Of a stretch of 64,000 bases of DNA, positions 1 to 64,000 are shown piece after piece. The stretch comes from Methylomonas koyamae. Its GTDB lineage: Bacteria > Pseudomonadota > Gammaproteobacteria > Methylococcales > Methylomonadaceae. Within the stretch, counting starts at the first letter, position 1; each line of letters opens with the position of its first letter. The translations under genes were made by a program, and so were the position numbers. The stretch spans positions 1-64,000 of the forward strand of contig NZ_LUUK01000155.1 in NCBI RefSeq assembly GCF_001644025.1, read 5' to 3'. The notes below the pieces were generated by a model. The model was not told the origin of the DNA, did not search any database, and saw only the letters and a list, made by a program, of their open reading frames with translations.

Positions 1-545
1 TCCTTCAAAGATCGCTTACACAACTCGGTGAACTTGATAGACCACTCAGGTGATGTTTTCCAGGGCTGCTTGTAGCTCCAATTGCGAGAAAGGAAGTTGA
101 ATGCATGCTGGAAAATTGTTTGAATCTGGACTTCAACTCGGCCCGGAAAGACCGAAGAATGGTAGCTAGAGCATTTCTCGATCACAACGTGGGTCGCTCG
201 ATACCCAGAGTCACGGGCAATCTGATGTTTCTTGACGATCTTTAGGTCTTTGCTGATCTCTTGGCGGGTGAGGAAGCGCGTGACAATAGGAATCTCGACC
301 AATGTTCCTACAACGATACGTAGGCCGGCGAGATCGTCAAGTTCGCTGACCGGAATACCGAGGTAGGATGCCTTTTTAACCGCTCGATCATATTGCTTGA
401 TGCGACTCGATACAGAGAATAGATTGAGTTCCCCTACGTCTCGAATAAAGAAGTCCCACTCAAGCTCAAGTGTCTTGAGTGCTCGTCGATGAGGTTCGAC
501 GATGAACTCATAATTGGCGGGAGTGGGGATTGGTATTTCCAACAT
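1..545 (-). CDS. RelA/SpoT-domain protein, C-terminally cut by window edge
   Basis: Translating the minus strand from the ATG at 545 gives an open frame of at least 181 codons that runs off the window. It carries RelA/SpoT nucleotidyltransferase hallmarks: DDLAGLRIVV (about residues 88-97), GYRATHVVIEK (about 132-142) and VEVQIQT followed by a W-SYK segment, which match the conserved D-AG-RI, GYRA-H and EVQIRT blocks of (p)ppGpp synthetases. No HD hydrolase domain precedes it, so it resembles a small alarmone synthetase or a toxSAS-type relative. The ATG lies inside the GTTAGATG end of an attC site, as is common for cassette genes, and the base composition is lower in GC than the genes beyond 2.3 kb. 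Synthetase, toxin or pyrophosphokinase activity cannot be told apart here, because the C-terminal part is missing. Confidence 0.8.
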   Translation of the reverse strand, partial: MLEIPIPTPANYEFIVEPHRRALKTLELEWDFFIRDVGELNLFSVSSRIKQYDRAVKKASYLGIPVSELDDLAGLRIVVGTLVEIPIVTRFLTRQEISKDLKIVKKHQIARDSGYRATHVVIEKCSSYHSSVFPGRVEVQIQTIFQHAFNFLSRNWSYKQPWKTSPEWSIKFTELCKRSLK

Positions 546-630
546 CTAACGATAAGGGTAACTTGACGGCGAAAGCGTAGCGACAATAGGAGCGTAGCTT
601 TGGCCGGTCAAGTTGACCCGTTTGTTAAGC
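544..630 (-). repeat. attC: Integron attC recombination site
   Basis: The site is bounded by ATCTAAC (544-550, fits RYYYAAC) and GTTAAGC (624-630, fits GTTRRRY). Inside, 556-567 pairs perfectly with 607-619 except for one unpaired G at 615, the extrahelical base expected of attC hairpins. The centre (about 568-605) is itself an imperfect palindrome. On the minus strand the stop codon of the upstream cassette gene sits in the first core and the start codon of the next gene sits in the last core, the usual cassette packing. Confidence 0.85.
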
Positions 631-960
631 ATTGAACCTTGCCAAAATAGACTTACATTCAGATACAGAAACTTCTTGTGCCCACTTTATAGACCGCTGT
701 ATTTCAGGCTCAAGACGAGAAAGAGCTTTTCGCGACCAAAACTGCCTCGGCGCACCAACTGGCAAATGATCAATTTCCGTGGAAACCAGAGTGAATGCCA
801 GAAAGTCTTTGTCGTCTTCTGGCAAACCAACTTCAAACCTCAGTGAGGACAACTCAATAGCGCCTTCAAGATAAGGCGTAGAACCCTCAAGCATTCCGCT
901 TGCCACCTCAACTGCACGCTTTCGATTTTTCTCTATGTATTCTTGGTGGCTTAATTTCAT
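625..960 (-). CDS. DUF2489-like cassette protein
   Basis: A 111-residue soluble protein of unknown function. The central pattern SSLRFEVGLPEDDKDF followed by STEIDHLPVG and a W-A-L-E-I segment fits the DUF2489 family, small proteins that recur in gene cassettes; this assignment is from memory of the family. The gene is flanked by attC core sites (544-630 and 966-972) and its TAA stop lies inside the core sequence at 624-630, so it is a typical one-gene cassette of about 420 bp. No signal peptide or membrane segment is seen. There is no evidence for a specific activity. Confidence 0.75.
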   Translation of the reverse strand: MKLSHQEYIEKNRKRAVEVASGMLEGSTPYLEGAIELSSLRFEVGLPEDDKDFLAFTLVSTEIDHLPVGAPRQFWSRKALSRLEPEIQRSIKWAQEVSVSECKSILARFNA

Positions 961-965
961 AGGAT

Positions 966-1030
966 GCTTAACGTAAAATATACGACATCTGATGTCTTAT
1001 AATTTGGTTCATCTGTCGTATAACTCAAGT
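966..1030 (-). repeat. Second attC-like hairpin (degenerate) or attI-like site
   Basis: The core GCTTAAC at 966-972 (GTTAAGC on the minus strand) marks the upstream edge of the DUF2489 cassette. It is followed by an inverted repeat: 979-987 pairs with 1014-1022, then after a 3-nt bulge 991-994 pairs with 1010-1013. The far core is poor (CTCAAGT at 1024-1030), so this may be a decayed attC rather than a functional one. An attI is less likely, since no integrase gene is visible on the far side. Confidence 0.5.
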
Positions 1031-1519
1031 GATTAATTTTAAGCAATTGATTTGCAGCCTGTCTTTGATTTTAACACCCCAAGTGGTGTTGATAAAAACA
1101 CATTCCGACGAAAGCCCAAAAACGACTATATCTTCCATGATAACCACACTCTAGGCAATAAAGTCAGGAATATTGTTTGGTTTCTTTCAGGCCGCCTGGG
1201 TCTGCAGCGTGAAACTGGCAGCCACTCAAAACCACACGCAATCGGGCTGCTTAGGGTCGCTATTTTTGCCGGTCATCCAACCATCATTTACTCATCGTCC
1301 GTGACTGCGGTTGGCGATTTCAATTCATACGCAAGTCCACATAGATCCCGAAAATATTTATCGAACCTGAGGCAAAACAGAACAGCTAGCAAATAGGGCT
1401 CAGCATAGCTACACGGTTCGCTGGGCGAAGGAGGCGAGTGCCGTGATTTTCCGCCGCCCCAGCCAGAAAGCGCAGCCGGCATTCAATGGAACGGAAGCCT
1501 GATGTTGAATGATCTCCCG
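1031..1519. other. Non-coding or unrecognised stretch
   Basis: Open frames here (for example 1052-1396 plus and 1288-1482 minus) have no recognisable motif, no convincing ribosome binding site and no family resemblance. I see no RNA gene. The segment lies between the cassette region and a MITE-like element and may be degraded accessory DNA. Confidence 0.4.
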
Positions 1520-1524
1520 GATTC

Positions 1525-1641
1525 CGCCAATGCCGTATAGTTAAGAACTAGTAGGTGCGAATTTATTCGCACTATAGGCGCTAAAGGTCGAATAAATTCG
1601 ACCCTACAATATGTCCCGTGATTAACTTAACGGCATTGGCA
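1525..1641. repeat. MITE-like palindromic element
   Basis: The ends form a 19-bp inverted repeat (1526-1544 against 1622-1640, 17 of 19 matching) starting GCCAATGCCGT. Inside are two further palindromes, GTGCGAATTTATTCGCAC and GGTCGAATAAATTCGACC. The pentamer GATTC occurs directly outside both ends (1520-1524 and 1642-1646), which would fit a 5-bp target duplication. It has no coding capacity. Confidence 0.6.
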
Positions 1642-1673
1642 GATTCAGCTCAGCCGCATTCAGATTACGCTCA

Positions 1674-1872
1674 CTAGTTGTTACCGTTCTCCCGACACAA
1701 TTCATCGATGCCGACACCGCTACCCAAATGTCCCCGCTCGTCGAATTGGCAAGCACTGGACAACGACGTGAAGCTACAACGCAAATCGACGACCCGACTC
1801 ACAGCATTGCGTTCTCCGACGTCGATCAGAGCCGTGGATGTGCTGAACAACGTGAAGCACATAGTTCGCGAC
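1674..1872 (-). pseudogene. Relic of the 3' end of a DUF6519-type eCIS gene
   Basis: The minus-strand frame ending at the TAG at 1674 reads ALIDVGER...DLRCSFTSLSSAC...GSGVGIDELCRENG. This aligns with the last about 52 residues of the gene at 2292-3665 (ALIEVGEG...DLRCDFSPLSANC...GDGAGIDALCQDN), roughly half the positions identical. Just upstream the match continues in another frame (VQHIH against VEHHYAPL), so a frameshift or deletion separates the pieces. No intact start or N-terminal part is found. It is probably what remains of a second copy, or of an earlier tandem duplicate, beyond the end of the injection-system operon. Confidence 0.7.
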
Positions 1873-2291
1873 TGGATTCCTGACGAACTTTACCGTACGA
1901 CAGCGGGTTTCAGCTTTACGGTTACGTGATGATGGAAAATCGCTTGCACCTGATCGCCGCGTCGGCGGATTTGAGCCGGGATATGCAGCGGTTTAATTCT
2001 TATTGGTCGGATTCGCGCTTAGTTCTCGTCATTTCGGCAGGGATTGCCGAAATCCAGACCCCACGGACGGATCGAAGCTTGCCTTCCAAGGCACTGGATG
2101 CCTGCGTCCCGGCGGACATGACGGCGTTGCTTAAATCCTGCAAAGCAGGGTAAAGGCCTATACCGCCAAGCAAAGCACCAGTCATTTGCAGCAACGCGGT
2201 TCGGCGCCGGTGCTGGAACTATTGGCATGGTCGAAGCGGTCGCGTAAGACCGGAAGCAAGCATCAGGCCCGGAACGATTGCCACGCCCCGA
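1873..2291. other. Gap between relic and eCIS operon end
   Basis: No gene is supported here. Short frames on both strands lack motifs. Part may be undetectable remains of the same duplicated gene as the relic. I see no clear terminator hairpin with a T-run for the operon that ends at 2292. Confidence 0.4.
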
Positions 2292-3665
2292 CTAGCGATC
2301 CCGGTTGTCCTGGCATAACGCATCGATCCCGGCGCCGTCGCCCAGCCGCCGGCCGAGGCTGTTTTTGCAGTTCGCGGACAGCGGCGAGAAATCGCAGCGC
2401 AAGTCTTCTGTGACGGCTACGACGTCGCCTTCTCCGACCTCGATCAGCGCCAGCGGCGCGTAGTGGTGCTCGACGCCGGCCGGCCGCTTGGACAACGCGA
2501 CGCGGTTGCCCTGGCCGTCGTCTTGGTGGGGCCATTCGATGTCGCCGGTGGCGGTGCGCGCCGGTATCAGCCAGTAATCGCCGCCGCGCAATTCGCCGTT
2601 GAGCGTAAATCGGACTTCGATGCCGGCTTCGACCGGCAGCCATTCGTCCGGCTTGATCGCTAGACCGTCGGCATCGCCCTGCTGGTCCCAGCGTCGCAGC
2701 AGCGGATGCCGGTCGGCCCGAAAAATCAGCGGACTGATTCCGGCCAAGGTGACGGTATGATTGACCCTATCGATTGCTCTAATCTGGCATAGCGGATAGC
2801 CAGCATTCAGTAACACGCTGTCGTCGTCCTGCAATTCCACCCAATCCTTTTCGTTTAAGGTTAGTTTATCGTCGCGGCCCAAATGCTCCAGCGTCGCGGT
2901 CAAAGTTTGGCCTGCGGCGTCGGCAACGATGTTTACAACCGGGAAGGCCACCGCGCCATTTTCCCGCGACCATTTGAAGGTCGCCGGGCTTTCGTCGCCG
3001 CCTGGGCTGTGAATCTCGATCCGGTACAACTGATTTTCCTGGCCCCGATAGCGGGCGTCCGACGGCTGGCAACAAGCATCGGTCGGCGCGTCCGCCGGTT
3101 TGACTTGCGCGGCCAGACAGGCTTGACTGACGATTAATTGGCTATCCAAGGCCTCCCGCCAGTCGCGGCCATCCTGCAGCTCCAAGGTTTTGACCTGCCA
3201 AATCAATTGCGAGCGGCTGGCGGTATCGGCGCCGTTCAGGGCTTTTTCGCGGATATCGTCGTATTCCAGATAGCTGATATGTCGTTCCCAAACGTCCAGA
3301 TACGCCAGATAGCTGCCAAACTGCAACGGACCGGCTTTTTCGTCCAGACGATAGTTGGGCTGGCTGAGATAGGTCAGCCGCTGTGCTGGGTTTTCGCAGA
3401 GCAGGCCATCAACATAATAGCGCCCAGGTCCAATGTTGAAGTCGCCGGCCTTGGGTTTGGGCTTGGTAAAAATCTCGAAGCCGAACGCCGCCGCCGGCCC
3501 GCCGTAGGGACCGATCAAATCGGCGGCCAGCGTCTGCAAATAGTGCAGCAGGATCGCGCTTTGCTCGTTCCAGTCGGCATCGAGTTGCACCCGGCCTTGT
3601 TGCATCAATACCCGCAGGAATTGCTTGTCCGGGGTAAAGGTCATTCTCGAAAAATCGCCTTTCAT
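2292..3665 (-). CDS. DUF6519-domain eCIS protein, last gene of operon
   Basis: A 457-residue protein starting MKGDFSRMTF; the phrase VLMQQGRVQLDADWNEQ (about residues 20-36) is the signature of DUF6519 proteins, which accompany contractile injection systems and phage-tail-like loci. I chose the ATG at 3665 because the family begins exactly there and GAGGAC lies just upstream; the longer frame to 3845 overlaps the previous gene and is unlikely. It follows the tail protein I gene by 26 bp and ends the operon. The middle region is probably beta-rich and the C-terminus is Cys-containing. A role at the baseplate periphery or as a fibre-like component is inference. A relic of its 3' end lies just downstream at 1674-1872. 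Confidence 0.8.
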   Translation of the reverse strand: MKGDFSRMTFTPDKQFLRVLMQQGRVQLDADWNEQSAILLHYLQTLAADLIGPYGGPAAAFGFEIFTKPKPKAGDFNIGPGRYYVDGLLCENPAQRLTYLSQPNYRLDEKAGPLQFGSYLAYLDVWERHISYLEYDDIREKALNGADTASRSQLIWQVKTLELQDGRDWREALDSQLIVSQACLAAQVKPADAPTDACCQPSDARYRGQENQLYRIEIHSPGGDESPATFKWSRENGAVAFPVVNIVADAAGQTLTATLEHLGRDDKLTLNEKDWVELQDDDSVLLNAGYPLCQIRAIDRVNHTVTLAGISPLIFRADRHPLLRRWDQQGDADGLAIKPDEWLPVEAGIEVRFTLNGELRGGDYWLIPARTATGDIEWPHQDDGQGNRVALSKRPAGVEHHYAPLALIEVGEGDVVAVTEDLRCDFSPLSANCKNSLGRRLGDGAGIDALCQDNRDR

Positions 3666-3691
3666 ATCGTTGTCCTCAATTATGCGGCGGC

Positions 3692-5839
3692 TTAGCTCGC
3701 CAAAATGATGGCGGCATCGGTGCCGGCCGGAGTGTATTCCTGGAGCCGCGTCCGTAAGTTGGCCAGACGTTGCGGCTGAAACAAATCGTGAAACGCGCCC
3801 ATTTCCGATTCGTCTTCGGCGCCGCGCACGATTTCCGCCGCGCAATCGGCGGCCAATTGCGCGTAGGCCGGCGTTCCGTAACGGCTACTGGTGAAGTGCG
3901 GCACGACTCGCCGTTGTTCGAGCAGTTTGGCGTCGCCGCTCAACTCGGCGGTCGCCAAGTCCGGCTGGCAGTGGTAACGGCGCGGGGTTCGCGAGATCGG
4001 CGGGGCGTAACAAAAGCGCATGCAGCCCAGTTGTCGCCGGGCCACGCAGACCGTGCCCATGAAAATACTGTCCTCCGCTAAAACCAGCGCATGCACGTTG
4101 ACGCATCCGAACACGGTGGTGCGAACCACGGTCGCGTTGGCATGGGCAAAGCCGGCGCCGGGCGCGCCGATAGCTTCGCTTTCCGGGCCGTCGCCGTCCC
4201 AGCCGGTGGCATCGACGATACTGTCGCTGATGTGCAGTGCCAACGGCTCGGCATTGACTTCGTCGTTGCCGATCTGTATCGAGCCGACGATGCTGTGTTC
4301 TATGCGGATACAAACCAGGCTGTTGATCACGGTCAGGCTGGGTTCCGCCGGCCGGCAAGGTTCGCAGACGCAATCCAGCGACCAGCCCGGCACCAGCGTG
4401 CAATGGCGGATCGCCAAACTGCCCAGAGGGCCTTCGACCAGCACGCCGCGCCCGGCAATCAACAAACCGTCCAATACAAGATGGCTGTCGGCGCTGCCGC
4501 GAATGCTGAAGCTGTCGGGCTGGTCGGTCTGCCAATCCAGCAAGCGGATGATGGGCCGGCTGGCGTCAGCGGCACGAATCTGCAGCACGCGGCCGAGCGC
4601 CAGTTCCAGATTGACCGGCAGCACGTAGACGCCGCTGTCGGCAATCTCGACCACGGCGCGGGCCGGTTGCTGCCCGGCGGCTTGGCCGGATTGCCAGGGC
4701 AGCAGGGCTTTTTGCAACTCGTCCTGACCGCACACCCGGATCAACTGGCTGGCGTCGGCCTGGCGCAGTTCGCGCGGATATTCGCCGCCGCCGAGCGGCG
4801 CGCTGAAGCCGTAGTGATAGGACACCCAAACTTTTTTGGGTAACTGCTTGGCGGGAAACGCCAACCGACCGCGTTCGGTATCGATGGCCAATTGGCCCTT
4901 GGCCGGCACGAAGCGCCAGTCGCTCAGATCGGCGCTGACCAGCAAATCCCTGGGCAAGGGCTGCGGCGTGTCTTTCTTCGGCCAACCCGGCGCCCAGATC
5001 GCAAAACTGCGACCTTCGCCGTAATCGAGCGACGCGGCGGCGGTTTGGGTATGAAACAAGCGGCAGCGGATCGGCACCGGCAACGCGGTTTCTTCGGCAA
5101 TCGTATCGGCGGCGTCGGCCTGGGGCCGGTGATAGAGCGGACTGTCGTTGCCCAGCGCGCTAAACGTAAAACAATGCGGCGCCACCTCTTCGACGCAACA
5201 GGCCGAAGTCTTGCTGACCGAGTAAGCTTGAATACGCCAGACGAACAAGCCCACCGCCGCCGGATTGTAACGGCCCGGCGAATGAATGGACGCGATACGC
5301 CGCACGTCCACGCCGTGAGCAATGGCGTCGAACGGTCCGTCCAGCAAGTCCAGCGCCGTGCCTTGCCGGACATCGACGCTACGGCCCTGCGCTAACCGCT
5401 GGTAATTGAGATGCTGCGTGCGGCTGAGCAGCGGTAAAAATTCCACGGCCCGCGCCGGCCAGCCGGCCACGTCGGCGGCCAGACTTTCCAGCAAAGCCAG
5501 GCTGCCCTTGCGTCGCCGATAGCGCAGGGTATTGGCGATTTCCCTGCGCGGCGTCAAGGCCCGGTTCAGCAGCCGGCCTTGCGGCGTGGCGGCATCGCCG
5601 GGCCGGCCGGCCTCGGCGACCGGCCGGTAGCCGATCAAATCGCCCAAGTACGGCACCACCCAGTCGTCGCAGGTTTCGATGAACCAGTTTTCGTAGAGTT
5701 GGGCGATGTCGGCCTCCAGCAGATCGGCCTGTTCGGTTATCACCCGCAGCAGCGCCTTTAGCGGTTCGCCCTGTTCGGCATCGCGAATGCGGTGTATCGC
5801 CGGCAGTAATTCGTAGAGTCTATCGAGTGTCGCGTTCAT
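3692..5839 (-). CDS. Phage tail protein I-like baseplate protein (eCIS)
   Basis: A 715-residue protein. The N-terminus (LYELLPAIHRIRDAEQG...LLEADIAQLYENWFIETC...VPYLGDLIGY) matches the gpI-like tail protein family that forms the baseplate wedge of contractile tails (Afp12 neighbourhood). It is followed by a long variable part in which residues of about 430-620 look like repeating beta strands (VLDGLLIAGRGV, LTVINSLVCIRIEHSIVG, LHISDSIVDATG), suggesting a beta-helix or tail-fibre-like segment. It lies 7 bp downstream of the second large baseplate gene. The extended C-terminal part is larger than plain gpI and could provide surface or receptor contact; that is inference. Confidence 0.8.
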   Translation of the reverse strand: MNATLDRLYELLPAIHRIRDAEQGEPLKALLRVITEQADLLEADIAQLYENWFIETCDDWVVPYLGDLIGYRPVAEAGRPGDAATPQGRLLNRALTPRREIANTLRYRRRKGSLALLESLAADVAGWPARAVEFLPLLSRTQHLNYQRLAQGRSVDVRQGTALDLLDGPFDAIAHGVDVRRIASIHSPGRYNPAAVGLFVWRIQAYSVSKTSACCVEEVAPHCFTFSALGNDSPLYHRPQADAADTIAEETALPVPIRCRLFHTQTAAASLDYGEGRSFAIWAPGWPKKDTPQPLPRDLLVSADLSDWRFVPAKGQLAIDTERGRLAFPAKQLPKKVWVSYHYGFSAPLGGGEYPRELRQADASQLIRVCGQDELQKALLPWQSGQAAGQQPARAVVEIADSGVYVLPVNLELALGRVLQIRAADASRPIIRLLDWQTDQPDSFSIRGSADSHLVLDGLLIAGRGVLVEGPLGSLAIRHCTLVPGWSLDCVCEPCRPAEPSLTVINSLVCIRIEHSIVGSIQIGNDEVNAEPLALHISDSIVDATGWDGDGPESEAIGAPGAGFAHANATVVRTTVFGCVNVHALVLAEDSIFMGTVCVARRQLGCMRFCYAPPISRTPRRYHCQPDLATAELSGDAKLLEQRRVVPHFTSSRYGTPAYAQLAADCAAEIVRGAEDESEMGAFHDLFQPQRLANLRTRLQEYTPAGTDAAIILAS

Positions 5840-5846
5840 GCCAGCC

Positions 5847-8800
5847 TCACAGTATCTGATTCAAGCTCAGGGTTTCCGGAATCTCGGTCGCCAACACCGC
5901 GATTTGCGCCGGCCGAATCGCGCCGTTCTCGAATTTGGCCAGATTCACGGCCAAATGCTGGGCCGGTTGGGTTTGCGCGGCGATGGCTTGCACCGCCTCG
6001 GCGATTTCGGCGGGCGTTTGCAAACGCCGACCCGCCGCCGCGTCGGGGATTTTTTCCGGCACGCCGCCGAAGGCGTCCACATCGACATACACCACCCCTG
6101 CCACACCTTGCATCGCACTAATCACTTCCGACAGACAAACGCCCTGCCCCAATTCGCGGCGCTCGAAACCAAAGGCTTCCAGCAATACCCCGCGCAACGC
6201 CGGCTCAACGTTTTCCCAGCGGTAATCGGGCGCGATGCGAACCCTGGCGCTGACGACGATCAACAACAATTCCCGCACCGCCAATTGCATAGGCTGAAAC
6301 GGATCGCCGTAGTCGTGCAGCGCTTGCCACAAATTCAAAAACAAGTCGGAGGTCTCGTCGATAGGAATATCTTCGGCGCCGGCCACCGTCACGTGAACGA
6401 TTTGGCGGCGACCGTCGGACAACTCGACCGCGTAGGCCTTGCCGATGCCGGCGTAGGTCCGGGAAAAATCCTGGTAATCGCGTACCGACACCAACCGGTC
6501 CAACGCCGCCAGGGTCAGCGGCGCATTGATCCTGGCTTGGTCGCGGCTTTCCGGATCGGCGCCGCCAGAGGCCCGCAATGGATTGATCACATCCCGGACG
6601 CCCAACGGCCGGCTCAGCAACAGGTTGATTTGCTCGGCCTTGACATTGCCACCCTTGCCGATGCCGCTACGGTAAACCGCTTGAATATTTTCGACCCCGC
6701 TCGGCAAGCGCGCACCGTGCACACCGTCGCCGAAAATCAGCGAGGTTTTACCGTCATCGTCGGTTTGAGTTACAAAAGCGCGGCCAGTCGCGCTCAGACC
6801 GTTTAAAGCCTCGGCTTCCCGCCACTGCACGCCATTGACCGACACCGCCAGCGTGCTATCTATGCCGGCGGGATTGTTGGCGGCGACGAAGGTCAACGGC
6901 GATTGCTTTAACGTAAACCGTTGCAGGGCCTGGGCGCCGTTGCCGCTGCCCAGCACTTCCTTGCGGGTCTCGCCGTGGCTGGCCTTGACCACGTTGGCGT
7001 GTATCTTCACCGTGTCGCGTTTGAAGCAATAGGCCAGCGGTTTGGCTAGCTTGACGAAACTGTGGATGCGGTCGCCGGGCAAGCTGTACTCCAGTTTATC
7101 GACGCCGCCGTCTCGGCCGGCCAAACTGTAATAGGTCTGCCGATACAAATCCTGGCGCACCGAAGACAGCATCGCCAATTCGCTGAAACGCACGCCGGAA
7201 GTACCCGGCAGATCGGCGCGCTCGCCGCTGACGATGACCCAGCGACCGGCTTGCAAATCCTCGTGGTAGCGGTCCAACTCCAGCAACTCGCTATCGCCGC
7301 CGCACACCGGCGTGCTGATCGGCTCCTCGGCCAGGGCCAGGGCTTCGCTTTGAATGTGAACCGTCGTGGTACGCACCGTGGCGAACGGCTCCGGGTTGTT
7401 GCCGGTCGGTTCGCCGATCCAGGCCTTATCGCTCGGCAGGCTGACAGCCAGACTTTTACCGCTCAGCCCGTAAGCGGCCAGCGAGCGGTGTTGCAGGGTG
7501 TCCTTATCCAGGCGCACCACGATCTCGCTGCCGTTGGCTTTGGCAATGACGATCCAGCCGCCGGTGGTCAATGGATAATCGGCGTCCAGATATAGCGTGG
7601 TCGGCTGGTGGAATACCGCGCCGGTAACCGAACCGGTATTAGACGTGGTTGGCGTGTTATACGGGTTGGCTATTTGCCATTCTCGTAGCGTGTAATTACC
7701 GTTCGCGAAATCCGTCTGCCGCAACTGCGCGTTATGCCCGAACGGCGATGCCTTGCCGCGCAGCGCATACACCGTCACCGGCCCATCCAGCGTGATCCGG
7801 GTATTGGCGGTCGCGGCGGCCAGATGCGTGCGTAAGGCCGGACTGAAGCGCTTGGCGATGGCGTTGTTGGCGTCGGCCACCGCATTCAAGCCCTGGGTCG
7901 CGTAGCGAGCAGCGACATCGACCGTTAACGGTCGGGCACGGAAGCGAAGTTCGCCCCCATTTCCGCCGGTATCCCCGCCGCCCGCGCCGCCGCCGGCACT
8001 GGGATCCAATAGCGGTGCGGCAAAGAACTGACCGGCCAAATTGCGCGTCAAGGTCGCCTGGTTGCGGGGCTGAAGCGACGGAGACTGCGTCAAGCCGGCG
8101 ATGATTTGCCGGTAATCCTGCAAGCCTTCCAGGGAAATACGCAGATAGCTCAGTCCAGTCGCGCCGATACCGTCCACCGACTTGACCGCATAGCCCAGTT
8201 GCCGGCTGTTCCGGCTTAACACGATTTGGTGACCTTCGGCGCCGATCTGCAGCAACCAGGCCCCGCCGTCGGCCAGCGAATACAGCGTCAAGCCGTCAGC
8301 CTCCACCTGTTCGATGTCCACGTCGAAACGAAAATCGAAAAACCCCGGCTGGCCGCTGCCGTCGTCGAGCAGCAACAAGGCGTATTGATCGTTCAGTACA
8401 TCTTGCCAATTTAAGACGGCGGCAATCGGCGTCACGCCAATCTGCAAACGCACCAGGGTGCGGTCGTGCTCGGGTTCCGGCAGGACTTCGCCGACCCGTA
8501 GCAGCGCTGGCTCGTTGCCGCCGATCTGGATCAGCAGCGGATCGTCGACGTTCAGCTTGGTACTGATGCCTTTCAGATAGACGCGCGGACCGCCGGGATC
8601 GAAGAACATCGACAGCGACGTTTGCGGGCGGCTCAGGCGCGGCTTCAGCGTATTCCAGGCGGCGCGCGCCTCCAGGTCGTCGCTGGTTTCAAAGGTTTGC
8701 GGCGACTCGCCGGGCGCCGGCAGACTCTGTACTTTCGCGCCTTTGGCTATCAGGCTGGGACCTTCGAATTTATCGTCCAAACCATAGGCCAAAAACACGC

Positions 8801-9188
8801 TGGCCGCGACGCCGGGCCGGGGCTGATAACCGATCAACCGGGCCAGTTCCAACACCGAGCGGCGCTCGGTGGCAGTGCGCAAATAGCCTTCGTTGGCGAT
8901 GCGTTCCTGATAAAAGCTCAACACTTCGGCGAGGCTAGCCCAAGCTTGCAGCAGCGCAATCGAAAAGTCATCGGGCTGGCGACTGGTCAAGGCCTGCAAG
9001 GGATAACGGCCCGCTTCGCCCGGCTCGGCCAGATTCAGCGTGGACAGGCGCGCCAGCGCCGATTCCAGAAACCCGTGGTAATCGCCAATCCGGTAGTGTA
9101 AGGCCGGCAAGCCGGGCCGGTTCTCGATGGCCGCCGGCACCGAGACAGAGATGCCCGAGCAACAGCCGCAAGATGAGATGGTATTCAT
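5847..9188 (-). CDS. Putative baseplate assembly protein, large (gpJ-like, second copy)
   Basis: A 1113-residue protein of the baseplate J/gp6-like type found in eCIS loci. Supporting segments are GDYHGFLESALARLS near the start, SFYQERIANEGYLRTATERRSVLELARLIGYQPRPG (about 80-125), FGDGVHGARLPSGVENIQAVYRSGIGKGGNVKAEQI, and SVRDYQDFSRTYAGIGKA in the C-terminal third. These match the wedge proteins that ring the hub. The start overlaps the stop of the preceding baseplate gene by 4 bp (ATGA), implying translational coupling. A Gly-rich stretch near residue 395-410 (SAGGGAGGGDTGGNGGE) looks like a flexible linker. Confidence 0.85.
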   Translation of the reverse strand: MNTISSCGCCSGISVSVPAAIENRPGLPALHYRIGDYHGFLESALARLSTLNLAEPGEAGRYPLQALTSRQPDDFSIALLQAWASLAEVLSFYQERIANEGYLRTATERRSVLELARLIGYQPRPGVAASVFLAYGLDDKFEGPSLIAKGAKVQSLPAPGESPQTFETSDDLEARAAWNTLKPRLSRPQTSLSMFFDPGGPRVYLKGISTKLNVDDPLLIQIGGNEPALLRVGEVLPEPEHDRTLVRLQIGVTPIAAVLNWQDVLNDQYALLLLDDGSGQPGFFDFRFDVDIEQVEADGLTLYSLADGGAWLLQIGAEGHQIVLSRNSRQLGYAVKSVDGIGATGLSYLRISLEGLQDYRQIIAGLTQSPSLQPRNQATLTRNLAGQFFAAPLLDPSAGGGAGGGDTGGNGGELRFRARPLTVDVAARYATQGLNAVADANNAIAKRFSPALRTHLAAATANTRITLDGPVTVYALRGKASPFGHNAQLRQTDFANGNYTLREWQIANPYNTPTTSNTGSVTGAVFHQPTTLYLDADYPLTTGGWIVIAKANGSEIVVRLDKDTLQHRSLAAYGLSGKSLAVSLPSDKAWIGEPTGNNPEPFATVRTTTVHIQSEALALAEEPISTPVCGGDSELLELDRYHEDLQAGRWVIVSGERADLPGTSGVRFSELAMLSSVRQDLYRQTYYSLAGRDGGVDKLEYSLPGDRIHSFVKLAKPLAYCFKRDTVKIHANVVKASHGETRKEVLGSGNGAQALQRFTLKQSPLTFVAANNPAGIDSTLAVSVNGVQWREAEALNGLSATGRAFVTQTDDDGKTSLIFGDGVHGARLPSGVENIQAVYRSGIGKGGNVKAEQINLLLSRPLGVRDVINPLRASGGADPESRDQARINAPLTLAALDRLVSVRDYQDFSRTYAGIGKAYAVELSDGRRQIVHVTVAGAEDIPIDETSDLFLNLWQALHDYGDPFQPMQLAVRELLLIVVSARVRIAPDYRWENVEPALRGVLLEAFGFERRELGQGVCLSEVISAMQGVAGVVYVDVDAFGGVPEKIPDAAAGRRLQTPAEIAEAVQAIAAQTQPAQHLAVNLAKFENGAIRPAQIAVLATEIPETLSLNQIL

Positions 9189-11722
9189 CGTCCGCCCTCC
9201 ATATTCAGCGTCAATAAGCCGTGTTCCGGAAAACCTTTATCGTTATCCAGACGGGCGATTTCCAGCGGCGCCAGCGTCAACACGCCGGTGGCGATTGCAT
9301 CGTCGGCGGCTTCGAACAAGCGCCGCAATTCGCTGACTTCGACGCCGGCGACGCCGGCCACCTTTTGTGCCGCCGCGACGATGCGACTCAAATACACGCC
9401 GTCGCCGAAACTCAGATTGTCCGGATGAAAAAAGCCGCGCTGGCCATCGGCCAAAACGCGGTTGCTGAACATGGTTTGCAGGCTCGCTTTAATCTGGCTT
9501 TGCAAAAAGCCGGGCCGAACGCAGACTTTCAAGATCAAGGCCAGCGGCACTTGCAGCGCGGCAACCACTTCCAGGTCGTGACCGATGCGCCGGTAGCTCC
9601 GCAAATGCCGGTCGATGCGGCACAGCAAGCTTCGGCAGTCGGCACTGGCCGCGTAGGCATCGACCACCACCAACACCCTGTAGCCGCTGCCGGTCCAGCG
9701 CAGCGTTGCGGCGGCTTTTTGTACCTCGGCGGCGAAATCGCGCATTACAATTTGCGCGTAATCGTCGCAAGTGACGGCGCGTTGCAACACTTGCCGAAAC
9801 GCGTGCGGCGCCAATAAGCGCGCCTGAGCCACCGGCTCCGCCGCCACGCCGCCCTGGGCCGGCAAGGGATTGCGCACTGAAAGGGTCGCGCCGCTGGGAA
9901 AGCGATTACGAAATACGATGCGTGTGATGGTCTCGGCGCCGACCAGACCGGCCGGGCCGTTGCCCGTCCGGTAGCGGGCCGCGAAACGGGTACCGGGCTT
10001 GGGCATCCGGCCCTGTTGGCCGTCGCCGAAGCGCAGCCAGGCAACCGCATCGTCATCAATTTCGACAGTAAAGTGCCGGTCACCGGCGTTGCTGTTCAAC
10101 AAATCGGCTTGCGCAGACCATACCTCCGGCGTATCGCAAGCGCCGAGATCGGTTTCGGTCAATGCCAGCCATGGCAATGCCAGACGTACATCCTGATCCG
10201 CTAAACCGCTGGCCGCGATGACTAGCGGTTGTGCGCCGCACGGATCGGGCTGACGGCAGGCCGGCAGCGGCTGGACGTGGGTCAATTCGGGCTTGCTCAA
10301 ACGTGGCCGAAAACGCAGCGGCAACGCCGTCGGTTCGCGCACCCCGCAATCGTCGCAATCCGGCCAATGCCAACTGCCGGGCACCACTTCCAGCGTTTCG
10401 GTCACCGTTTCGCCGTGATCGACCAGCACCACGTTACCGCGCGCCACGCTGACGCCGGTCAGCGGCGAACAATCTTCGTCCTTGACCGCCGACAAACACA
10501 ACGCAAAAGGCAACGCATCGGCCCGGCTCCAGCGAATATCGACGATGAAGCGACCGGTCAACGGATCGACGCCCTCCTCGACCGCAATCAGCCGCACCGG
10601 ATGCCTATGTTTGGGATCGGCATCGGCGCGGTTGCCGGTGTGCGGCCCCAACACTTCCTCGAAAATCAACACGTCGCAGACTTGCAAACGCAATTGCCGG
10701 CTTTCGATACCGGGGTCCAGCAAGGTCGCCGAGGTTGCGCCCTTGAGCAGACAGCATTTAGCATCGCCCCAGGTATAAAAATCGATGGCATTATGCTCCG
10801 CGTACCAGTGCAGGGTTTGCTTGGCCGGCACCAGCAGGGGTTCGTAGACCAAATAGGGTTGCGGCAAGGTTTGCGGCAAATCCTCGGCCTTGAGCAAAGC
10901 CGTGTCGTCGCCGGAATCGAACGCGGTGATAAAAAACACATCGGCGCTTTCGACGGCCAAATCTTGCGAGACCTCCAGACACACCCAGGCCCTGGCGTTG
11001 CAACCCTCGTGCAAGCGGTAATCGACTAAGCGGGCGTGGCGTCTGACCGAGATCCGCCGCCGCGCGGTGTCCAGATACGCTTCGGTGGCGACCGCATCCT
11101 GATAGTAACTGAGATGGTCGCCGACGTAAGCCAGCAATTCGACCAGCGTCACGCCCAAATCCGGGACATGGCGTTCCCGCCAATCCGGCAGTACCAGCGC
11201 CAAGCGGTCGTAAATCAATTGCCGGAAGCTGGCGTAATCCTTGGCCAGATAATTGATTTCCGGCAATTCCGCCGCCGACGCCGCACAATCCTGCGCCGGC
11301 TTACAGTCGATGTCGCCGCCGCAGGCCACCTTGAAATTGAATTCCAGACTCGCGTAACGCGGATCGAAGCCGGGCATGCTGCGCTCGGTGGGCCGGCCTT
11401 GTTCGTCCAGCGCCACCGCGCACAAGCGATAATTGGAAAAATCGCCGTAACGGTCCAGGCCGACCAGCATGTAGTCGTCGCGCTCCGGGTCTTCGTCGCG
11501 AACAATCTCTACAGAGACCACCCGGATGCCGGTAATCCGCTCGCCACCGACGATACGCAGATTCGCGGCGTCGAGGTGATCGGGGGCCTTGCGCAGAAAA
11601 AACACCGTCAAGCTCAGTTGGTCGTCGCCGACTTCCAAGTAATCGAAGCCGTTCAAACTCTCGCTGGCCCGGACTAGCGCTCGGCGACTATCCTCGCGGC
11701 ACAGCAATGCCGAGGCGCTCAT
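9185..11722 (-). CDS. Putative baseplate assembly protein (gpJ-like, first copy)
   Basis: An 845-residue wedge protein of the eCIS baseplate. Typical blocks are NYLAKDYASFRQLIYDRLALVLPDW, DLGVTLVELLAYVGDHLSYYQDAVATEAYLDTARRRISVRRHARLVDYRLHEG (about residues 185-250), and later FGDGQQGRMPKPGTRFAARYRTGNGPAGLVGAETI. It shares the plan of the following 1113-residue protein, and both together correspond to the two large Afp11/Afp12-type baseplate components. Its start overlaps the gp25-like gene by 4 bp and its stop overlaps the next gene by 4 bp. It is cytoplasmic before assembly. Confidence 0.87.
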   Translation of the reverse strand: MSASALLCREDSRRALVRASESLNGFDYLEVGDDQLSLTVFFLRKAPDHLDAANLRIVGGERITGIRVVSVEIVRDEDPERDDYMLVGLDRYGDFSNYRLCAVALDEQGRPTERSMPGFDPRYASLEFNFKVACGGDIDCKPAQDCAASAAELPEINYLAKDYASFRQLIYDRLALVLPDWRERHVPDLGVTLVELLAYVGDHLSYYQDAVATEAYLDTARRRISVRRHARLVDYRLHEGCNARAWVCLEVSQDLAVESADVFFITAFDSGDDTALLKAEDLPQTLPQPYLVYEPLLVPAKQTLHWYAEHNAIDFYTWGDAKCCLLKGATSATLLDPGIESRQLRLQVCDVLIFEEVLGPHTGNRADADPKHRHPVRLIAVEEGVDPLTGRFIVDIRWSRADALPFALCLSAVKDEDCSPLTGVSVARGNVVLVDHGETVTETLEVVPGSWHWPDCDDCGVREPTALPLRFRPRLSKPELTHVQPLPACRQPDPCGAQPLVIAASGLADQDVRLALPWLALTETDLGACDTPEVWSAQADLLNSNAGDRHFTVEIDDDAVAWLRFGDGQQGRMPKPGTRFAARYRTGNGPAGLVGAETITRIVFRNRFPSGATLSVRNPLPAQGGVAAEPVAQARLLAPHAFRQVLQRAVTCDDYAQIVMRDFAAEVQKAAATLRWTGSGYRVLVVVDAYAASADCRSLLCRIDRHLRSYRRIGHDLEVVAALQVPLALILKVCVRPGFLQSQIKASLQTMFSNRVLADGQRGFFHPDNLSFGDGVYLSRIVAAAQKVAGVAGVEVSELRRLFEAADDAIATGVLTLAPLEIARLDNDKGFPEHGLLTLNMEGGR

Positions 11723-12081
11723 GTCGGACTCCTGAGGAATTCCGCGCTGCGAACCTCGCCGCTGCGCTTGACCCGGTATTGCACCTGCACCTGCAAGGTC
11801 GAGTCCTGGCTGGTCACTTCCAAGGCCAGTACATCCAGCACATCGCCCAGCCAGCGCTGTAAGCCGGCCTGAATCGTGAATTGTAGCGTCGCCGCCAATT
11901 CGGCGCTGTTCGGCGCGAAAATTAGTTGTAGCAAGCCGCTGCCGAAATCCGGTCGGTTGACGCGTTCGCCGTTGTTGGTGAACAGAAATTGTTCGATCAT
12001 GTCGCGGATATGCTCGTCGTAAGCGGTGACGGCGGTGCGTCCGCGCTGGTCGAAATGCAACGGAAAATCGACGGCTATCAT
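11719..12081 (-). CDS. GPW/gp25-family baseplate protein
   Basis: A 120-residue protein with the gp25/W fold pattern: AYDEHIRDMIEQFLFTNNGERVNRPDFGSGLLQLIF, where the NGER and RPDFGSGL segments are the conserved core of T4 gp25, Afp9 and TssE proteins. In contractile tails this protein binds the first sheath ring to the baseplate. It lies 7 bp after the PAAR-like gene and overlaps the first gpJ-like gene by 4 bp. The length is normal for the family. Confidence 0.9.
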   Translation of the reverse strand: MIAVDFPLHFDQRGRTAVTAYDEHIRDMIEQFLFTNNGERVNRPDFGSGLLQLIFAPNSAELAATLQFTIQAGLQRWLGDVLDVLALEVTSQDSTLQVQVQYRVKRSGEVRSAEFLRSPT

Positions 12082-12088
12082 GGCATCC

Positions 12089-12412
12089 TCACAGCGCGCT
12101 GACGCGGGTTTGGGTTAATAAAATCAAAAGCGGCGTCGCGGTTGGCGCGCATATCGCCTGACTGCTTTGCACCACCAGCGGTTGGCCGTTGGACGTGACC
12201 CGCGTGGTACCCATCAACCATTGCCCGGTAACGCAAGGTCCGTTGGCAGCGGGCGGCGGCGGCAACGCACAGCCGGCCACGATATAGGGCGCCGTCATCA
12301 GCACGGTCGGCTGGCCGCTGACCATGACGCGCGGGTTTGGCACGGTCGGCGTCGCCTGACCGCCGTGGGCGCATAACACCTGCGCGCCGACATGTACTAA
12401 GAAGCCGGCCAT
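12089..12412 (-). CDS. PAAR-like (DUF4280-type) spike tip protein
   Basis: A 107-residue protein beginning AGFLVHVGAQVLCAHGGQATP with a later VTGQWLMGTTRVTSNGQPLVVQSSQAIC. This His/Cys-containing pattern is that of PAAR-like proteins that cap the spike of contractile systems (Afp10 position). Conserved H7, C13, H15, C49, C60 and C87 could bind a metal. It follows the gp5-like spike gene by 1 bp. PAAR tips can carry cargo, but this one is too short to hold an extra effector domain. Confidence 0.8.
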   Translation of the reverse strand: MAGFLVHVGAQVLCAHGGQATPTVPNPRVMVSGQPTVLMTAPYIVAGCALPPPPAANGPCVTGQWLMGTTRVTSNGQPLVVQSSQAICAPTATPLLILLTQTRVSAL

Positions 12413-12413
12413 C

Positions 12414-12971
12414 TCAAGTCACCACCAGCGCCAGTTTGTTGATCATCACCGCCGGCCCCAGCATTTCCAGGCTGGCGCCCTTGCCGTTACTGATGAAGAT
12501 ACCGGCGTCGTTGACCACAATGTAAGCGCCGGTGGTGCTGCGTAAAATCACCCCGCCGGTGGTCGGGATCGGCGGCATCACCGGCGGCGGCGGAGCCGGC
12601 GGCAGGTCGCTGACGATAATGCCTTGCTGCAGCAAGGACTGAATCACGATATTGGGATCGGCCGGGTTGCCGGCCAGCGCCGCCAGCGGAATATCGGTTT
12701 GCAAACCCCAGCGGCAGCCGACCCAGATCGGTTTGTCCAGATCGCCGTGCTCGAACTCTATCCATACCCCGGCGCCGATCGGCGGCACCATGTACACGCC
12801 CATTGGCGGCCCGGTCGGTCCGGCCAGCGGCACGCAGGGTTCGGCGAAGGTGGTCGGAATCAACGAATTGACGTCCGGCACCAGCGCCTGAATCCGGCCG
12901 CGCTGTTCCGGATCGACGTTGTTGATCACGGTGCCGCGATACTTGCCCCAATATTTGTTCTCTTCGTTCAT
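12414..12971 (-). CDS. gp5/VgrG OB-fold spike protein (baseplate assembly V-like)
   Basis: A 185-residue protein. Residues 8-90 (KYRGTVINNVDPEQRGRIQALVPDV ... PCVPLAGP ... PPIGAGVWIEFEHGDLDKPIWVGCRW) are the gp5 oligonucleotide/oligosaccharide-binding-fold domain used by tail spikes. A Pro-rich bridge (PPAPPPPVMPPIP) follows, then a short beta repeat region ending in KLALVVT. It corresponds to Afp8/Pvc8 together with the separate hub gene upstream, with which it overlaps by 4 bp. The split of hub and spike into two genes is seen in several eCIS lineages. Confidence 0.87.
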   Translation of the reverse strand: MNEENKYWGKYRGTVINNVDPEQRGRIQALVPDVNSLIPTTFAEPCVPLAGPTGPPMGVYMVPPIGAGVWIEFEHGDLDKPIWVGCRWGLQTDIPLAALAGNPADPNIVIQSLLQQGIIVSDLPPAPPPPVMPPIPTTGGVILRSTTGAYIVVNDAGIFISNGKGASLEMLGPAVMINKLALVVT

Positions 12972-14095
12972 ACCGGCAGCCTCGGCGTGTTGGAAATCAG
13001 CCCGTCGCGCGACAGCGTGAAGTTTTGTTTGTATTCGCCGTGTTTCAGGTTATGCGTGACGCTATCGACGTAATACAAACCGTCGTAAGCCAGACCGGCG
13101 CCGCGCACGCCGACCACCATCCGCGCCCGCAAGGCTCTACCGTAACGCAACACATCCAGCGAGCCGCTGCCGGTAATTGCGTTCGCCGAGCCTTTCAACA
13201 TTTGCCCGACCATCAGATTGACCACCCCCGGCGGATCTTCACCGGCGACTTCCTTGGCGAACCTGACCTTGGCCGGCGGCGTCGGCCGTGCACCCAATGG
13301 CGGTTGAAAAATGCTGATATTGGGGATGGGCACCGGAATCGGAATTTTGTGAGTGATCGGGTCCATTACCGTGACGATCAGTACTTCCTTGGCCAGACCG
13401 TTCAAGGAAAAACTCAGGCTATCGACATTGCTGTGCGCGTCCATGTTGATGGTCAGCGCCGGCTGCGGAATCGGCAAGCGGATATTGGGGCCGAAGTAAG
13501 CCAGATTCTGGCCCGGCAACGGCCCGGATTCGACGTAAAACACGTAGCCGTTGCGCGCCGCCAATTTTTTGATATGCGCCAGATCGGTGGAGTCCTGGGA
13601 TTTGTAGCCCTTGGTGGGTGACATGAAATTCAAAAACAGCGGCGGCGTCACCAGCGGAATCACCCCGAAGGCGGCGTACGGCGCCAGTATCGTCAGCATT
13701 TGCAAGGTATCGTCCATGCCCGGAAATGGCCGTTTCAGTTCGACGATGTCCATCAGCACGCTCAAGTCCTCGCCGGTGATGGTCAGCTTGGCCTGGCCCG
13801 GCTCGCTGCTCGGCGACATCTCCTGGCGGGTGACGATGCCGTCTATCAACACGTTGGGGATGCCGTTCAGCGTGACGATGATCATCACCCGCGTCGTGAT
13901 CGGATCGAAATAACCCGCCGGCAACAGCGTGTTGGTCAGCAACGACTGGGAACTGACCGCAAACACCAACTGAAATCCGCTGCGCTCGCCGCCACTATTG
14001 ACCTGGACGCTGATCAAGGCTTCGATCACCGCGGTCGGCGCCGGTATCGGCAGCGCCGGGCCAATCAGCAAGGTCAGGTTGATGCCGTTAAGCAT
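12968..14095 (-). CDS. Hub protein, gp27/phage late control D-like
   Basis: A 375-residue protein. Segments NSGGERSGFQLVFAV, VLIDGIVTRQEMSPSSEPGQAKLTITGEDLSVLMD and LAARNGYVFYVESGPLPGQNLAYFGPN match the hub domain of VgrG, gp27 and gpD proteins. The C-terminal YVDSVTHNLKHGEYKQNFTLSRDGL is also typical. I take the ATG at 14095, which overlaps the end of the LysM gene by 8 bp, instead of the longer frame from 14146, which runs deep into that gene. It would form the trimeric hub between tube and spike. Confidence 0.87.
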   Translation of the reverse strand: MLNGINLTLLIGPALPIPAPTAVIEALISVQVNSGGERSGFQLVFAVSSQSLLTNTLLPAGYFDPITTRVMIIVTLNGIPNVLIDGIVTRQEMSPSSEPGQAKLTITGEDLSVLMDIVELKRPFPGMDDTLQMLTILAPYAAFGVIPLVTPPLFLNFMSPTKGYKSQDSTDLAHIKKLAARNGYVFYVESGPLPGQNLAYFGPNIRLPIPQPALTINMDAHSNVDSLSFSLNGLAKEVLIVTVMDPITHKIPIPVPIPNISIFQPPLGARPTPPAKVRFAKEVAGEDPPGVVNLMVGQMLKGSANAITGSGSLDVLRYGRALRARMVVGVRGAGLAYDGLYYVDSVTHNLKHGEYKQNFTLSRDGLISNTPRLPV

Positions 14096-14453
14096 TGCTG
14101 GGCCCTGGGATGCCTTCCGGCAAGGTGATGCGCAGTTTGCGGCCAACCTGCTCCAGCTCGCGCGGTTGCAAGGCGCGGTTGGCGTCGCACAGCCGCCAGA
14201 ACTGTTCCGGGTCGCCGAGGTAGCGGGCGGTGGTGTTATCCAGCCGCTCGTTCTGACTGACCGTATGTTCCTGCAGCAGCTCGAAGCGCTCCGGCGCCGG
14301 CACGAAGCGGCGCCGCAGATAGGCGGTCTTGCGACCGTCGGCGCTTTCCAGAATCGCGGTCGGAATGCCGTAGTAACGGCTGCCGGGCGGAAACGGGCCG
14401 GCAGTGCCGCCGGGTTGCAGGAGTTGTTGCAAAGCCAGATTCGGATCGGTCAT
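14088..14453 (-). CDS. LysM-type baseplate protein
   Basis: A 121-residue protein. After a disordered N-terminus it carries RYYGIPTAILESADGRKTAYLRRRFVPAPE and then a LysM-like motif, EHTVSQNERLDNTTARYLGDPEQFWRLCDANRALQP...VGRKLRITLP. Small LysM proteins sit between the tube initiator and the hub in eCIS and phage loci (tail X/gp53-like, Afp7 C-terminal part). Here the LysM domain is a separate gene 9 bp after the CIS-tube gene. A role in holding the baseplate hub together is known for gp53-like proteins. Confidence 0.82.
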   Translation of the reverse strand: MTDPNLALQQLLQPGGTAGPFPPGSRYYGIPTAILESADGRKTAYLRRRFVPAPERFELLQEHTVSQNERLDNTTARYLGDPEQFWRLCDANRALQPRELEQVGRKLRITLPEGIPGPSNA

Positions 14454-14462
14454 CGTCGTCTC

Positions 14463-15113
14463 CTAAATACCGCTGATGCCCAGCGCCGCGAACGCGCCGC
14501 CGGCAAATTTTTGCGCCAACTGCTCCTTGTTTTGCAGATAGCTGATAAACAGACTGCCGCCCTTGTGATCGAAGCCGATGTCGTTGACGCTCAACACCCG
14601 CAGGCCCAGACTGAGTTTGGCGCGGATCGGATTCAAGGCCGCGTCGAAGGCTTCCTCGGTGATGCTGAACTCGGTCAGCCGTACCGGCACGATGCGCTGC
14701 TTGCTCCAGATAAACAGCATCAACGCCGCTTCGGAGGGGGCGATTTCCAGGGTGCCGGCGTGGGCCAGACTATTGGCGGCCTGGAGCTGAGCACTGCTCG
14801 GATAGACGATCAACTCCAGCGCGGCCAATTGCGGATGCAAACCCACTTGAGTCGCCAGGCCGTCGGCGATTTCCAACTGCTCGGCGGCATCGATTTCTGC
14901 GTCCAGCTTGATGGTTTCCACCGGCGGACCTTTCAGGCGCAGCGCTTCGGAACGGTCGCCGCTATCGGCGCCGATACCTTGCACTTGCAAGGAGCGGGTG
15001 ATGGTGTCCGGGTTGTACTGCAAGGCGATGATGCGCCGCACCGCGCCGCTGCCGGGATCGATCAGCACCACGCCACCCTTGATCAGTTTCGGAGAACCTG
15101 GGAAACCGCTCAT
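14463..15113 (-). CDS. CIS tube initiator / Afp7-like baseplate protein
   Basis: A 216-residue protein. IALQYNPDTITRSLQVQGIG near residues 27-50 and LRVLSVNDIGFDHKGGSLFISYLQNKEQLAQKF near the C-terminus fit the contractile injection system tube N-domain family (Afp7/Pvc7). In characterised systems this protein links the spike hub to the first tube ring. Normally the LysM domain is fused; here it is the next gene. The ATG overlaps the stop of the 73-residue gene (ATGA at 15110-15113), supporting coupled translation. Confidence 0.83.
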   Translation of the reverse strand: MSGFPGSPKLIKGGVVLIDPGSGAVRRIIALQYNPDTITRSLQVQGIGADSGDRSEALRLKGPPVETIKLDAEIDAAEQLEIADGLATQVGLHPQLAALELIVYPSSAQLQAANSLAHAGTLEIAPSEAALMLFIWSKQRIVPVRLTEFSITEEAFDAALNPIRAKLSLGLRVLSVNDIGFDHKGGSLFISYLQNKEQLAQKFAGGAFAALGISGI

Positions 15114-15331
15114 GAGAAAGCTCCTGGCGGTGGCGTCGCGCCAATCGGTATGACCGACGCATCAGCTGTTTTCAGGAAGTTAGGATTAAGTGCTTCGACA
15201 GGTTCGGGATTAACGGCATTAGCTTGATTCGGTTCGCGGAGAGTTTGTCGAACCATGAGCGGAATCAGCTTGTTCAGAACATCCTTAAGATCATCGCCGA
15301 AATCTTTTAACTTGGAGGTGGCTGAGCGCAT
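15110..15331 (-). CDS. Small protein of unknown function within eCIS operon
   Basis: A 73-residue protein. The N-terminal half (KLKDFGDDLKDVLNKLIPLMVRQTLRE) is likely one amphipathic helix; the rest is Pro-rich and low in complexity. It is kept as a gene because its stop codon overlaps the next start in an ATGA arrangement, a purine-rich GAGAA lies just ahead of its ATG, and otherwise a 290-bp hole would break the operon. A 74-bp gap separates it from the second DUF4157 gene. No function is assigned; it could be a chaperone or adaptor of the neighbouring payload. Confidence 0.55.
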   Translation of the reverse strand: MRSATSKLKDFGDDLKDVLNKLIPLMVRQTLREPNQANAVNPEPVEALNPNFLKTADASVIPIGATPPPGAFS

Positions 15332-15405
15332 CGTTATTTCTCGTTAAATGTTGCGTTACTCAATAGTGGGGCGGCTAGTCGCTAGCCTTTCGCCGCAGTT
15401 CGTGG

Positions 15406-18400
15406 TCATCGCGGAAAGTTGCTCTGGAGGAAAGCGAATACGTGCGGACGCAAGCGTTGCAAGCCATCCGGGTCAACCATGTATAAAGCGTAGGATTCGG
15501 CAAAGTGTTCCTGCCAACTGGTATCCGAATAGTGCGTGATTCCTGGGCCGCCATCCTGCTGTGCGGCTTGCCGGAAAGCCACGTTGTCCGCGCCTTCCAC
15601 AATCGTCAAGTCGTTGCTGCCGGGTTGCGCTTGCCATTGCGAACCCGACAAGGAGCGAGCCGCGTCGCGCGTTCGTTGAGCTGCGGTTATTTGCGCATGT
15701 ATTTGATTCCAGCGTGCTTGCATCGAGGCGGGAATTGAGTAGCGATTGGAACCCGGCTGAGTTTCGTAACGGCGAAAGGCGTTGCGTTGCGCGTTAACCG
15801 CTTGATTCACGGGATCGATGACTTGCGACAATATCCTTAAATCGAGTGCGTGCCCCAACTCGTGCAATACGTCTTGCCGCGCGACGTTCGCCAACCCTTG
15901 TCCGGGAACGCCGGTCCGAGTCAGCGACGCGGTAAAGGCACAGTCGAACAAAGTGATGACGCGGGTCCCGGATTGATGTTCGCCACACCATTCGGGATGG
16001 GTCTGGTGTACGGTGCCGCGATTGAAGGTATAACCGGCAACCAGATTTAAGGTGGTGTCTGGCACTTGCTCCAATGCCGCCAATACTTCCTGAAATTGCG
16101 GGTCGCTCCAACCTGCACCACGGCGAAAATTGTAGCGGTCGAAACGTTGTTGCGCTCTCTTGGCCTGATCCGGATGCAGGGTTTCCATGCCTATGCCGCC
16201 TAAATGTTCGACCAATATTTCACCGTTGGCCGCGCCGCCTTGTACTTGACGTCTGACATAGGTAAAGCGAAAGGCCGAATACCCGCCCCCGACGTTCTCC
16301 AAGTGCAAAGCTAGCGTCAACGTCGAATTCGGTTCGAGCGGCGGCGGACCGCTGGTCCAGCTGGCGGGATTTGTCAACGTGCCGGCGATATTTTCCAAGC
16401 CCCTACGCAACACTTGCATAACGCCGCTGGAGAAGCGCACGACTACGTTCGCCGGTAACGGGATCATCGTCGCCCGTGGCTGAAAATAGGCGTCCAGATT
16501 AGCCAAAGTGACTCTCAGCGTAATCACGCGCAGTTGTTGACGCTCCGCTTCCGGAAGCGCGTTAGTGAGTTCCGCGCCCGTGGGGTCGGCTCTGCCGCGC
16601 GGCCAAGCCACCTCGTCTATCGCGCCGACGAGCTGCTGGTACAAATCCTGTTCGGTTCTGCGTAGCAAGGAAGCGGCTTTCGTAATCAACGACGCGACGG
16701 CCGCCTGATAGGCTCCGACAAGAAGGCTTGCTAACGCGGCATCGTTATTCAGCATCTGCTGAATAATCCTCAGATTACTGGTATATGCCGTTCGCCAACC
16801 TTGTAAAATCGTTGCCAGCCACGTCTGATCGATTCGCGTCACATCTCGATAAAAATCCGCAGCCTCCCGCAAAAAGCGTATGGCACCCTCGACGAACTCG
16901 CGCTGTTCCGCCGGAGTAGCTGGCCGCGCCGCAGGTATCAATAAACCGCCGTATTTGATTTGGGCGTCCGACGGACCTACTTGATGTCCGTATTCGTCCT
17001 CACCGCTCGGAGGAAATCCGTTTTCGCGGCGGAATCGCTCTATCAGCGGTCTATGTATCGGATCATCATCACCCATGACCTTTTTATGCAACCCTCTCGA
17101 TTCACCGCGTTGCTGAACCACGTGAGCCAGTTCGTGAGCCAGCAAATGCCGACCTTCACGCGTCTCGGGCTGGAACTGGTTGTCGCCGAACACGACATCG
17201 TGACCGACCGTATAGGCTTTGGCTTGAACCTCGCGCGCCGATTGTTCGGCCGCGCCGCCGATATGGATGCGCACCCGAGAAAAATCCTGTCCGAAACGCG
17301 CCTCCATATCCTGCTGCAATGGAGCATCCAACGGCCTACCCGAACTCGCCAGCACCTGATCGACGCTGTCCGGCACCGCTTCCGCGGCGGCCGAACCGTT
17401 GCCGCTTACGCGTTGAATGCTGGGCGTGGCCGACTTGAGCGGCGGGTTTGACGAATTTGTTAGCACTTGTTCGGCGACGCGATCCGCTTCCGTTTCCAGG
17501 GGATCACCGCTGGCGCCGATACGAAGTTTTTTCTGCAAGGCCGGACGTTCGTCCTGCTCTTCTTCGCTGAGAATTCTCAATTTGATTTGATCGCCAAACA
17601 ACGAAGGCCTTTCCTTACCCGGCGACCAATTGGGCTGCGTCAGCTGTAAACCGTTTTTCGGTTGCGGTGCCGCCAGCCACGGATATTTTTTTAGAGTCTC
17701 TGAAATATCCGGACCGCCACGATACTTCAGCGCGGCCTGTCTGAGTGCCTCATCTTCCGCCCTTTGCCTTAAGTCTTCCGGGGAACCGGGCGTAAAACGC
17801 ATATTGGCGCGGAACTTGGCCTGATCCGCCGCCATTTTGGCGGTCTCCGCCCGATACTTGTCGGCCGCGCTGAGCGGTGTTTTCCCAGCGTCGTTTTTGG
17901 CCGCTTGCTCGCGGTAGCTAAAGGTAATCATCGCATCGGTCGGCTTATCCACCGGGCCTTTGTAGGTCAGCTTCACACTCAAGCCGGGCGTGATAATGTC
18001 CAACGGGATTTCGGGTATCTGAACCGGCAAGGCCTTGTGGTTCGCCGCCAGTGTCGCCACGGTTATTACGGCGGCTTCGCCGGTGTAAATTCTGCCCGGC
18101 CAAGTCGCGAGAATATCCTTGCCAAACTGGGTAGCGCCTTTCACCAAGGCATCTTGTTTCAGCTTCTCGACCAAGGTTTTGCCGAGCGGGGTTTGTAAAA
18201 ACGCTTCGCCGAGTTTTTCCAGGCCTTCCCGATATTTTTCCGCGTCGGTTTTTTCCTTGGGCGCTTCCTGGCGGCGAATGGTCTCGGCACCGGCGGCGGA
18301 TAACGTCGGTAACGCGCTATGGCTAGCCAATACCTGATCGGCAACCCGATCGGCCTCGCGTTCCATCGGATCGTTGCTGGCGCCAATCGCTAATTGACGT

Positions 18401-18564
18401 TGTATCGGCTTATTCTTGCGCGCGCAGGCCGCGCATTCTCCACCAGCGGGCGAGTGATTGCCGCAAGCGCAACGACGCTGCAATAGGCAGACGGCGGGTC
18501 GAGTTTGCGTGGCTAACGCCACTTTATTGCCGGACGCGGCCGGCGTTTTGGTTAGGCTAGACAT
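15406..18564 (-). CDS. DUF4157 eCIS payload candidate with C-terminal metallopeptidase-like domain
   Basis: A 1052-residue protein. A Cys cluster (C32, C34, C44, C47) precedes the first eCIS-core motif IGASNDPMEREADRVADQVL (60-79). A nearly identical motif recurs at 349-368, followed by the complete DUF4157 domain ending HELAHVVQQ (477-485). Residues 550-800 are largely helical with no family I can name. The C-terminal part has HELGH at 901-905 and a downstream HFAESYALY with Glu1023, a gluzincin-like zinc site. DUF4157 is known to mark proteins loaded into or associated with eCIS particles; that this one is a proteolytic effector is inference. The start overlaps the previous gene by 8 bp. 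The duplicated core motif suggests fusion of two payload genes or internal duplication. Confidence 0.82.
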   Translation of the reverse strand: MSSLTKTPAASGNKVALATQTRPAVCLLQRRCACGNHSPAGGECAACARKNKPIQRQLAIGASNDPMEREADRVADQVLASHSALPTLSAAGAETIRRQEAPKEKTDAEKYREGLEKLGEAFLQTPLGKTLVEKLKQDALVKGATQFGKDILATWPGRIYTGEAAVITVATLAANHKALPVQIPEIPLDIITPGLSVKLTYKGPVDKPTDAMITFSYREQAAKNDAGKTPLSAADKYRAETAKMAADQAKFRANMRFTPGSPEDLRQRAEDEALRQAALKYRGGPDISETLKKYPWLAAPQPKNGLQLTQPNWSPGKERPSLFGDQIKLRILSEEEQDERPALQKKLRIGASGDPLETEADRVAEQVLTNSSNPPLKSATPSIQRVSGNGSAAAEAVPDSVDQVLASSGRPLDAPLQQDMEARFGQDFSRVRIHIGGAAEQSAREVQAKAYTVGHDVVFGDNQFQPETREGRHLLAHELAHVVQQRGESRGLHKKVMGDDDPIHRPLIERFRRENGFPPSGEDEYGHQVGPSDAQIKYGGLLIPAARPATPAEQREFVEGAIRFLREAADFYRDVTRIDQTWLATILQGWRTAYTSNLRIIQQMLNNDAALASLLVGAYQAAVASLITKAASLLRRTEQDLYQQLVGAIDEVAWPRGRADPTGAELTNALPEAERQQLRVITLRVTLANLDAYFQPRATMIPLPANVVVRFSSGVMQVLRRGLENIAGTLTNPASWTSGPPPLEPNSTLTLALHLENVGGGYSAFRFTYVRRQVQGGAANGEILVEHLGGIGMETLHPDQAKRAQQRFDRYNFRRGAGWSDPQFQEVLAALEQVPDTTLNLVAGYTFNRGTVHQTHPEWCGEHQSGTRVITLFDCAFTASLTRTGVPGQGLANVARQDVLHELGHALDLRILSQVIDPVNQAVNAQRNAFRRYETQPGSNRYSIPASMQARWNQIHAQITAAQRTRDAARSLSGSQWQAQPGSNDLTIVEGADNVAFRQAAQQDGGPGITHYSDTSWQEHFAESYALYMVDPDGLQRLRPHVFAFLQSNFPR

Positions 18565-20512
18565 CGCCTGCCCTCATTTCGTCGATCACCGGTTGGTAGT
18601 CGCTGGTGACCGGGGTGATGCCGCCGGCGGTAGTTTGGCTGTATAGCGAGTAGTAGTAATCGGCGGCAATATCGGCCTGTTGCTCGCGATTGAATTCGCG
18701 GAAGTGTTTGCCGAGCATATTCGGCGACGGGTTGGTGGCCGGTCGCCACAACGCGTCCGGACCTTTGTAATCGTAGCCGGCAGTGGCCTGGGCATGGATC
18801 GCTTCGCCCAGATATTGCGAACCCACGCGTTCGTATTGGAAGACATGGGTCAGCTCGTGCGTCAGCCAGTGCATATCGTTGCTGCCCGGACTGGCGCTGA
18901 TCTTTTGATTGAAATTGATGGTGTGGAAAGTCGTCACGCCCATCCCGCCGCCGCCCTTGAACAAGGCGCCGATGGCGGAAATCAGCGAATATTCGTCTAT
19001 GCGTACTTGCCAGTACGCGATGTTGTCCTGAAAAGTTTTTTGCGCTTCGCTTTTTTCGGTCGAATTCAGCGTGCGGGTGTTGAATTTGATGATTTGAAAC
19101 AGCAAGTCCCAGACCTCGCCGATGCCGGCGATGTCCACCAATTTGCCGATCAAGCGGCCGATCCAGGCCGCACCGGACAGGATGCCGTCCAGAAACCAAT
19201 TGCCAAGGCCTTTGAAATCCAGATGCCAGGCCAGTTTCAAGCCGTCCCACAACCAACCGGCCGCGCCGGCGATGCCGCTGCCCAAATGCTTGATCAAGCG
19301 CCAGATACGGCTCGGGAAATTGACGACTTGCCGCCAGGCCAAGGCCGCGCCGGCTTTCAACACATTCCACCCCCAACCGGCGAAGGCTTTGATGCCGCCC
19401 CAAACCTTGCCCGCCACCCACTTGGTACCGTCCCACACCTTGCCGGCGGCTTTTTTGACGCCTCGCCACGCCGCGCTGGCGCCTTTTTTGATCCCACCCC
19501 AAACCGCGCCGGCGCCCTTTTTGATACCGCCCCAGACCGCTCTCGCGCCTTTTTTAATGCCGTTCCACAATTTGCCGAAAAAACCGCCCTGCACCCGCGG
19601 TTCGCTGGTTTCGCGCACTCGAATCGGCGCCAGCGGCATACGCGCCAAACCGCTTTGCTGCTGCAAGACGTGAGTCAGTTCGTGCGCCAACAACCAGCGC
19701 CCGCCTGCGCTAGCGGGTTGATACTGACCGGCCCCGAACACTACATCGCGACCGACGGTAAACGCACGGGCCCTGACCGAATCGGCCAATTTGCCGGCGT
19801 CGACGCCGGTGTGAACCCGGACCTGACTAAGGTCGCGACCCAGGCGCGGCTCGAAAAAACGTCTGACCGGGCTTGCCAACGGTTGACCGCCGCCGCGTAA
19901 GGCCTGGATACGCGATTCCTGACGCGGCGACACGCTGGGCGTCTGGCCGGCTTGCGGACTGGTCCGCATTGGCTCCGTTTCACCGGCTTGATCCGCGTCG
20001 TCAGACTCGGCTTGCTCGCCGCCGCTGGGCTGCTGATCGCCCTCCAAATCGTCGCTTTCCAGCAATAGCAACGCCACTTGGGCCGGATCGCCCTCCTCGG
20101 CCTGCTTATCCACACTTTCCGGCTTGGCGGTTTCGGCTTGCGGCGCCATTTCAGATTCGGCGGCGTGCGCGTCCATGTTATCGCTGGCCGGTTGTGGAGC
20201 CCGTCTCAAGGTATTGCCATCCTGACCGACCGACGTCAGCGCTCGATCACGACCGCCGCCAGTCACCTTATCGGCAACCGCATCGGCCTCGCGCTCAAAC
20301 ACATCGCCGGGCTGGCCTAACACCAGCTTGGCCTGCCAGCTGCCCGGCCGGGCCGGGCTGAGCGGAATCGCGCCAAATTCATGTGCGCCGCGTTCGCTAT
20401 TGGCCGGCAAACTGGCCGGCTGCTCGGAAAATTTGCCGCGCTCGGGTTTAATGGATCCGACCAATGGCGTTGCGGAAAGCGGCGGACGTTCTACCGACCG
20501 GGATTTATTCAT
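18557..20512 (-). CDS. DUF4157 eCIS payload candidate with 11-residue Trp repeats
   Basis: A 651-residue protein. DPGD/FEREADAVADKV (69-83) and DLSQVRVHTG...AFTVGRDVVFGAGQYQP...LLAHELTHVLQQ (228-285) form the DUF4157 eCIS core; the acidic stretch 117-205 is probably disordered. Residues 316-404 hold nine Trp at exact 11-residue spacing in units like VWGGIKKGAGA, then a hydrophobic Gly/Trp-rich segment to about 470. The C-terminal domain carries a second HELTH (552-556) with AIHAQATAGYDY and FNREQQADIAADYY, a pattern of toxin-like metallopeptidase domains. The start overlaps the 85-residue gene by 8 bp. It may be injected cargo, a membrane-active factor or a structural ruler; sequence alone does not decide. 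Confidence 0.82.
   Translation of the reverse strand: MNKSRSVERPPLSATPLVGSIKPERGKFSEQPASLPANSERGAHEFGAIPLSPARPGSWQAKLVLGQPGDVFEREADAVADKVTGGGRDRALTSVGQDGNTLRRAPQPASDNMDAHAAESEMAPQAETAKPESVDKQAEEGDPAQVALLLLESDDLEGDQQPSGGEQAESDDADQAGETEPMRTSPQAGQTPSVSPRQESRIQALRGGGQPLASPVRRFFEPRLGRDLSQVRVHTGVDAGKLADSVRARAFTVGRDVVFGAGQYQPASAGGRWLLAHELTHVLQQQSGLARMPLAPIRVRETSEPRVQGGFFGKLWNGIKKGARAVWGGIKKGAGAVWGGIKKGASAAWRGVKKAAGKVWDGTKWVAGKVWGGIKAFAGWGWNVLKAGAALAWRQVVNFPSRIWRLIKHLGSGIAGAAGWLWDGLKLAWHLDFKGLGNWFLDGILSGAAWIGRLIGKLVDIAGIGEVWDLLFQIIKFNTRTLNSTEKSEAQKTFQDNIAYWQVRIDEYSLISAIGALFKGGGGMGVTTFHTINFNQKISASPGSNDMHWLTHELTHVFQYERVGSQYLGEAIHAQATAGYDYKGPDALWRPATNPSPNMLGKHFREFNREQQADIAADYYYSLYSQTTAGGITPVTSDYQPVIDEMRAGDV
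19301..19567 (-). repeat. 33-bp-period coding repeat (11-residue Trp/Gly/Lys units)
   Basis: Within the 651-residue DUF4157 protein the codons for Trp 316, 327, 338, 349, 360, 371, 382, 393 and 404 recur every 33 bases. The first three units are nearly identical (WGGIKKGAxAV); later units diverge. The period of 11 residues fits an amphipathic hendecad helix with a Trp stripe and Lys-rich face. Confidence 0.85.
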
Positions 20513-20762
20513 GGCCTAGGCCTCGGTAAACCGTTTGCGCGATCTGCTCGCCCAAGCGGGTCGGCTGCTGTCCAACCAATTGCAAGCCGGACAACTGCAA
20601 GCGCGGCACCGCCACGCCGTTACTCCATTGGCCGGCCAAACCGCCCTCGCTCAGCAAGCGGGTCAATTCCGTCGTCAAACCGGCTTGCAGTTCGCCGCGA
20701 CTATCTCCGGCCAAATCGACACCGTCCAGCACCAGCCGTTCGATGTGCAATTGAATGTTCAC
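20505..20762 (-). CDS. Small conserved-type eCIS protein
   Basis: An 85-residue protein starting MNIQLHIERLVLDGVDLAGDSRGELQAGLTTELTRLL with a later GVAVPRLQLSGLQL. Small proteins with this IHIERLVLDG opening recur directly behind the AAA+ ATPase gene in eCIS loci, as I recall them; their role is not established. It overlaps both neighbours (4 bp with the ATPase, 8 bp with the DUF4157 gene), so its product is probably made in step with the payload. A role as payload chaperone or adaptor is a guess from position. Confidence 0.65.
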   Translation of the reverse strand: MNIQLHIERLVLDGVDLAGDSRGELQAGLTTELTRLLSEGGLAGQWSNGVAVPRLQLSGLQLVGQQPTRLGEQIAQTVYRGLGHE

Positions 20763-22813
20763 GGCGCGCTCCCGACCAGGCCCAACAGCCGAAACTCGGC
20801 TTCGTTGACCGGTTTATCCAGCTTGCGGAATTCGGCGCGTAGCGCTTCGAAAATCAACGCCATCGTCACCTGCCGGGCATCGCTGGCGGCTGCCAGAAAT
20901 GCCGCGTTCAAGGCTACGTTGTGGATGCTGCCGCCGGTCAGATTGAAGCGGGCCAGATGCTGATAATCCAGCTCGGCCAACGGCGTTTGCGGCGGAAATA
21001 CCTTGCGCCACATGTCGGCGCGCTCGGCGGCGCCGGGAAACGGAAAATTGACGATAAAACGCAAACGCCGCATGAAGGCCTGATCCAACGCACTTTTCAT
21101 GTTGGTCGCCAGAATCGCCAGACCGCGATAGGCTTCCATGCGTTGCAGCAAGTAATTGATTTCGATGTTGGCGTAGCGGTCGTGGCTGTCCTTGACTTCG
21201 CTGCGCTTGCCGAACAGCGCGTCGGCTTCGTCGAAAAACAAAATCGCGCCGCCGTCTTCGGCGGCATCGAACAAGCGCCGCAGGTTTTTTTCGGTTTCAC
21301 CGATGTATTTGCTGACCACCGCCGACAAGTCGGTCCGGTACAGATTCAGTTGCAAGGCGTTGGCGATCACTTCCGCCGCCATGGTTTTGCCGGTGCCGCT
21401 TTCGCCGGCGAACAGCACGCTCAGCCCCAGACCGCGATTCATTTTATCGACGAAGCCCCAGTCGTTATAAACCAGGCCGCGCCGCTCGATCTGGCCGGCG
21501 ATATGCTTGAGCAATACCTGCGGCTCCTTGGGCAACACGATGTCGGGCCAAGTGGCCTTGACGTCGATACGCCGCGCCAATTGATCCAGCTTGGGGCTGG
21601 TTTTACGCAAGCAGGCTTGCCAGAGCCGGTCGCGGCGTTCGCCAGCCGCCGGCTCGCCGGCCACCGAATCGGCAATTTCGCGGATCGCGGGCAATTCCAG
21701 GCTGAACTGGCCGGCCAGTTGCGCGGCCAACACAGTGGCATCGTCGCCGAGCGCCTCCCGCCAGACGTTTTGTTGTTCTTCGGCATCGGGCTTGGCGATT
21801 TCGACGATCAAGCCGTCGAATTCCGGTTGCGGGTCGCGGACACCCAAAATCAATACGCCGTTGCAGGCGCCAAGCAAACGTCTCAGTAACGTGGCATGGG
21901 TGTGCTCGTCGGCATGGCCAGCGTCCAGATACAAAGCCACCGGCAGCAACAAGCGCTCGCGCTCCCACAACCGCAACAAGTTTTCCAGGTCGGCGGTCTG
22001 AGTCGGCAGACTCTCTAAACTCGTCGCCATACCGCCGAGTCCCAGTTCCGCCAAGGCCAGCCTGACCACTTCCGCTTTTACACGGGCCGACGGGCCGGCC
22101 AATTGCACCAACACGTGCTGACTAAGCCCGCTGGCCCGGCTTTGCAAATAAGCGGCAATCTCCCCGACGACCCGCCGTTGCGACGGCGCCAGCGCGGCGG
22201 CATCGCTGGCACCGAGCAGCGGGGCCATGAACGGCAATAAACGGTCGTCGATATTGTGTCTGGGTTCGACCAGAAAATTGACGATGCGCTCGTCGGCCCG
22301 CAACGCGCTGGTGGTCAGCGCTTCGGCGCCGGGCTGGTTGATCTCCAGCAGGCGCCAGTAGCGCAAGGGCCGGTCGGCGGACAAGGCTTGCCAGTTGGGT
22401 TGCTCGAACAAACGCAGCGCCAACGCGAAGGTCGGATAAGGTTTATAAGCATTGTCTTGGGCTTTGGCGCACAAGGCGGCGGTTTTGCCGTCCAGCTCGA
22501 TGGCCGCGCACAACAGCAAAATTTGTTGCTCGAAGCGATCCAGGCCAAGCTGGCGGCTCAGGATAATCAAAGCCGGCGGCGGATCGGCGCTTTCGGCGGC
22601 CGCCAGTTTTTTACCGAGCGCGCGGATCGCGGTTTCGGCGTCGTCGGAGCCTTGCTCCGTTTCAGGCTCCCGGCATTTGAACCAGCCACGTTTGGCCGGT
22701 GGCGCGGCATGAGTCAGTTCCGCGATTTGCCGCTCCAGCAAGCGGTGCAGCCAGGCGATCGCATCGCCGAGATAATCGTTATTGGCTTGCAGCCAGCGTT
22801 GATGCTCGTTCAT
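20759..22813 (-). CDS. AAA+ ATPase of eCIS (Afp15/Pvc15-like)
   Basis: A 684-residue protein. The C-terminal AAA+ module has Walker A GESGTGKT (470-477), Walker B ILFFDEAD (524-531), sensor-like LATN and the Arg-containing FMRRLRFIVNFPFP. The N-terminal 430 residues have winged-helix-like and degenerate AAA features (RQLGLDRFEQQILLLCAAIELD). Afp15/Pvc15 ATPases are needed for assembly of particles or loading of cargo. Both ends overlap neighbours by 4 bp. The ATPase is followed immediately by the payload block, consistent with a loading role. Confidence 0.9.
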   Translation of the reverse strand: MNEHQRWLQANNDYLGDAIAWLHRLLERQIAELTHAAPPAKRGWFKCREPETEQGSDDAETAIRALGKKLAAAESADPPPALIILSRQLGLDRFEQQILLLCAAIELDGKTAALCAKAQDNAYKPYPTFALALRLFEQPNWQALSADRPLRYWRLLEINQPGAEALTTSALRADERIVNFLVEPRHNIDDRLLPFMAPLLGASDAAALAPSQRRVVGEIAAYLQSRASGLSQHVLVQLAGPSARVKAEVVRLALAELGLGGMATSLESLPTQTADLENLLRLWERERLLLPVALYLDAGHADEHTHATLLRRLLGACNGVLILGVRDPQPEFDGLIVEIAKPDAEEQQNVWREALGDDATVLAAQLAGQFSLELPAIREIADSVAGEPAAGERRDRLWQACLRKTSPKLDQLARRIDVKATWPDIVLPKEPQVLLKHIAGQIERRGLVYNDWGFVDKMNRGLGLSVLFAGESGTGKTMAAEVIANALQLNLYRTDLSAVVSKYIGETEKNLRRLFDAAEDGGAILFFDEADALFGKRSEVKDSHDRYANIEINYLLQRMEAYRGLAILATNMKSALDQAFMRRLRFIVNFPFPGAAERADMWRKVFPPQTPLAELDYQHLARFNLTGGSIHNVALNAAFLAAASDARQVTMALIFEALRAEFRKLDKPVNEAEFRLLGLVGSAP

Positions 22814-24081
22814 ACGATGGTCACCCGTTGGCTGTCGGCGAAGGCATAGCGCGGCGGATGATCCAAAAACGCGAACGGCAAACTGTCGACACCGTCGACG
22901 CGGATATACACCGGTTGCAAACTGAGCGGCGCGGCGTTTTCGATGACGAACACCAGCGGATCGCTGGGATTGATGCGCGCTTGCGCGGCGACTTCGCGAT
23001 CGCCCAACAGCAGCAGCGGCGCTTGCTCGGTTAATACTTGCGGCGTCGCGGCCATCGTCAGCGTGGCGTCGCCGGCCGCGCGGGCCACCGGATTGGCCGG
23101 CAAGATGCTGTCGACGCGGATCGCCAGCGGCAGACTCAAGCGGTTGGTGGTGCGTTCCGTGCCGTCGCGGCTGACGATGGCGGCGACTTCGTAAAGGCCT
23201 GCCGCCCAGTCGGTTTGCGCCGCCGCATCGTCGGGCAAGGTAAAGCGTAGACTGGTGGCATCGCGGTCCGCTTCCGGGATCGCCACGTCGCGGCTGCCCA
23301 GACGCGGATGCTGAAAGCGCAGCGTTACGCTGTCGCCTTGCAAGTCCTGCCCGCCGAAGGTCAAAACCAGGCCAGGCCAGGCATTAGGCAAGGACGGCAG
23401 CGGCACATCGCGGTTGTCGGCGAAGCCAATCCGGATTGTTTCCAGGCGGGGAAACCGGCCCAGCAGCGTCTCGACACCACGGTCGTCCTGGCCACGTTGC
23501 AACACCGGCGGCGCCGGATTTACCGCGTCGTCCGATTCGATCAGCACGACGCTGGCGCGGTAGGCAATAGACAAGGCGTAGGGCGTTTGGAAGAACACCG
23601 ACCATAACTTGGACAATTCGTCGAGGTTCAACGGCAGCGGCATCAATCTGACCAATTCCGGCGCCTGGTCCAGGTTGGAGTCGTTCAGCGGGGCATGACT
23701 GAGCGCGGCATTGTGGACGGCTTGGCGGGTCAAGATCGGATGCGCATGCAGGTCGCGGGCCACCGCGCCCAGCATGCGCTGCGCTTCGAAGGCGGTTTCG
23801 TCGCCGTAAAACGCCAATAAATAATGTAAATCCAGGGCGATTTGCGGGCGCTGGCTAATCCGTCCGCTAGGATCGCGGGTCGGTAGATCGGCGTTACGCA
23901 AAGCCGGATTCGGCGTGACCTGATACAAACACAGTTGCACCCAGCGCAAGGCATTGGCCGGCGGCGCGGTTTGCGGCCTGCCAAGCACCACTTCGGCGCC
24001 GCTGACGGCCTGTTGCGCGGCATTTTGAATCAGCGTCGCCAACGCAGCCGTTACCGTGGCGACAGCCAGTGAATTGCTCAT
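22810..24081 (-). CDS. DUF4255/Pvc16-family tail terminator protein
   Basis: A 423-residue protein. The N-terminal about 190 residues (SNSLAVATVTAALATLIQNAA ... NALRWVQLCLYQVTPNPALRNADLPTRDPSGR ... ALDLHYLLAFYGDETAFEAQRMLGAVARDLHAHP) are a clear Pvc16/DUF4255 domain, the cap that terminates tube and sheath in eCIS. The remaining half has repeating beta-rich Ig-like segments (RLGSRDVAIPEADRDATSLRFTLPDD, LPANPVARAAGDATLTMAATPQVL), an extension seen in larger members. It overlaps both neighbouring genes by 4 bp. Confidence 0.88.
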   Translation of the reverse strand: MSNSLAVATVTAALATLIQNAAQQAVSGAEVVLGRPQTAPPANALRWVQLCLYQVTPNPALRNADLPTRDPSGRISQRPQIALDLHYLLAFYGDETAFEAQRMLGAVARDLHAHPILTRQAVHNAALSHAPLNDSNLDQAPELVRLMPLPLNLDELSKLWSVFFQTPYALSIAYRASVVLIESDDAVNPAPPVLQRGQDDRGVETLLGRFPRLETIRIGFADNRDVPLPSLPNAWPGLVLTFGGQDLQGDSVTLRFQHPRLGSRDVAIPEADRDATSLRFTLPDDAAAQTDWAAGLYEVAAIVSRDGTERTTNRLSLPLAIRVDSILPANPVARAAGDATLTMAATPQVLTEQAPLLLLGDREVAAQARINPSDPLVFVIENAAPLSLQPVYIRVDGVDSLPFAFLDHPPRYAFADSQRVTIV

Positions 24082-24875
24082 CGCCGGCCTCCGTCGCGCT
24101 GCTTCAGATAATCGTCCAGACTCATCGTCGCCTGAGCCGGGCGCGGCTTGGCGGCGGATTTTTCGCTGGTTTGGGTAGCGCGGATTTCGATGCGGCCTAT
24201 CGTAACCTGTATCGTCGGCATTGGCGTGGGCTCCGGCCGGACATCGGCGGGTTGCCGCGCAGCGGCGTCCTTGAAACCGGTCAATGCCGGGACGATGGGT
24301 TTAAGCTCGGCCACGAGCGGATTCATCGGCTTAAGCGGTTCGGATTCTGGTTGGTGTTGCCGGCTGGCGGCCGCGATGACCGGTGTTGCATCCGGATCGA
24401 GCACACGCTCGCGCTCGGTCAGCATCGTGACGCGCTCCTCGATTCGAGTCATCTCCCGCTCGACCGCCGGCGCGGCCGCGTTGGTGCCGCTATTGGTCGG
24501 TGTCCGAGGCTCGACCGGTATTTCGCGGCGGCTGGACAAGGGCGGGATTGCCGGCGGAACGGGCGTCAACAACGGTTGCGCCGCTGGCTGTTCGGCAGGC
24601 GTTTGCGCCTGCCAGGAGAAGGGTGGATCGAGATTTGGCGCCCCTTGTCCGACTGCGTCATCCCGCCCGACTGCGGTGTTTGGGATCGTGGGTATAGGTT
24701 CGCGGATAGCCGGCCCCAGGGTCGGGCTGGGCGGCAACGGTTCGGTCGACGGATCGAACGGGTCCGCCGCGAACGGTTCGCTTGAATCGGGCTCGAAACG
24801 CCCCGGCAAACGCGGCGGCAAGGCTTCTATTCGATGCAGCGTCAGCGCCGCGAGTTGTCCCAGAAAGCCGTTCAT
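24078..24875 (-). CDS. Pro-rich disordered eCIS protein with conserved C-terminal tail
   Basis: A 265-residue protein. The ATG at 24875 overlaps the upstream stop as ATGA, so I prefer it to the longer frame from 25067. Residues 20-200 are dominated by Pro, Ala, Glu and Thr and are probably disordered, with a short helical patch (EREMTRIEERVTMLTERERVL). The end, IQVTIGRIEIRA...MSLDDYLKQRDGGRR, is what recurs in eCIS proteins at this position, between the baseplate gp26-like and cap genes. No function is known to me; linker, tape-like spacer or cap adaptor are possibilities. Confidence 0.7.
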   Translation of the reverse strand: MNGFLGQLAALTLHRIEALPPRLPGRFEPDSSEPFAADPFDPSTEPLPPSPTLGPAIREPIPTIPNTAVGRDDAVGQGAPNLDPPFSWQAQTPAEQPAAQPLLTPVPPAIPPLSSRREIPVEPRTPTNSGTNAAAPAVEREMTRIEERVTMLTERERVLDPDATPVIAAASRQHQPESEPLKPMNPLVAELKPIVPALTGFKDAAARQPADVRPEPTPMPTIQVTIGRIEIRATQTSEKSAAKPRPAQATMSLDDYLKQRDGGRR

Positions 24876-25600
24876 TGCCGCACCCGTTCTAGGTAGCATT
24901 GCCTGCGCAACGGACTCATCGCCAGGATGTCCGCTTCGCTCCAGCCGTAAGCGCGGGCCAGCAAATGCACGTCGTTGAATAAGCGTTGCGCCCAGGCCTG
25001 AATTTCCCGCCACAAATAACCGGCAATATCGAAAGCCGCCAGCCACGCATGCCGGCAACTCGGGCAATTTAAATCCAGGCTGATGTCGGCTTGCGGATCG
25101 GCGGCTGCCAGTAAAGCTTCAGCCGAAGCAATCAAGACTTCCGGGACGGTTTCCGGGATAACCGGCTCGCCACTGGCTAACACTTCAACGCAGCAGCGGG
25201 CGAACAAAGTCCGCCGTGCGGCATCGACGTCAGCCAATGTTTGAATATGCAATAAATCGCGGCTATCCGGTAAACGCAATTGGATGCGGAAACCGTCTTG
25301 CACCAGTACCAACGGCGCCTCGGCCGGCGGCGGCAATTGCAGATCGGCGACATTCAAATTCAGTTCCAGCGTCTCCGCGCAGTTAGGGCAGGCCGCCAAG
25401 CTGGCCATTCGCGCGCCGAACAAGCGTTCGCGTAGCGCCAACAGCCGGCCGTTGCGTTGCCCGAGCGGCAGGCTTCTCAACGTGGTTTCGCTGAGTTCGG
25501 TATCCAACATGACCAGCAATGTCAGTGCGCGTTCGGTATCGGTCTGCAGCAGACAGCGTTCCCAGGCGGCCAGCAAGGTCGAGGCGATGCCCGCGCTCAT
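24872..25600 (-). CDS. T4 baseplate (gp26-like) Zn-ribbon-containing protein
   Basis: A 242-residue protein. The C-terminal FNDVHLLARAYGWSEADILAMSPLRRQCYLERV matches proteins annotated as T4-type baseplate/tail assembly components. Two CxxC pairs, C71/C74 and C179/C182, could form one zinc ribbon. LPLGQRNGRLLALRERLFG near residue 44-62 is also characteristic. It sits 2 bp after the tube gene and overlaps the next gene by 4 bp. It may act as a tail chaperone or as a minor baseplate subunit; the family name is tentative. Confidence 0.7.
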   Translation of the reverse strand: MSAGIASTLLAAWERCLLQTDTERALTLLVMLDTELSETTLRSLPLGQRNGRLLALRERLFGARMASLAACPNCAETLELNLNVADLQLPPPAEAPLVLVQDGFRIQLRLPDSRDLLHIQTLADVDAARRTLFARCCVEVLASGEPVIPETVPEVLIASAEALLAAADPQADISLDLNCPSCRHAWLAAFDIAGYLWREIQAWAQRLFNDVHLLARAYGWSEADILAMSPLRRQCYLERVRQ

Positions 25601-25602
25601 GG

Positions 25603-26127
<525 letters not shown>

Positions 26128-26139
26128 GGCGGATTCTCC

Positions 26140-27738
26140 TTAGACTTCGATTTGTCCAGCCATTTGCTGGAGTTTGATGACCACAAATTCGGCGGGTTTT
26201 AGCGGCGCGAAGCCGACCACGATATTGACGATGCCGGAATTGATGTCGGTTTGCGTCGTGGTTTCCCGGTCGCACTTGACGAAGTAGGCCTCCCTGGGCG
26301 TACTGCCCTGAAAAGCGCCCTGGCGAAACAGGTTGTGCATGAAGGCGCCGACGTTCAAACGGATTTGTGCCCACAGCGGTTCGTCGTTCGGCTCGAACAC
26401 CACCCACTGCGTGCCGCGATACAGGCTTTCCTCGATGAACAACGCGGTGCGGCGCACCGGCAGGTATTTCCATTCGTCGGCCAACTGGTCGGCACCGCGC
26501 AAGGTACGCGCGCCCCAGACCACCCGGCCGTTGACCGGAAACGCCCTCAAACAATTGATGCCCAACGGGTTGAGCATGCCGTTTTCGGCGTCATTCAAAT
26601 TTACTTGCAAACCTTGAATCCCGCTCAGCGAGGCATCCAGCCCGGCCGGCGCCTTCCAAACGCCGCGGGCGGTATCGGTGCGCGCCATGATGCCGGCAAT
26701 CATGCCACTGGGCGCGAACACGTCGAGCTGGCCTTCGCGCAAGGGATCGCTTTGAATCACACGCGGAAAGTACAGCGCTGCGTTACGAGCTTCGACACCG
26801 GACAGACCCAAGCCGCTCAATCCGTCGCGAGCCGTTGCAGCGGCGGTATCCTTATTCGCGCCCCACGCCGCCGGCGGATCGACGATCAGCACGGCGCGCC
26901 GGTCGGCGCAGTATTTCATCCCCTTTTGATAGACTTCCTTCAAGGTATCGCCCTCGCGGGTGTCGGGCGGTATGCACAGCAAATTGAACAAATCGGCCTT
27001 ATCCAGCGCGTAAAGGCCGGTTTTGTTGTTTTTGTCGCCGACCACGTCGGCTTCGGCGGTCAACAACGCACTATCGCCGCCGCCGGTAAATTTTTTAAAG
27101 CTGGCCGGCGTGGCCGCCGGATCGGCCGGATCTTCGGCGGCGGTCGAGTCGGTGGGCCGGCCGGCCACCAGATCGGCGCTGCCGTCGGCTTTCTTCTGCA
27201 CGCGGATCAAATTGGATTCCGCGGCTAACACTCGATCCAGGCGGCGGGCGCCAGCGCCGACAGTGACAGCCAAATTCAGGAAGCGTTCGACGCGGCCCTT
27301 GCCGGGTTCTTCGTACACCGTCATATTGAATAAATCGGCCTGCGCAATGCCGTAACGGCCGGCGACTTCGGCGGTAATGCCCTTGGCGTCTATCGTGTAA
27401 GTGAGCTTGTCGCCGCGCAAACCAACGCTGGCGGCTTCCAGTTTCAGATCGGCGTTTTTCGAGGCCGTGGCGTTTTTCGCCAGCCTGACGATCAAGGCCT
27501 GTTGGCCGCCGTTCAGATAAAAGTCGCGTACCGCATAGGACAGCGGAAAATCCGGCGACAAATCGCCAAACACCCGGATGAAATCGCCGAAGCTGTTGAC
27601 GGTGATCGGCTCATCGGTCGGTCCGCGCGAGGCCCGGCCAAGAAACGCGGTAATCGAGGTGGCGACGCCGGTAATCGTGCGAACGCCGCTGGGGACCTCT
27701 TCGATGTAAACGCCGGGATAAGAAAGTGCTACAGGCAT
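26140..27738 (-). CDS. Contractile sheath protein (Afp2-4 type), first gene of eCIS operon
   Basis: A 532-residue sheath subunit. The start SYPGVYIEEVPSGVRTITGVATSITAFLGRA and the end FVKCDRETTTQTDINSGIVNIVVGFAPLKPAEFVVIKLQQMAG are classic for tail sheath proteins, as is GRVVWGARTL and YLPVRRTALFIEESLYRGTQWVVFEPND in the C-terminal domain. An AGGAG sequence precedes the ATG by 6 bases. It is the only sheath gene; Afp and PVC have three paralogues. As first gene it probably sets the start of the 25-kb operon. Confidence 0.95.
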   Translation of the reverse strand: MPVALSYPGVYIEEVPSGVRTITGVATSITAFLGRASRGPTDEPITVNSFGDFIRVFGDLSPDFPLSYAVRDFYLNGGQQALIVRLAKNATASKNADLKLEAASVGLRGDKLTYTIDAKGITAEVAGRYGIAQADLFNMTVYEEPGKGRVERFLNLAVTVGAGARRLDRVLAAESNLIRVQKKADGSADLVAGRPTDSTAAEDPADPAATPASFKKFTGGGDSALLTAEADVVGDKNNKTGLYALDKADLFNLLCIPPDTREGDTLKEVYQKGMKYCADRRAVLIVDPPAAWGANKDTAAATARDGLSGLGLSGVEARNAALYFPRVIQSDPLREGQLDVFAPSGMIAGIMARTDTARGVWKAPAGLDASLSGIQGLQVNLNDAENGMLNPLGINCLRAFPVNGRVVWGARTLRGADQLADEWKYLPVRRTALFIEESLYRGTQWVVFEPNDEPLWAQIRLNVGAFMHNLFRQGAFQGSTPREAYFVKCDRETTTQTDINSGIVNIVVGFAPLKPAEFVVIKLQQMAGQIEV

Positions 27739-27998
27739 GACGTGCTCCTTTAAAACGCTACTGGAACCGGATTACCACCCCGTGGATGCTTAATCTAGTG
27801 CGACGATGCGGCGCGGGCGGACTAGGCGGCCGCGGACCGAAAAAGGCTGCGAAGCCGCCCTAAGCTGGCGGCTTTCGTTGAACATCATGTTGAGCGTATT
27901 TCCGGCAACAAACAATGACGCATTTGTGCCAGTACAAATGTACTGCATCGCTTCTATTGTCGTCTCCGCCTGTAAAGGCGATTGCCAAAAATAGCCTA
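27739..27998. other. Gap upstream of eCIS operon with GC hairpin
   Basis: This gap must hold the eCIS operon promoter, but no convincing -35/-10 pair could be picked. A hairpin with stems 27854-27859 and 27867-27872 (GCCGCC/GGCGGC) may end the transcript of the YbdD-like gene. A 78-codon frame at 27790-28026 overlaps that gene and has no recognisable features, so it is not called. Confidence 0.4.
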
Positions 27999-28190
27999 CT
28001 AGCAGCAGCGCTTGACGCCGCTCCATTTACGGCGCGTTTCGGCGGCGAAGAAAGCCTTGCGGCTCAGCGGCGCGGATTCGCTATCGGCATGGTGGGTTTG
28101 CCAGTGTTGCAAGTAACGGCGGTAGGCGGTTTCGCCGTTCAGCGCGTCCCAGATTCGCCGGAGCATGCCGGCCGAGGTGGTCCGCGCCAT
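27999..28190 (-). CDS. YbdD/YjiX (DUF466) family small protein
   Basis: A 63-residue protein: a helical start (LRRIWDALNGETAYRRYLQHWQTHH), the block PLSRKAFFAAETRRKW, and a C-terminal GVKRCC. The PL-S-F-W-CC pattern identifies the YbdD/YjiX family, normally encoded behind the pyruvate/peptide transporters CstA or BtsT. No such transporter is in this window. The start is at 28190, two bases behind the PilZ gene stop, so the two are probably co-transcribed. Its biochemical role is unknown in the family. Confidence 0.85.
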   Translation of the reverse strand: MARTTSAGMLRRIWDALNGETAYRRYLQHWQTHHADSESAPLSRKAFFAAETRRKWSGVKRCC

Positions 28191-28192
28191 CC

Positions 28193-28579
28193 TCAATCTT
28201 CGTCGGCCGGCGGCGCGAATTTCACGCACTCGAACATCAAGTCGTCCAGATCGTGTTCGGCATGCCGCTCGCAGTCGTATTGCAAGCCGCAGTCGTATTG
28301 CAAGCCGCATTCCTGACGCTCGTCGCGTAAATGCTTGATCATGCCGTGTATCGACACCGGCACTTTCGATTCGGGCAGCACGATGGAAATCCGCAGCTCG
28401 GCTTCCTCGACAGTTTGAGCCAACGGTTCTTTCAAACGGATTTTGATGCCGCTGTAACTCATGTCCACGACCAAGCCGTCGATGACGATTTCACCGCCGG
28501 GCGGCGGCGGGTCGATGATGATGTGCGCCGCCAATCCCTCGGGGCAAAACCGCCGATGACTGCGTTTTTCAATTTCCAT
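28193..28579 (-). CDS. PilZ-domain protein
   Basis: A 128-residue protein. EKRSHRRFCPEG near the N-terminus is an (R)xxxR c-di-GMP-binding motif and VVDMSYSGIKIRL is the matching D/NxSxxG motif, giving a single complete PilZ domain. An internal duplication in the C-terminal part produces GLQYDC twice, from an 18-bp tandem repeat. The start at 28579 gives the usual short lead before the R-rich motif. It may couple to the GGDEF/EAL protein encoded at 35660-40726, but no target is indicated by the neighbours. Confidence 0.88.
   Translation of the reverse strand: MEIEKRSHRRFCPEGLAAHIIIDPPPPGGEIVIDGLVVDMSYSGIKIRLKEPLAQTVEEAELRISIVLPESKVPVSIHGMIKHLRDERQECGLQYDCGLQYDCERHAEHDLDDLMFECVKFAPPADED
28271..28306. 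repeat. 18-bp tandem duplication inside PilZ gene
   Basis: The 18-bp unit GCAGTCGTATTGCAAGCC occurs twice back to back (28271-28288, 28289-28306) and duplicates the residues GLQYDC in frame. Confidence 0.9.
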
Positions 28580-28638
28580 GCATAAGCTCCCGCGAATAAT
28601 TTCGAGAGTATAGGCAGAAATTCCGGCGCCGTTAAGTG

Positions 28639-30936
28639 TTATCGGCCGGCTTCCGCCGCCGGACAGGCGTCGTCCGCCATCCAATAGCGACGATGCCGGC
28701 AACGTTCGCCGTGGATAGCGACCGGTATCTCGGCGGTGTCGACGATGATCGCGCCTTGTTCGGCGGTATTCGCCCAGTTTGCGCCCATCCGGCGATAGCG
28801 TTCCAGTACTTGCGGATGCGGAAAGCCGAAGCGGTTCGAATACCCGGCCGGAATCAGCACCCAAGCGGGCGCGACTTGTTCCAGAAACGTCAGCGTCGAA
28901 GAGGTCTTGCTACCATGATGCGGCGCGACCAAAAAGGTGTTGGCCAGTTGATCGCCGTATAGCTCCACCAAGCGGCGTTCGCCGGCCTGCTCGATGTCGG
29001 CGGTCAATAGCAGGCTAGCGCTGGCGGTGCGGACTTGCAGCACGCAGGAATTGTCGTTGTCGCCCGGCAGGCGCGGGTCGGACGGCGCCAACATCCGGAA
29101 TTCGACGCCGTCCCAATTCCAAGTCTGGCCGGCCCGGCAATATCGGCCTTCCAGCCGCTCGGCCCAGGCCGGCACGCTGCTGAATACTTGGTCCGCCGCG
29201 ACCTCGGCCAGCACCGATTCCGCGCCGCCACTGTGGTCGATATCGTCGTGACTGACGATCAAGCCGTCCAGCCGGCGTATACCCCGCGAACGCAAATAAG
29301 GCAAAATCACCGAGTCGCCCATGTCGGAGTCTTCGGAATAACGCGCGCCGGTGTCGAACAGCAAGCGATGCTCGGCGGTTTCGACGACCGCCGCCAACCC
29401 TTGGCCGACATCCAACAGCGCCAGCCGGACCTCGCCGGGCGGCGGTCTGGCCACGTCCGCGACCAACACCGGCAACAACAGCCAAGCGCCCAAATAACGA
29501 CCGGGAAATCCGCGCGGTGCCAGCAACAGGACGCTGCCGATGCCGGCCGCCAATAAGGCCGGCCAAGCCGGTTCCGGTAAAGTCGCGTTAGACAGCGGCA
29601 ATTCCGCCAGAGCTTGCAAGGTCCACCATAGGCTTTGCAGTATCCAATCCGCCAGTTGCAACAAAAATTGCGCGAACATTGGCCAAACGAACAGCAAGGC
29701 CACAGCAGCCAAGGCCAACGGCACCACGACGATGCCGATCGCCGGCACCGCCAGCCAGTTGGCCAGCGGCGAAATCAGCGATACTTGCTGAAAAAACAGG
29801 ATCAGCAGCGGCGCCAACCCGGCCGCGGTCGCCCATTGCGCCAACGCCGCCTCGCGCCAATAGCCCGGCCGGCCGAGCCGGCCGGCGGAAACGTAAATCA
29901 ACAGTCCGACCGCCGCGAACGACAACCAAAAGCCGACCGCTTGCACCGCCAGCGGATCGACGATCAACACCGCCAGCAAGGCCAGCAACAGGATGCGCCA
30001 GGCCCCGACGTGACGCTGCCAACTCAAGGCCGCGAACGCCACGGCCAGCATCACGACCGCACGCAGCGTCGGAACCGAATAGCCGGCCAATCCGGCATAA
30101 AAAGCCGCCGCCAGCCAGGCTGTCAGCGCGGCCAACCGTTGCGGCGACCAACGCGGATTGCCGGTCCAGGCCCAGGCTCGCCGTACGACGAGAAATACCA
30201 AGCCCGCCACCAAACTGATGTGCGAACCGGAAATCACGATCAAATGCACGGTGCCGGTTTTACGAAACACCTGCCATTGCGCTTGACTGATGCCATCCTG
30301 GCTACCTATCGTTAGCGCCTTGATCAAACCGAGGTTGGAGCCGCCGGGCAAGGCCTGATCCAACCTTGCCGAAATACTTTGTCTGGCGCGCGCCAAGACT
30401 GCTCCCACGCGCCCATCGTCGGCCAAGCGCGACGGCGCCTGCTCGTCGCGCACATAACCGGTGGCGCCGATGCGATTGGCAAACAACCAAGCTTCGTAAT
30501 CGAAACCGCCCGGATTCAAGCGGCCGTGCGGCTGTCGCAACTTGACGGTCAAACGCCAGCTCTGCCCCGCCGCCACATCCGCCGTGGTTCGATACCAGTT
30601 CAATCGCAGTTTGCTTGGAAAATCGCCGGCCGGACGGGTGACCGCGAAGTCGAAGCCGATACGGTTGTCCATGTGCTTGGGCATGCCGGCGATGTAACCT
30701 TCGACGTCGACCGCTTGATTCTGCAACTCATCGGGCAATTGCTGCGCCAACCGCCAGGCCCCGAAACCGGCCGCCCACAGCGCGCCGGCCAATAGCGCGG
30801 CCAAGCCGATCTGACGGCGACACGCGCACAGCAATAATAAAGCCGTCAGCGCCGGCCATTCCCAGCCCTGCGGCAGCCGCTGCCATTGTTGCACCCAAAC
30901 GATGCCGGCCAGCGCCGCCAATACCGCAACCGCCAT
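28639..30936 (-). CDS. comEC: DNA internalisation-related competence protein ComEC/Rec2
   Basis: A 765-residue inner-membrane protein. Order: two to three N-terminal membrane helices, a periplasmic OB-like region (DVEGYIAGMPKHMDNRIGFDF), the competence domain (LIKALTIGSQDGISQAQWQVFRKTGTVHLIVISGSHISLVAGL) with many helices, and a C-terminal metallo-beta-lactamase-like domain (LLDVGQGLAAVVETAEHRLLFDTGARY..., GLIVSHDDIDHSGG, VAPHHGSKTSS). ComEC forms the channel for incoming single-stranded DNA in natural transformation. The length is normal. It is not in an obvious operon; a YCII gene lies 46 bp upstream. Confidence 0.92.
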   Translation of the reverse strand: MAVAVLAALAGIVWVQQWQRLPQGWEWPALTALLLLCACRRQIGLAALLAGALWAAGFGAWRLAQQLPDELQNQAVDVEGYIAGMPKHMDNRIGFDFAVTRPAGDFPSKLRLNWYRTTADVAAGQSWRLTVKLRQPHGRLNPGGFDYEAWLFANRIGATGYVRDEQAPSRLADDGRVGAVLARARQSISARLDQALPGGSNLGLIKALTIGSQDGISQAQWQVFRKTGTVHLIVISGSHISLVAGLVFLVVRRAWAWTGNPRWSPQRLAALTAWLAAAFYAGLAGYSVPTLRAVVMLAVAFAALSWQRHVGAWRILLLALLAVLIVDPLAVQAVGFWLSFAAVGLLIYVSAGRLGRPGYWREAALAQWATAAGLAPLLILFFQQVSLISPLANWLAVPAIGIVVVPLALAAVALLFVWPMFAQFLLQLADWILQSLWWTLQALAELPLSNATLPEPAWPALLAAGIGSVLLLAPRGFPGRYLGAWLLLPVLVADVARPPPGEVRLALLDVGQGLAAVVETAEHRLLFDTGARYSEDSDMGDSVILPYLRSRGIRRLDGLIVSHDDIDHSGGAESVLAEVAADQVFSSVPAWAERLEGRYCRAGQTWNWDGVEFRMLAPSDPRLPGDNDNSCVLQVRTASASLLLTADIEQAGERRLVELYGDQLANTFLVAPHHGSKTSSTLTFLEQVAPAWVLIPAGYSNRFGFPHPQVLERYRRMGANWANTAEQGAIIVDTAEIPVAIHGERCRHRRYWMADDACPAAEAGR

Positions 30937-30982
30937 CGGCTACGCCCACGCGTTCGCGGTAGCGGTGCGAGGTCTTGTCACG

Positions 30983-31348
30983 CTAGGCCTGATCGTCCGC
31001 CGGAAGCCCCGGCAACTCGATCAAGGGTCTGACTTCGACCGTGCCCTTGCGCGCCATCGGGATACGCGCGGCGATGGCGATCGCCTGATCCAGATCGGCG
31101 GTCTCCACCAAGTAGTAGCCGCCCAGTTGCTCGCGGGTTTCGGCAAACGGGCCGTCGGTCACCAAACACTGCCCGTCGCGCACCCGCACGCTGGTCGCCA
31201 ACACGGTGGGTTGCAGCGGACTGGCCGCCAGATATTGGCCGCGCTCGGCCAAATCGCGCGCCAATTGCAAGGATTCCCGGTAACAGGCCTGACGATCGTC
31301 CTCGGCCAGCGTCTGCTCGGCAAAATAGATCAATAGCAAATATTTCAT
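30983..31348 (-). CDS. YCII/DGPF-domain protein
   Basis: A 121-residue protein: MKYLLLIYF at the start, then VRVRDGQCLVTDGPFAETREQLGGYYLVETADLDQAIAIAARIPMARKGTVEVRPL. The DGPF signature defines the family that accompanies ECF42 sigma factors. The frame is open further upstream, but the ATG at 31348 gives the family-typical start. It is a paralogue of the gene at 31507-31881 and lies 158 bp downstream of it. DGPF proteins are small soluble alpha/beta-barrel proteins of unknown activity. Confidence 0.88.
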   Translation of the reverse strand: MKYLLLIYFAEQTLAEDDRQACYRESLQLARDLAERGQYLAASPLQPTVLATSVRVRDGQCLVTDGPFAETREQLGGYYLVETADLDQAIAIAARIPMARKGTVEVRPLIELPGLPADDQA

Positions 31349-31506
31349 CTTGTCTCCCAATAAAAGCGCTCGGCGGATCCGGGATGCGGACCGCGAAGCC
31401 CTGGATTCGAAAGTTAGCGGACTGGGCATTGCCGGATGATCGCTCCGTCGCGCCGGCGCGGTCAGACATATTCGCCAAACCGTAACAGTCGTCGAATACC
31501 GCAGAT

Positions 31507-31881
31507 TTAACGCAAACCCAACGCGGCTAACGTTTGACTGTCCTCGGCGACCGGCCGGACTTCGACGCAACCGAAGCGCGCGCCGGGAATTCCGGCGGCG
31601 ATCCTGATCGCCTCGTTGAAATCGGTGGCCTCGATTAAATAATAGCCACCCAGTTGCTCCTTGGTTTCGGCAAACGGTCCATCCGTCGTGGTCACTTTGG
31701 CGTCGCGGACCCGCACCGTTACCGCCGCGCTGGCCGGCAACAATCGGTTGCAAGCCAAGTAATGGCCGCTGGCGCGAATGGCTTCGGTAAACTCGGCATA
31801 CTCTTCAAAATGGCGGTCGGCGGCGGTCGGCTCCATGTCCTCCATGACCTTTTCGGCACAAATCAGGCAAAGGTATTTCAT
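31507..31881 (-). CDS. YCII/DGPF-domain protein
   Basis: A 124-residue protein with MKYLCLICAE at the start and VRVRDAKVTTTDGPFAETKEQLGGYYLIEATDFNEAIRIAAGIPGARFGCVEVRPV. It shares this plan with the neighbour at 30983-31348, so the pair is a tandem duplication that has diverged. It lies 79 bp behind the ECF42 sigma factor gene. GGTTTCTCC-like purine-rich sequence on the minus strand (GGAGAAACC) precedes the ATG. Confidence 0.9.
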   Translation of the reverse strand: MKYLCLICAEKVMEDMEPTAADRHFEEYAEFTEAIRASGHYLACNRLLPASAAVTVRVRDAKVTTTDGPFAETKEQLGGYYLIEATDFNEAIRIAAGIPGARFGCVEVRPVAEDSQTLAALGLR

Positions 31882-31960
31882 CGGTTTCTCCCTACATTGG
31901 GTTTCGGATGTTGGCTAGTCGATTGGCGACAGCCCGATTCGACATCGCCGCCAAAAATTT

Positions 31961-33199
31961 TCAGCCCGCCAATTCGGCTAACCGCCGCTGTAAAAACCGG
32001 CGCTCGGGCTCCTGTTTGGCCAGATCAAGCGCGCGCCGGTAGGCGGCAACCGCGTCGGCGGCGTCCCCCAGGCGCCGGTATAAGTCGCCGCGGGCGGCGT
32101 GGATTAAATGGTAGTCCGCCAATTCGCCGCGCGCCAAGATGGCGTCGATCACGGCCAGACCGGCGGCCGGACCGTCGCGCATCGCCAGCGCGACGGCGAA
32201 ATTCAATTCGACCACCGGCGACGGCTGCACCCGCAGCAACAGCACGTACAACGCGACGATTTGCGGCCAATCGGTGGCTTCCGCGTGCTCGGCTTCGGCG
32301 TGCAACGCGGCGATCGCCGCTTGCAGAGCGTAGGCGCCGGGCCGTCCACCGCGCAAGGCAGCCTCCACCCAACGTCGGCCTTCGGCAATTTGCTCCCGAT
32401 GCCACAACGAGCGGTCCTGATCGGCCAGTAATATCAGCTCCCCGTCGGCCGAGGTTCTGGACATGCACCGCGCCTCGTGCAACAGCATCAGCGCCAACAG
32501 GCCGAACACTTCCGGCTCCGGCAACAGCTCAGCCAGTAGCCGACCCAAGCGCAAGGCTTCGCCGGCCAAGTCTGGCCGGGTCAGGCTGGCACCCGACGAC
32601 GCCGAATAACCTTCGTTGAAGACCAAATAGACCACCCGCAACACCGAGGCCAAACGATCCGGCAACTCTTCGGTGGGCGGCACCCGATACGGAATCTTGG
32701 CCTCGCGAATCTTGGCCTTGGCGCGAACGATCCGTTGCGCCAATGTCGGCACCGGCGTCAAGAATGCCGCCGCGATCGCTTCGGTCGTCAAACCGCAAAC
32801 TTCCCGCAAAGTCAGGGCCAGATGCGCTTCCGGCGCCAGCGCCGGATGGCAGCAGGTAAAAATCAGCTTCAAACTGTCGTCCGGCCAATCTTCGGTATCG
32901 TCCGGCGCGGCATCCCCCAGCGGATCGGCCAACGCTTCGATATCCTCGCGTTGCTCGAAGCGGGATTGCCTGCGCAACCGGTCTATGGCCTTGAATCGAC
33001 CGGCCGACACCAACCAGGCCTTGGGATTGGCCGGAACGCCATCGCCGGGCCATTGTTCCAACGCGGCGCGAAACGCATCGTGCAAGGCTTCCTCGGCAAG
33101 GTCGAAGTCGCCGAGCAGCCGGATCAAGGTCGCCAAAATTCGGCGCGATTCGTCGCGGTATAAGGCCTGTACCGCCCTGTGTACGGCAGTGTCGTTCAT
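31961..33199 (-). CDS. ECF sigma factor, ECF42 type with C-terminal TPR-like extension
   Basis: A 412-residue protein. Region 2 (HRAVQALYRDESRRILATLIRLLGDFDLAEEALHDAFRAALEQWP) and region 4 (TLREVCGLTTEAIAAAFLTPVPTLAQRIVRAKAKIR) are normal for ECF sigma factors. A long extension (about 190-412) has the ECF42 marks: YLVFNEGYSAS, MLLHEARCMSR and a TPR-like end. ECF42 factors are known to be genetically linked to DGPF proteins, exactly as here, and to need their extension for activity; no anti-sigma factor is usual or seen. The gene is the first of its operon and divergent from the PepSY gene. Confidence 0.9.
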   Translation of the reverse strand: MNDTAVHRAVQALYRDESRRILATLIRLLGDFDLAEEALHDAFRAALEQWPGDGVPANPKAWLVSAGRFKAIDRLRRQSRFEQREDIEALADPLGDAAPDDTEDWPDDSLKLIFTCCHPALAPEAHLALTLREVCGLTTEAIAAAFLTPVPTLAQRIVRAKAKIREAKIPYRVPPTEELPDRLASVLRVVYLVFNEGYSASSGASLTRPDLAGEALRLGRLLAELLPEPEVFGLLALMLLHEARCMSRTSADGELILLADQDRSLWHREQIAEGRRWVEAALRGGRPGAYALQAAIAALHAEAEHAEATDWPQIVALYVLLLRVQPSPVVELNFAVALAMRDGPAAGLAVIDAILARGELADYHLIHAARGDLYRRLGDAADAVAAYRRALDLAKQEPERRFLQRRLAELAG

Positions 33200-33466
33200 C
33201 GTGAGTCCGTTAAAAGCCCATTCGAAGGCGGAATTCGCGTCATGCGTTCAAAACCGGGCCTAAGCGCCAAGGCTTCCGCGGCGCGGCTGATATCCAACAC
33301 AAGCGACCGCGCTTGAAATGAGCGCATGCCCGGAACGCGGTCTTGGTCTCGCCTGCATATTACCTCTGGCGCCCGAGTCTAGCTAAAAATTCGCGGCAAG
33401 GGTCGGACTGGCCCCGGTCCGGCGATTCCGGCAAAATAGCAGGTTAACTTTTTTGCTCTCGTCGCC

Positions 33467-34759
33467 ATGTCCGAATTGCAATACCCGATCATCGTTCGCC
33501 CCCGTTTCCGATTCGCCGCGCGCCGGATTTGGGTCAACTGCCACGTCTGGCTGGCGCTGACGGCCGGACTACTGTTCGCGCTGCTGGGCCTGACCGGCAG
33601 TCTCAGCGTATATCGAGAGGAACTCGAAGGCCTACTGAACCCGCAACTGCGCGTCACGGTAGCCGAAGGCGCGGAAGTACTGCCTATCGATAAACTGTAC
33701 GCCATGCTACGTGCCGCGGAACCCAATCGCCACGGCGCCTGGACCCTGGAAATGCCGCGCGCGGCCGATGGTCCGATCACCGCTTGGTTCGAAAAACCTA
33801 AGGAAAGTTACGAGCAATTCTACGCTCCGCTGATGGTCTCGCTGGACCCTTACACCGGTCAAGTTCTGGACCGACGCTTCTGGGGGCAAACCCTGACCAC
33901 CTGGATCATGGACTTGCACACCCATCTGCGCTTGGCCGCCGCCGGTCGCACTGTCGTCGCGTGGCTGGGCGGCCTGCTGATGTTGTCGGTCATCAGTGGC
34001 TTGGGTTTATGGTGGCCGGGCCGCGACCGACTCGGCGAGGTATTCCGATTGCGCCACGCCAGTCTGGTCAAGCTGGCCTTCGATTTACACCGCTGGCTGG
34101 GACTGATCAGTGCCTGCGGCTTGCTGATACTGGCGTTTACCGGTTTTCACCTCGCCTACCCTCGTCTGCTGGAAACCATTACCGCCGCCGACGGCATGGG
34201 CCACGGCGACGACGGTCCGGCGGTACGCAGCACCGGCGTACCGAACAACAGGCCGGTTAACTTAGCCGAAGCCGTGCTGGTGGCGCGCGGACCGTTTCCA
34301 AAATCCGAAGTGCGGCGGGTGACGACCCCGGTCGGCGAACTAGGCACCTACCGGATCAATCTGCGCCAGCGCGACGAAATCAACCAACATCATCCGTTCA
34401 CGACGGTCTGGGTAGACCGTTGGAGCGGGCAGATCCGCGACGTGCGCAACCCGCACCGGTTCTCGGCGGGCCAGCGTTTCACGACTTGGCTGTGGCCGCT
34501 GCATACCGGGGAAGCTTTCGGCGCGACCGGCCGGTTTCTATGGTTCCTGACCGGCCTGACGCCCGCCCTGCTCTACATCAGCGGTCTATTGCATTGGTCG
34601 TACCGGCGCGGCTGGTTGGCGGACCGCGCGATCGATTGGCCGGGTTTGGCCGAACGCTACGGAAACGCCTGCCGCGCCGGCGCCAGCCGTATGCGCGGCT
34701 GGCTGGCGAACCGCTTACTACCGATGTTACGCGACTTCAGCGCCAAATGGCGACGCTGA
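33467..34759 (+). CDS. PepSY-associated transmembrane protein
   Basis: A 430-residue inner-membrane protein. A first helix (CHVWLALTAGLLFALLGLTGSLSVY) follows a basic N-terminus, then a periplasmic PepSY domain, then helices near residues 165-185, 205-225 and 350-375 (FLWFLTGLTPALLYISGLLHW). The motifs LHTHLRLAAAGRTVVAWLG and LHRWLGLISACGLLILAFTGFHL place conserved His in membranes, as in PepSY/PiuB-type proteins tied to iron-siderophore reduction. No siderophore gene adjoins it. The start ATG at 33467 follows the sequence CTCTCGTCGCC with only a weak ribosome binding site. Confidence 0.85.
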   Translation: MSELQYPIIVRPRFRFAARRIWVNCHVWLALTAGLLFALLGLTGSLSVYREELEGLLNPQLRVTVAEGAEVLPIDKLYAMLRAAEPNRHGAWTLEMPRAADGPITAWFEKPKESYEQFYAPLMVSLDPYTGQVLDRRFWGQTLTTWIMDLHTHLRLAAAGRTVVAWLGGLLMLSVISGLGLWWPGRDRLGEVFRLRHASLVKLAFDLHRWLGLISACGLLILAFTGFHLAYPRLLETITAADGMGHGDDGPAVRSTGVPNNRPVNLAEAVLVARGPFPKSEVRRVTTPVGELGTYRINLRQRDEINQHHPFTTVWVDRWSGQIRDVRNPHRFSAGQRFTTWLWPLHTGEAFGATGRFLWFLTGLTPALLYISGLLHWSYRRGWLADRAIDWPGLAERYGNACRAGASRMRGWLANRLLPMLRDFSAKWRR

Positions 34760-34797
34760 CCGGGGGGTGTCGGGCCGCGCCATGGAACCCAATGCCG

Positions 34798-34823
34798 CCG
34801 CCATCCGGAACGCCTCGATGGCG
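34798..34823. terminator. Hairpin between convergent genes
   Basis: An inverted repeat (CCGCCAT / ATGGCGG) lies between the stops of the PepSY gene and the convergent HDOD gene. No T-run follows, so a bidirectional terminator is only a possibility. Confidence 0.35.
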
Positions 34824-34824
34824 G

Positions 34825-35670
34825 TTAATGAAACAAGGTTGCCGCCAACTCCCGAACCGCCGGCGCCTGCTCGCCCAAGCGCCGATACACATCGGCCTGC
34901 CGTTCGGCACTAATACCGATCTCGCACAAGCCGCTCAGCGTCTGCCATTCCTCGTCCTTGCCGGCCCGGCAAGCCATGCGGGCGGCGGCGTGTACCGTTT
35001 GGGCCAACTGCCAGTGACAGCCACGATATTCGGGCTCGCCGTGTTGGGCGATAGTCGCGACCAATTCCGGAGCCAATCCCCAATGCTCGGCCAAATAGCC
35101 GCCTACTTCGCAATAATCGCAATCCAAGGCTTGCCGCAGCAATCGACTCAATGCGATTTCCGGATGGCGCCGCTTATATTCCAACACGGCTTGGGTTTGC
35201 TCGGGCATCGTATCGGCCAGGCATAAGATACCGATGTTGTGCAAAATCCCCGCTGTTCTGACGGTTTGCGCCAGCCGGCCGCCGAGCGGTTCGGCCAATT
35301 GCGCGGCCGCCTGGCCGGTCAACATGCCGCTCACCCAATAGCGGCGCAGATCGAATTCCCGACATTTGCCGGGATAAAACGGCTTCATTACCGCCAGGCC
35401 GATACCAACCGCCCTGACCACATTCATGCCCAATTTCAGACAACAGCGCTCTATCGAGGTCACCGCTTCGCCGTGACCGTTGGCCCAAGCGGAGTTCGCC
35501 AAGGCCAGCAGACGGGCACAGATCGTCGGATGGTATGCCAATACCTTGGCCAGCGCCGGGTAGTCCAAATCGTCGTCGACCAATGCCCTCAACAAATGAT
35601 GAACATCATGCGGCAACACCAACACCCTTTCCAAGCCGCTCCGCCACAGCGGCGGCGCATCAGTGACCAT
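34825..35670 (-). CDS. HDOD-domain protein
   Basis: A 281-residue soluble protein. The order [78 protein letters not shown], and [29 protein letters not shown] fits an HDOD domain, an HD-GYP-like fold without the catalytic HD pair and used for signalling. It is the last gene of a four-gene set and its start overlaps the hybrid kinase gene by 11 bp, so it probably acts in the output of that kinase. Target is unknown. Confidence 0.88.
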
Positions 35671-38600
35671 CGCCGGGCACTCCCGAAGCCAGCCGGTTTT
35701 CCGCCTGTTCCAGCCGAAAGTCCTTCTCGAACAACGCCGGCAAGTCGTTGGCCGGCAACGGCTGGCTGAAATAAAACCCCTGGATGATCTGGCAACCCAA
35801 ACCGCTCATGACCATGGCTTGTTCGATGGTTTCGACACCTTCCGCGACCATTTTGAACGCCATCGCGTTGGCCATGCCGATGATGGTGCCCAACAAAATT
35901 GGGGTTTGCGGATTGCTCAGTACATCCTGAACGAACACTCTATCGATCTTCAAACAATCGACCGGCATATGCTTGAGCGACGCCAGCGACGAGTAGCCGG
36001 TGCCGAAATCGTCGATGGCAATCTTGCAGTTCATCGCCTTCAATTGACGGAAAATCGCCATATCCGCTTCGGTTTGCATCACGCTTTCGGTGACTTCCAG
36101 CGTCAGCGCTTCGGCCGGCAAATCCGAGGCTTTCAACGCGGCATTCAGAATCTCCAGCAATTGCGGATCGCGAAACTGGCTGGCCGAGACGTTGACCGCG
36201 ACGGTGAGCGGTGTCAAGCCCAGATCGTGCCAAGCCTTGAGCTGGCGGCACGCCGCGCCGATCACCCAACCGCCGAGCTTATGAATCAAACCCAGCGTTT
36301 CCGATAGCCCGATAAATTCGGCCGGCCCGAGCAAGCCGCGGTGCGGATGTCGCCAGCGCAACAAGGCTTCGACCCCGATCATCCGGCCGGTCACCATACT
36401 AACCTGAGGTTGGTAATACAATTCAAACTCCTCGTTTTCCAGCGCTTCCCGCAGCATTTGTTCGTCTTGCAGGCGTTTGATCGCCAACCCGGTCATTTCC
36501 GGCCGGTAATAGGCGTAGCGCTGTTTGCCGGCGCTTTTCGCGGAATACATCGCGGTGTCGGCGGCCTTCATCAAATCGTGTTCGTTGTCGCCGTCCTTCG
36601 GATAGATGGCTATACCGATACTGACGCGCGGATTTAAGTGATGGCTACCCAGGATCAGCGGCAAATTGATTTCCTCCAGGCAGCGTTCGGCAATCTCCAT
36701 CGCTTGAAACTCCTCGGTAATATGGTTGGCGATCACGCAAAATTCGTCGCCCCCAAGGCGAGCGACAAAATCCTCATCGCGCATCACCCGCTGGATACGC
36801 TGCGCGATCGCCGTCAAAAACTGGTCGCCGACGTTGTGACCGAAGCTGTCGTTAACGTATTTAAATTCGTCCAAATCCAGAAACAGAAACGCAAACTGTT
36901 GTTGGCTGCGCTGGGCGGCCTTGATGGTTTGCTGGATGCGTTTTTGATAATGCACGCGGCTCGCCAAACCGGTCAAGGCGTCGAAATACGCCAATTGGTG
37001 AATCAGTTGCTCGGAAGCTTTCTGCTTACTGATGTCCTGCACGGTGCCTGTAACGTAGGCATTCGGTCCGCCCTCGACCAACGCGGTATGCTGGCGCACC
37101 GTGATCGGCTCATCCAAATCGACGCGTAAGCGGTATTCGATATCGTCGACCACTTCGCCAACCGCCGCCGCATCGATCAGCGCCCTCACCGTCGGCCGTT
37201 TATCGGTCTCGATCAAATCGATGTAGCGATCGAGATTGCCCTGAAAATAGTCGGGCTCCAATCGGCACAACTCGGCGAGATAAGAGGAGGTCCCGAACCG
37301 CCGCAGCCTGGGTTCCCAAGTCCAGTAACCCAAGCCTGCGACGCGTTGCGCGGCGGACAATTGCTGTTTGTTATGTCTCAGCTCGGCTGTCGTCCGGCTG
37401 GCGCGCAACAAAAATTTGATGTGATGTATCAGCACCACGTGATTGATCGGTTTAACGATGAAATCGGCGGCGCCGGCTCTGAACGCACGATTGATCGATT
37501 CGATGTCGTCCAAGCCGGTGGACATAATGATCGGGACGCCGGCCATCGCCGGCACGGCATGCATGGCCAGACAAGTTCCGAAACCGTCGATGCCCGGCAT
37601 GATGGCATCCAGTATCACCAAATCGGGCGTTTCCCGGTCCAACCATGCCAAAGCCGCCTCGCCGCTATCGGCCTCGGCCACTCGATAGCCGGCGGTCCGC
37701 AGTTTGGCGCCGGTCACCATCCGAAAACCCGGATCGTCGTCCACCAACAAGATGCGAGCGACCTCGCCGTCCGTCGCTACGTCGGCAAAATCCGACTCCG
37801 ACGACCGAGCTTCGCCGACCGATTCCGCTCCCAGCGCCAGCCTTAAACTGTCAATCGCCGCAGTCCAACACTCGGTAACCGTCGCCGCCAACGCCTGCAG
37901 ATCGGCGGCATCCGACTGCCGGGCCGCGCGCTCCAATGCGGCGCAAGCGGCCACCAGCTCGGCCGCGCCGATGTTGGCGCTCGCCGACTTCAAGCTGTGC
38001 ACGGTATCGGCGAGTGCGTCGAAATCCCGAGTCTCGGCAAGCGGCGTAAGCCGTTCGGCTAATTTGGGCGTGGTGTCCAAATAAACTCGCGCCACTTTGC
38101 TCGATAAATCGTTACCGTCGGGGTCGGTCAAGCCTTGCAGCGCGCTCAAATCGATAATCGCCGGCGAATTTACCGGCCTAGTCGCGGTGGCGGTCTCTGG
38201 CGGCATCCGCGCCTCGCCAAGCCAAGCGGCCAACGCGGCGCGCAATTGATCGCGGCGGAACGGTTTGCTGAGATAGGCGTCCATGCCGGCGGCCTGACAT
38301 TGTTCGGGCACGCCTTTTTGGACGTCGGCGGTTAACGCAACGATCGGCGTACGCGAGCGTCCCGCCGCGCATTCTTCGGCGCGAATCGCGACAGCCGCCG
38401 CAAAACCGTCCATCACCGGCATATGGCAATCCATCAAAATCAGGTCGTAACGTTTGTCGCGCGCGGCCTCGACAGCCGCCGCGCCGTCGGCGACGACATC
38501 GGCAGCGCAGCCCATGCCCACCAAGAAACTTTTGACGACTTCCTGATTGACCGGATTATCTTCCGCCACCAGCACCGTGCCGGACAGTTTTTCGGCCTCC

Positions 38601-40726
38601 GCTTTAGCAGACGGCATGGCCGCGACAGGTTTGTTGGCCAGAATTTCCAACAGACACTGGTGCAACTTGCGTTGAAATACCGGCTTGTTCAAATAAAAGC
38701 TAATGCCGTAATCCTGAAGTTTGTCGGCTTGCAACGATATGCTTTCCGAGCTGAGCATCACCAACGCGGGTTTGACAATTCGAGTGTCGTTTTGAATCGT
38801 TTTCGCCAAACTTAAACCATCCATGATCGGCAAATGCCAATCCAGCAACACAATCCGGAAAGCCTGATGGGGATTGGCCGAGACATCGGTCAACAGCTTC
38901 AAGGCCCTGGGTCCGCTATCGACGGTCGTGACGTTGGCGCCCCACAGCGTCAATTGGTCCAACAAAATCTCCCGATTGGTCGGATTGTCGTCGACCACCA
39001 AAATGTTGACGCCGGACAGTTCATGGCTTTCGGCGCGATCGATGCCGGACTGTATCCCCAAACCCAAGCGCAACGAAAAATAAAATCGGGACCCGCGCTC
39101 GACCCTGCTGTCCACGGCCAACTTGCCGCCCATTAATTCCACCAGTTGCTTGGATATCGTCAAGCCCAAGCCCGTACCGCCGTAGCGACGGGTGATGCTG
39201 CCGTCGGATTGGGTAAAGCTGTCGAAGATTTTGGCTTGGCGGTCGTCCGGGATACCGATCCCGGTATCGACAACCTCGAACAACAATTCGATCGTATCGG
39301 TTCCGGCGACCTCCGCCAGCGTCGAGACTTTCAGTTGCACCTCGCCGCGCTCGGTAAATTTGATCGCATTGCCCAGCAAGTTGATCAGGACTTGGCGCAA
39401 GCGCTCGGCATCGGCCTGAATCACGTAGTTAAAATCGTGCGGAATGTTAAGGATCAACTCGATGCCCTTGCGATGCGCCGGTTCGGCCAACAATTCCAGG
39501 GTATCTTCCAACAAGCGCCGCAAATCGAACTCCTGAACGATCAATTGCATCTTACCGGCTTCGATTTTGGAAAAATCCAATATGTTATTGATGATACCGA
39601 GTAGCGAGTTGGCCGAACGGTAAGCGGTTTCCGCGAATCGGACTTGCCTGGCGTCCAGTCCGGAAGACTGCAACAGTTCCATCATCCCCAACACGCCGTT
39701 CATCGGCGTCCGGATCTCGTGACTCATCGTCGCCAGAAATTGCGACTTGGCTAGACTCGCCTGCTCCGCCAGTTCCTTGGCGGCGACGGTTTCAACCACG
39801 GTTCGTTCCAGTTCCTCGTTTTTTTCGGCGAGCTGGGCAGTGCGCTCGGCGACCTGTCGTTCCAATTCATTCCGGTGCCGTTCCAGACGCTGGTCGCGTA
39901 CCTGAATTTCGCTCAGCATCGCGTTGTACACCTCGGCTAAATCGCCGAATTCATCGGTACTGGTTTTTTCTATGCGATGGTAAAAGGCTTTTTCGCTGCC
40001 CACCGATTTCATCGCTTGCATCAAATTCAATAACGGCGCCAAGAAAATATGTTGCAGCTTGGACGTCAGCATGGCGATCCACAACATCGTGAACACCACG
40101 ATCAGCCCGATAATCAAATAAAAACTTTTCAATATGGCGTAAAACCCGCTCTGATCGTCCACCAGATGCAATACGCCTATCATGTCGCCGTCCAAATAAA
40201 TTGGCCTGACAAAATGCAGATTATTCTCCGCGTCATATTCGACGACATATTTTCCGCCGACATCGGCGACACTAAAATAATGAAACAGACTGTCGTACCA
40301 CTCGGAAAAAAGCGTCATCAAGATTTTGAACGGATGAACGGATTTATCGGCGGGTCCGGCTTCTCGCAAAACCGCGTAAGCCTGGTCGAAATTCCAATGG
40401 CTGGCTGGATTTTTCTCGGAGTGATAATCGGCAAATAATTTGCCGCTTCGATTATATAACTCGGCATTTAGAATACTGTCGCGGGTTTTCAAGCTCTTGA
40501 GCATTTCGTTGGCGGTCACGGGATCGTCGAACACCAAGGACGCGGAAATATTCGAAGCGACAATATTGGCGATTAATACCAATTGCTGTTCCGTTTCAAT
40601 TTTTCTGGCAAAATATTCGTTAATTACGATGACCGATGTCGCTAAAAATAAGGTCATCATAGCGATCGCCGTCAAGATCGACACTAATTTCAGTTTGATC
40701 GGCGCATTGTTAAACCATTTGAACAT
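35660..40726 (-). CDS. CHASE8 hybrid histidine kinase with three receivers, HPt, PAS, GGDEF and EAL
   Basis: A 1688-residue protein. Order: membrane helix 13-35; periplasmic CHASE8-like domain (about 40-190, [27 protein letters not shown]); helix 200-220; HAMP and coiled coil (225-325); HisKA with His336 in [10 protein letters not shown]; HATPase (435-555); receivers with Asp629, Asp766 and, after an HPt domain (His910 in [16 protein letters not shown]), Asp1040; a PAS segment (1125-1230); GGDEF with intact GGDEF at 1325-1329; EAL with intact EAL at 1453-1455 and DDFGTGYSS. It can thus relay phosphate internally and both make and break c-di-GMP in principle. CHASE8 is the domain by which YfiN is controlled by YfiR, and a YfiR-like gene lies 13 bp upstream. 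Fusion of the whole phosphorelay to a GGDEF-EAL unit is unusual but not unique. Confidence 0.92.
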
Positions 40727-40739
40727 GCTGTCGCCCTGT

Positions 40740-41279
40740 TTAATTTTCGCCGACTATCTTCGCCAAGCGCAGCAGATTGGAGCTGATCGCCAGTCCGGCG
40801 GCCTTGACGGCGTGATTATTGACGTACAATTGTATTTTACCGTCGACGTTCAGCATCGCCACCATTCCGCCGGCATTGACGAAATCCAGGCTTTCTCCAA
40901 TCGTCAGAATCCGCCTGTTTTGAATATCCAAAAATACTTGAGAAAGTAGACTGTTGGAAATCTCGCTAATAAACAAAATATGACACTGGTTTAGATTCCT
41001 CAATTTCTCGGAGTTTAACGTCTTAATCGCTTTATTCCCGACCGCTTTACCGTTTATGGAATCGAAAGATTGCAATAACACATTATCGCCAACCAGGCAG
41101 ACTTTCAATTGATTGTCGGAATCCGTGAAGGCCTGATCGGGCCATTGCGTAAAACGAGCGAAATTCAATGTCAATGCCGCCAACACCGCATATTGTTCGA
41201 ACGCAACCGGCTCCCCGGACGCGATACGCAGATAGCCCAGCATCACGGCGATTGCACAAGTTCTAGTGATATTCGACAT
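40740..41279 (-). CDS. YfiR-like (DUF4154) periplasmic protein
   Basis: A 179-residue protein starting with a short signal-like segment ([17 protein letters not shown]). The core [22 protein letters not shown] ... LKVCLVGDN ... [78 protein letters not shown] is typical of YfiR/DUF4154 proteins (YfiR represses YfiN from the periplasm). The frame continues upstream to 41729 through the receptor gene; the ATG at 41279 is the first with a secretion-like N-terminus. Two Cys (61 and 99) remain in the mature part. It sits between the receptor and the CHASE8 kinase gene and probably gates the kinase. Confidence 0.88.
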
Positions 41280-41353
41280 ATCGCGCTTAAAATCGGCGTC
41301 CAAAAATCGGTTTAAAATATTCAAACGCGGGGATATTGGCCACGTGACGCATT

Positions 41354-43345
41354 TTAAAAACTCCAACTGATTTTGCCGTACATACCGCGATCGATCAGCG
41401 TCGGGACCACCAAATTCTCCTGTACATATTCCAAATGACTGCTCGTTAACAAGTTTTGTCCGACCAGCGAGACTTCCAATCCGGCCGCCGGCCGCCAAGC
41501 CAACCGGGCGTCCATGGTCACGTAGTCGCGAATATAGCGGTCGCCGCCGGACGTCGCGGAGGCATTGGTATCGACGTAGCGAAACCAGACATCGAAGTCC
41601 AGCTCCGGGATAACGTTGATTGCGCTGCGCAGATTGACCCGCTGTTGCGGACTCACACCGATCACCGCCGTTGCCGCCGACGGCAATTCGGTTTTCAACA
41701 CACTGTAATTGGCGTCCCAGCGCCACCAATCCAACATTTGCCAGACCATCGCTAGCTCGACGCCGTAAGTCTTGGCTTTTATATTGTTGCTGAACAGCAA
41801 GGGTTGGACTACGACGCCGCGCAACGGATCGAAATAAGGCGTGCCCTGCACGGCGTCGCGTAAATGGGCGTAGTCGTTATAAAACGCCGTCACATCCACC
41901 GACAACGACTTAATCATCGTCGTTCGGTAGCCAATCTCGTAGGCGAGTACATCCTCGCTAAGCTGATTTCGGTTACCTTGCAGCGTCAAGTCCACCGGCA
42001 CGAAGAAAGGTGCGGTCGGCGGTGCCACGGTAGTCGTCAAGCGCATATTCGCTTCACCGCGAGAGGGCGTACGCACCGCTCGCGACATGGCCGCCCAAAA
42101 CCGATGATTCAAGTCGGGCGCCCACATCAGGCGCGCGGTCGGCTGACCTTCGAAGCCGGTGAAATCATTGTGCTCGAATTTGCAACCCAGCGTAAACCAT
42201 AGGGTTTGATCGATCAGCTCCATCTCGTCCTGGACGAAAGCGCTATAGAGTTGATTTTTTCGGTGGGCCGGCGACATATTGAAAATTACGCTGGAACCGA
42301 GCCTGTCGGCGGTGAGTTGATAACCCAAGCCCCAAATCAACTCATGCTTGTCGAAGACGTTGAGGCGGTGCTCGAAATCCAAATCCAGCGTATCGCGGCC
42401 TTCGGACATCCAACTTTCGTTACGCCGGTAGTAATCGTAAAACAACTGCAACGACAGATCGGACTGGGTGGAAAACGTGTGCTGCCAGCGGCCCAAAACG
42501 TTACCGCCGTAGGCTTCGGCCTTGTCGCGACCCAGGTCGCCATAGGGAGGAACGACACTGGGCACCAGCAGGGTTTGATTCAGATGGCTGTGATAGAGAT
42601 CGCCCTGCAATTTAAAATCGTCGGCCAGCGTCAGCCGGGAATCGATACGAAACCCGCCCTGGACTCGGTCCCAATCGTCGCCGGCGCCATTGCCGCGCGC
42701 ATCGGTGTTTTGGTCGCGCTTGAAGCCCTTGACGAAGACTCGACCGGTGGTGTTCTCGCCCAACGCCGCGCCGTAACGAAACGCACCGAAACCCTGCTCC
42801 TCGGTACCGCCGCCCGCCGCAACCAAACCGCCCTGGGTTTTAGAACTGTGCTTGGTGATGACGTTGATCACGCCGTTGACCGCGTTCGCCCCCCACAGAG
42901 TCGCGCCGGGTCCGCGTATCACTTCGATACGCTCGACATCCTCCATCATGACGTCTTGATTTTCCCAGTAGGTACCTGAAAACAGCCTGCTGTAGGTGTT
43001 GCGCCCGTCGATCAATACCAACAGCTTATTGGCGAAGCGGGCGTTGAAGCCACGCGCGCTGACCGCCCATTTGTTGCCATCGATCCGCGCCACGTCCAGA
43101 CCCGGCGCCATCCGCAAAGCCTCCGGTATGCTGGTGGCGCCGGACCGTTTAATGTCTTCGTTGCTGATCACGAAAATCGCGGCGGCGGCATCGTTCAGCG
43201 CTTGAGCTTTTTTCGACACCGATGTCACTTCGACATTGAGCAGATCCTCGACATTCAATTCCAGCGCATCTTTACCTTCTGTTGCGGCTTCAACCGCCAG
43301 CCCCCCTGCCAACAGAAAACCGGCGATTATTTTTCTCATAGCCAT
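41354..43345 (-). CDS. TonB-dependent outer-membrane receptor
   Basis: A 663-residue protein with signal peptide (MAMRKIIAGFLLAGGLAVEA), plug domain (SVSKKAQALNDAAAAIFVISNEDIKRSGATSIPEALRMAPGLDVARIDGNKWAVSARGF ... LVLIDGRNTYSRLFSGTYWENQDVMMEDVERIEVIRGPGATLWGANAVNGVINVITK) and a 22-strand-type barrel ending in aromatic SWSF. A TonB-box-like ALELNVEDLL lies near residue 25-40. The ATG at 43345 is preferred over 43393 because it begins the signal peptide. It heads the operon with YfiR-like, hybrid kinase and HDOD genes, so its ligand may be the signal for that module. The ligand is not evident. Confidence 0.88.
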   Translation of the reverse strand: MAMRKIIAGFLLAGGLAVEAATEGKDALELNVEDLLNVEVTSVSKKAQALNDAAAAIFVISNEDIKRSGATSIPEALRMAPGLDVARIDGNKWAVSARGFNARFANKLLVLIDGRNTYSRLFSGTYWENQDVMMEDVERIEVIRGPGATLWGANAVNGVINVITKHSSKTQGGLVAAGGGTEEQGFGAFRYGAALGENTTGRVFVKGFKRDQNTDARGNGAGDDWDRVQGGFRIDSRLTLADDFKLQGDLYHSHLNQTLLVPSVVPPYGDLGRDKAEAYGGNVLGRWQHTFSTQSDLSLQLFYDYYRRNESWMSEGRDTLDLDFEHRLNVFDKHELIWGLGYQLTADRLGSSVIFNMSPAHRKNQLYSAFVQDEMELIDQTLWFTLGCKFEHNDFTGFEGQPTARLMWAPDLNHRFWAAMSRAVRTPSRGEANMRLTTTVAPPTAPFFVPVDLTLQGNRNQLSEDVLAYEIGYRTTMIKSLSVDVTAFYNDYAHLRDAVQGTPYFDPLRGVVVQPLLFSNNIKAKTYGVELAMVWQMLDWWRWDANYSVLKTELPSAATAVIGVSPQQRVNLRSAINVIPELDFDVWFRYVDTNASATSGGDRYIRDYVTMDARLAWRPAAGLEVSLVGQNLLTSSHLEYVQENLVVPTLIDRGMYGKISWSF

Positions 43346-43393
43346 TACTTTACCAGCGAGATTGACAAATGCTTGGTCCGTCCACGTCCGCAA

Positions 43394-43767
43394 AAACTTA
43401 GAAAATCCCTAACAACATAGCAAGCATAGTGAAAAAAATGCGAATTAGTTAGCGCTTACAGGCCGGTTTGAGACTGGATGCCTTGATCCGCAGCGATGCG
43501 GTGTGCGTCGGTTGGGGGGTACCTTGTTGCGGATCAATTCAAACGACGTACAGCGACGCATTGGAGAACAGTGCGAGAAAGAATGCGGCCTCTTCGACGG
43601 CCGCTCGGTCGGAAAACCGTAGACCTAGGAAAACCTCTTAGACCAACCTTTTGTCCGTTGGCGAGAAGTTCTGTTGTGTCGATAAGCCGGTTGGAAGCCT
43701 CTTCAAGCGGTTGTTTTACCCGAATCGGCGTGAATCGCTCCCGACGGCGGCCGGGAGCGACAGCCCG
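43394..43767. other. Gap with GC hairpin behind the calcium-loop gene
   Basis: This 374-bp stretch separates the minus-strand gene ending at 43768 from the TonB receptor start. A strong hairpin lies close to the end of the gene (GCTCCCG/CGGGAGC, about 43733-43757), a likely terminator or mRNA 3' stabiliser without a T-run. A GGCCGTCGAAGAGGCC-type stem lies near 43593-43610. The promoter of the receptor operon must be in the part near 43345-43500, but I cannot place it. I see no gene and no riboswitch I recognise. Confidence 0.4.
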
Positions 43768-44808
43768 TCAAACTAGGAAATTCAATTGTTGCACGCTACC
43801 CGCTTGGCCCTGCTCGGTTAAATAGAAACCGCTGCTGGCAACTTCGGCGCGCGACTGATTGTTGTCGTCTTTCAGTTGGAACGGCGTGGTCAGATGCCCC
43901 AGGTAGATCGCCCCGACATTCTTCGCCCCCAAGGCCAGCAATTGCTGACTGCCGTCGGCGTTGCGCTGCCAGATTCTGAGCTTTTGATAGATAGCATCGG
44001 CGGCATCGATAAACTGGTTACCGTCCTGATCGTAATTAGCCAATTCGGCGAAGCCGTTGCCGGTCAACGCGCCGAACAATTCGGAACCGTCGTTGACGCT
44101 GCCGTCGTTGTTTTTGTCAAGCGCCAACAATCCGCTGCCGGATTTAAGCCCGGCAATCTGATCCGGCGTGCCATCGGCGTCGATATCGAATTGGAACGAC
44201 GTGTTGCTCAGCTCAGCGGCCGTGCCGTCGAAGTTAATGACCAAGGGGTCTTTTTTTTGCGCGTCGCCGACCTGTATCGTGTTGCTGACTTCCGCGTAAA
44301 AGCTCCGACTCATGTTTAGGGACAGCGAAAAACTAAGGGATCGGCCATCCTGGGTGTTAATCGTGCCCTCGGCACTGAACGAAGTGGTTTCGCTTTCGAA
44401 ATAACTCAGCGTCTGTTGATAGGTCAGACCGCCGTTATCCGCTTGCGCGGCCGGCGCGGGTTGTTGATCTTGGTAGGTCGGCTGGTCGGTGCCGGCGGTC
44501 AATTGGTCGGGACTAAAGGTTTTCAGATCGCGGCCGGTGATTTCCTTGACCATGCGCCGGATGATTTGCATCATCAAACTGTCTTTCGACTCGACCGGTG
44601 TCTCGGTATCCAGCGCCTTGGTCGCGCTAGCCTGTTTGGCTTGTTTAGCTTGACCGGCTCGGCTGAGACTCAAGCGATCGTCGACCGGGCGGCGCGCTTC
44701 GTCCGAGCGTCGGTCCGGATGGCGGATGTTCAACACTTCCCGGCGATTGCTGACTTGCTGCTGCTGATGCCGGCCTTGCATTTTGATGGTGGAGTTGTCA
44801 ATGATCAT
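43768..44808 (-). CDS. Calcium-loop (EF-hand-like) protein of unknown function
   Basis: A 346-residue protein with no signal peptide. The N-terminal 120 residues are polar and Gln-rich. The C-terminal third carries Asp-rich loops, DIDADGTPD, DKNNDGSVNDGSE and DQDGNQFIDAAD, resembling EF-hand/dockerin-like calcium sites, within FDGTAAELSNTSFQFDIDADG and LYQKLRIWQ blocks. Similar proteins of Pseudomonas and Vibrio are unannotated, as far as I know. It lies 49 bp behind the adenylate cyclase gene on the same strand and may be transcribed with it. Calcium binding is inferred from the loops only. Confidence 0.75.
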   Translation of the reverse strand: MIIDNSTIKMQGRHQQQQVSNRREVLNIRHPDRRSDEARRPVDDRLSLSRAGQAKQAKQASATKALDTETPVESKDSLMMQIIRRMVKEITGRDLKTFSPDQLTAGTDQPTYQDQQPAPAAQADNGGLTYQQTLSYFESETTSFSAEGTINTQDGRSLSFSLSLNMSRSFYAEVSNTIQVGDAQKKDPLVINFDGTAAELSNTSFQFDIDADGTPDQIAGLKSGSGLLALDKNNDGSVNDGSELFGALTGNGFAELANYDQDGNQFIDAADAIYQKLRIWQRNADGSQQLLALGAKNVGAIYLGHLTTPFQLKDDNNQSRAEVASSGFYLTEQGQAGSVQQLNFLV

Positions 44809-44857
44809 AAAGCCCCCTACTTCAAAAATGGTGTGATCCAGTTATCGGCGGGCCGAC

Positions 44858-47659
44858 CTATATGTTTAATTTATCCTCGATTTTTTGTTTGAAGTTCAGA
44901 AAGTGCACGGTTTGCAATCGATCCGGCGTTTCGGCGCCCATCGCTTGACAGGGCACCTCGATCTCGGTGATGTGGAAGGGATAATTCTCGCTGGCCTTCC
45001 GGTAGCCGAGTATGTGCTGACGAACCGCGCCATAGCCGCTCGGATCGTCGAGCGGAAACCAGCGCTCGTTGCAATACACCCCCAACCGGCTAGGCGTCTC
45101 GCCGGCGATGCGCACGCTCAGTTCCATCGCGCTGGCTTTTAATTTGGGCTGGGCCGGATGGCACGAAATCACGCCGGCCGAGTTACGGTATATCTCGTAG
45201 TATTTCAGGAGTGGGACCTGGGGTAAGCGATCCTGGGCAATCAAGGTCGAGAAAAATACCGAATAATGGGCCAGCACGTGCTCCGCGCCGGCGTTGGCAT
45301 GCTGACGCAAATACAGCGCCCCGTGCTCGTCGACGATATAAACGCCAACATGCTTGCTGGTGACGTGGTAGAACAATTGGACCGTATCCGGCTGATTATA
45401 TTGATAGAGGAACGGGATATAGGTCTGCTCCAGTACGTAATCGTCGAAAAACACCGGCGCGTAGCCGCCGTGCGGCTTGGCCAACTCTTGTAACAGCTGC
45501 GGCTGAGTGTCCAGCAAGTAATAACTCAAACGCTCGCCGCTCATAGCAAACATCGCGTACCCACCCCCGGCCGCCGTGACGTAACGCTGGTAGGGCGCGA
45601 CCGGCCGATCGGCGATGGCCGTCAGTCTGGCGAAAAGCGCTTCGAGGCGGCCGACGATACTGCGGCCGCGCACCGGGGTATAGCACAATACCTGCAGTTG
45701 ATCGGCCGCTGGCGGTTTGACGCCGTCGTTGAATAACTCGGTCAAGCAGGTGAAGACGCCCTCCAAGCCGCTGTAACGGTGTAAGGTTGCCTCGCCCCAC
45801 ACGCTGATCGATAGGCGTTGCATCCCCAGCACGAAGCACAAACGGTTGTCGCCGTAACTGAGCGGATCGGCGCGTTCGCTCATCACCAGCTGTTTGGCAT
45901 GACTGCTGTCGACCGGCAATTTTTCCCGCCAATTGACCAGCAGCAAGGTGGCTTGCACGCGGTTCGGGCGGTTATAGATCGCCAGATCGGCTTCCCGGCT
46001 CAACAAGTGCCGGGTCAGAAACTGGTTTAACTCATTGAGCAACTGTTGAGCTTCGCCGCCGGCTTGCGCACTACCGCTCTCCAATACGTGCAGGTTGATG
46101 CTCTTTTTATACAGCCCGTTGATCACGGCCCAGCACAGCAATTCAAGCAGACTGTCGCCCTGTTTGATCGCCCGACCCAGCGCTAATTGCTTGGCGGACG
46201 GCCGTTCGGTAAACAAATACCAGACGGGCGCGTCGGAACCCGCCGTGACTTCCGCCGCAACCAGCAAATCCGGTTTGTTCTGCACCGCCTGGCGGGTGGA
46301 CAGCACTTCGATCTTGTCGGGACGCAAATCCAACTCGACTTTCAACTTACGGCCGACCAATTTCAAATCTTGATTTTCGCGCTGCGCTTGATCCAAGGGC
46401 ATACCGACGAATTGCAGAATCATTTTTAGGCATTGCTGCAGCTGCTGACGGATCACCGCGTGCTCGGCGCCGGCCTTGGCGATATCCCAAAAACGCACGG
46501 TCGCCAAATTGTCCAGCAAATCGTCGGGCCACTGCCATTGCTCGGCCACCTCCCGCAAGAAGTCCTGCTGCATCTGGCGCGCTCGGTTTTCGATCGGCGC
46601 AGCGCCGGTGCCGACGATTTTCAGGTAAAAACATTCGCGGGCCAATTCCAGGCGCCGTCCGCCGTCGATGCCGCGCAGATAGGCGTCGACCTTGCTATAG
46701 ATCATCAGATAGGGATCGAGGCTATCGACGCTAAACTCGCCTTGATAAATCGCGCGCTTCATAGCCAGACACAACCACTGCGGCGTCGGAAATTCGCTGG
46801 CGTAACTTTCCATCAAAAACAGTTTCAACAGCGATTTGTGCGGGGAAGTCAGGGACTTGAAGATATGCCACAGCGTCGCGCTGGCGAACTCCGCAACCGG
46901 CACTTGATGCATGCCGCCGAAATCGATCACTTCAGGCTCGGAGACGAAACGGTTTTCGAGCAAATGCTTTACATATTGCGGATATTGATGATCCTGTTCC
47001 GGCGGCACCAGCCACCACAGCGGAATTCGGCCGGCAATATAAATAGATGTACGATAGAACTCTTCCAGCAGCAGATAGTGTTGAGTTTCCCCGCTGCTTT
47101 CCTTCGAAATCGGGGTATTTTCGCCGCGCGCGAATTGGCCGGCGTCCATCAGAAAAAAGTGGGTTTCCAGCTTTAGCGAAGCTGCCCACTTTTCGATGTC
47201 GCGGGCCTTTTGTTCCAGTTCGGCCAGTTGGTCGGCCGCCAAACCCGGCGCGTGGCACAACCAGATATCGATGTCGCTGTCCCTGGAAAAGGCCATGCTG
47301 CCAACGCTGCCCATCAGATAGATCGCATCGATCGGATGTTGGCGCAAGGCCTTGCGCTTGAACGCAAAGCCCTTGCTGAACTGCTTCGCCGCGTCCAGCG
47401 TTTGTTTGGACGGCGCGTAGTCGGGAATCCCGGCCGGCGTATCCAGCGCGATGAAACCGGGCAACAAGGGGTGATTTTGATGAAACAACAACGGCAACAA
47501 TTTCAAAAACTCTTGTTGCCGCGGCTGCAGCAAACTCTGCACCCGTTGCAAGCGCTGCTGATTGAAATGCTTGAAACGTTGGACGACGGCTTGCAAATCC
47601 TTGCGGCTGATGTCTTCGCCGGGAGCGCCCAATTGAATAGCGGGAAGTCGATTGATCAC
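44858..47659 (-). CDS. cyaA: Class I adenylate cyclase
   Basis: A 933-residue cytosolic enzyme making cAMP from ATP. The N-terminal catalytic domain shows FNQQRLQRVQSLLQPRQQEFLKLLPLLFHQNHPLLPGF, then the nucleotidyltransferase motif GSVGSMAFSRDSDIDIW (about 116-132), as in enterobacterial CyaA; the C-terminal regulatory half is full length. The start codon is GTG at 47659. The cAMP phosphodiesterase gene cpdA lies at 61391-62176 in the same window, so both synthesis and breakdown are near each other without being in one operon. Confidence 0.93.
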   Translation of the reverse strand: MINRLPAIQLGAPGEDISRKDLQAVVQRFKHFNQQRLQRVQSLLQPRQQEFLKLLPLLFHQNHPLLPGFIALDTPAGIPDYAPSKQTLDAAKQFSKGFAFKRKALRQHPIDAIYLMGSVGSMAFSRDSDIDIWLCHAPGLAADQLAELEQKARDIEKWAASLKLETHFFLMDAGQFARGENTPISKESSGETQHYLLLEEFYRTSIYIAGRIPLWWLVPPEQDHQYPQYVKHLLENRFVSEPEVIDFGGMHQVPVAEFASATLWHIFKSLTSPHKSLLKLFLMESYASEFPTPQWLCLAMKRAIYQGEFSVDSLDPYLMIYSKVDAYLRGIDGGRRLELARECFYLKIVGTGAAPIENRARQMQQDFLREVAEQWQWPDDLLDNLATVRFWDIAKAGAEHAVIRQQLQQCLKMILQFVGMPLDQAQRENQDLKLVGRKLKVELDLRPDKIEVLSTRQAVQNKPDLLVAAEVTAGSDAPVWYLFTERPSAKQLALGRAIKQGDSLLELLCWAVINGLYKKSINLHVLESGSAQAGGEAQQLLNELNQFLTRHLLSREADLAIYNRPNRVQATLLLVNWREKLPVDSSHAKQLVMSERADPLSYGDNRLCFVLGMQRLSISVWGEATLHRYSGLEGVFTCLTELFNDGVKPPAADQLQVLCYTPVRGRSIVGRLEALFARLTAIADRPVAPYQRYVTAAGGGYAMFAMSGERLSYYLLDTQPQLLQELAKPHGGYAPVFFDDYVLEQTYIPFLYQYNQPDTVQLFYHVTSKHVGVYIVDEHGALYLRQHANAGAEHVLAHYSVFFSTLIAQDRLPQVPLLKYYEIYRNSAGVISCHPAQPKLKASAMELSVRIAGETPSRLGVYCNERWFPLDDPSGYGAVRQHILGYRKASENYPFHITEIEVPCQAMGAETPDRLQTVHFLNFKQKIEDKLNI

Positions 47660-47700
47660 GGATGCCGAACTCGCTGAGTTTGCCGTCTAGTATAGAGTCT

Positions 47701-48300
47701 TCAGGCCAGATGCGCTTCCAGTCTAACGAATTCGCCGCCGCCGTCCCGGTAACAAGTAAAACGGGTCAATCCGGCGTGCGGTACCGAAATCGCGAAGCCG
47801 CGCTCCACCGGCAAACCCAGCAAAACGCTGAACAAGCAGCGAATCACGCCGGCATGGCAAACCGCCAACACCCGCTGACCGGCGTGGTCGTCGATCACGC
47901 GCCGCCATCCCGCGCCGACCCGCGCCGCGAAATCGGCATAGGCTTCGCCGCCGGGTGGCGGGCAGGCGTGCGGGCGTTCGCAAAATGCCGCCCAGCGCGC
48001 GGGGTCGGACGCTTGAATTTCGGTGGCGGACCGTCCCTCCCATGCCCCGAAATCGATCTCCCGCCACTCCTGCAAAGTATGAAACGGCAAGGCTCGACGG
48101 GCGGCATAGACTTCGCCGAACCCCCGACACCGTAGTAACGGCGAACTGACCACGCTTTCCCAATCGCCGCTAGCGCAGCGCGCTTCCATGGCTTGCCAAC
48201 CAAGCGCGGTCAATTCGTCGTCGCGACTACCCCGGTAGACCGCGCCGCCGCAAGCCTCGCCGTGCCGGAGTAAATCGACGGTGGTGATCTCGACGGTCAA
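47701..48300 (-). CDS. Histidine phosphatase family protein (CobC/GpmB-like)
   Basis: A 199-residue protein. LLRHGEA (phosphohistidine motif, about 10-16), SSPLLRC, EIDFGAWEG and AVCHAGVIR give the complete active site of the phosphoglycerate-mutase-like phosphatases. The DFG-WEG pattern resembles alpha-ribazole phosphatase CobC. No other cobalamin gene is adjacent, so the substrate is open. The start appears to be TTG at 48300; it is divergent from the hydrogenase operon. It ends 42 bp from the cyaA start. Confidence 0.88.
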   Translation of the reverse strand: MTVEITTVDLLRHGEACGGAVYRGSRDDELTALGWQAMEARCASGDWESVVSSPLLRCRGFGEVYAARRALPFHTLQEWREIDFGAWEGRSATEIQASDPARWAAFCERPHACPPPGGEAYADFAARVGAGWRRVIDDHAGQRVLAVCHAGVIRCLFSVLLGLPVERGFAISVPHAGLTRFTCYRDGGGEFVRLEAHLA

Positions 48301-48620
48301 CGCTCGCTTCCTCGCAAAAATTCGAGATTCTACCCTAAGCGGTCAACCTTAACTTCGCCAGCCAGCTTGTCGTATACACATCATTAAGCGCTGTCGATTG
48401 TCGATTTTGTCGTAATCTCGACAAGCTCATCGGTATTTCCCACGGGAACTTCAAGGTAATCTCGCCAAAAATCGACCGGCATGGATGTTGCGTAAGCTCT
48501 GCGGGCTTCAACCGGCCGGCCGCAGCGCCGCCGGAAAAAACAATAACCGCGAATTCGAGCCGGGACGGCCGAATCCGCCGATCCGCGCGCGGATCGCGTA
48601 TGGCAACGCCAGGAGTGTCC
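48301..48620. promoter_or_regulatory. Upstream region of hydrogenase operon with candidate sigma-54 promoter
   Basis: Between the divergent phosphatase and hyaA. At 48478-48491 lies GG-N10-GC within CGGCATGGATGTTGCG, which fits the -24/-12 sigma-54 pattern (TGGCAC-N5-TTGCW) except at weak positions. It would start transcription near 48503, 118 bases before hyaA. Uptake hydrogenase operons in several proteobacteria are sigma-54 dependent. No regulator gene is in view. An AGGAG at 48611-48615 precedes the chosen hyaA ATG. Confidence 0.4.
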
Positions 48621-49706
48621 ATGATCGAAACCTTTTACGATGTGATGCGCCGGCAGGGCATCACCCGCCGCAGCTTCTTGAAGTTTTGCAGCCTGACCGC
48701 CGCCTCGCTGGGTTTGAGTCCGGCGTTCGCGCCGAAAATCGCCCATGCGATGGAAACCAAACCGCGGATTCCGGTGTTGTGGCTGCACGGTCTGGAATGC
48801 ACCTGTTGTTCGGAATCCTTCATCCGTTCCGGCCACCCGCTGGCGAAAGACGTGATCCTGTCCATGCTATCGCTGGACTATGACGACACCATCATGGCGG
48901 CCGCCGGTCATAACGCCGAAGCCATCATTGATGAAATCGTCGAAAAATACAAAGGCAATTACATCCTGGCCGTGGAAGGCAATCCGCCGCTGGCCGAGGA
49001 CGGCATGTATTGCATCATCGGCGGCAAACCGTTTGTTGAGCAACTCAAATACGCCGCCGAGAGTTGCAAGGCCATTATTTCCTGGGGCTCCTGCGCTTCG
49101 TGGGGTTGCGTGCAGGCCGCCAAACCCAATCCGACCCGCGCCACGCCGGTGCATAAAGTACCGGGTCTGGCCAACAAACCGATTATCAAAGTGCCCGGCT
49201 GCCCGCCGATCGCCGAAGTGATGACCGCCGTGGTGGCCTACCTGCTGACCTTCGATAAGCTGCCCACCTTGGACAAACAAGGCCGGCCGCAAATGTTTTA
49301 TAGCCAGCGCATCCACGACAAATGCTACCGCCGGCCGCATTTCGACGCCGGCCAGTTCGTCGAGCAATGGGACGACGAAGCCGCCCGCCAAGGCCATTGT
49401 CTATACAAAATGGGCTGCAAGGGGCCGACTACTTACAACGCCTGCTCGACCGTAAAATGGAACGAAGGTACCTCATTCCCGATCCAGTCCGGCCACGGCT
49501 GTATCGGCTGCTCGGAAGACGGTTTCTGGGATAAAGGCAGTTTCTACGACCGCCTGACCGGCATCAACCAGTTCGGCATCGAAGCCAATGCCGACGTGGT
49601 CGGCGGTACCGCCGCCGGCATCGTCACCGCCGGCGTCGCCGCTCATGCCGGTCTGACTGCCTTGAACCGCGCCAAACAAGCCGATAAACAACCCGGAGCC
49701 GAATAA
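48621..49706 (+). CDS. hyaA: [NiFe] uptake hydrogenase small subunit
   Basis: A 361-residue precursor. The N-terminus carries a Tat signal ([21 protein letters not shown]), and the mature part has the iron-sulfur ligands of group 1 hydrogenases: [42 protein letters not shown] and the [10 protein letters not shown]-...[19 protein letters not shown] cluster region. The C-terminal Gly/Ala-rich segment ([18 protein letters not shown]) is the membrane anchor. I chose the ATG at 48621, 5 bases behind AGGAG, rather than 48600. It transfers electrons from H2 oxidation to the cytochrome b encoded by hyaC. Confidence 0.95.
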
Positions 49707-49708
49707 TC

Positions 49709-51505
49709 ATGACCGTCACTGCTACCCCCAACGGTTTTCATCTGAACGACGCCGGCCGCCGCGTGGTGGTCGATCCAGTCACACGGATCGAAGGCCACAT
49801 GCGTTGCGAAGTCAATATCGACGAGGAAAACATTATTCGCAACGCGGTGTCCAGCGGCACGATGTGGCGCGGCCTGGAAGTGATTTTAAAAGGCCGCGAT
49901 CCGCGCGACGCCTGGGCCTTCGTGCAACGCATCTGCGGCGTCTGCACCGGCACCCACGCCTTGACCTCGGTGCGCGCGGTCGAGGACGCGTTGAAAATCA
50001 AGATTCCGGAAAACGCCAACTCAATCCGCAACATCATGCAACTGAGTTTGCAGGCGCACGACCACTTGGTGCATTTCTATCATTTGCACGCGCTGGATTG
50101 GGTCAACCCGGTCAACGCGCTGAAAGCCGATCCGGTCGCGACGTCCGCGTTGCAACAACAAATTTCGCCGAGCAATCCCAAGTCCTCGCCCGGCTATTTC
50201 CGTGACACCCAAAACCGTCTGAAAAAATTCGTCGAATCCGGCCAGCTCGGTCCGTTCAAAAACGGTTACTGGAGCAATCCGGCCTATTTGCTGCCGCCGG
50301 AAGCCGATTTGTTGGCGGTCACCCATTATCTGGAAGCGCTGGATTTTCAAAAAGACATCATGAAAATCCGCACGATATTCGGCGGCAAGGACCCGCATCC
50401 GAACTGGCTGGTCGGCGGCGTACCGTGCGCGATCAATATCGACGGCGTCGGCGCGGTCGGTGCGGTCAACATGGAACGTTTGAACCTGATTTCGTCGATC
50501 ATCGACCGTACCATCACCTTCATCGACCAAATCTACATCCCGGATTTACTGGCGATCGCCCAGTTTTACAAAGGCTGGTTGTACGGTGGCGGCATTTCCG
50601 GCCAAAGCCTACTGTCCTACGGCGATATCCCGGATAAAGCCAACGACTATTCGGCGGCTAATCTGCTGATGCCGCGCGGCGCGATCATCAACGGCGATCT
50701 GAGCAAGGTCCACGAAGTCGATCTGACCGACCCGAAACAGATTCAGGAGTTCGTACCACACTCCTGGTACAAATACCCGGACGAAGCCGCCGGCCTGCAC
50801 CCCTGGGACGGCATCACCGATCCCAATTACAAGCTCGGCTCGAATACCAAGGGCGATCGCACCCATATTAAAGAATTGGACGAATCGGCCAAATACTCGT
50901 GGATCAAAGCGCCGCGCTGGCGCGGCCACGCGATGGAAGTCGGCCCGCTGGCCCGCTACGTGATCGGCTACGCCCAGGGCAATAAGGAAATCACCGAACA
51001 AATCAATTTCGTATTGAAAACGCTGGACGTGCCGGTCAGCGCGTTGTTCTCGACGCTGGGCCGCACCGCCGCGCGCGGCCTGGAAGCCCAGTGGGCGGCC
51101 GGCAAGATGCGTTACTTCATGGACAAACTGATCGCCAACGTCAAGGCTGGCGATTTGGCGACCGCCAACGTCGAGCGCTGGGATCCGGACACCTGGCCAA
51201 GCAGCGTCAAGGGCGTGGGTTTCACCGAAGCCCCGCGCGGCGCGCTGGGCCATTGGCTGAAAATCGAAGACACCAAGATCGCCAACTACCAATGCGTGGT
51301 GCCGACCACCTGGAACGGTTCGCCGCGCGACGAGCACGGCAATATCGGCGCCTTCGAGGCTTCGTTGATGAACACCAAGGTCGAGCGCCCGGAAGAGCCG
51401 GTCGAGATCTTGCGGACGCTGCACAGCTTCGATCCTTGCTTGGCTTGTTCGACTCATGTGATGAGTCCGGATGGACAGGAACTAACCCAAGTGAAGGTGC
51501 GTTGA
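49709..51505 (+). CDS. hyaB: [NiFe] uptake hydrogenase large subunit
   Basis: A 598-residue catalytic subunit. The first metal-binding motif is [12 protein letters not shown] (about 72-83) and the last is [11 protein letters not shown] (575-585), with Cys577 and Cys580 as ligands of the Ni-Fe centre. Fifteen residues follow His583 and should be removed by the HyaD protease. The family [18 protein letters not shown] is also present. It starts 2 bp behind hyaA. H2 is oxidised on the periplasmic side of the membrane. Confidence 0.95.
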
Positions 51506-51518
51506 TTAAACAATGTAG

Positions 51519-51544
51519 GGCGGATCAGCGCAGCGTCATCCGCC
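51519..51544. repeat. Small dispersed-type palindrome between hyaB and the next gene
   Basis: TGTAGGGCGGATCAG...CATCCGCC forms a 7-bp stem (51519-51525 with 51538-51544). This resembles REP-like palindromes common between genes. It may also stabilise the hyaAB part of the mRNA. Confidence 0.6.
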
Positions 51545-51575
51545 GTCATCAAATGCCGCAGTTCAGGAGAACACA

Positions 51576-51791
51576 ATGAACAAATTTTTGGCCTCCGCCG
51601 CCTTATTATTGACTTTCAGCCAGGCCGAAGCTCACAGCCATCCCGGCATCGACAACCTGAGCCACAGCCTCGAACACTTAATTCTGTCCTATCAACACTG
51701 GCTGCCCTATTTGGCGGCCGCTGGCTCGTTGAGCTTGGTCGCGATCGCGGCCGTCAAACGCTGGACCAACAGCCGTCGGAGCTCGAAATGA
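51576..51791 (+). CDS. Small secreted/membrane protein in hydrogenase operon
   Basis: A 71-residue protein: signal peptide (NKFLASAALLLTFSQAEA), then a His-rich stretch (HSHPGIDNLSHSLEH, five His in about 15 residues) and a membrane helix (WLPYLAAAGSLSLVAIAAV). An AGGAG lies 8 bases ahead of the ATG. The end overlaps the hyaC start by 4 bp, so it is translated in this operon. The pattern vaguely recalls the start of HupE nickel permeases, but it is far too short; nickel or haem binding is only a guess. Confidence 0.7.
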   Translation: MNKFLASAALLLTFSQAEAHSHPGIDNLSHSLEHLILSYQHWLPYLAAAGSLSLVAIAAVKRWTNSRRSSK

Positions 51792-52483
51792 GCACGCCGA
51801 CGGCTCCGGTTTACGTTTACGAATTGCCGGTTCGCCTGTGGCATTCAGTGAATGCCTTGGCCATCGTGGTGTTGGCGATTAGCGGATATCTCATCGCCTC
51901 GCCGCTGGCATCGCCATCCGGCGAAGCGTCCGAGCATTTTCTGATGGGCTATATCCGTTTCGCGCATTTCGCCGCCGGCTACGTGCTGGCGATAGGCATT
52001 GCCGGCCGGGCTTACTGGGCCTATGCCGGCAACGAGCATGCTCGGCAAATCTTTCTGCCGCCGCTGCTGAAAGCGCATTTTTGGGACGGCGTGTGGTGTG
52101 AAATCCGTTGGTATTGCTTTCTGGAAAAGCAGCCGCGCCATTATGTTGGTCACAATCCGCTGGCTATCCTGGCGATGCATTTTGCCTTCGTTTGGGGCGC
52201 CTTGTTCATGATCGTCACCGGATTCGCGTTGTACGGCGAAGGCGAAGGTCAAGGCAGTTGGCAATACGCGCTGTTCAGCAGTTGGCTGCTGCCCTTGTTC
52301 GGCGACAGTCAGACCGTGCATACCTGGCATCATTTGGTGATGTGGCTCATCGTTTGTTTCGTGGTCATTCACGTATACGTGGCGGTACGCGAGGAAAAAT
52401 TGTCCGGCCAAAGCATGCTTTCGACGATAGTCACCGGCTGGCGCGTTTTCAAGGACGACAAACCCATCGACGACGCCCATTGA
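51788..52483 (+). CDS. hyaC: Ni/Fe-hydrogenase b-type cytochrome
   Basis: A 231-residue inner-membrane protein with four helices. The start VYVYELPVRLWHSVNALAIVVLAISGYLI holds His18-type haem ligand, and further His occur in IRFAHFAAGYVLAI, LAMHFAFVWGALFMIVTG and VHTWHHLVMWLIVCFVVIHVYVAV. This matches HyaC/HupC. It passes electrons from the hydrogenase to the quinone pool. It overlaps the small gene upstream by 4 bp and is 2 bp from hyaD. Confidence 0.93.
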   Translation: MSTPTAPVYVYELPVRLWHSVNALAIVVLAISGYLIASPLASPSGEASEHFLMGYIRFAHFAAGYVLAIGIAGRAYWAYAGNEHARQIFLPPLLKAHFWDGVWCEIRWYCFLEKQPRHYVGHNPLAILAMHFAFVWGALFMIVTGFALYGEGEGQGSWQYALFSSWLLPLFGDSQTVHTWHHLVMWLIVCFVVIHVYVAVREEKLSGQSMLSTIVTGWRVFKDDKPIDDAH

Positions 52484-52485
52484 GC

Positions 52486-53178
52486 ATGACCTCTACGCCG
52501 CGAATTCTGTTGCTGGGCATCGGCAACCTACTGTGGGCCGACGAAGGTTTCGGCGTTCGCGTCGTCGAACATCTGCAGAAATACTATCGATTCTCCGAGC
52601 AGGTCACGGTGCTGGACGGCGGCACTCAGGGCGTGTATTTGGTGGACCACGTGCAAAACGCCGACGTGCTGGTGGTGTTCGACGCGGTCGACTACGGCCT
52701 GCCGCCTGCGACCTTGAAAATTGTCGAGGACGCGGACGTCCCCAACTTTCTCGGCGCCAAGAAAATGAGCCTACACCAGACCGGCTTTCAAGAAGTATTA
52801 GCCATGGCCCAGATGTTGGGCGACTATCCGGAACGTCTGCTGCTGATCGGCGTGCAGCCGGAAGAGCTGGAAGACTACGGCGGCAGTTTGCGGCCGAGTG
52901 TGAAGGCGCGAATCCAGCCGGTGATCGACATTGCCCTTGCCTACCTGGCCGAGTTCGGCGTGGTCGCCGATCGCGTCGACGCGCCCAGGGATTTGGCCGA
53001 CCCCATCCTCGACATCCAGCGCTACGAACAAGAGCGCCCGGCACCCGAACAAGCCTGCCGACTCGGCGACGAACGCGTCGTGTTGTCGAATGCCTTCGAA
53101 GTGCGGCCGCCGCAAGCGTCCGAGCAACCGAGTTTACAAGTCGATGTCGACTATCGGGGGAAATACGGATGTGTATAG
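52486..53178 (+). CDS. hyaD: Hydrogenase maturation endopeptidase
   Basis: A 230-residue protein. ILLLGIGNLLWADEGFGVRVVE (residues 7-28) with Glu near 21, ADVLVVFDAVDYG with Asp, and KMSLHQTGFQEVL with His correspond to the nickel-binding residues of HyaD/HybD proteases, which trim the large subunit after metal insertion. The ATG at 52486 follows the hyaC stop by 2 bp. The C-terminus is about 30-40 residues longer than in E. coli and overlaps hypC by 10 bp. Confidence 0.93.
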   Translation: MTSTPRILLLGIGNLLWADEGFGVRVVEHLQKYYRFSEQVTVLDGGTQGVYLVDHVQNADVLVVFDAVDYGLPPATLKIVEDADVPNFLGAKKMSLHQTGFQEVLAMAQMLGDYPERLLLIGVQPEELEDYGGSLRPSVKARIQPVIDIALAYLAEFGVVADRVDAPRDLADPILDIQRYEQERPAPEQACRLGDERVVLSNAFEVRPPQASEQPSLQVDVDYRGKYGCV

Positions 53179-53465
53179 GCATTCCGATGCAGATCGTCGA
53201 ATCGCGCGGCGAGACGGCGATCTGCGCTTATCGCGGTCAGCATAGTCAAATCGATATGATGCTGGTCGGCGAACAAGCGGCCGGCACTTGGCTGCTGGTG
53301 TTTCTGGACACCGCCCGCGAAGTGCTCAGTGCCGAGCGCGCCGCGCAAATCAACGACGCGCTGGAAGCGATGCGGCTGGCGATGGCCGGCCAAACCGATT
53401 TCGACCATTTATTCGCCGACCTGGTCGACCGCGAACCCGAACTGCCGGAGTTTTTACGAACATGA
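53169..53465 (+). CDS. HypC/HupF-type maturation chaperone
   Basis: A 98-residue protein starting MCIGIPMQIVES, where Cys2 is the essential residue that helps deliver the Fe(CN)2CO unit to the large subunit. The middle VGEQAAGTWLLVFLDTAREVLS is typical. The position between hyaD and hyaE fits HupF, the dedicated paralogue of HypC. It begins inside hyaD (10 bp overlap) and overlaps hyaE as ATGA. Confidence 0.9.
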   Translation: MCIGIPMQIVESRGETAICAYRGQHSQIDMMLVGEQAAGTWLLVFLDTAREVLSAERAAQINDALEAMRLAMAGQTDFDHLFADLVDREPELPEFLRT

Positions 53466-53884
53466 GTACGCCCTTGCTGGAACAGCTGCAAACCCGCCAC
53501 GGCCTGCCGCTGTTGGATGCGGAGAGTTACGACTTATTCGTACACGGTCATGACACGGTTGTGTTGTTCTTTGCCAACGATCCGCTGATGTTTCCGGAAA
53601 GTCATGACGTGGCAGTGATTTTGCCGGAACTGTTAAAAGCCTTTGCCGATCGTTTGCACGGCGCGCTGATCGACAAATCCATCGAGCGCGAATTGCAAGC
53701 CAGATTTCGGTTTACCAGTTGGCCTTCCCTGGTATTTTTGCGCGGTGGCGAATATTTGGGCGTCATTACCGGGATTAAGGATTGGGCGGAATACGGGCAG
53801 GAATTTTCCAGGATTTTGACGAGTGAAGCGGGGCAACCGCCGCAGTTTGATTTTGGGACGGTTTGCGGTGTCGGACACGCTTAG
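53462..53884 (+). CDS. hyaE: HyaE/HupG-type thioredoxin-like hydrogenase chaperone
   Basis: A 140-residue protein. The pattern HGLPLLDAESYDLFVHGHDTVVLFFANDPLMFPESHDVAVILPELLKAF and RFTSWPSLVFLRGGEYLGVITGIKDWAEY matches HupG/HyaE, a thioredoxin-fold chaperone lacking the CxxC pair that guards the Tat signal of the small subunit. The ATG overlaps the hypC stop. It ends the visible operon; hupH and hypABDE are not in view. Confidence 0.9.
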   Translation: MSTPLLEQLQTRHGLPLLDAESYDLFVHGHDTVVLFFANDPLMFPESHDVAVILPELLKAFADRLHGALIDKSIERELQARFRFTSWPSLVFLRGGEYLGVITGIKDWAEYGQEFSRILTSEAGQPPQFDFGTVCGVGHA

Positions 53885-54158
53885 TTCTCGATAGCGCCGG
53901 GGTTGGAAATCGCATCCTTTGTTTGAACAGGATATCCGGAATTTAAAGTGAAATCCCAGCCGGGATCAAGGCGACCAACTTGAGGATTGGCAAGCCATCG
54001 TGATACGCCTGATGCGTCGTTGCAAACCGGAATGCGCTCGGTGAAGATTGTCCGAATCAAAATAAGGCACGGACCTCGCGGACGAGATCGTTAGCTTGCC
54101 GGTAAACCGGCTCCTATCCGACTCTCGTGCCTGTTACCGATCACTAGTTCCGGCCACT
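53885..54158. other. Gap behind hydrogenase operon
   Basis: No gene is supported. The stretch differs from the compact operon before it and leads into an area of fragments. Short open frames on the minus strand have no matching family. No terminator with a T-run is obvious behind hyaE. Confidence 0.4.
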
Positions 54159-54180
54159 TTCCTAACCACCATCCCTTTAC
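54159..54180. repeat. Direct repeat, duplicated scrap of permease 3' end (copy 1)
   Basis: A 22-bp segment (54159-54180) matches 55789-55810, inside the end of the ABC permease gene, at 20 of 22 positions. In the matching frame it would read KGMVVRK beside the permease's KGMMVRK. The two copies lie in the same orientation and bracket the AT-rich gene at 54657-55715. Confidence 0.65.
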
Positions 54181-54297
54181 CGCCGGTGAAGCCGTCAGGG
54201 CCTCCGGAACCGCCGCGATACTGTCCCAAATCAGTTCCACGAGTTGAATACGTTCCTGGATCGGTAGTTCGAGAATATCGGAAATGGAAATGTTGTT
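54181..54297 (-). pseudogene. Relic of an addiction-module antitoxin gene
   Basis: The minus strand reads NNISISDILELPIQERIQL then VELIWDSIAAVPEAL, which matches the opening of the putative addiction module antitoxins (relE/parE partners; usual form MNISISDILKLP-EERIQLVEDIWDSIA). The expected ATG is absent (the codon there is AAC), and the match stops after PEAL at the point where the duplicated permease scrap begins. No toxin gene adjoins. It is a dead fragment. Confidence 0.65.
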
Positions 54298-54380
54298 TAT
54301 ACGAACTTAGTCCCTAATAGGTTGTTGAAAAAAGAAACTCAGTGGAAAAAGTCTTCCAAAATTCTCCAATTTGTCGCTAA

Positions 54381-54479
54381 GGAACCTCTGATTAATTCAG
54401 TTTTTCAAAACATTTAAAAACATAAGCCGTTGATTTAATTAGTTATATAATTCTAGGTTGCGAATTAATCAGAGGTTCC
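54381..54479. mobile_element. MITE with 18-bp perfect inverted ends, IS5-type target site
   Basis: The ends GGAACCTCTGATTAATTC (54381-54398) and its exact complement (54462-54479) enclose 63 bp of AT-rich non-coding DNA. CTAA stands directly outside on both sides (54377-54380 and 54480-54483), a 4-bp duplication of the YTAR type made by IS5-group transposases. The 99-bp element has no coding capacity and would be moved by a transposase elsewhere. Confidence 0.85.
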
Positions 54480-54656
54480 CTAAATGCTATTTGGCTGCAA
54501 CTAAAAATCAATGACTTACAAAACTTTATTTTGCGGAAAATGAGTTTTTGGGTACAAAAGTGGAGTAGATTTTTAAATTTCAATAGCCTGTTAATATGAG
54601 ATTGTCGATCTCTAGTACGCCCGTTATTGTCAGGCAATACTATATCTAAATTTTAT

Positions 54657-55715
54657 TCAATTATCACATTTAGTTGTTATTAACAACCCAGATATAATTT
54701 CAACTGTTTTATTTATGGCCTCATCGGGATCCTCTTCCAAACACAATTCGGACAAAAACCTGACCCCTTCCAAATAATTACTAGCCGTTGAATTTAAATT
54801 CAAACGAACTATCGGTATTAAGTTAGAGCATCTCCTAAGGGACTCTAAGTATTCACGCTCAATCAGTTTACCATCCATTAATACTACAGCCGCACTAAAC
54901 GGAAAAACACCATACTTCAACACTGCTATCTGTGGTTGAATATTTTTCTGTATAAAACGATCCTGGAGCTGCATAGCTAAACTAACGTGGTTTTGATCGG
55001 ACAATTGATAACTCGCGATCAAAACATGATGCCCTGAAAATCTTTTCCTATTTATCGATTCTGGCGTTAAAGATTCACTTGGAAATAAAACCAATCCAAA
55101 CTTTTTACCTAACGGAGTCATTTCATTAAGCTGATTATTAACGAATCCCAACGAAATCAATCTTTCAATGGTAATCCGACGAAACGGATCATTTGTCGTG
55201 AGAATCTGCTTCACTTGATGAGCTGTACCAGTTACGCAACCTGAATGAGGCATCATGACATATTCGCTATTAATATAAATCTCTCTTAAAAAACTTAATT
55301 CCGCAAAAGTCAACTCCTTACATGACTTGATAAAATACCTTCTGATTTCCGGACTGAAGTCACCTTCGATTAACCCCTTCATTAACTCCGAATATATTAA
55401 TACCTTCTCATTCTCTATATCTTGCATACAAGACGACAAGACGGCATAGTAGTCATCCATATCAAACTTCTTTTCCAAAAAAACTTTTAACTCTTCATCA
55501 CTTGCTCGACCACTGATTAAGTGCTCACAAAAATCTTCCATCCGATCATTAGTCCGATCAGAAATATAATTTCGGGTATGCAATATTAGCGCTTTACTTG
55601 CGTCATAAAGCAAGCCACCGAACGGAATAACCGAACTCAGCCCTTCTTTCGCTAAAAGCTCAGCAATTGTTGTGGCGGTTTTTTTTGATCTATCAAGACT
55701 TTTATCGGGCATCAA
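54657..55715 (-). CDS. Unrecognised AT-rich 352-residue protein
   Basis: I do not recognise this gene. The frame is intact over 352 codons and strikingly richer in A+T than all neighbours, suggesting recent transfer. Residues 20-60 (LAKEGLSSVIPFGGLLYDASKALILHTRNYIS) could be a short hydrophobic helix followed by a helical bundle up to about 160. Residues 160-210 look winged-helix-like (IERLISLGFVNNQLNEMTPLGKKFGLVLF). The end (SGHHVLIASYQLSDQNHVSLAMQLQDRFIQKNIQPQIAVLKYGVFPF) may form an alpha/beta domain. It stands alone between a MITE and the ABC permease and is bracketed by direct repeats. Location and composition suit an accessory, perhaps defence-related, gene, but nothing shows it. Confidence 0.7.
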   Translation of the reverse strand: MMPDKSLDRSKKTATTIAELLAKEGLSSVIPFGGLLYDASKALILHTRNYISDRTNDRMEDFCEHLISGRASDEELKVFLEKKFDMDDYYAVLSSCMQDIENEKVLIYSELMKGLIEGDFSPEIRRYFIKSCKELTFAELSFLREIYINSEYVMMPHSGCVTGTAHQVKQILTTNDPFRRITIERLISLGFVNNQLNEMTPLGKKFGLVLFPSESLTPESINRKRFSGHHVLIASYQLSDQNHVSLAMQLQDRFIQKNIQPQIAVLKYGVFPFSAAVVLMDGKLIEREYLESLRRCSNLIPIVRLNLNSTASNYLEGVRFLSELCLEEDPDEAINKTVEIISGLLITTKCDN

Positions 55716-55772
55716 TATACTTTATTGTTATTTACGAAAAACTACATTCTTCGTGTCGAAAACGATGAAAGC

Positions 55773-56579
55773 TCATTCTCCGCCACCCTTCCTAACCATC
55801 ATCCCCTTACTCGGGTTATAGCCCAAGATCGCTGCACCGATAAACAACAAAAACGCGGCGGTGGTAAAGACCAGCGCTAATTGGTTGAACTGCTCATACA
55901 GCGCGAAGCGGATCAGTTCGACGGCTTGCGAGAACGGGTTGTACTCGGCCAGGGTCGCCAGTAACGGACTGGATTCCTTGATCTTCCACAACGGATACAA
56001 CGCGGTGGACATGAAGAACAGCGGGAAAATCACGAAATTCATCACCCCGGCGAAGTTTTCCAGTTGCTTGATGAACGACGACAGCAGCAAGCCCAACGCG
56101 CCCAGCATCATGCCGCCCAACACCAGCGCCGGCAGTATCCACAAATAGCCCGGCAGCGGCGCCTGAATGTCGTACAGCCAGGCGATGCCGAGGAAGGCAT
56201 AGCACTGCAACACGCCGACCGCGGTGCCGGCGATCAATTTGCTGCACAGCAAGAACCAGCGCGGCAGCGGGCAGACCATCAACATGCGCATACTGCCCAT
56301 CTCGCGGTCGTAGACCATCGACAGCGAGCTTTGCATGCCGTTGAACAGCAAGATCATGCCCAGCAGGCCGGGGGTAATGTAGACCTCATACAAAATATAG
56401 GTTTCGTAAGGCGGACTGATCGCGATGCCCAACGCGGCGCGGAAGCCGGCGGCGAACACGAACAGCCACACCAAGGGTCGTACCAGCGCCGAGACGAAAC
56501 GCTCGCGCTGATGCAGAAAACGCAGCAGTTCGCGGCCGACGATGCCGGCGGTGGCCCGCCAGTAATGCACTATTCTCAT
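55773..56579 (-). CDS. ABC-2 type permease of PQQ-associated transporter
   Basis: A 268-residue membrane protein with six predicted helices. RPLVWLFVFAAGFRAALG, GMILLFNGMQSSLSMVYDREMGSMRMLMVCPLPRWFLLCSKL and NFVIFPLFFMSTALYPLW are characteristic of the ABC permeases tied to PQQ-dependent alcohol dehydrogenase systems (PedC-like). The start overlaps the ATPase gene by 4 bp. Its 3' end is repeated as a 22-bp scrap at 54159-54180. The exported substrate is not known for this family. Confidence 0.85.
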   Translation of the reverse strand: MRIVHYWRATAGIVGRELLRFLHQRERFVSALVRPLVWLFVFAAGFRAALGIAISPPYETYILYEVYITPGLLGMILLFNGMQSSLSMVYDREMGSMRMLMVCPLPRWFLLCSKLIAGTAVGVLQCYAFLGIAWLYDIQAPLPGYLWILPALVLGGMMLGALGLLLSSFIKQLENFAGVMNFVIFPLFFMSTALYPLWKIKESSPLLATLAEYNPFSQAVELIRFALYEQFNQLALVFTTAAFLLFIGAAILGYNPSKGMMVRKGGGE

Positions 56580-57319
56580 GCCGTCCCTCCTTTATCGGAT
56601 TGGGTAAGCTTCTGAAACACCTGACCGGGATCGGCCCAGCCGGTGTTTTTCAATATCTCGGCAAGCCTGCCATTGGCCTTGATCTGGCCTTTGTGCAAGA
56701 CCACCAAGCTGTCGTCGGCATCGATTTCGTCGATCAAGTGCGTCGCCCACAACACCGCCAGATTTTGCTGTTTGACCAAGTCGTGCACATGTTTGACGAT
56801 GGCCTGCCGGCTGGGCACGTCCAGACCGACGGTCGGTTCGTCCAGCAACAGCAAGCTGGGTTTGTGCAACAAGGCTCGGGCGATCTCGACCCGGCGCTTG
56901 TGGCCGCCGTTCAGTTGCCTAACCTTTTCGCCGCGCCGTTCATACATAGCCAAACGCTCCAGCTCTTCCTGGATCCGTTTGTCGGCCTGCTTTTTACCGA
57001 TGCCGTGCAGCGCGGCGTGGTAGCGCAGGTTTTGGGTCACCGATAAATCCGGGTCCAGCGTGGTCTGTTGAAACACCACGCCCAGTTTGGCCAAGGCTTG
57101 CAGGCTTTGCTGCTTGACGTCGAAACCGCACAGCGCGATACGTCCCTCCCTGGCGTCGTAAAGCCGAGTGATCAACGCGAACAGCGTGCTTTTACCGGCG
57201 CCGTTGGGTCCGAGCAAAATCGTGCATTCGCCCGGCTCAACCTGAAACGCCACATTATCCAGCGCCTTCTTGGCGCCGTAGGCAAAGCTCAGGCCGTCGA
57301 TTTGCAGCGCGGCGCTCAT
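56576..57319 (-). CDS. ABC transporter ATPase, PQQ-dependent alcohol dehydrogenase-associated
   Basis: A 247-residue ATPase. Walker A GPNGAGKST (about 38-46), signature LNGGHKRRVEIARALLH (LNGG in place of LSGG), Walker B LLLLDEPTVGLD, and switch His in LWATHLIDEI. In this family of PQQ-linked transporters (TIGR03864-type) the LNGGHKRRVEIARALLH form is usual. It overlaps both neighbours by 4 bp and powers the permease encoded next. Confidence 0.88.
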   Translation of the reverse strand: MSAALQIDGLSFAYGAKKALDNVAFQVEPGECTILLGPNGAGKSTLFALITRLYDAREGRIALCGFDVKQQSLQALAKLGVVFQQTTLDPDLSVTQNLRYHAALHGIGKKQADKRIQEELERLAMYERRGEKVRQLNGGHKRRVEIARALLHKPSLLLLDEPTVGLDVPSRQAIVKHVHDLVKQQNLAVLWATHLIDEIDADDSLVVLHKGQIKANGRLAEILKNTGWADPGQVFQKLTQSDKGGTA

Positions 57320-58281
57320 GGCTTGACCGCCACACCCCAGGGATAACGGCCGACCGCGATCGACTTAGTCACCTTATGGTTTTCCAAATCGATGATCGAG
57401 ATGTCGTTGCTGACGCCGTTGGTGGTGTACAAGCGCTTTTGATCCGGCGAGAAGGCCAGATTCCAAACCCGCTGACCGACCAGCAGATATTTCTCCACTT
57501 TGTAATTTTGAGCATCGATGACCGCGACCCGGTTGGCCGGCCCCATCGCCACATAGCCGTAGCGGCGCTGCTTGTCGATGGCGATGCCGACCGGTTGCAC
57601 CAAATCGCTACTCAAGCCCGGCACCTCCAATTTAATGTTCTGGGCAATCTGCTTGGTCGCGGTATCGATGATGGTCAGCGTGCCGGCCATTTCCGAGGTC
57701 GCCCACAGTTGCTGGCTGTCGTCGGTGAACGTTACCGCGCGCGGCCTGGCATCCACCAAGGTGTTGTCCTGGATTTGCCGGTTGGCGGTATCGATCCAGT
57801 GCAGCATGTTGGTGGTTTCCGAGGCGCTGATCGTCCATTGGTTGTTCGGACTGACCGCGATACCCTCCGGCTCGACGCCGACCTTGATCTTGGCTACCGC
57901 CTTCTTGCTGGCGATGTCGATGACGGTGACTTCGGCGTCGTCCTCGTTGGACACATACATCAGCTTATCGTCCGGACTCAGCGCGAAGGTTTCCGGGTCT
58001 TCGCCGGACGGCAATTTGCCGATTTCCTTCAAGGTAGTGCTGTCCAGCATCCGGATCGTGTTGTCGTCGCTGGTAGCGACGAACAAGGTCTTGGCGTCGT
58101 GGCTGATCGCGATGCCCCGCGGCCGTTGGCCGACCTTGACGGTTTTCAACAATTTGCCTTCGGCCGGATCGACGACGGCGATGGCATTGTCCTTTTCCAG
58201 CGTGACGAACACGGTTTCCGCCTGGACGTTGGCGACGAACAGCACGGCAAATGCCGCGCCGGCGAATTTAATCGATGGCAT
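57316..58281 (-). CDS. PQQ-dependent catabolism-associated beta-propeller protein
   Basis: A 321-residue periplasmic protein: signal peptide (PSIKFAGAAFAVLFVANVQA), then about seven YVTN-type repeats (GQRPRGIAISHDAKTLFVATSDDNTI, DPETFALSPDDKLMYVSNEDD, GVEPEGIAVSPNN ... VWNLAFSPDQKRLYTTNGVSNDISIID ... GRYPWGVAVKP). This is the YncE-like propeller found together with the ABC pair in PQQ-linked clusters (TIGR03866-type). The ATG at 58281 starts the signal peptide; the longer frame to 58482 lacks one. It heads the three-gene operon. No PQQ alcohol dehydrogenase gene is present in the window. Confidence 0.88.
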   Translation of the reverse strand: MPSIKFAGAAFAVLFVANVQAETVFVTLEKDNAIAVVDPAEGKLLKTVKVGQRPRGIAISHDAKTLFVATSDDNTIRMLDSTTLKEIGKLPSGEDPETFALSPDDKLMYVSNEDDAEVTVIDIASKKAVAKIKVGVEPEGIAVSPNNQWTISASETTNMLHWIDTANRQIQDNTLVDARPRAVTFTDDSQQLWATSEMAGTLTIIDTATKQIAQNIKLEVPGLSSDLVQPVGIAIDKQRRYGYVAMGPANRVAVIDAQNYKVEKYLLVGQRVWNLAFSPDQKRLYTTNGVSNDISIIDLENHKVTKSIAVGRYPWGVAVKP

Positions 58282-58642
58282 CGGTAATTCCTTGAAATGA
58301 GCTTGAAGAATCGGGCTCAGTGGCGGTATTGGGCATCGGGCGCGCAACGTCGAACCAACGCCGGCCAGCCACCTCGCGGCTGGGAAGTTTAACCCGAAGC
58401 CGTCGGGATTACATCCCGAGAACAACAAAGCGCCTTGGCATGTAAGCGAGTCAACGGTGGACAACTTGATGACGCGACCCACGGCTGTTCCGGCTTAGCG
58501 ATTTCGGTTGACCGGGCGGCGGGCACAAAAAACCGGCGAGCCGACGACGCTAGCAAGTACAATATTCGCAAGCCGCCGCTCGCCGCCGCTTTATCCTAAC
58601 CGACCGGCGCCTGCCGGCATCAGCCACTGTCCCGACGCTCCC
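58282..58642. other. Gap between divergent beta-propeller and AlbA_2 genes
   Basis: This 360-bp stretch should contain the promoters of both divergent units, but I cannot place them with confidence. No RNA gene or recognisable motif is seen. The AlbA_2 frame is open across most of it from 58508, but without a plausible start. Confidence 0.35.
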
Positions 58643-59470
58643 GTGAAACGCTTCCTGCTCCAACTTCTGTATATCTGGAAACAAAAACTGAAAATCTATT
58701 TCCTGGCCGGCTGGATCGGCGCGGGCATGGGCATCTTTTTGTTGGCGCCCAGTTACGATTACATCAGTTCGCGCGAGCGCAACGCCGATCCGCTGTCGTC
58801 GATCGAATTCGTGCTGGGCCAATTCGGCGAAGTAATGACCGGCCAGATCAATCAAAACAATCTGATTCTGTTCTACGCCGAAATCGGCGCGATCCTGGGT
58901 CTGTTATCGTTGGGCTTTTATCAAATGCTGCATAGACGGCTGGTGGACCTGGACGCGCTGAAAGCCGAGTTGGAGAAAGACTTGCCGACCATCATCCGCC
59001 AGGGCGAAGGGCCGTTGCTGGAGTTTAAGTCGTCGCTGCGCTGGGACTTGCAGGAACAGCGGGTCAATAAAGCGTTGGAAGGCGTGATTCTGAAAACCCT
59101 GGCGGGTTTCTTCAACAGCGCGGTCGGCGGTACCTTGCTGATCGGCGTGGCCGACAATGGCGAGATTCTCGGTTTGGCCGAGGACTTCCAGACCTTGAAA
59201 AAGCCGGATCAAGACGGATTTGAGCAAACCCTGATGACGGCGGTCTCGACCAACCTGGGCGCAGACCTGTGTCCGTTGATCCATGTGCTGTTTCATAAAC
59301 TGGCCGACCGCGACGTGTGCCGGGTCATCGTCTCGCCGGCCAGCCGCCCGGTGTTTTTAACCCAAGCCGGTACGCCGAAATTGTTCGTCCGCACCGGCGG
59401 CGCCACCCGCGACCTTAACATACAGGAAGCCTTGGAATACGTTGCCGGACGCTGGAAAAGTCAGCGCTGA
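58643..59470 (+). CDS. Membrane-anchored AlbA_2 (Schlafen-type) protein
   Basis: A 275-residue protein. I take the GTG at 58643 since it begins a basic N-terminus followed by two membrane helices (IYFLAGWIGAGMGIFLLAP and LILFYAEIGAILGLLSLGF). The cytosolic part carries GEGPLLEFKSSLRWD, ILKTLAGFFNSAVGGTLLIGVADNGEILGL and FVRTGGATRDLNIQEALEYV, the AlbA_2/Schlafen fold, which lacks the C-terminal helicase domain of longer members. It lies alone, followed by a GCGGC hairpin. Its role is unknown. Confidence 0.82.
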   Translation: MKRFLLQLLYIWKQKLKIYFLAGWIGAGMGIFLLAPSYDYISSRERNADPLSSIEFVLGQFGEVMTGQINQNNLILFYAEIGAILGLLSLGFYQMLHRRLVDLDALKAELEKDLPTIIRQGEGPLLEFKSSLRWDLQEQRVNKALEGVILKTLAGFFNSAVGGTLLIGVADNGEILGLAEDFQTLKKPDQDGFEQTLMTAVSTNLGADLCPLIHVLFHKLADRDVCRVIVSPASRPVFLTQAGTPKLFVRTGGATRDLNIQEALEYVAGRWKSQR

Positions 59471-59484
59471 CACTGTGTCGAATC

Positions 59485-59498
59485 GCGGCTAAAGCCGC
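59485..59498. terminator. REP-like/terminator hairpin GCGGCTAAAGCCGC
   Basis: A short perfect palindrome (GCGGCT/AGCCGC) behind the AlbA_2 gene. This motif is typical of intergenic palindromes and may serve as terminator or mRNA end stabiliser; no T-run follows. Confidence 0.45.
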
Positions 59499-59583
59499 TC
59501 CCACAAAGCTAGGACCGTCGCGTGCGCCATTTCCGCGCCGGCCGAGTTACACTATCCGACCAAATACGTTCTAAGATCCAGCC

Positions 59584-60900
59584 ATGCCACAACCGCCCGC
59601 TTTCGTTTCCTGGTTCCGCCAATCGTCGCCCTACATTCACGCCCACCGGCGCCGCACCTTCGTGATTTTCTTCGGCGGCAACGCGGTCGGCGAACCGGAA
59701 TTCGACAATCTGATCCACGATTTTGCGTTGCTGCGCAGCTTGGGCGTGCGGCTGGTGTTGGTGCATGGCATCCGCCAGCAGATCGACGAGCGGCTGGCCG
59801 AACGCGGCGATACGCCGAAGTTTCATCACCATCTGCGCATCACCGACGCGACTACCTTGCAATACGTCAAGCAAGCCGCCGGTCTGGTGCGGGTCGAAAT
59901 CGAAGCCTTGCTGTCGATGGGTGTGTCCGGTTCGCCGATGGCCGGCGCCAAGATTCGGGTCGCGTCGGGCAATTTCGTCACCGCCCGGCCGCTGGGCGTG
60001 CTGGACGGCATCGATTATTGCTATACCGGCAAGGTGCGGCGCATCGACAACGAGGCGATTCACCAGCAGCTCGATCAACACAATGTCGTGCTGATTTCGC
60101 CGATCGGTTATTCGCCGAGCGGCGAGGTGTTCAATTTGGCGGCCGAGGAAGTCGCCACCGAGGTCGCCATCGCCTTGCAAGCCGATAAATTGATTCTGTT
60201 GACCGAACAAGACTGCTTATCGCCGGACGAACAGCGACCGCTGCCGCAACTGACGACGACTCAGGCCGAGGAATTATTGGAAACCCATCCGGATTTCCCT
60301 GCCACGTTGGCCCGCTCGCTACGCGCGGCGGTGCAAAGCTGCCGGCAAGGCGTGCAACGGGCGCATTTGATCAACCGCCACGTGGACGGTGCCTTGTTGC
60401 TGGAGTTGTTTACCCGCGACGGCGTCGGTACGCTGGTCAGTTCGACCGCTTTCGAAACCATCCGGCCGGCGGCGCTGGACGACATCGCCGGCATCATGGA
60501 ATTGATCAAACCGTTGGAGGCCGAGGGCGTGCTGGTCAAGCGTTCGCGGGAGAAACTGGAAATGCGGATCGGCGATTACATCGTCATCGAGCGCGACGGC
60601 CTGATCATCGGTTGTACCGCCTTCCACGCAATGGACGACGGCAACAGCGCCGAAATCGCCTGTCTGGCGGTACATCCGGACTACCGGCGCGGCGCACGCG
60701 GCAACAGCTTGCTGGAGTATTTGTCCGCCAAGGCCAAGACCGAAGCGGTCAAGCGCTTGTTCGTGCGCAGCACCCAAACCGTGCATTGGTTCGTCGAACG
60801 CGGTTTTAGCCCGTGCGAACTCGGCGATCTGCCGGACGCGATGCGCGACGGCTACAACTACCGGCGCAATTCCAAGTTGCTGGTCAAGGACATCGTATAA
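59584..60900 (+). CDS. argA: N-acetylglutamate synthase
   Basis: A 438-residue enzyme of the first step of arginine synthesis (acetyl-CoA plus glutamate). The N-terminal amino-acid-kinase fold shows VIFFGGNAVGEPEFDNLIHDFALLRSLGVRLVLVHG (about 26-62) and the C-terminal GNAT domain shows EIACLAVHPDYRRGARGNSLLEYL and LFVRSTQTVHWFVERGF. The length and two-domain plan are those of gammaproteobacterial ArgA. Feedback inhibition by arginine is expected. It stands alone before the Nudix gene. Confidence 0.95.
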   Translation: MPQPPAFVSWFRQSSPYIHAHRRRTFVIFFGGNAVGEPEFDNLIHDFALLRSLGVRLVLVHGIRQQIDERLAERGDTPKFHHHLRITDATTLQYVKQAAGLVRVEIEALLSMGVSGSPMAGAKIRVASGNFVTARPLGVLDGIDYCYTGKVRRIDNEAIHQQLDQHNVVLISPIGYSPSGEVFNLAAEEVATEVAIALQADKLILLTEQDCLSPDEQRPLPQLTTTQAEELLETHPDFPATLARSLRAAVQSCRQGVQRAHLINRHVDGALLLELFTRDGVGTLVSSTAFETIRPAALDDIAGIMELIKPLEAEGVLVKRSREKLEMRIGDYIVIERDGLIIGCTAFHAMDDGNSAEIACLAVHPDYRRGARGNSLLEYLSAKAKTEAVKRLFVRSTQTVHWFVERGFSPCELGDLPDAMRDGYNYRRNSKLLVKDIV

Positions 60901-60937
60901 TCGGGGCTTTATCCGGATTGAGATTTAGGGAAACCGC

Positions 60938-61390
60938 ATGCTGGACAAACAAGCGTTCTTGAATGTCGTCGATCTGACACCGCTGGTGTCGATCGATTTG
61001 GTGATTCGTTCGGAAACGAACGCGATCTTGATGGGCGAACGCCTCAACGAACCGGCGGCCGGCTATTGGTTCGTGCCCGGCGGCCGAATTTTCAAAAACG
61101 AAACCTTGGAACAGGCCTTCCGACGGATTACGCGGGCCGAACTCGGTATCGAGCTGGAGATTGAGCAAGGTCAATTGCTCGGCGGCTTCACGCATCTGTA
61201 CGACACCAACTTCGCCAAGACCCCCGGCATCGGTACGCATTACGTGGTATTAGCCTACCAATTAAGGCTACCGCTATCGCTGGACCAGTTGCCCAGCGCG
61301 CAACACTCGGGCTACCGCTGGCTGGGCGAACACGACGACTTGAGCCGGGTTCACGCCAACAGCCTCGCCTATTTCCCTTACTTGCGCTAA
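60938..61390 (+). CDS. gmm: GDP-mannose mannosyl hydrolase (Nudix family)
   Basis: A 150-residue protein. The Nudix segment GGRIFKNETLEQAFRRITRAELGIEL (about 48-73) has the altered form typical of Gmm enzymes, which hydrolyse GDP-mannose or GDP-glucose and lack the standard REUXEE Glu. TPLVSIDLVIRSETNAILMGERLNEPAAGYWFVPGGR supports it. It ends directly before the cpdA ATG, so both are likely on one mRNA. No other nucleotide-sugar genes adjoin. Confidence 0.88.
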   Translation: MLDKQAFLNVVDLTPLVSIDLVIRSETNAILMGERLNEPAAGYWFVPGGRIFKNETLEQAFRRITRAELGIELEIEQGQLLGGFTHLYDTNFAKTPGIGTHYVVLAYQLRLPLSLDQLPSAQHSGYRWLGEHDDLSRVHANSLAYFPYLR

Positions 61391-62176
61391 ATGAGCACCG
61401 CCAAAGTCCTGCAACTGACCGACCTGCATCTGCGCGCCGCGGCCGGCGGGACAATGTTGGGCGTCGATACCGAATTTTATTTCCGGGAAACCTTGAAGCG
61501 GGCGATGACCGCGCACGGACCGTTCGACTTGATCCTGCTGACCGGCGATCTGACCCAAGACCCCTGCCCCGACAGCTACCAACGGCTGGCCGGCATCCTG
61601 GCCGCCAGCGACACGCCTTGCCTGTGCTTGCCCGGCAACCATGACGACCCGGATTTGATGCGGCTATGGCTGGCGGGCGGCAGTGTCGATTGCGGGAGGA
61701 GGATAGCCTTGCCGGGCTGGCAGATCATCGCGCTGAATAGTCGAAAACCCGGCAGTCCGGCCGGCTTGCTGACGGAGCCGGAACTGGCCGAAGCGGCCGC
61801 GCTGTTGGCGGCGAACCCGGAACCGGCGTTATTGGCGGTCCACCACCACACATTGCCCTGCGGCAGTCCATGGATGGACCGAATGAAAATCGAGAACGGC
61901 GACGCGTTGATCGAATTGACCGCCCGTTTCCGGCAAATCAAGGCGGTGACCTGCGGTCACGTACACCAGCTATTCGAAGCGGATCGCGCGGGGGTGAGAT
62001 GGTTGGGGATGCCGGCGACTTGTTTTCAATTCAAACCGGGCGCCGATAAGTTGGAACTGGACCCGCTGCCGCCGGGTTATCGGATGTTCGAGCTGAGCGA
62101 CAACGGCGAATTTTCGTCAGATTGCCATCGGCTGGACATCGAGCAACCGGGACTGGAATTGCAGGCCGATTATTAG
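61391..62176 (+). CDS. cpdA: 3',5'-cyclic-AMP phosphodiesterase
   Basis: A 261-residue metallophosphoesterase. Metal-binding motifs are [29 protein letters not shown] and CGHVHQ, in the order found in CpdA, with cAMP as substrate. It starts immediately behind the Nudix stop. Its stop codon (TAG, 62174-62176) overlaps the convergent rppH stop codon (62173-62175). With cyaA at 44858-47659 the window encodes both sides of cAMP turnover. Confidence 0.92.
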
Positions 62177-62700
62177 CCTGCCAGCAAACGGCCGGATAAA
62201 TAGCCTTCGGCATTGATGCCGACATCGTTGGCCACCAGCAACGCGCCCAACTCGTCCAAGGCCCGCCGATAGACGCGACGCTTGAAATACACGACGTCCT
62301 TCATTGGATACCAGTACTCGACCCATTTCCAGTTGTCGAATTCTTGCTTGTGGCCGCAATCGAAACGCACCAAGGACTCGTCGCTCATCAACTTCAGGAT
62401 GAACCAAATCTGCTTTTGTCCTATGCACAAGGGTGTCGAGTTTTTGCGGACATAGCGATCCGGCAGCCTGTAACGCAACCAGTAGCGGGTTCGCCCCAAC
62501 AAATGCACATGTTCGGCGCGCAAGCCGGTTTCCTCCCACAACTCCCGATACATCGCGGTTTCCGGATCTTCGTTGCCGTCGATGCCTCCTTGCGGAAACT
62601 GCCAGGAATTGGCTCCCTTGCGCTTAGCCCAGAACACGCGACCCTCGTCATTGCAAAGGATAATCCCGACATTCGGCCGGTATCCTTTCGAGTCTATCAT
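62173..62700 (-). CDS. rppH: RNA pyrophosphohydrolase
   Basis: A 175-residue protein that removes pyrophosphate from mRNA 5' ends. The start [26 protein letters not shown] and the Nudix box [23 protein letters not shown] (about 37-59) match RppH fully, as does [24 protein letters not shown]. It is convergent with cpdA with overlapping stop codons and divergent from the HAD gene, an association also known in Pseudomonas. Confidence 0.94.
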
Positions 62701-62745
62701 GTCAAAAAACCTGTATGATTTGCCGCCCGGTTACCGATGGTGAAA

Positions 62746-62831
62746 TGCTAAAATCGGCAACCGGCGATCATGAATTAATGACGCAATTGTTCCATAAATA
62801 GGCAGCCGACGCTACCGGCGGCCGTTTTTTT
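62746..62831 (+). ncRNA. Possible short leader/small RNA with terminator
   Basis: An extended -10 element TGCTAAAAT at 62746-62754 would start a transcript near 62761. A tiny reading frame MTQLFHK (62778-62801) runs right up to a hairpin (stem 62801-62808 with 62816-62823, one mismatch, 7-nt loop), followed by seven T (62825-62831): a good intrinsic terminator before the HAD gene. This could be an attenuator or a short RNA. No -35 was found and function is untested. Confidence 0.4.
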
Positions 62832-62852
62832 CTTTATCAAGACGGGAAGGCC

Positions 62853-63506
62853 GTGAGCTTAGCGATATTCGATCTGGACAACACGCTGATCGCCGACGAC
62901 AGCGATTTCTTGTGGGGACAATTTTTGGTGGACGCCGGCATCGTCGACAAGGACCACTACGAACAAGCCAACCAGAAATTCTACGAAGACTACAAGCACG
63001 GCACGCTGGACATCGTCGAGTTTTTGCATTTCTCGCTGGCGCCGCTGGCCTGCCACGAACCGGCCCAGCTCTACCGCTGGCGGGAAGAATTCGTCGAAAC
63101 GCTGATCAAGCCGATTATGTTGGATGCCGCCCACGAGCTGGTGGAACGGCACCGCGCCGCAGGCGATACCTTGCTGGTGATTACCGCGACCAACCGTTTC
63201 GTGACCGAACCTATCGTCAAGCTCTACGGCATCGACAACCTGCTGGCGACGACGCCGGAAATGAAGGACGGCCGCTATACCGGCCGCTTTAACGGTACGC
63301 CGTGTTTTCAACAAGGCAAGGTCACGCTACTACAACAGTGGCTGGCCGAATCGGGCGAATCCATGCTCGGCAGCCACTTTTACAGCGACTCACACAACGA
63401 TTTGCCGCTGTTGAATCTGGTGGAGCGGCCGGTGGCCGTCGACCCAGACCCAAAATTGCGCCTGGCCGCCGAGCAAGCCCATTGGCCCGTCATCAGCTTG
63501 CGATAG
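62853..63506 (+). CDS. HAD-IB family phosphatase (SerB-like)
   Basis: A 217-residue protein. IFDLDNTLIADDSD (motif I, 4-17), LLVITATNRF (motif II), GKVTLL (motif III Lys) and HFYSDSHNDLPLL (motif IV) complete the active site of HAD-IB hydrolases. The start is GTG at 62853 with GGGAAGG ahead. It lies divergent from rppH, an arrangement also found in Pseudomonas. The substrate is not established; phosphoserine-like substrates are possible from family. Confidence 0.9.
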   Translation: MSLAIFDLDNTLIADDSDFLWGQFLVDAGIVDKDHYEQANQKFYEDYKHGTLDIVEFLHFSLAPLACHEPAQLYRWREEFVETLIKPIMLDAAHELVERHRAAGDTLLVITATNRFVTEPIVKLYGIDNLLATTPEMKDGRYTGRFNGTPCFQQGKVTLLQQWLAESGESMLGSHFYSDSHNDLPLLNLVERPVAVDPDPKLRLAAEQAHWPVISLR

Positions 63507-63544
63507 GCGCCGCACGCCACCGACAAGTTAATATTGAATCGCTC

Positions 63545-63775
63545 TTATTTTTTCTGTATAAAGAACACCTGTTTATCAACTTCCCTGATGATTTTCAGCG
63601 GGATATGCCCGGCTTGATCGATATAGACACCGAAATCCAGATGAGCAGCCGGATCGGTGGCAATCACCTTGACGACCGCGCCACTGTCGATTTCCATAAT
63701 CGCTTTCTTGAGCCTCAACAGCGGTAACGGACATTGTAATCCGCTGGCATCGACTTCCAGATCAAATTTAATCAT
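63545..63775 (-). CDS. TusA/SirA-like sulfurtransferase-type protein
   Basis: A 76-residue protein. DASGLQCPLPLLRLKKAIMEIDSGAVVKVIATDPAAHLDF carries the CPxP motif with the sulfur-carrying Cys17, as in TusA-like proteins. The start near 63775 lies divergent from cysG. It could serve sulfur relay or tRNA thiolation or a related job; the C-terminus (PLKIIREVDKQVFFIQ) resembles YeeD/YedF-type members also. Confidence 0.88.
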   Translation of the reverse strand: MIKFDLEVDASGLQCPLPLLRLKKAIMEIDSGAVVKVIATDPAAHLDFGVYIDQAGHIPLKIIREVDKQVFFIQKK

Positions 63776-63848
63776 AACTCACGCGACTCGCTCGCCGTTT
63801 AATTAATAATTACCATAATATCCCACACCACACCGCGAAAATCGAGCC

Positions 63849-64000
63849 ATGGAGTACTTCCCGCTGTTTTTAAACCTGAAGAATCAACCTTGTCTGGTGG
63901 TCGGCGCAGGCGGCGTCGCGGCCCGAAAAATCGAGCTGCTGCGCAAGGCTGGTGCTCGAATCACGGTGGTTGCCGTCGAAATTAGCGCGGATGTCATTGG
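63849..64000 (+). CDS. cysG: Siroheme synthase N-terminal part (precorrin-2 dehydrogenase), cut by window edge
   Basis: The ATG at 63849 opens MEYFPLFLNLKNQPCLVVGAGGVAARKIELLRKAGARITVVAVEISADVI and runs off the window. VVGAGGVAARK is the NAD-binding motif of the CysG/Met8-type precorrin-2 dehydrogenase/ferrochelatase. Whether the methyltransferase domain follows cannot be seen. Siroheme is used by sulfite and nitrite reductases. Confidence 0.92.
   Translation, partial: MEYFPLFLNLKNQPCLVVGAGGVAARKIELLRKAGARITVVAVEISADVI

Follow-up and report, generated by a model that had tools for sequence, protein, structure and literature searches.

A Methylomonas koyamae eCIS_core protein with a tryptophan hendecad segment resembling phage tape-measure repeats and a predicted VgrG2b-like peptidase domain: a candidate eCIS cargo effector

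We analyzed a stretch of 64,000 nucleotides from Methylomonas koyamae (the window; contig NZ_LUUK01000155.1, positions 1 to 64,000), in which a predicted cargo gene lies in an eCIS cluster with sheath, tube, Pvc16_N, AAA, gp25, spike, and baseplate genes:

5847 to 9188, minus strand: baseplate J-type assembly protein (TIGR02243, E 3.2e-72; PF04865)
9185 to 11722, minus strand: baseplate wedge-type protein (phrog_219, E 6.6e-19)
11719 to 12081, minus strand: gp25-like baseplate wedge (PF04965, E 2.6e-16)
12414 to 12971, minus strand: spike OB-domain protein (PF04717, E 2.3e-18)
14463 to 15113, minus strand: CIS_tube-like protein, below gathering score (PF19266, E 0.00033)
15406 to 18564, minus strand: second eCIS_core protein, 1052 aa, with its own C-terminal HELGH motif (ORF list, Pfam)
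18557 to 20512, minus strand: whole predicted cargo gene, 651 aa (ORF list, Pfam, AF2)
18560 to 19102, minus strand, within the cargo gene: VgrG2bC-ter-like zinc-metallopeptidase domain, residues 471 to 651 (profile match to PDB 6h56)
19076 to 19585, minus strand, within the cargo gene: helical segment, residues 310 to 479 (AF2, low confidence; hydropathy)
19301 to 19567, minus strand, within the cargo gene: nine Trp spaced 11 residues, residues 316 to 404 (spacing, PHROG tape-measure matches, phage tblastn)
19649 to 19882, minus strand, within the cargo gene: eCIS_core (DUF4157), residues 211 to 288, HELTH at 277 to 281 (PF13699, E 1.2e-36)
20505 to 20762, minus strand: 85-aa ORF with a GTG start, between the ATPase and cargo genes and overlapping both
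20759 to 22813, minus strand: AAA ATPase (PF00004, E 3.9e-26)
22810 to 24081, minus strand: Pvc16_N protein (PF14065, E 2.8e-45)
24078 to 25067, minus strand: Pro-rich protein without a confident family (Pfam and PHROG scans)
24872 to 25600, minus strand: T4_baseplate-type protein (PF12322, E 5.5e-10)
25603 to 26127, minus strand: tail tube (PF06841, E 6.3e-46)
26140 to 27738, minus strand: sheath (PF04984, E 2.2e-11)

Plus-strand frame 1 of the cargo span contains stops, and the ORF runs on the minus strand, from 20512 to 18557. It is not the largest of the cluster (651 aa versus 1113 and 1052 aa). No immunity-like small ORF was found directly beside or downstream of it, where the start of the second eCIS_core gene overlaps its end by 8 bases; the 85-aa ORF on its other side had no PHROG match. 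The AAA ATPase is presumably of the Afp15/Pvc15 type. The sheath gene was the sole Phage_sheath_1 match found in the genome of this bacterium, which also encodes a class I adenylate cyclase.

From the N to the C terminus, the protein consists of a mostly disordered N terminus (residues 1 to 190, mostly pLDDT <50 in AF2), the eCIS_core domain (125.2 bits against a Pfam gathering score of 22; pLDDT 93 to 96 over most of its length), an amphipathic helical segment, and a second HExxH domain (ca. 471 to 640). The eCIS_core and the surrounding eCIS genes agree with the original prediction of an eCIS cargo-type protein, as does the position of the Trp segment (316 to 404) between the eCIS_core (211 to 288) and a second metallopeptidase-like domain (471 to 651). 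Structure prediction, which had been suggested as a check, did place successive helices over residues 310 to 479 (310 to 357, 365 to 396, 401 to 430, 437 to 462, and 465 to 479), but at low confidence, with block means of pLDDT about 42 to 67. The whole-protein AF2 model, in which the eCIS_core is confident and the C terminus has no fold, gave no Foldseek match at E ≤0.001.

The nine tryptophans (316, 327, 338, 349, 360, 371, 382, 393, and 404) are, as had been noticed, spaced by exactly 11 residues. For each of three regions, 20,000 shuffles produced no such run, the longest at period 11 being 4 (whole protein), 5 (residues 306 to 470), and 5 (residues 315 to 405). When any period from 2 to 30 was allowed, the maximum was six, in 4 of 5,000 shuffles of residues 306 to 470. 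The first units read W-x-G-I-K-K-G-A-x-A-V, and further tryptophans occur within the run (365 and 380) and beyond it (420, 422, 429, 439, 450, and 468). The pattern looks to have been kept at the protein level, since only 17 of the 36 non-Trp residues identical between neighboring units use the same codon and TRF detected in the repeat DNA a 3.4-copy 33-bp array with 79% matches.

The hydrophobic moment of residues 306 to 405 was greatest at 98 degrees per residue, as a hendecad helix (three turns per 11 residues) would give, in line with the amphipathic hendecad that had been proposed. Its faces differ from the proposal: instead of opposing a Lys-rich face, the tryptophans are flanked on one hand by aliphatic residues, at -89 to -106 degrees, and on the other by Lys/Arg, at +74 to +76 degrees; Gly lies across the helix from them. 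The usual Kyte-Doolittle cut-off for a transmembrane helix is near 1.6. The highest 19-residue mean of the segment was 1.33; we rejected a transmembrane reading on this hydropathy, which does not support a clearly transmembrane helix. On the interface scale the segment is favorable only from about residue 356 onward, the 10 listed windows starting at 296 to 350 (the most regular, Lys-rich units) being unfavorable, while the octanol scale was negative in only 2 of the 30 windows listed (-0.5 and -1.0).

Residues 306 to 450 matched 19 PHROG families at E ≤1, of which 13 bear the name tail length tape measure protein, the strongest at E 6e-8. None of nine scrambled controls (four composition shuffles, three with Trp kept in place, and two with hendecad columns permuted) matched a tape measure, and one matched a family of unknown function at 0.066. 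The cargo protein was the only tape-measure match among the 19 cluster genes scanned; the second eCIS_core protein had neither such a match nor a Trp pair at 11. By tblastn, residues 298 to 450 matched 362 of 50,697 phage records at E ≤0.01. Of the 30 rows listed, 26 carry a tape measure annotation, and many of these come from near-identical phages or repeat one phage. A single PDB sequence matched at E ≤1, the tape measure protein 6v8i (residues 311 to 407, E 0.025). Phage tape measures (TP901-1, PMC5099701; Ray17, Diva, vipetofem, and Javan240, the last annotated as a minor tail protein) likewise have Trp every 11 residues and a W-N-G-I-K start, which was the commonest 11-mer start in all four phage proteins examined (A at +7 in two of them, V at +10 in two). 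However, these four are 878 to 1268 aa long with more repeats, compared with nine in a row here, and the cargo repeat has fewer Ser/Thr and acidic residues and is joined to eCIS_core and peptidase domains.

Similar repeats occur outside eCIS. Two small proteins (L059 and L060) that look exported and showed no eCIS context carry Trp hendecads and match tape-measure PHROGs at 1.3e-7 and 0.0011, and Trp hendecads are also present in L103, which matches tape-measure families, and in L042 (Planctomycetota), which matches none. A non-eCIS helical protein, L047, gave a tape-measure match of 4.7e-18 with no Trp period, indicating that these PHROG models attract periodic helices. A unit-by-unit score (tape measure minus other) averaged -2.4 over 11 units, which does not place the repeat with tape measures, and about +0.6 without two out-of-register units (439 and 450); its basis is weak, with 94 tape-measure units from four proteins (one the annotated minor tail protein) against 27 other units, some out of register. 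With these matches and ambiguous scores, we rejected PHROG matches alone as proof of descent. By its sequence, the Trp segment resembles the aromatic 11-residue repeats of phage tape measures; descent from them is unproven, as unrelated small proteins share similar repeats. Among eCIS_core proteins, the most frequent tape-measure family was matched by 5 of the 70 scanned, the cargo protein included (70 of 91 ORFs, leaving out 14 same-genus and 7 short ones), and one DUF4157 protein (L082) matched a tape-measure family at 7.6e-10.

The second metallopeptidase-like domain of the original prediction is supported, and profile searches put it with VgrG2bC-ter: the C-terminal profile matched PDB 6h56 (VgrG2b) at E 1.4e-18 with four sequences and 7.5e-18 with five. 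A control profile of five eCIS_core domains had no match to 6h56 at E ≤1; the single C-terminal sequence had no PDB match at E ≤0.1, and AF2 of the domain with one relative reached only pLDDT 35. The predicted zinc site consists of H552, E553, H556, and E610; all five aligned sequences share the HExxH and the EQQ Glu without exception. As aligned, 6h56 has its EQQ Glu 44 residues past the last His, equal to the published distance of E983 beyond H939 in VgrG2b (PMC6899460). These features fit a zinc metallopeptidase of the VgrG2bC-ter family. We place the domain there on its enzyme features and claim no effector-immunity pair, the small ORF usual downstream in VgrG2b relatives being absent beside the cargo gene. 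The C-terminal domain of VgrG2b, from the Pseudomonas aeruginosa T6SS, belongs to the same family by profile and has the HExxH and later Glu but, according to PMC6899460, is fused to a VgrG spike and followed by an immunity gene, whereas the peptidase here stands behind an eCIS_core and a hendecad helix with no immunity ORF adjoining. The same source has VgrG2bC-ter and Tpe1 acting in the bacterial periplasm and says that VgrG2b targets bacteria and eukaryotic cells alike.

We found no full-length relative of the cargo protein among 101 relatives and 398 genomes of the phylum. Matches among the 101 were to the eCIS_core region without the Trp run, except L027 (C-terminal part only), and the same was true of matches in the 398 genomes, except for L059 and L060 (repeat only). 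With the C-terminal part as query, 369 genomes of the class yielded one relative besides the genome itself; a cyanobacterial search gave matches in 23 of 244 genomes (many rows without a locus). Viral contigs gave no match to the whole protein and one (L114) to the C-terminal alignment. Among 91 distinct eCIS_core ORFs, many cut at locus ends, 75 had no Trp pair at 11, 13 had one, 2 had two, and only the cargo protein had nine; no other ORF of this set had the Trp run, for which a search among DUF4157 proteins had been proposed. A separate eCIS_core was present in 1 of 31 ORFs with a VgrG2b-like domain (the rows with loci, out of 49). Absence of the repeat from close homologues had been named as evidence against the original prediction, and this counts in part: no full-length homologue was found, and same-genus eCIS_core proteins lack it in the sequence parts covered. 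The combination of eCIS_core, Trp hendecad, and VgrG2b-like peptidase was not found elsewhere in the sequences surveyed.

Within the literature searched, no published description of the exact three-part layout was found, as the original prediction had supposed. Its kind is already known, since Tme, from the CIS of Streptomyces davawensis, combines DUF4157 with a tape-measure-like region and a C-terminal enzyme in one protein of a CIS cluster and co-purified with baseplate proteins (PMC11126660). Tme is about 2,247 aa long with predicted transmembrane helices and an EndA-type nuclease, whereas the protein here has 651 aa and carries a metallopeptidase behind its Trp 11-mer helix, and the main text of PMC11126660 mentions neither tryptophan nor 11-residue repeats. 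The cargo protein shares its eCIS_core, tape-measure-profile region, and C-terminal enzyme; because hydropathy gives no predicted transmembrane helices, we file it as a protein that would work like Tme and not as a full Tme homologue. Cgo1 and Cgo2 of AlgoCIS, two DUF4157 cargos of one cluster, have disordered N termini and differing C termini, that of Cgo1 a predicted metalloprotease as here; they were shown to fill the tube lumen, and the main text of PMC8894135 mentions no tape-measure-type segment in them. In the phage tail-like particle of Streptomyces lividans, a tape-measure-like effector works with a DUF4157 protein (Sle1/Sle2; PMC13277306), as two separate proteins where the corresponding parts are in one protein here.

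Combining the eCIS_core, the Trp period, the tape-measure-repeat match, the VgrG2bC-ter profile match, and the intact predicted zinc site, we consider the protein probably a cargo effector of this eCIS, made up of a loading part, a tape-measure-type helix, and a VgrG2bC-ter-family peptidase. By analogy with Tme, Cgo1/2, and other published DUF4157 effectors, the disordered N terminus and eCIS_core would direct it to the particle for loading. From helix geometry and tape-measure biology, we infer that the Trp hendecad, as a tape-measure-type amphipathic helix, would lie extended in the tube lumen and that, after contraction, it would anchor the last domain at the target membrane through contacts of its aliphatic side and boundary tryptophans, mainly those in its second half, with the membrane interface; lining of the inner tube and a membrane role, both proposed originally, would each fit such a segment. 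The peptidase would likely act in the periplasm of a Gram-negative target, as VgrG2b suggests. Counting against the cargo reading are the growth inhibition by Cgo1, which is independent of its metalloprotease motifs (PMC8894135), the tape-measure matches of L059, L060, and L047, and the second eCIS_core protein with neither match nor Trp pair. So do the missing immunity ORF, the lack of a PDB match and low pLDDT of the C-terminal domain, the low-confidence helix, the unfavorable interface values of the first units, and the negative unit score.

An unlikely alternative is that the hendecad is a generic low-complexity amphipathic helix, convergent and serving only as linker or membrane anchor, with no tape-measure history. 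Besides the small exported Trp-hendecad proteins, we take LEA-like proteins to be candidates for such convergence. The Trp hendecads of L059, L060, L042, and L103, the L047 match, and the ambiguous unit scores speak for it; against it, neither scrambled nor column-permuted controls drew a tape measure, the gene belongs to a machine of phage-tail origin, and there are known examples of tape-measure-like regions in DUF4157 proteins (PMC11126660; L082; the 5 of 70 above). That the cargo doubles as the length ruler of the particle, replacing a separate tape-measure gene not found in the cluster, is very improbable. Its sole tape-measure-family match among the 19 genes is compatible with this, as is the finding that deletions in the TP901-1 tape measure, a protein with Trp/Phe 11-mers, shorten the tail (PMC5099701). 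However, the stretch predicted as helical spans only about 170 residues, or 25.5 nm at full extension, AlgoCIS without both DUF4157 cargos still forms particles with mostly empty tubes (PMC8894135), the 19-gene scan took in cluster genes of about 70 aa and up but neither a possible PAAR gene (12081 to 12414) nor the rest of the genome, and tape measures of eCIS may differ too much from phage families to be matched.

Compatible with the two alternatives above, and a tentative minority possibility, is a cargo as we describe it whose C-terminal domain has its targets among proteins of eukaryotes or of its own cell and does not act on bacterial competitors. The missing immunity gene would then reflect such targets, or release by cell lysis. 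No immunity-like ORF adjoins the gene, VgrG2b is said to target bacteria as well as eukaryotic cells, and Geller et al. (PMC8213781) note that a putative immunity gene is lacking for many of the eCIS toxins tested; the studied relatives VgrG2bC-ter and Tpe1, on the other hand, act in the bacterial periplasm (PMC6899460).

For the effector of loading part, helix, and peptidase, a bolder version, which we regard as improbable, is that a tape-measure-derived helix became a delivery module that packs in the tube, docks on the outer face of the target inner membrane, and positions a T6SS-type periplasmic protease, and that may also help set tube length in a particle with no tape-measure gene of its own. 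A cargo effector of this kind would fit the idea, proposed for Tme and Sle1, that parts of phage tape measures are reused in CIS cargo, and would extend it from Streptomyces to a gammaproteobacterium. It would also connect eCIS cargo with a family of toxins known from work on type VI secretion, which opens a direct way to ask if a VgrG2b-type domain is functional when delivered in a tube instead of borne on a spike. The 11-residue segment is short enough for separate tests of tube packing and membrane binding.

The cargo gene belongs to an extracellular contractile injection system (eCIS) cluster on the minus strand, ordered as sheath, tube, T4-baseplate-type, Pro-rich, Pvc16_N, AAA ATPase, 85-aa ORF, and cargo gene, followed by a second eCIS_core (DUF4157) gene, whose start overlaps the cargo gene end by 8 bases, and then by CIS_tube-like, spike, gp25-like, and baseplate proteins. 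The only Phage_sheath_1 match of the genome and its two eCIS_core matches all lie in this cluster. The general family scans of the cluster brought up no tail fiber. The features concerned are as follows.

18557-20512, minus strand: cargo ORF, 651 aa
20505-20762, minus strand: 85-aa ORF, GTG start, overlapping its two neighbors (ATPase and cargo genes)
15406-18564, minus strand: second eCIS_core protein, bearing a further HELGH motif in its C-terminal part
44858-47659: class I adenylate cyclase, pointing to a probable gammaproteobacterium

The 85-aa ORF had no PHROG match. The C-terminus of the second eCIS_core protein gave only sub-threshold Pfam matches (Peptidase_M90, 0.026; ATLF, 0.074) and found nothing among PDB sequences at E up to 0.1.

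We consider the cargo protein most likely an eCIS cargo effector working like Tme and Cgo1, in which a tape-measure-type Trp hendecad helix most likely sits between the loading domain (eCIS_core, residues 211 to 288, E 1.2e-36) and a VgrG2b-family metallopeptidase. In the AlphaFold model, most of eCIS_core reached pLDDT 93 to 96, while residues 1 to 190 were mostly below 50 with a single helix at 71 to 84. The helices expected for the Trp region were indeed drawn, as a chain spanning 310 to 479, but with block-mean pLDDT of only about 42 to 67.

The nine Trp between residues 316 and 404, at exact 11-residue spacing, were confirmed; shuffling each of three regions 20,000 times never yielded such a run (maxima of 4 or 5). 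The hydrophobic moment of residues 306 to 405 peaked at 98 degrees per residue, the value of a hendecad helix. The original prediction placed Trp and Lys on separate faces; the Lys/Arg side is present, but Trp is not opposite to it, lying instead between this side and an aliphatic one, with Gly opposite Trp. Such a position between aliphatic and basic sides is a usual place of interfacial Trp. Of the 36 non-Trp residues identical between adjacent units, just 17 share their codon, so the 11-residue array is more than a recently arisen DNA repeat. Of 91 distinct eCIS_core ORFs examined for this period, only the cargo protein itself carries the run.

Compared with PHROGs, the whole protein matched mostly tape-measure families, over residues 310 to 439, and residues 306 to 450 alone, at E up to 1, matched 19 families, 13 with a tape-measure name (best 6e-8). 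As controls, we used four composition shuffles, three shuffles that left Trp in place, and two sequences in which the hendecad columns other than Trp were permuted; none of the nine gave a tape-measure match, and a single one matched a family without known function at 0.066. The match thus comes from the pattern around Trp, and not from composition or the Trp period by themselves. Among the 19 cluster genes scanned, ORFs of about 70 aa or more, only the cargo gene had a tape-measure match; a possible PAAR gene at 12081-12414 lies outside this set. By tblastn at E up to 0.01, residues 298 to 450 matched 362 of 50,697 phage records; the best 30, many of them near-identical phages, were annotated as tape measure (26), minor tail (two), or hypothetical (two) proteins. 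Plasmid matches were fewer (22 of 72,556 records, 14 annotated as tape measure). In four phage proteins (three annotated as tape measure, one as minor tail protein), W-N-G-I-K was the commonest 11-mer start, with A at +7 and V at +10 each commonest in two of the four. The sole PDB sequence match of the Trp segment at E up to 1 was a tape measure protein (6v8i, E 0.025). In phage TP901-1, Trp/Phe repeats of 11 or 18 residues have been described in the tape measure protein, and deletions in this protein shortened the tail (PMC5099701). Tape-measure-like regions are a minority feature among eCIS_core proteins, the most frequent such family matching 5 of 70, cargo protein included.

Descent of the Trp segment from a tape measure is plausible by context and not proven by sequence, because other proteins also match these profiles and a unit score does not assign the segment. 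L059 and L060 match at 1.3e-7 and 0.0011, and the helical protein of L047, which lacks the Trp period, at 4.7e-18. The score drew on 94 units of phage proteins and 27 of other proteins, and its leave-one-out values were +3.8 to +14.1 for phage proteins and -3.4 to -4.4 for the others; the cargo protein averaged -2.4 across 11 units, or about +0.6 by our own arithmetic without two units out of register, and three of its first five units leaned to tape measures and two to other proteins. On hydropathy, the segment may or may not take the suggested membrane role: 17 of the 30 windows shown were favorable on the interface scale, the 10 starting at 296 to 350 being unfavorable, and only two of 30 were favorable, slightly, on the octanol scale.

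Trp at 11-residue spacing also occurs in L059 (1426-1848) and L060 (1480-1926), small, exported-looking proteins with hydrophobic N-termini, in short loci where no eCIS context was seen. A Planctomycetota protein (L042, 3590-6058) repeats WDGTKWVA-type units near its C-terminus, with no tape-measure match and no eCIS_core match in its genome.

The second metallopeptidase-like domain (residues 471 to 651) gave only a sub-threshold eCIS_core match in Pfam (0.0016) and, as a single sequence, no PDB match at all at E up to 0.1. A profile with three relatives matched 6h56, the VgrG2b effector domain, at 1.4e-18 (7.5e-18 with a fourth added). A profile of five eCIS_core domains had no match to 6h56 at E up to 1, so the similarity is particular to the C-terminal domain. 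The HExxH motif (H552, E553, H556) and E610 of an EQQ motif were invariant in all five sequences. In the alignment, the EQQ Glu of 6h56 follows the last His of HExxH by 44 residues, just as E983, a zinc ligand, follows H939 in the published description of VgrG2b (PMC6899460). We therefore predict that the domain is most likely a VgrG2b-family metallopeptidase. The VgrG2b domain is described as a periplasmic toxin that requires HExxH for toxicity and has an immunity protein acting against it (PMC6899460), whereas no small ORF was found directly downstream of the cargo gene.

An effector joining DUF4157, a tape-measure-like region, and an enzyme is already known in Tme of S. davawensis, which carries a nuclease and copurifies with baseplate proteins (PMC11126660); the cargo protein would be a variation on this kind of effector, with a Trp hendecad helix and a predicted VgrG2b-family metallopeptidase. 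In Sle1/Sle2, the tape-measure-like effector and the DUF4157 protein are separate (PMC13277306). Cgo1 and Cgo2 of AlgoCIS are DUF4157 proteins filling the tube lumen; a metalloprotease is predicted at the C-terminus of Cgo1, but growth inhibition of E. coli by Cgo1 is independent of the metalloprotease motifs (PMC8894135), which calls for caution in explaining toxicity of the cargo protein by protease activity. Danov et al. propose a possible role of DUF4157 as a chaperone or in loading (PMC11297309). The Trp helix would probably pack in the tube and then rest at the target membrane.

Among 398 genomes sampled from the phylum, 41 carry the VgrG2bC-ter-like domain, this genome being one of the 41; in a cyanobacterial sample, one genome of 244 does. 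Domain context was read for 31 of 49 matches; among these 31 ORFs, only the cargo protein had a separate eCIS_core domain, the weak eCIS_core matches of L119 and L142 overlapping the VgrG2bC-ter-like domain itself. In L047 (1151-3991, 947 aa), long tape-measure-matching helices are joined to the domain, and an eCIS_core search of its genome found no match. The domain also occurs in RTX-type proteins, assigned by Pfam in L110 (7833-11648; L145 is the same place) and by eye from sequence in L118 (1483-3414). Many of the ORFs stand alone, at about 155 to 250 aa; a stand-alone ORF with this domain, of 161 aa (L114, 3995-4477), also lies on a 75 kb IMG/VR contig.
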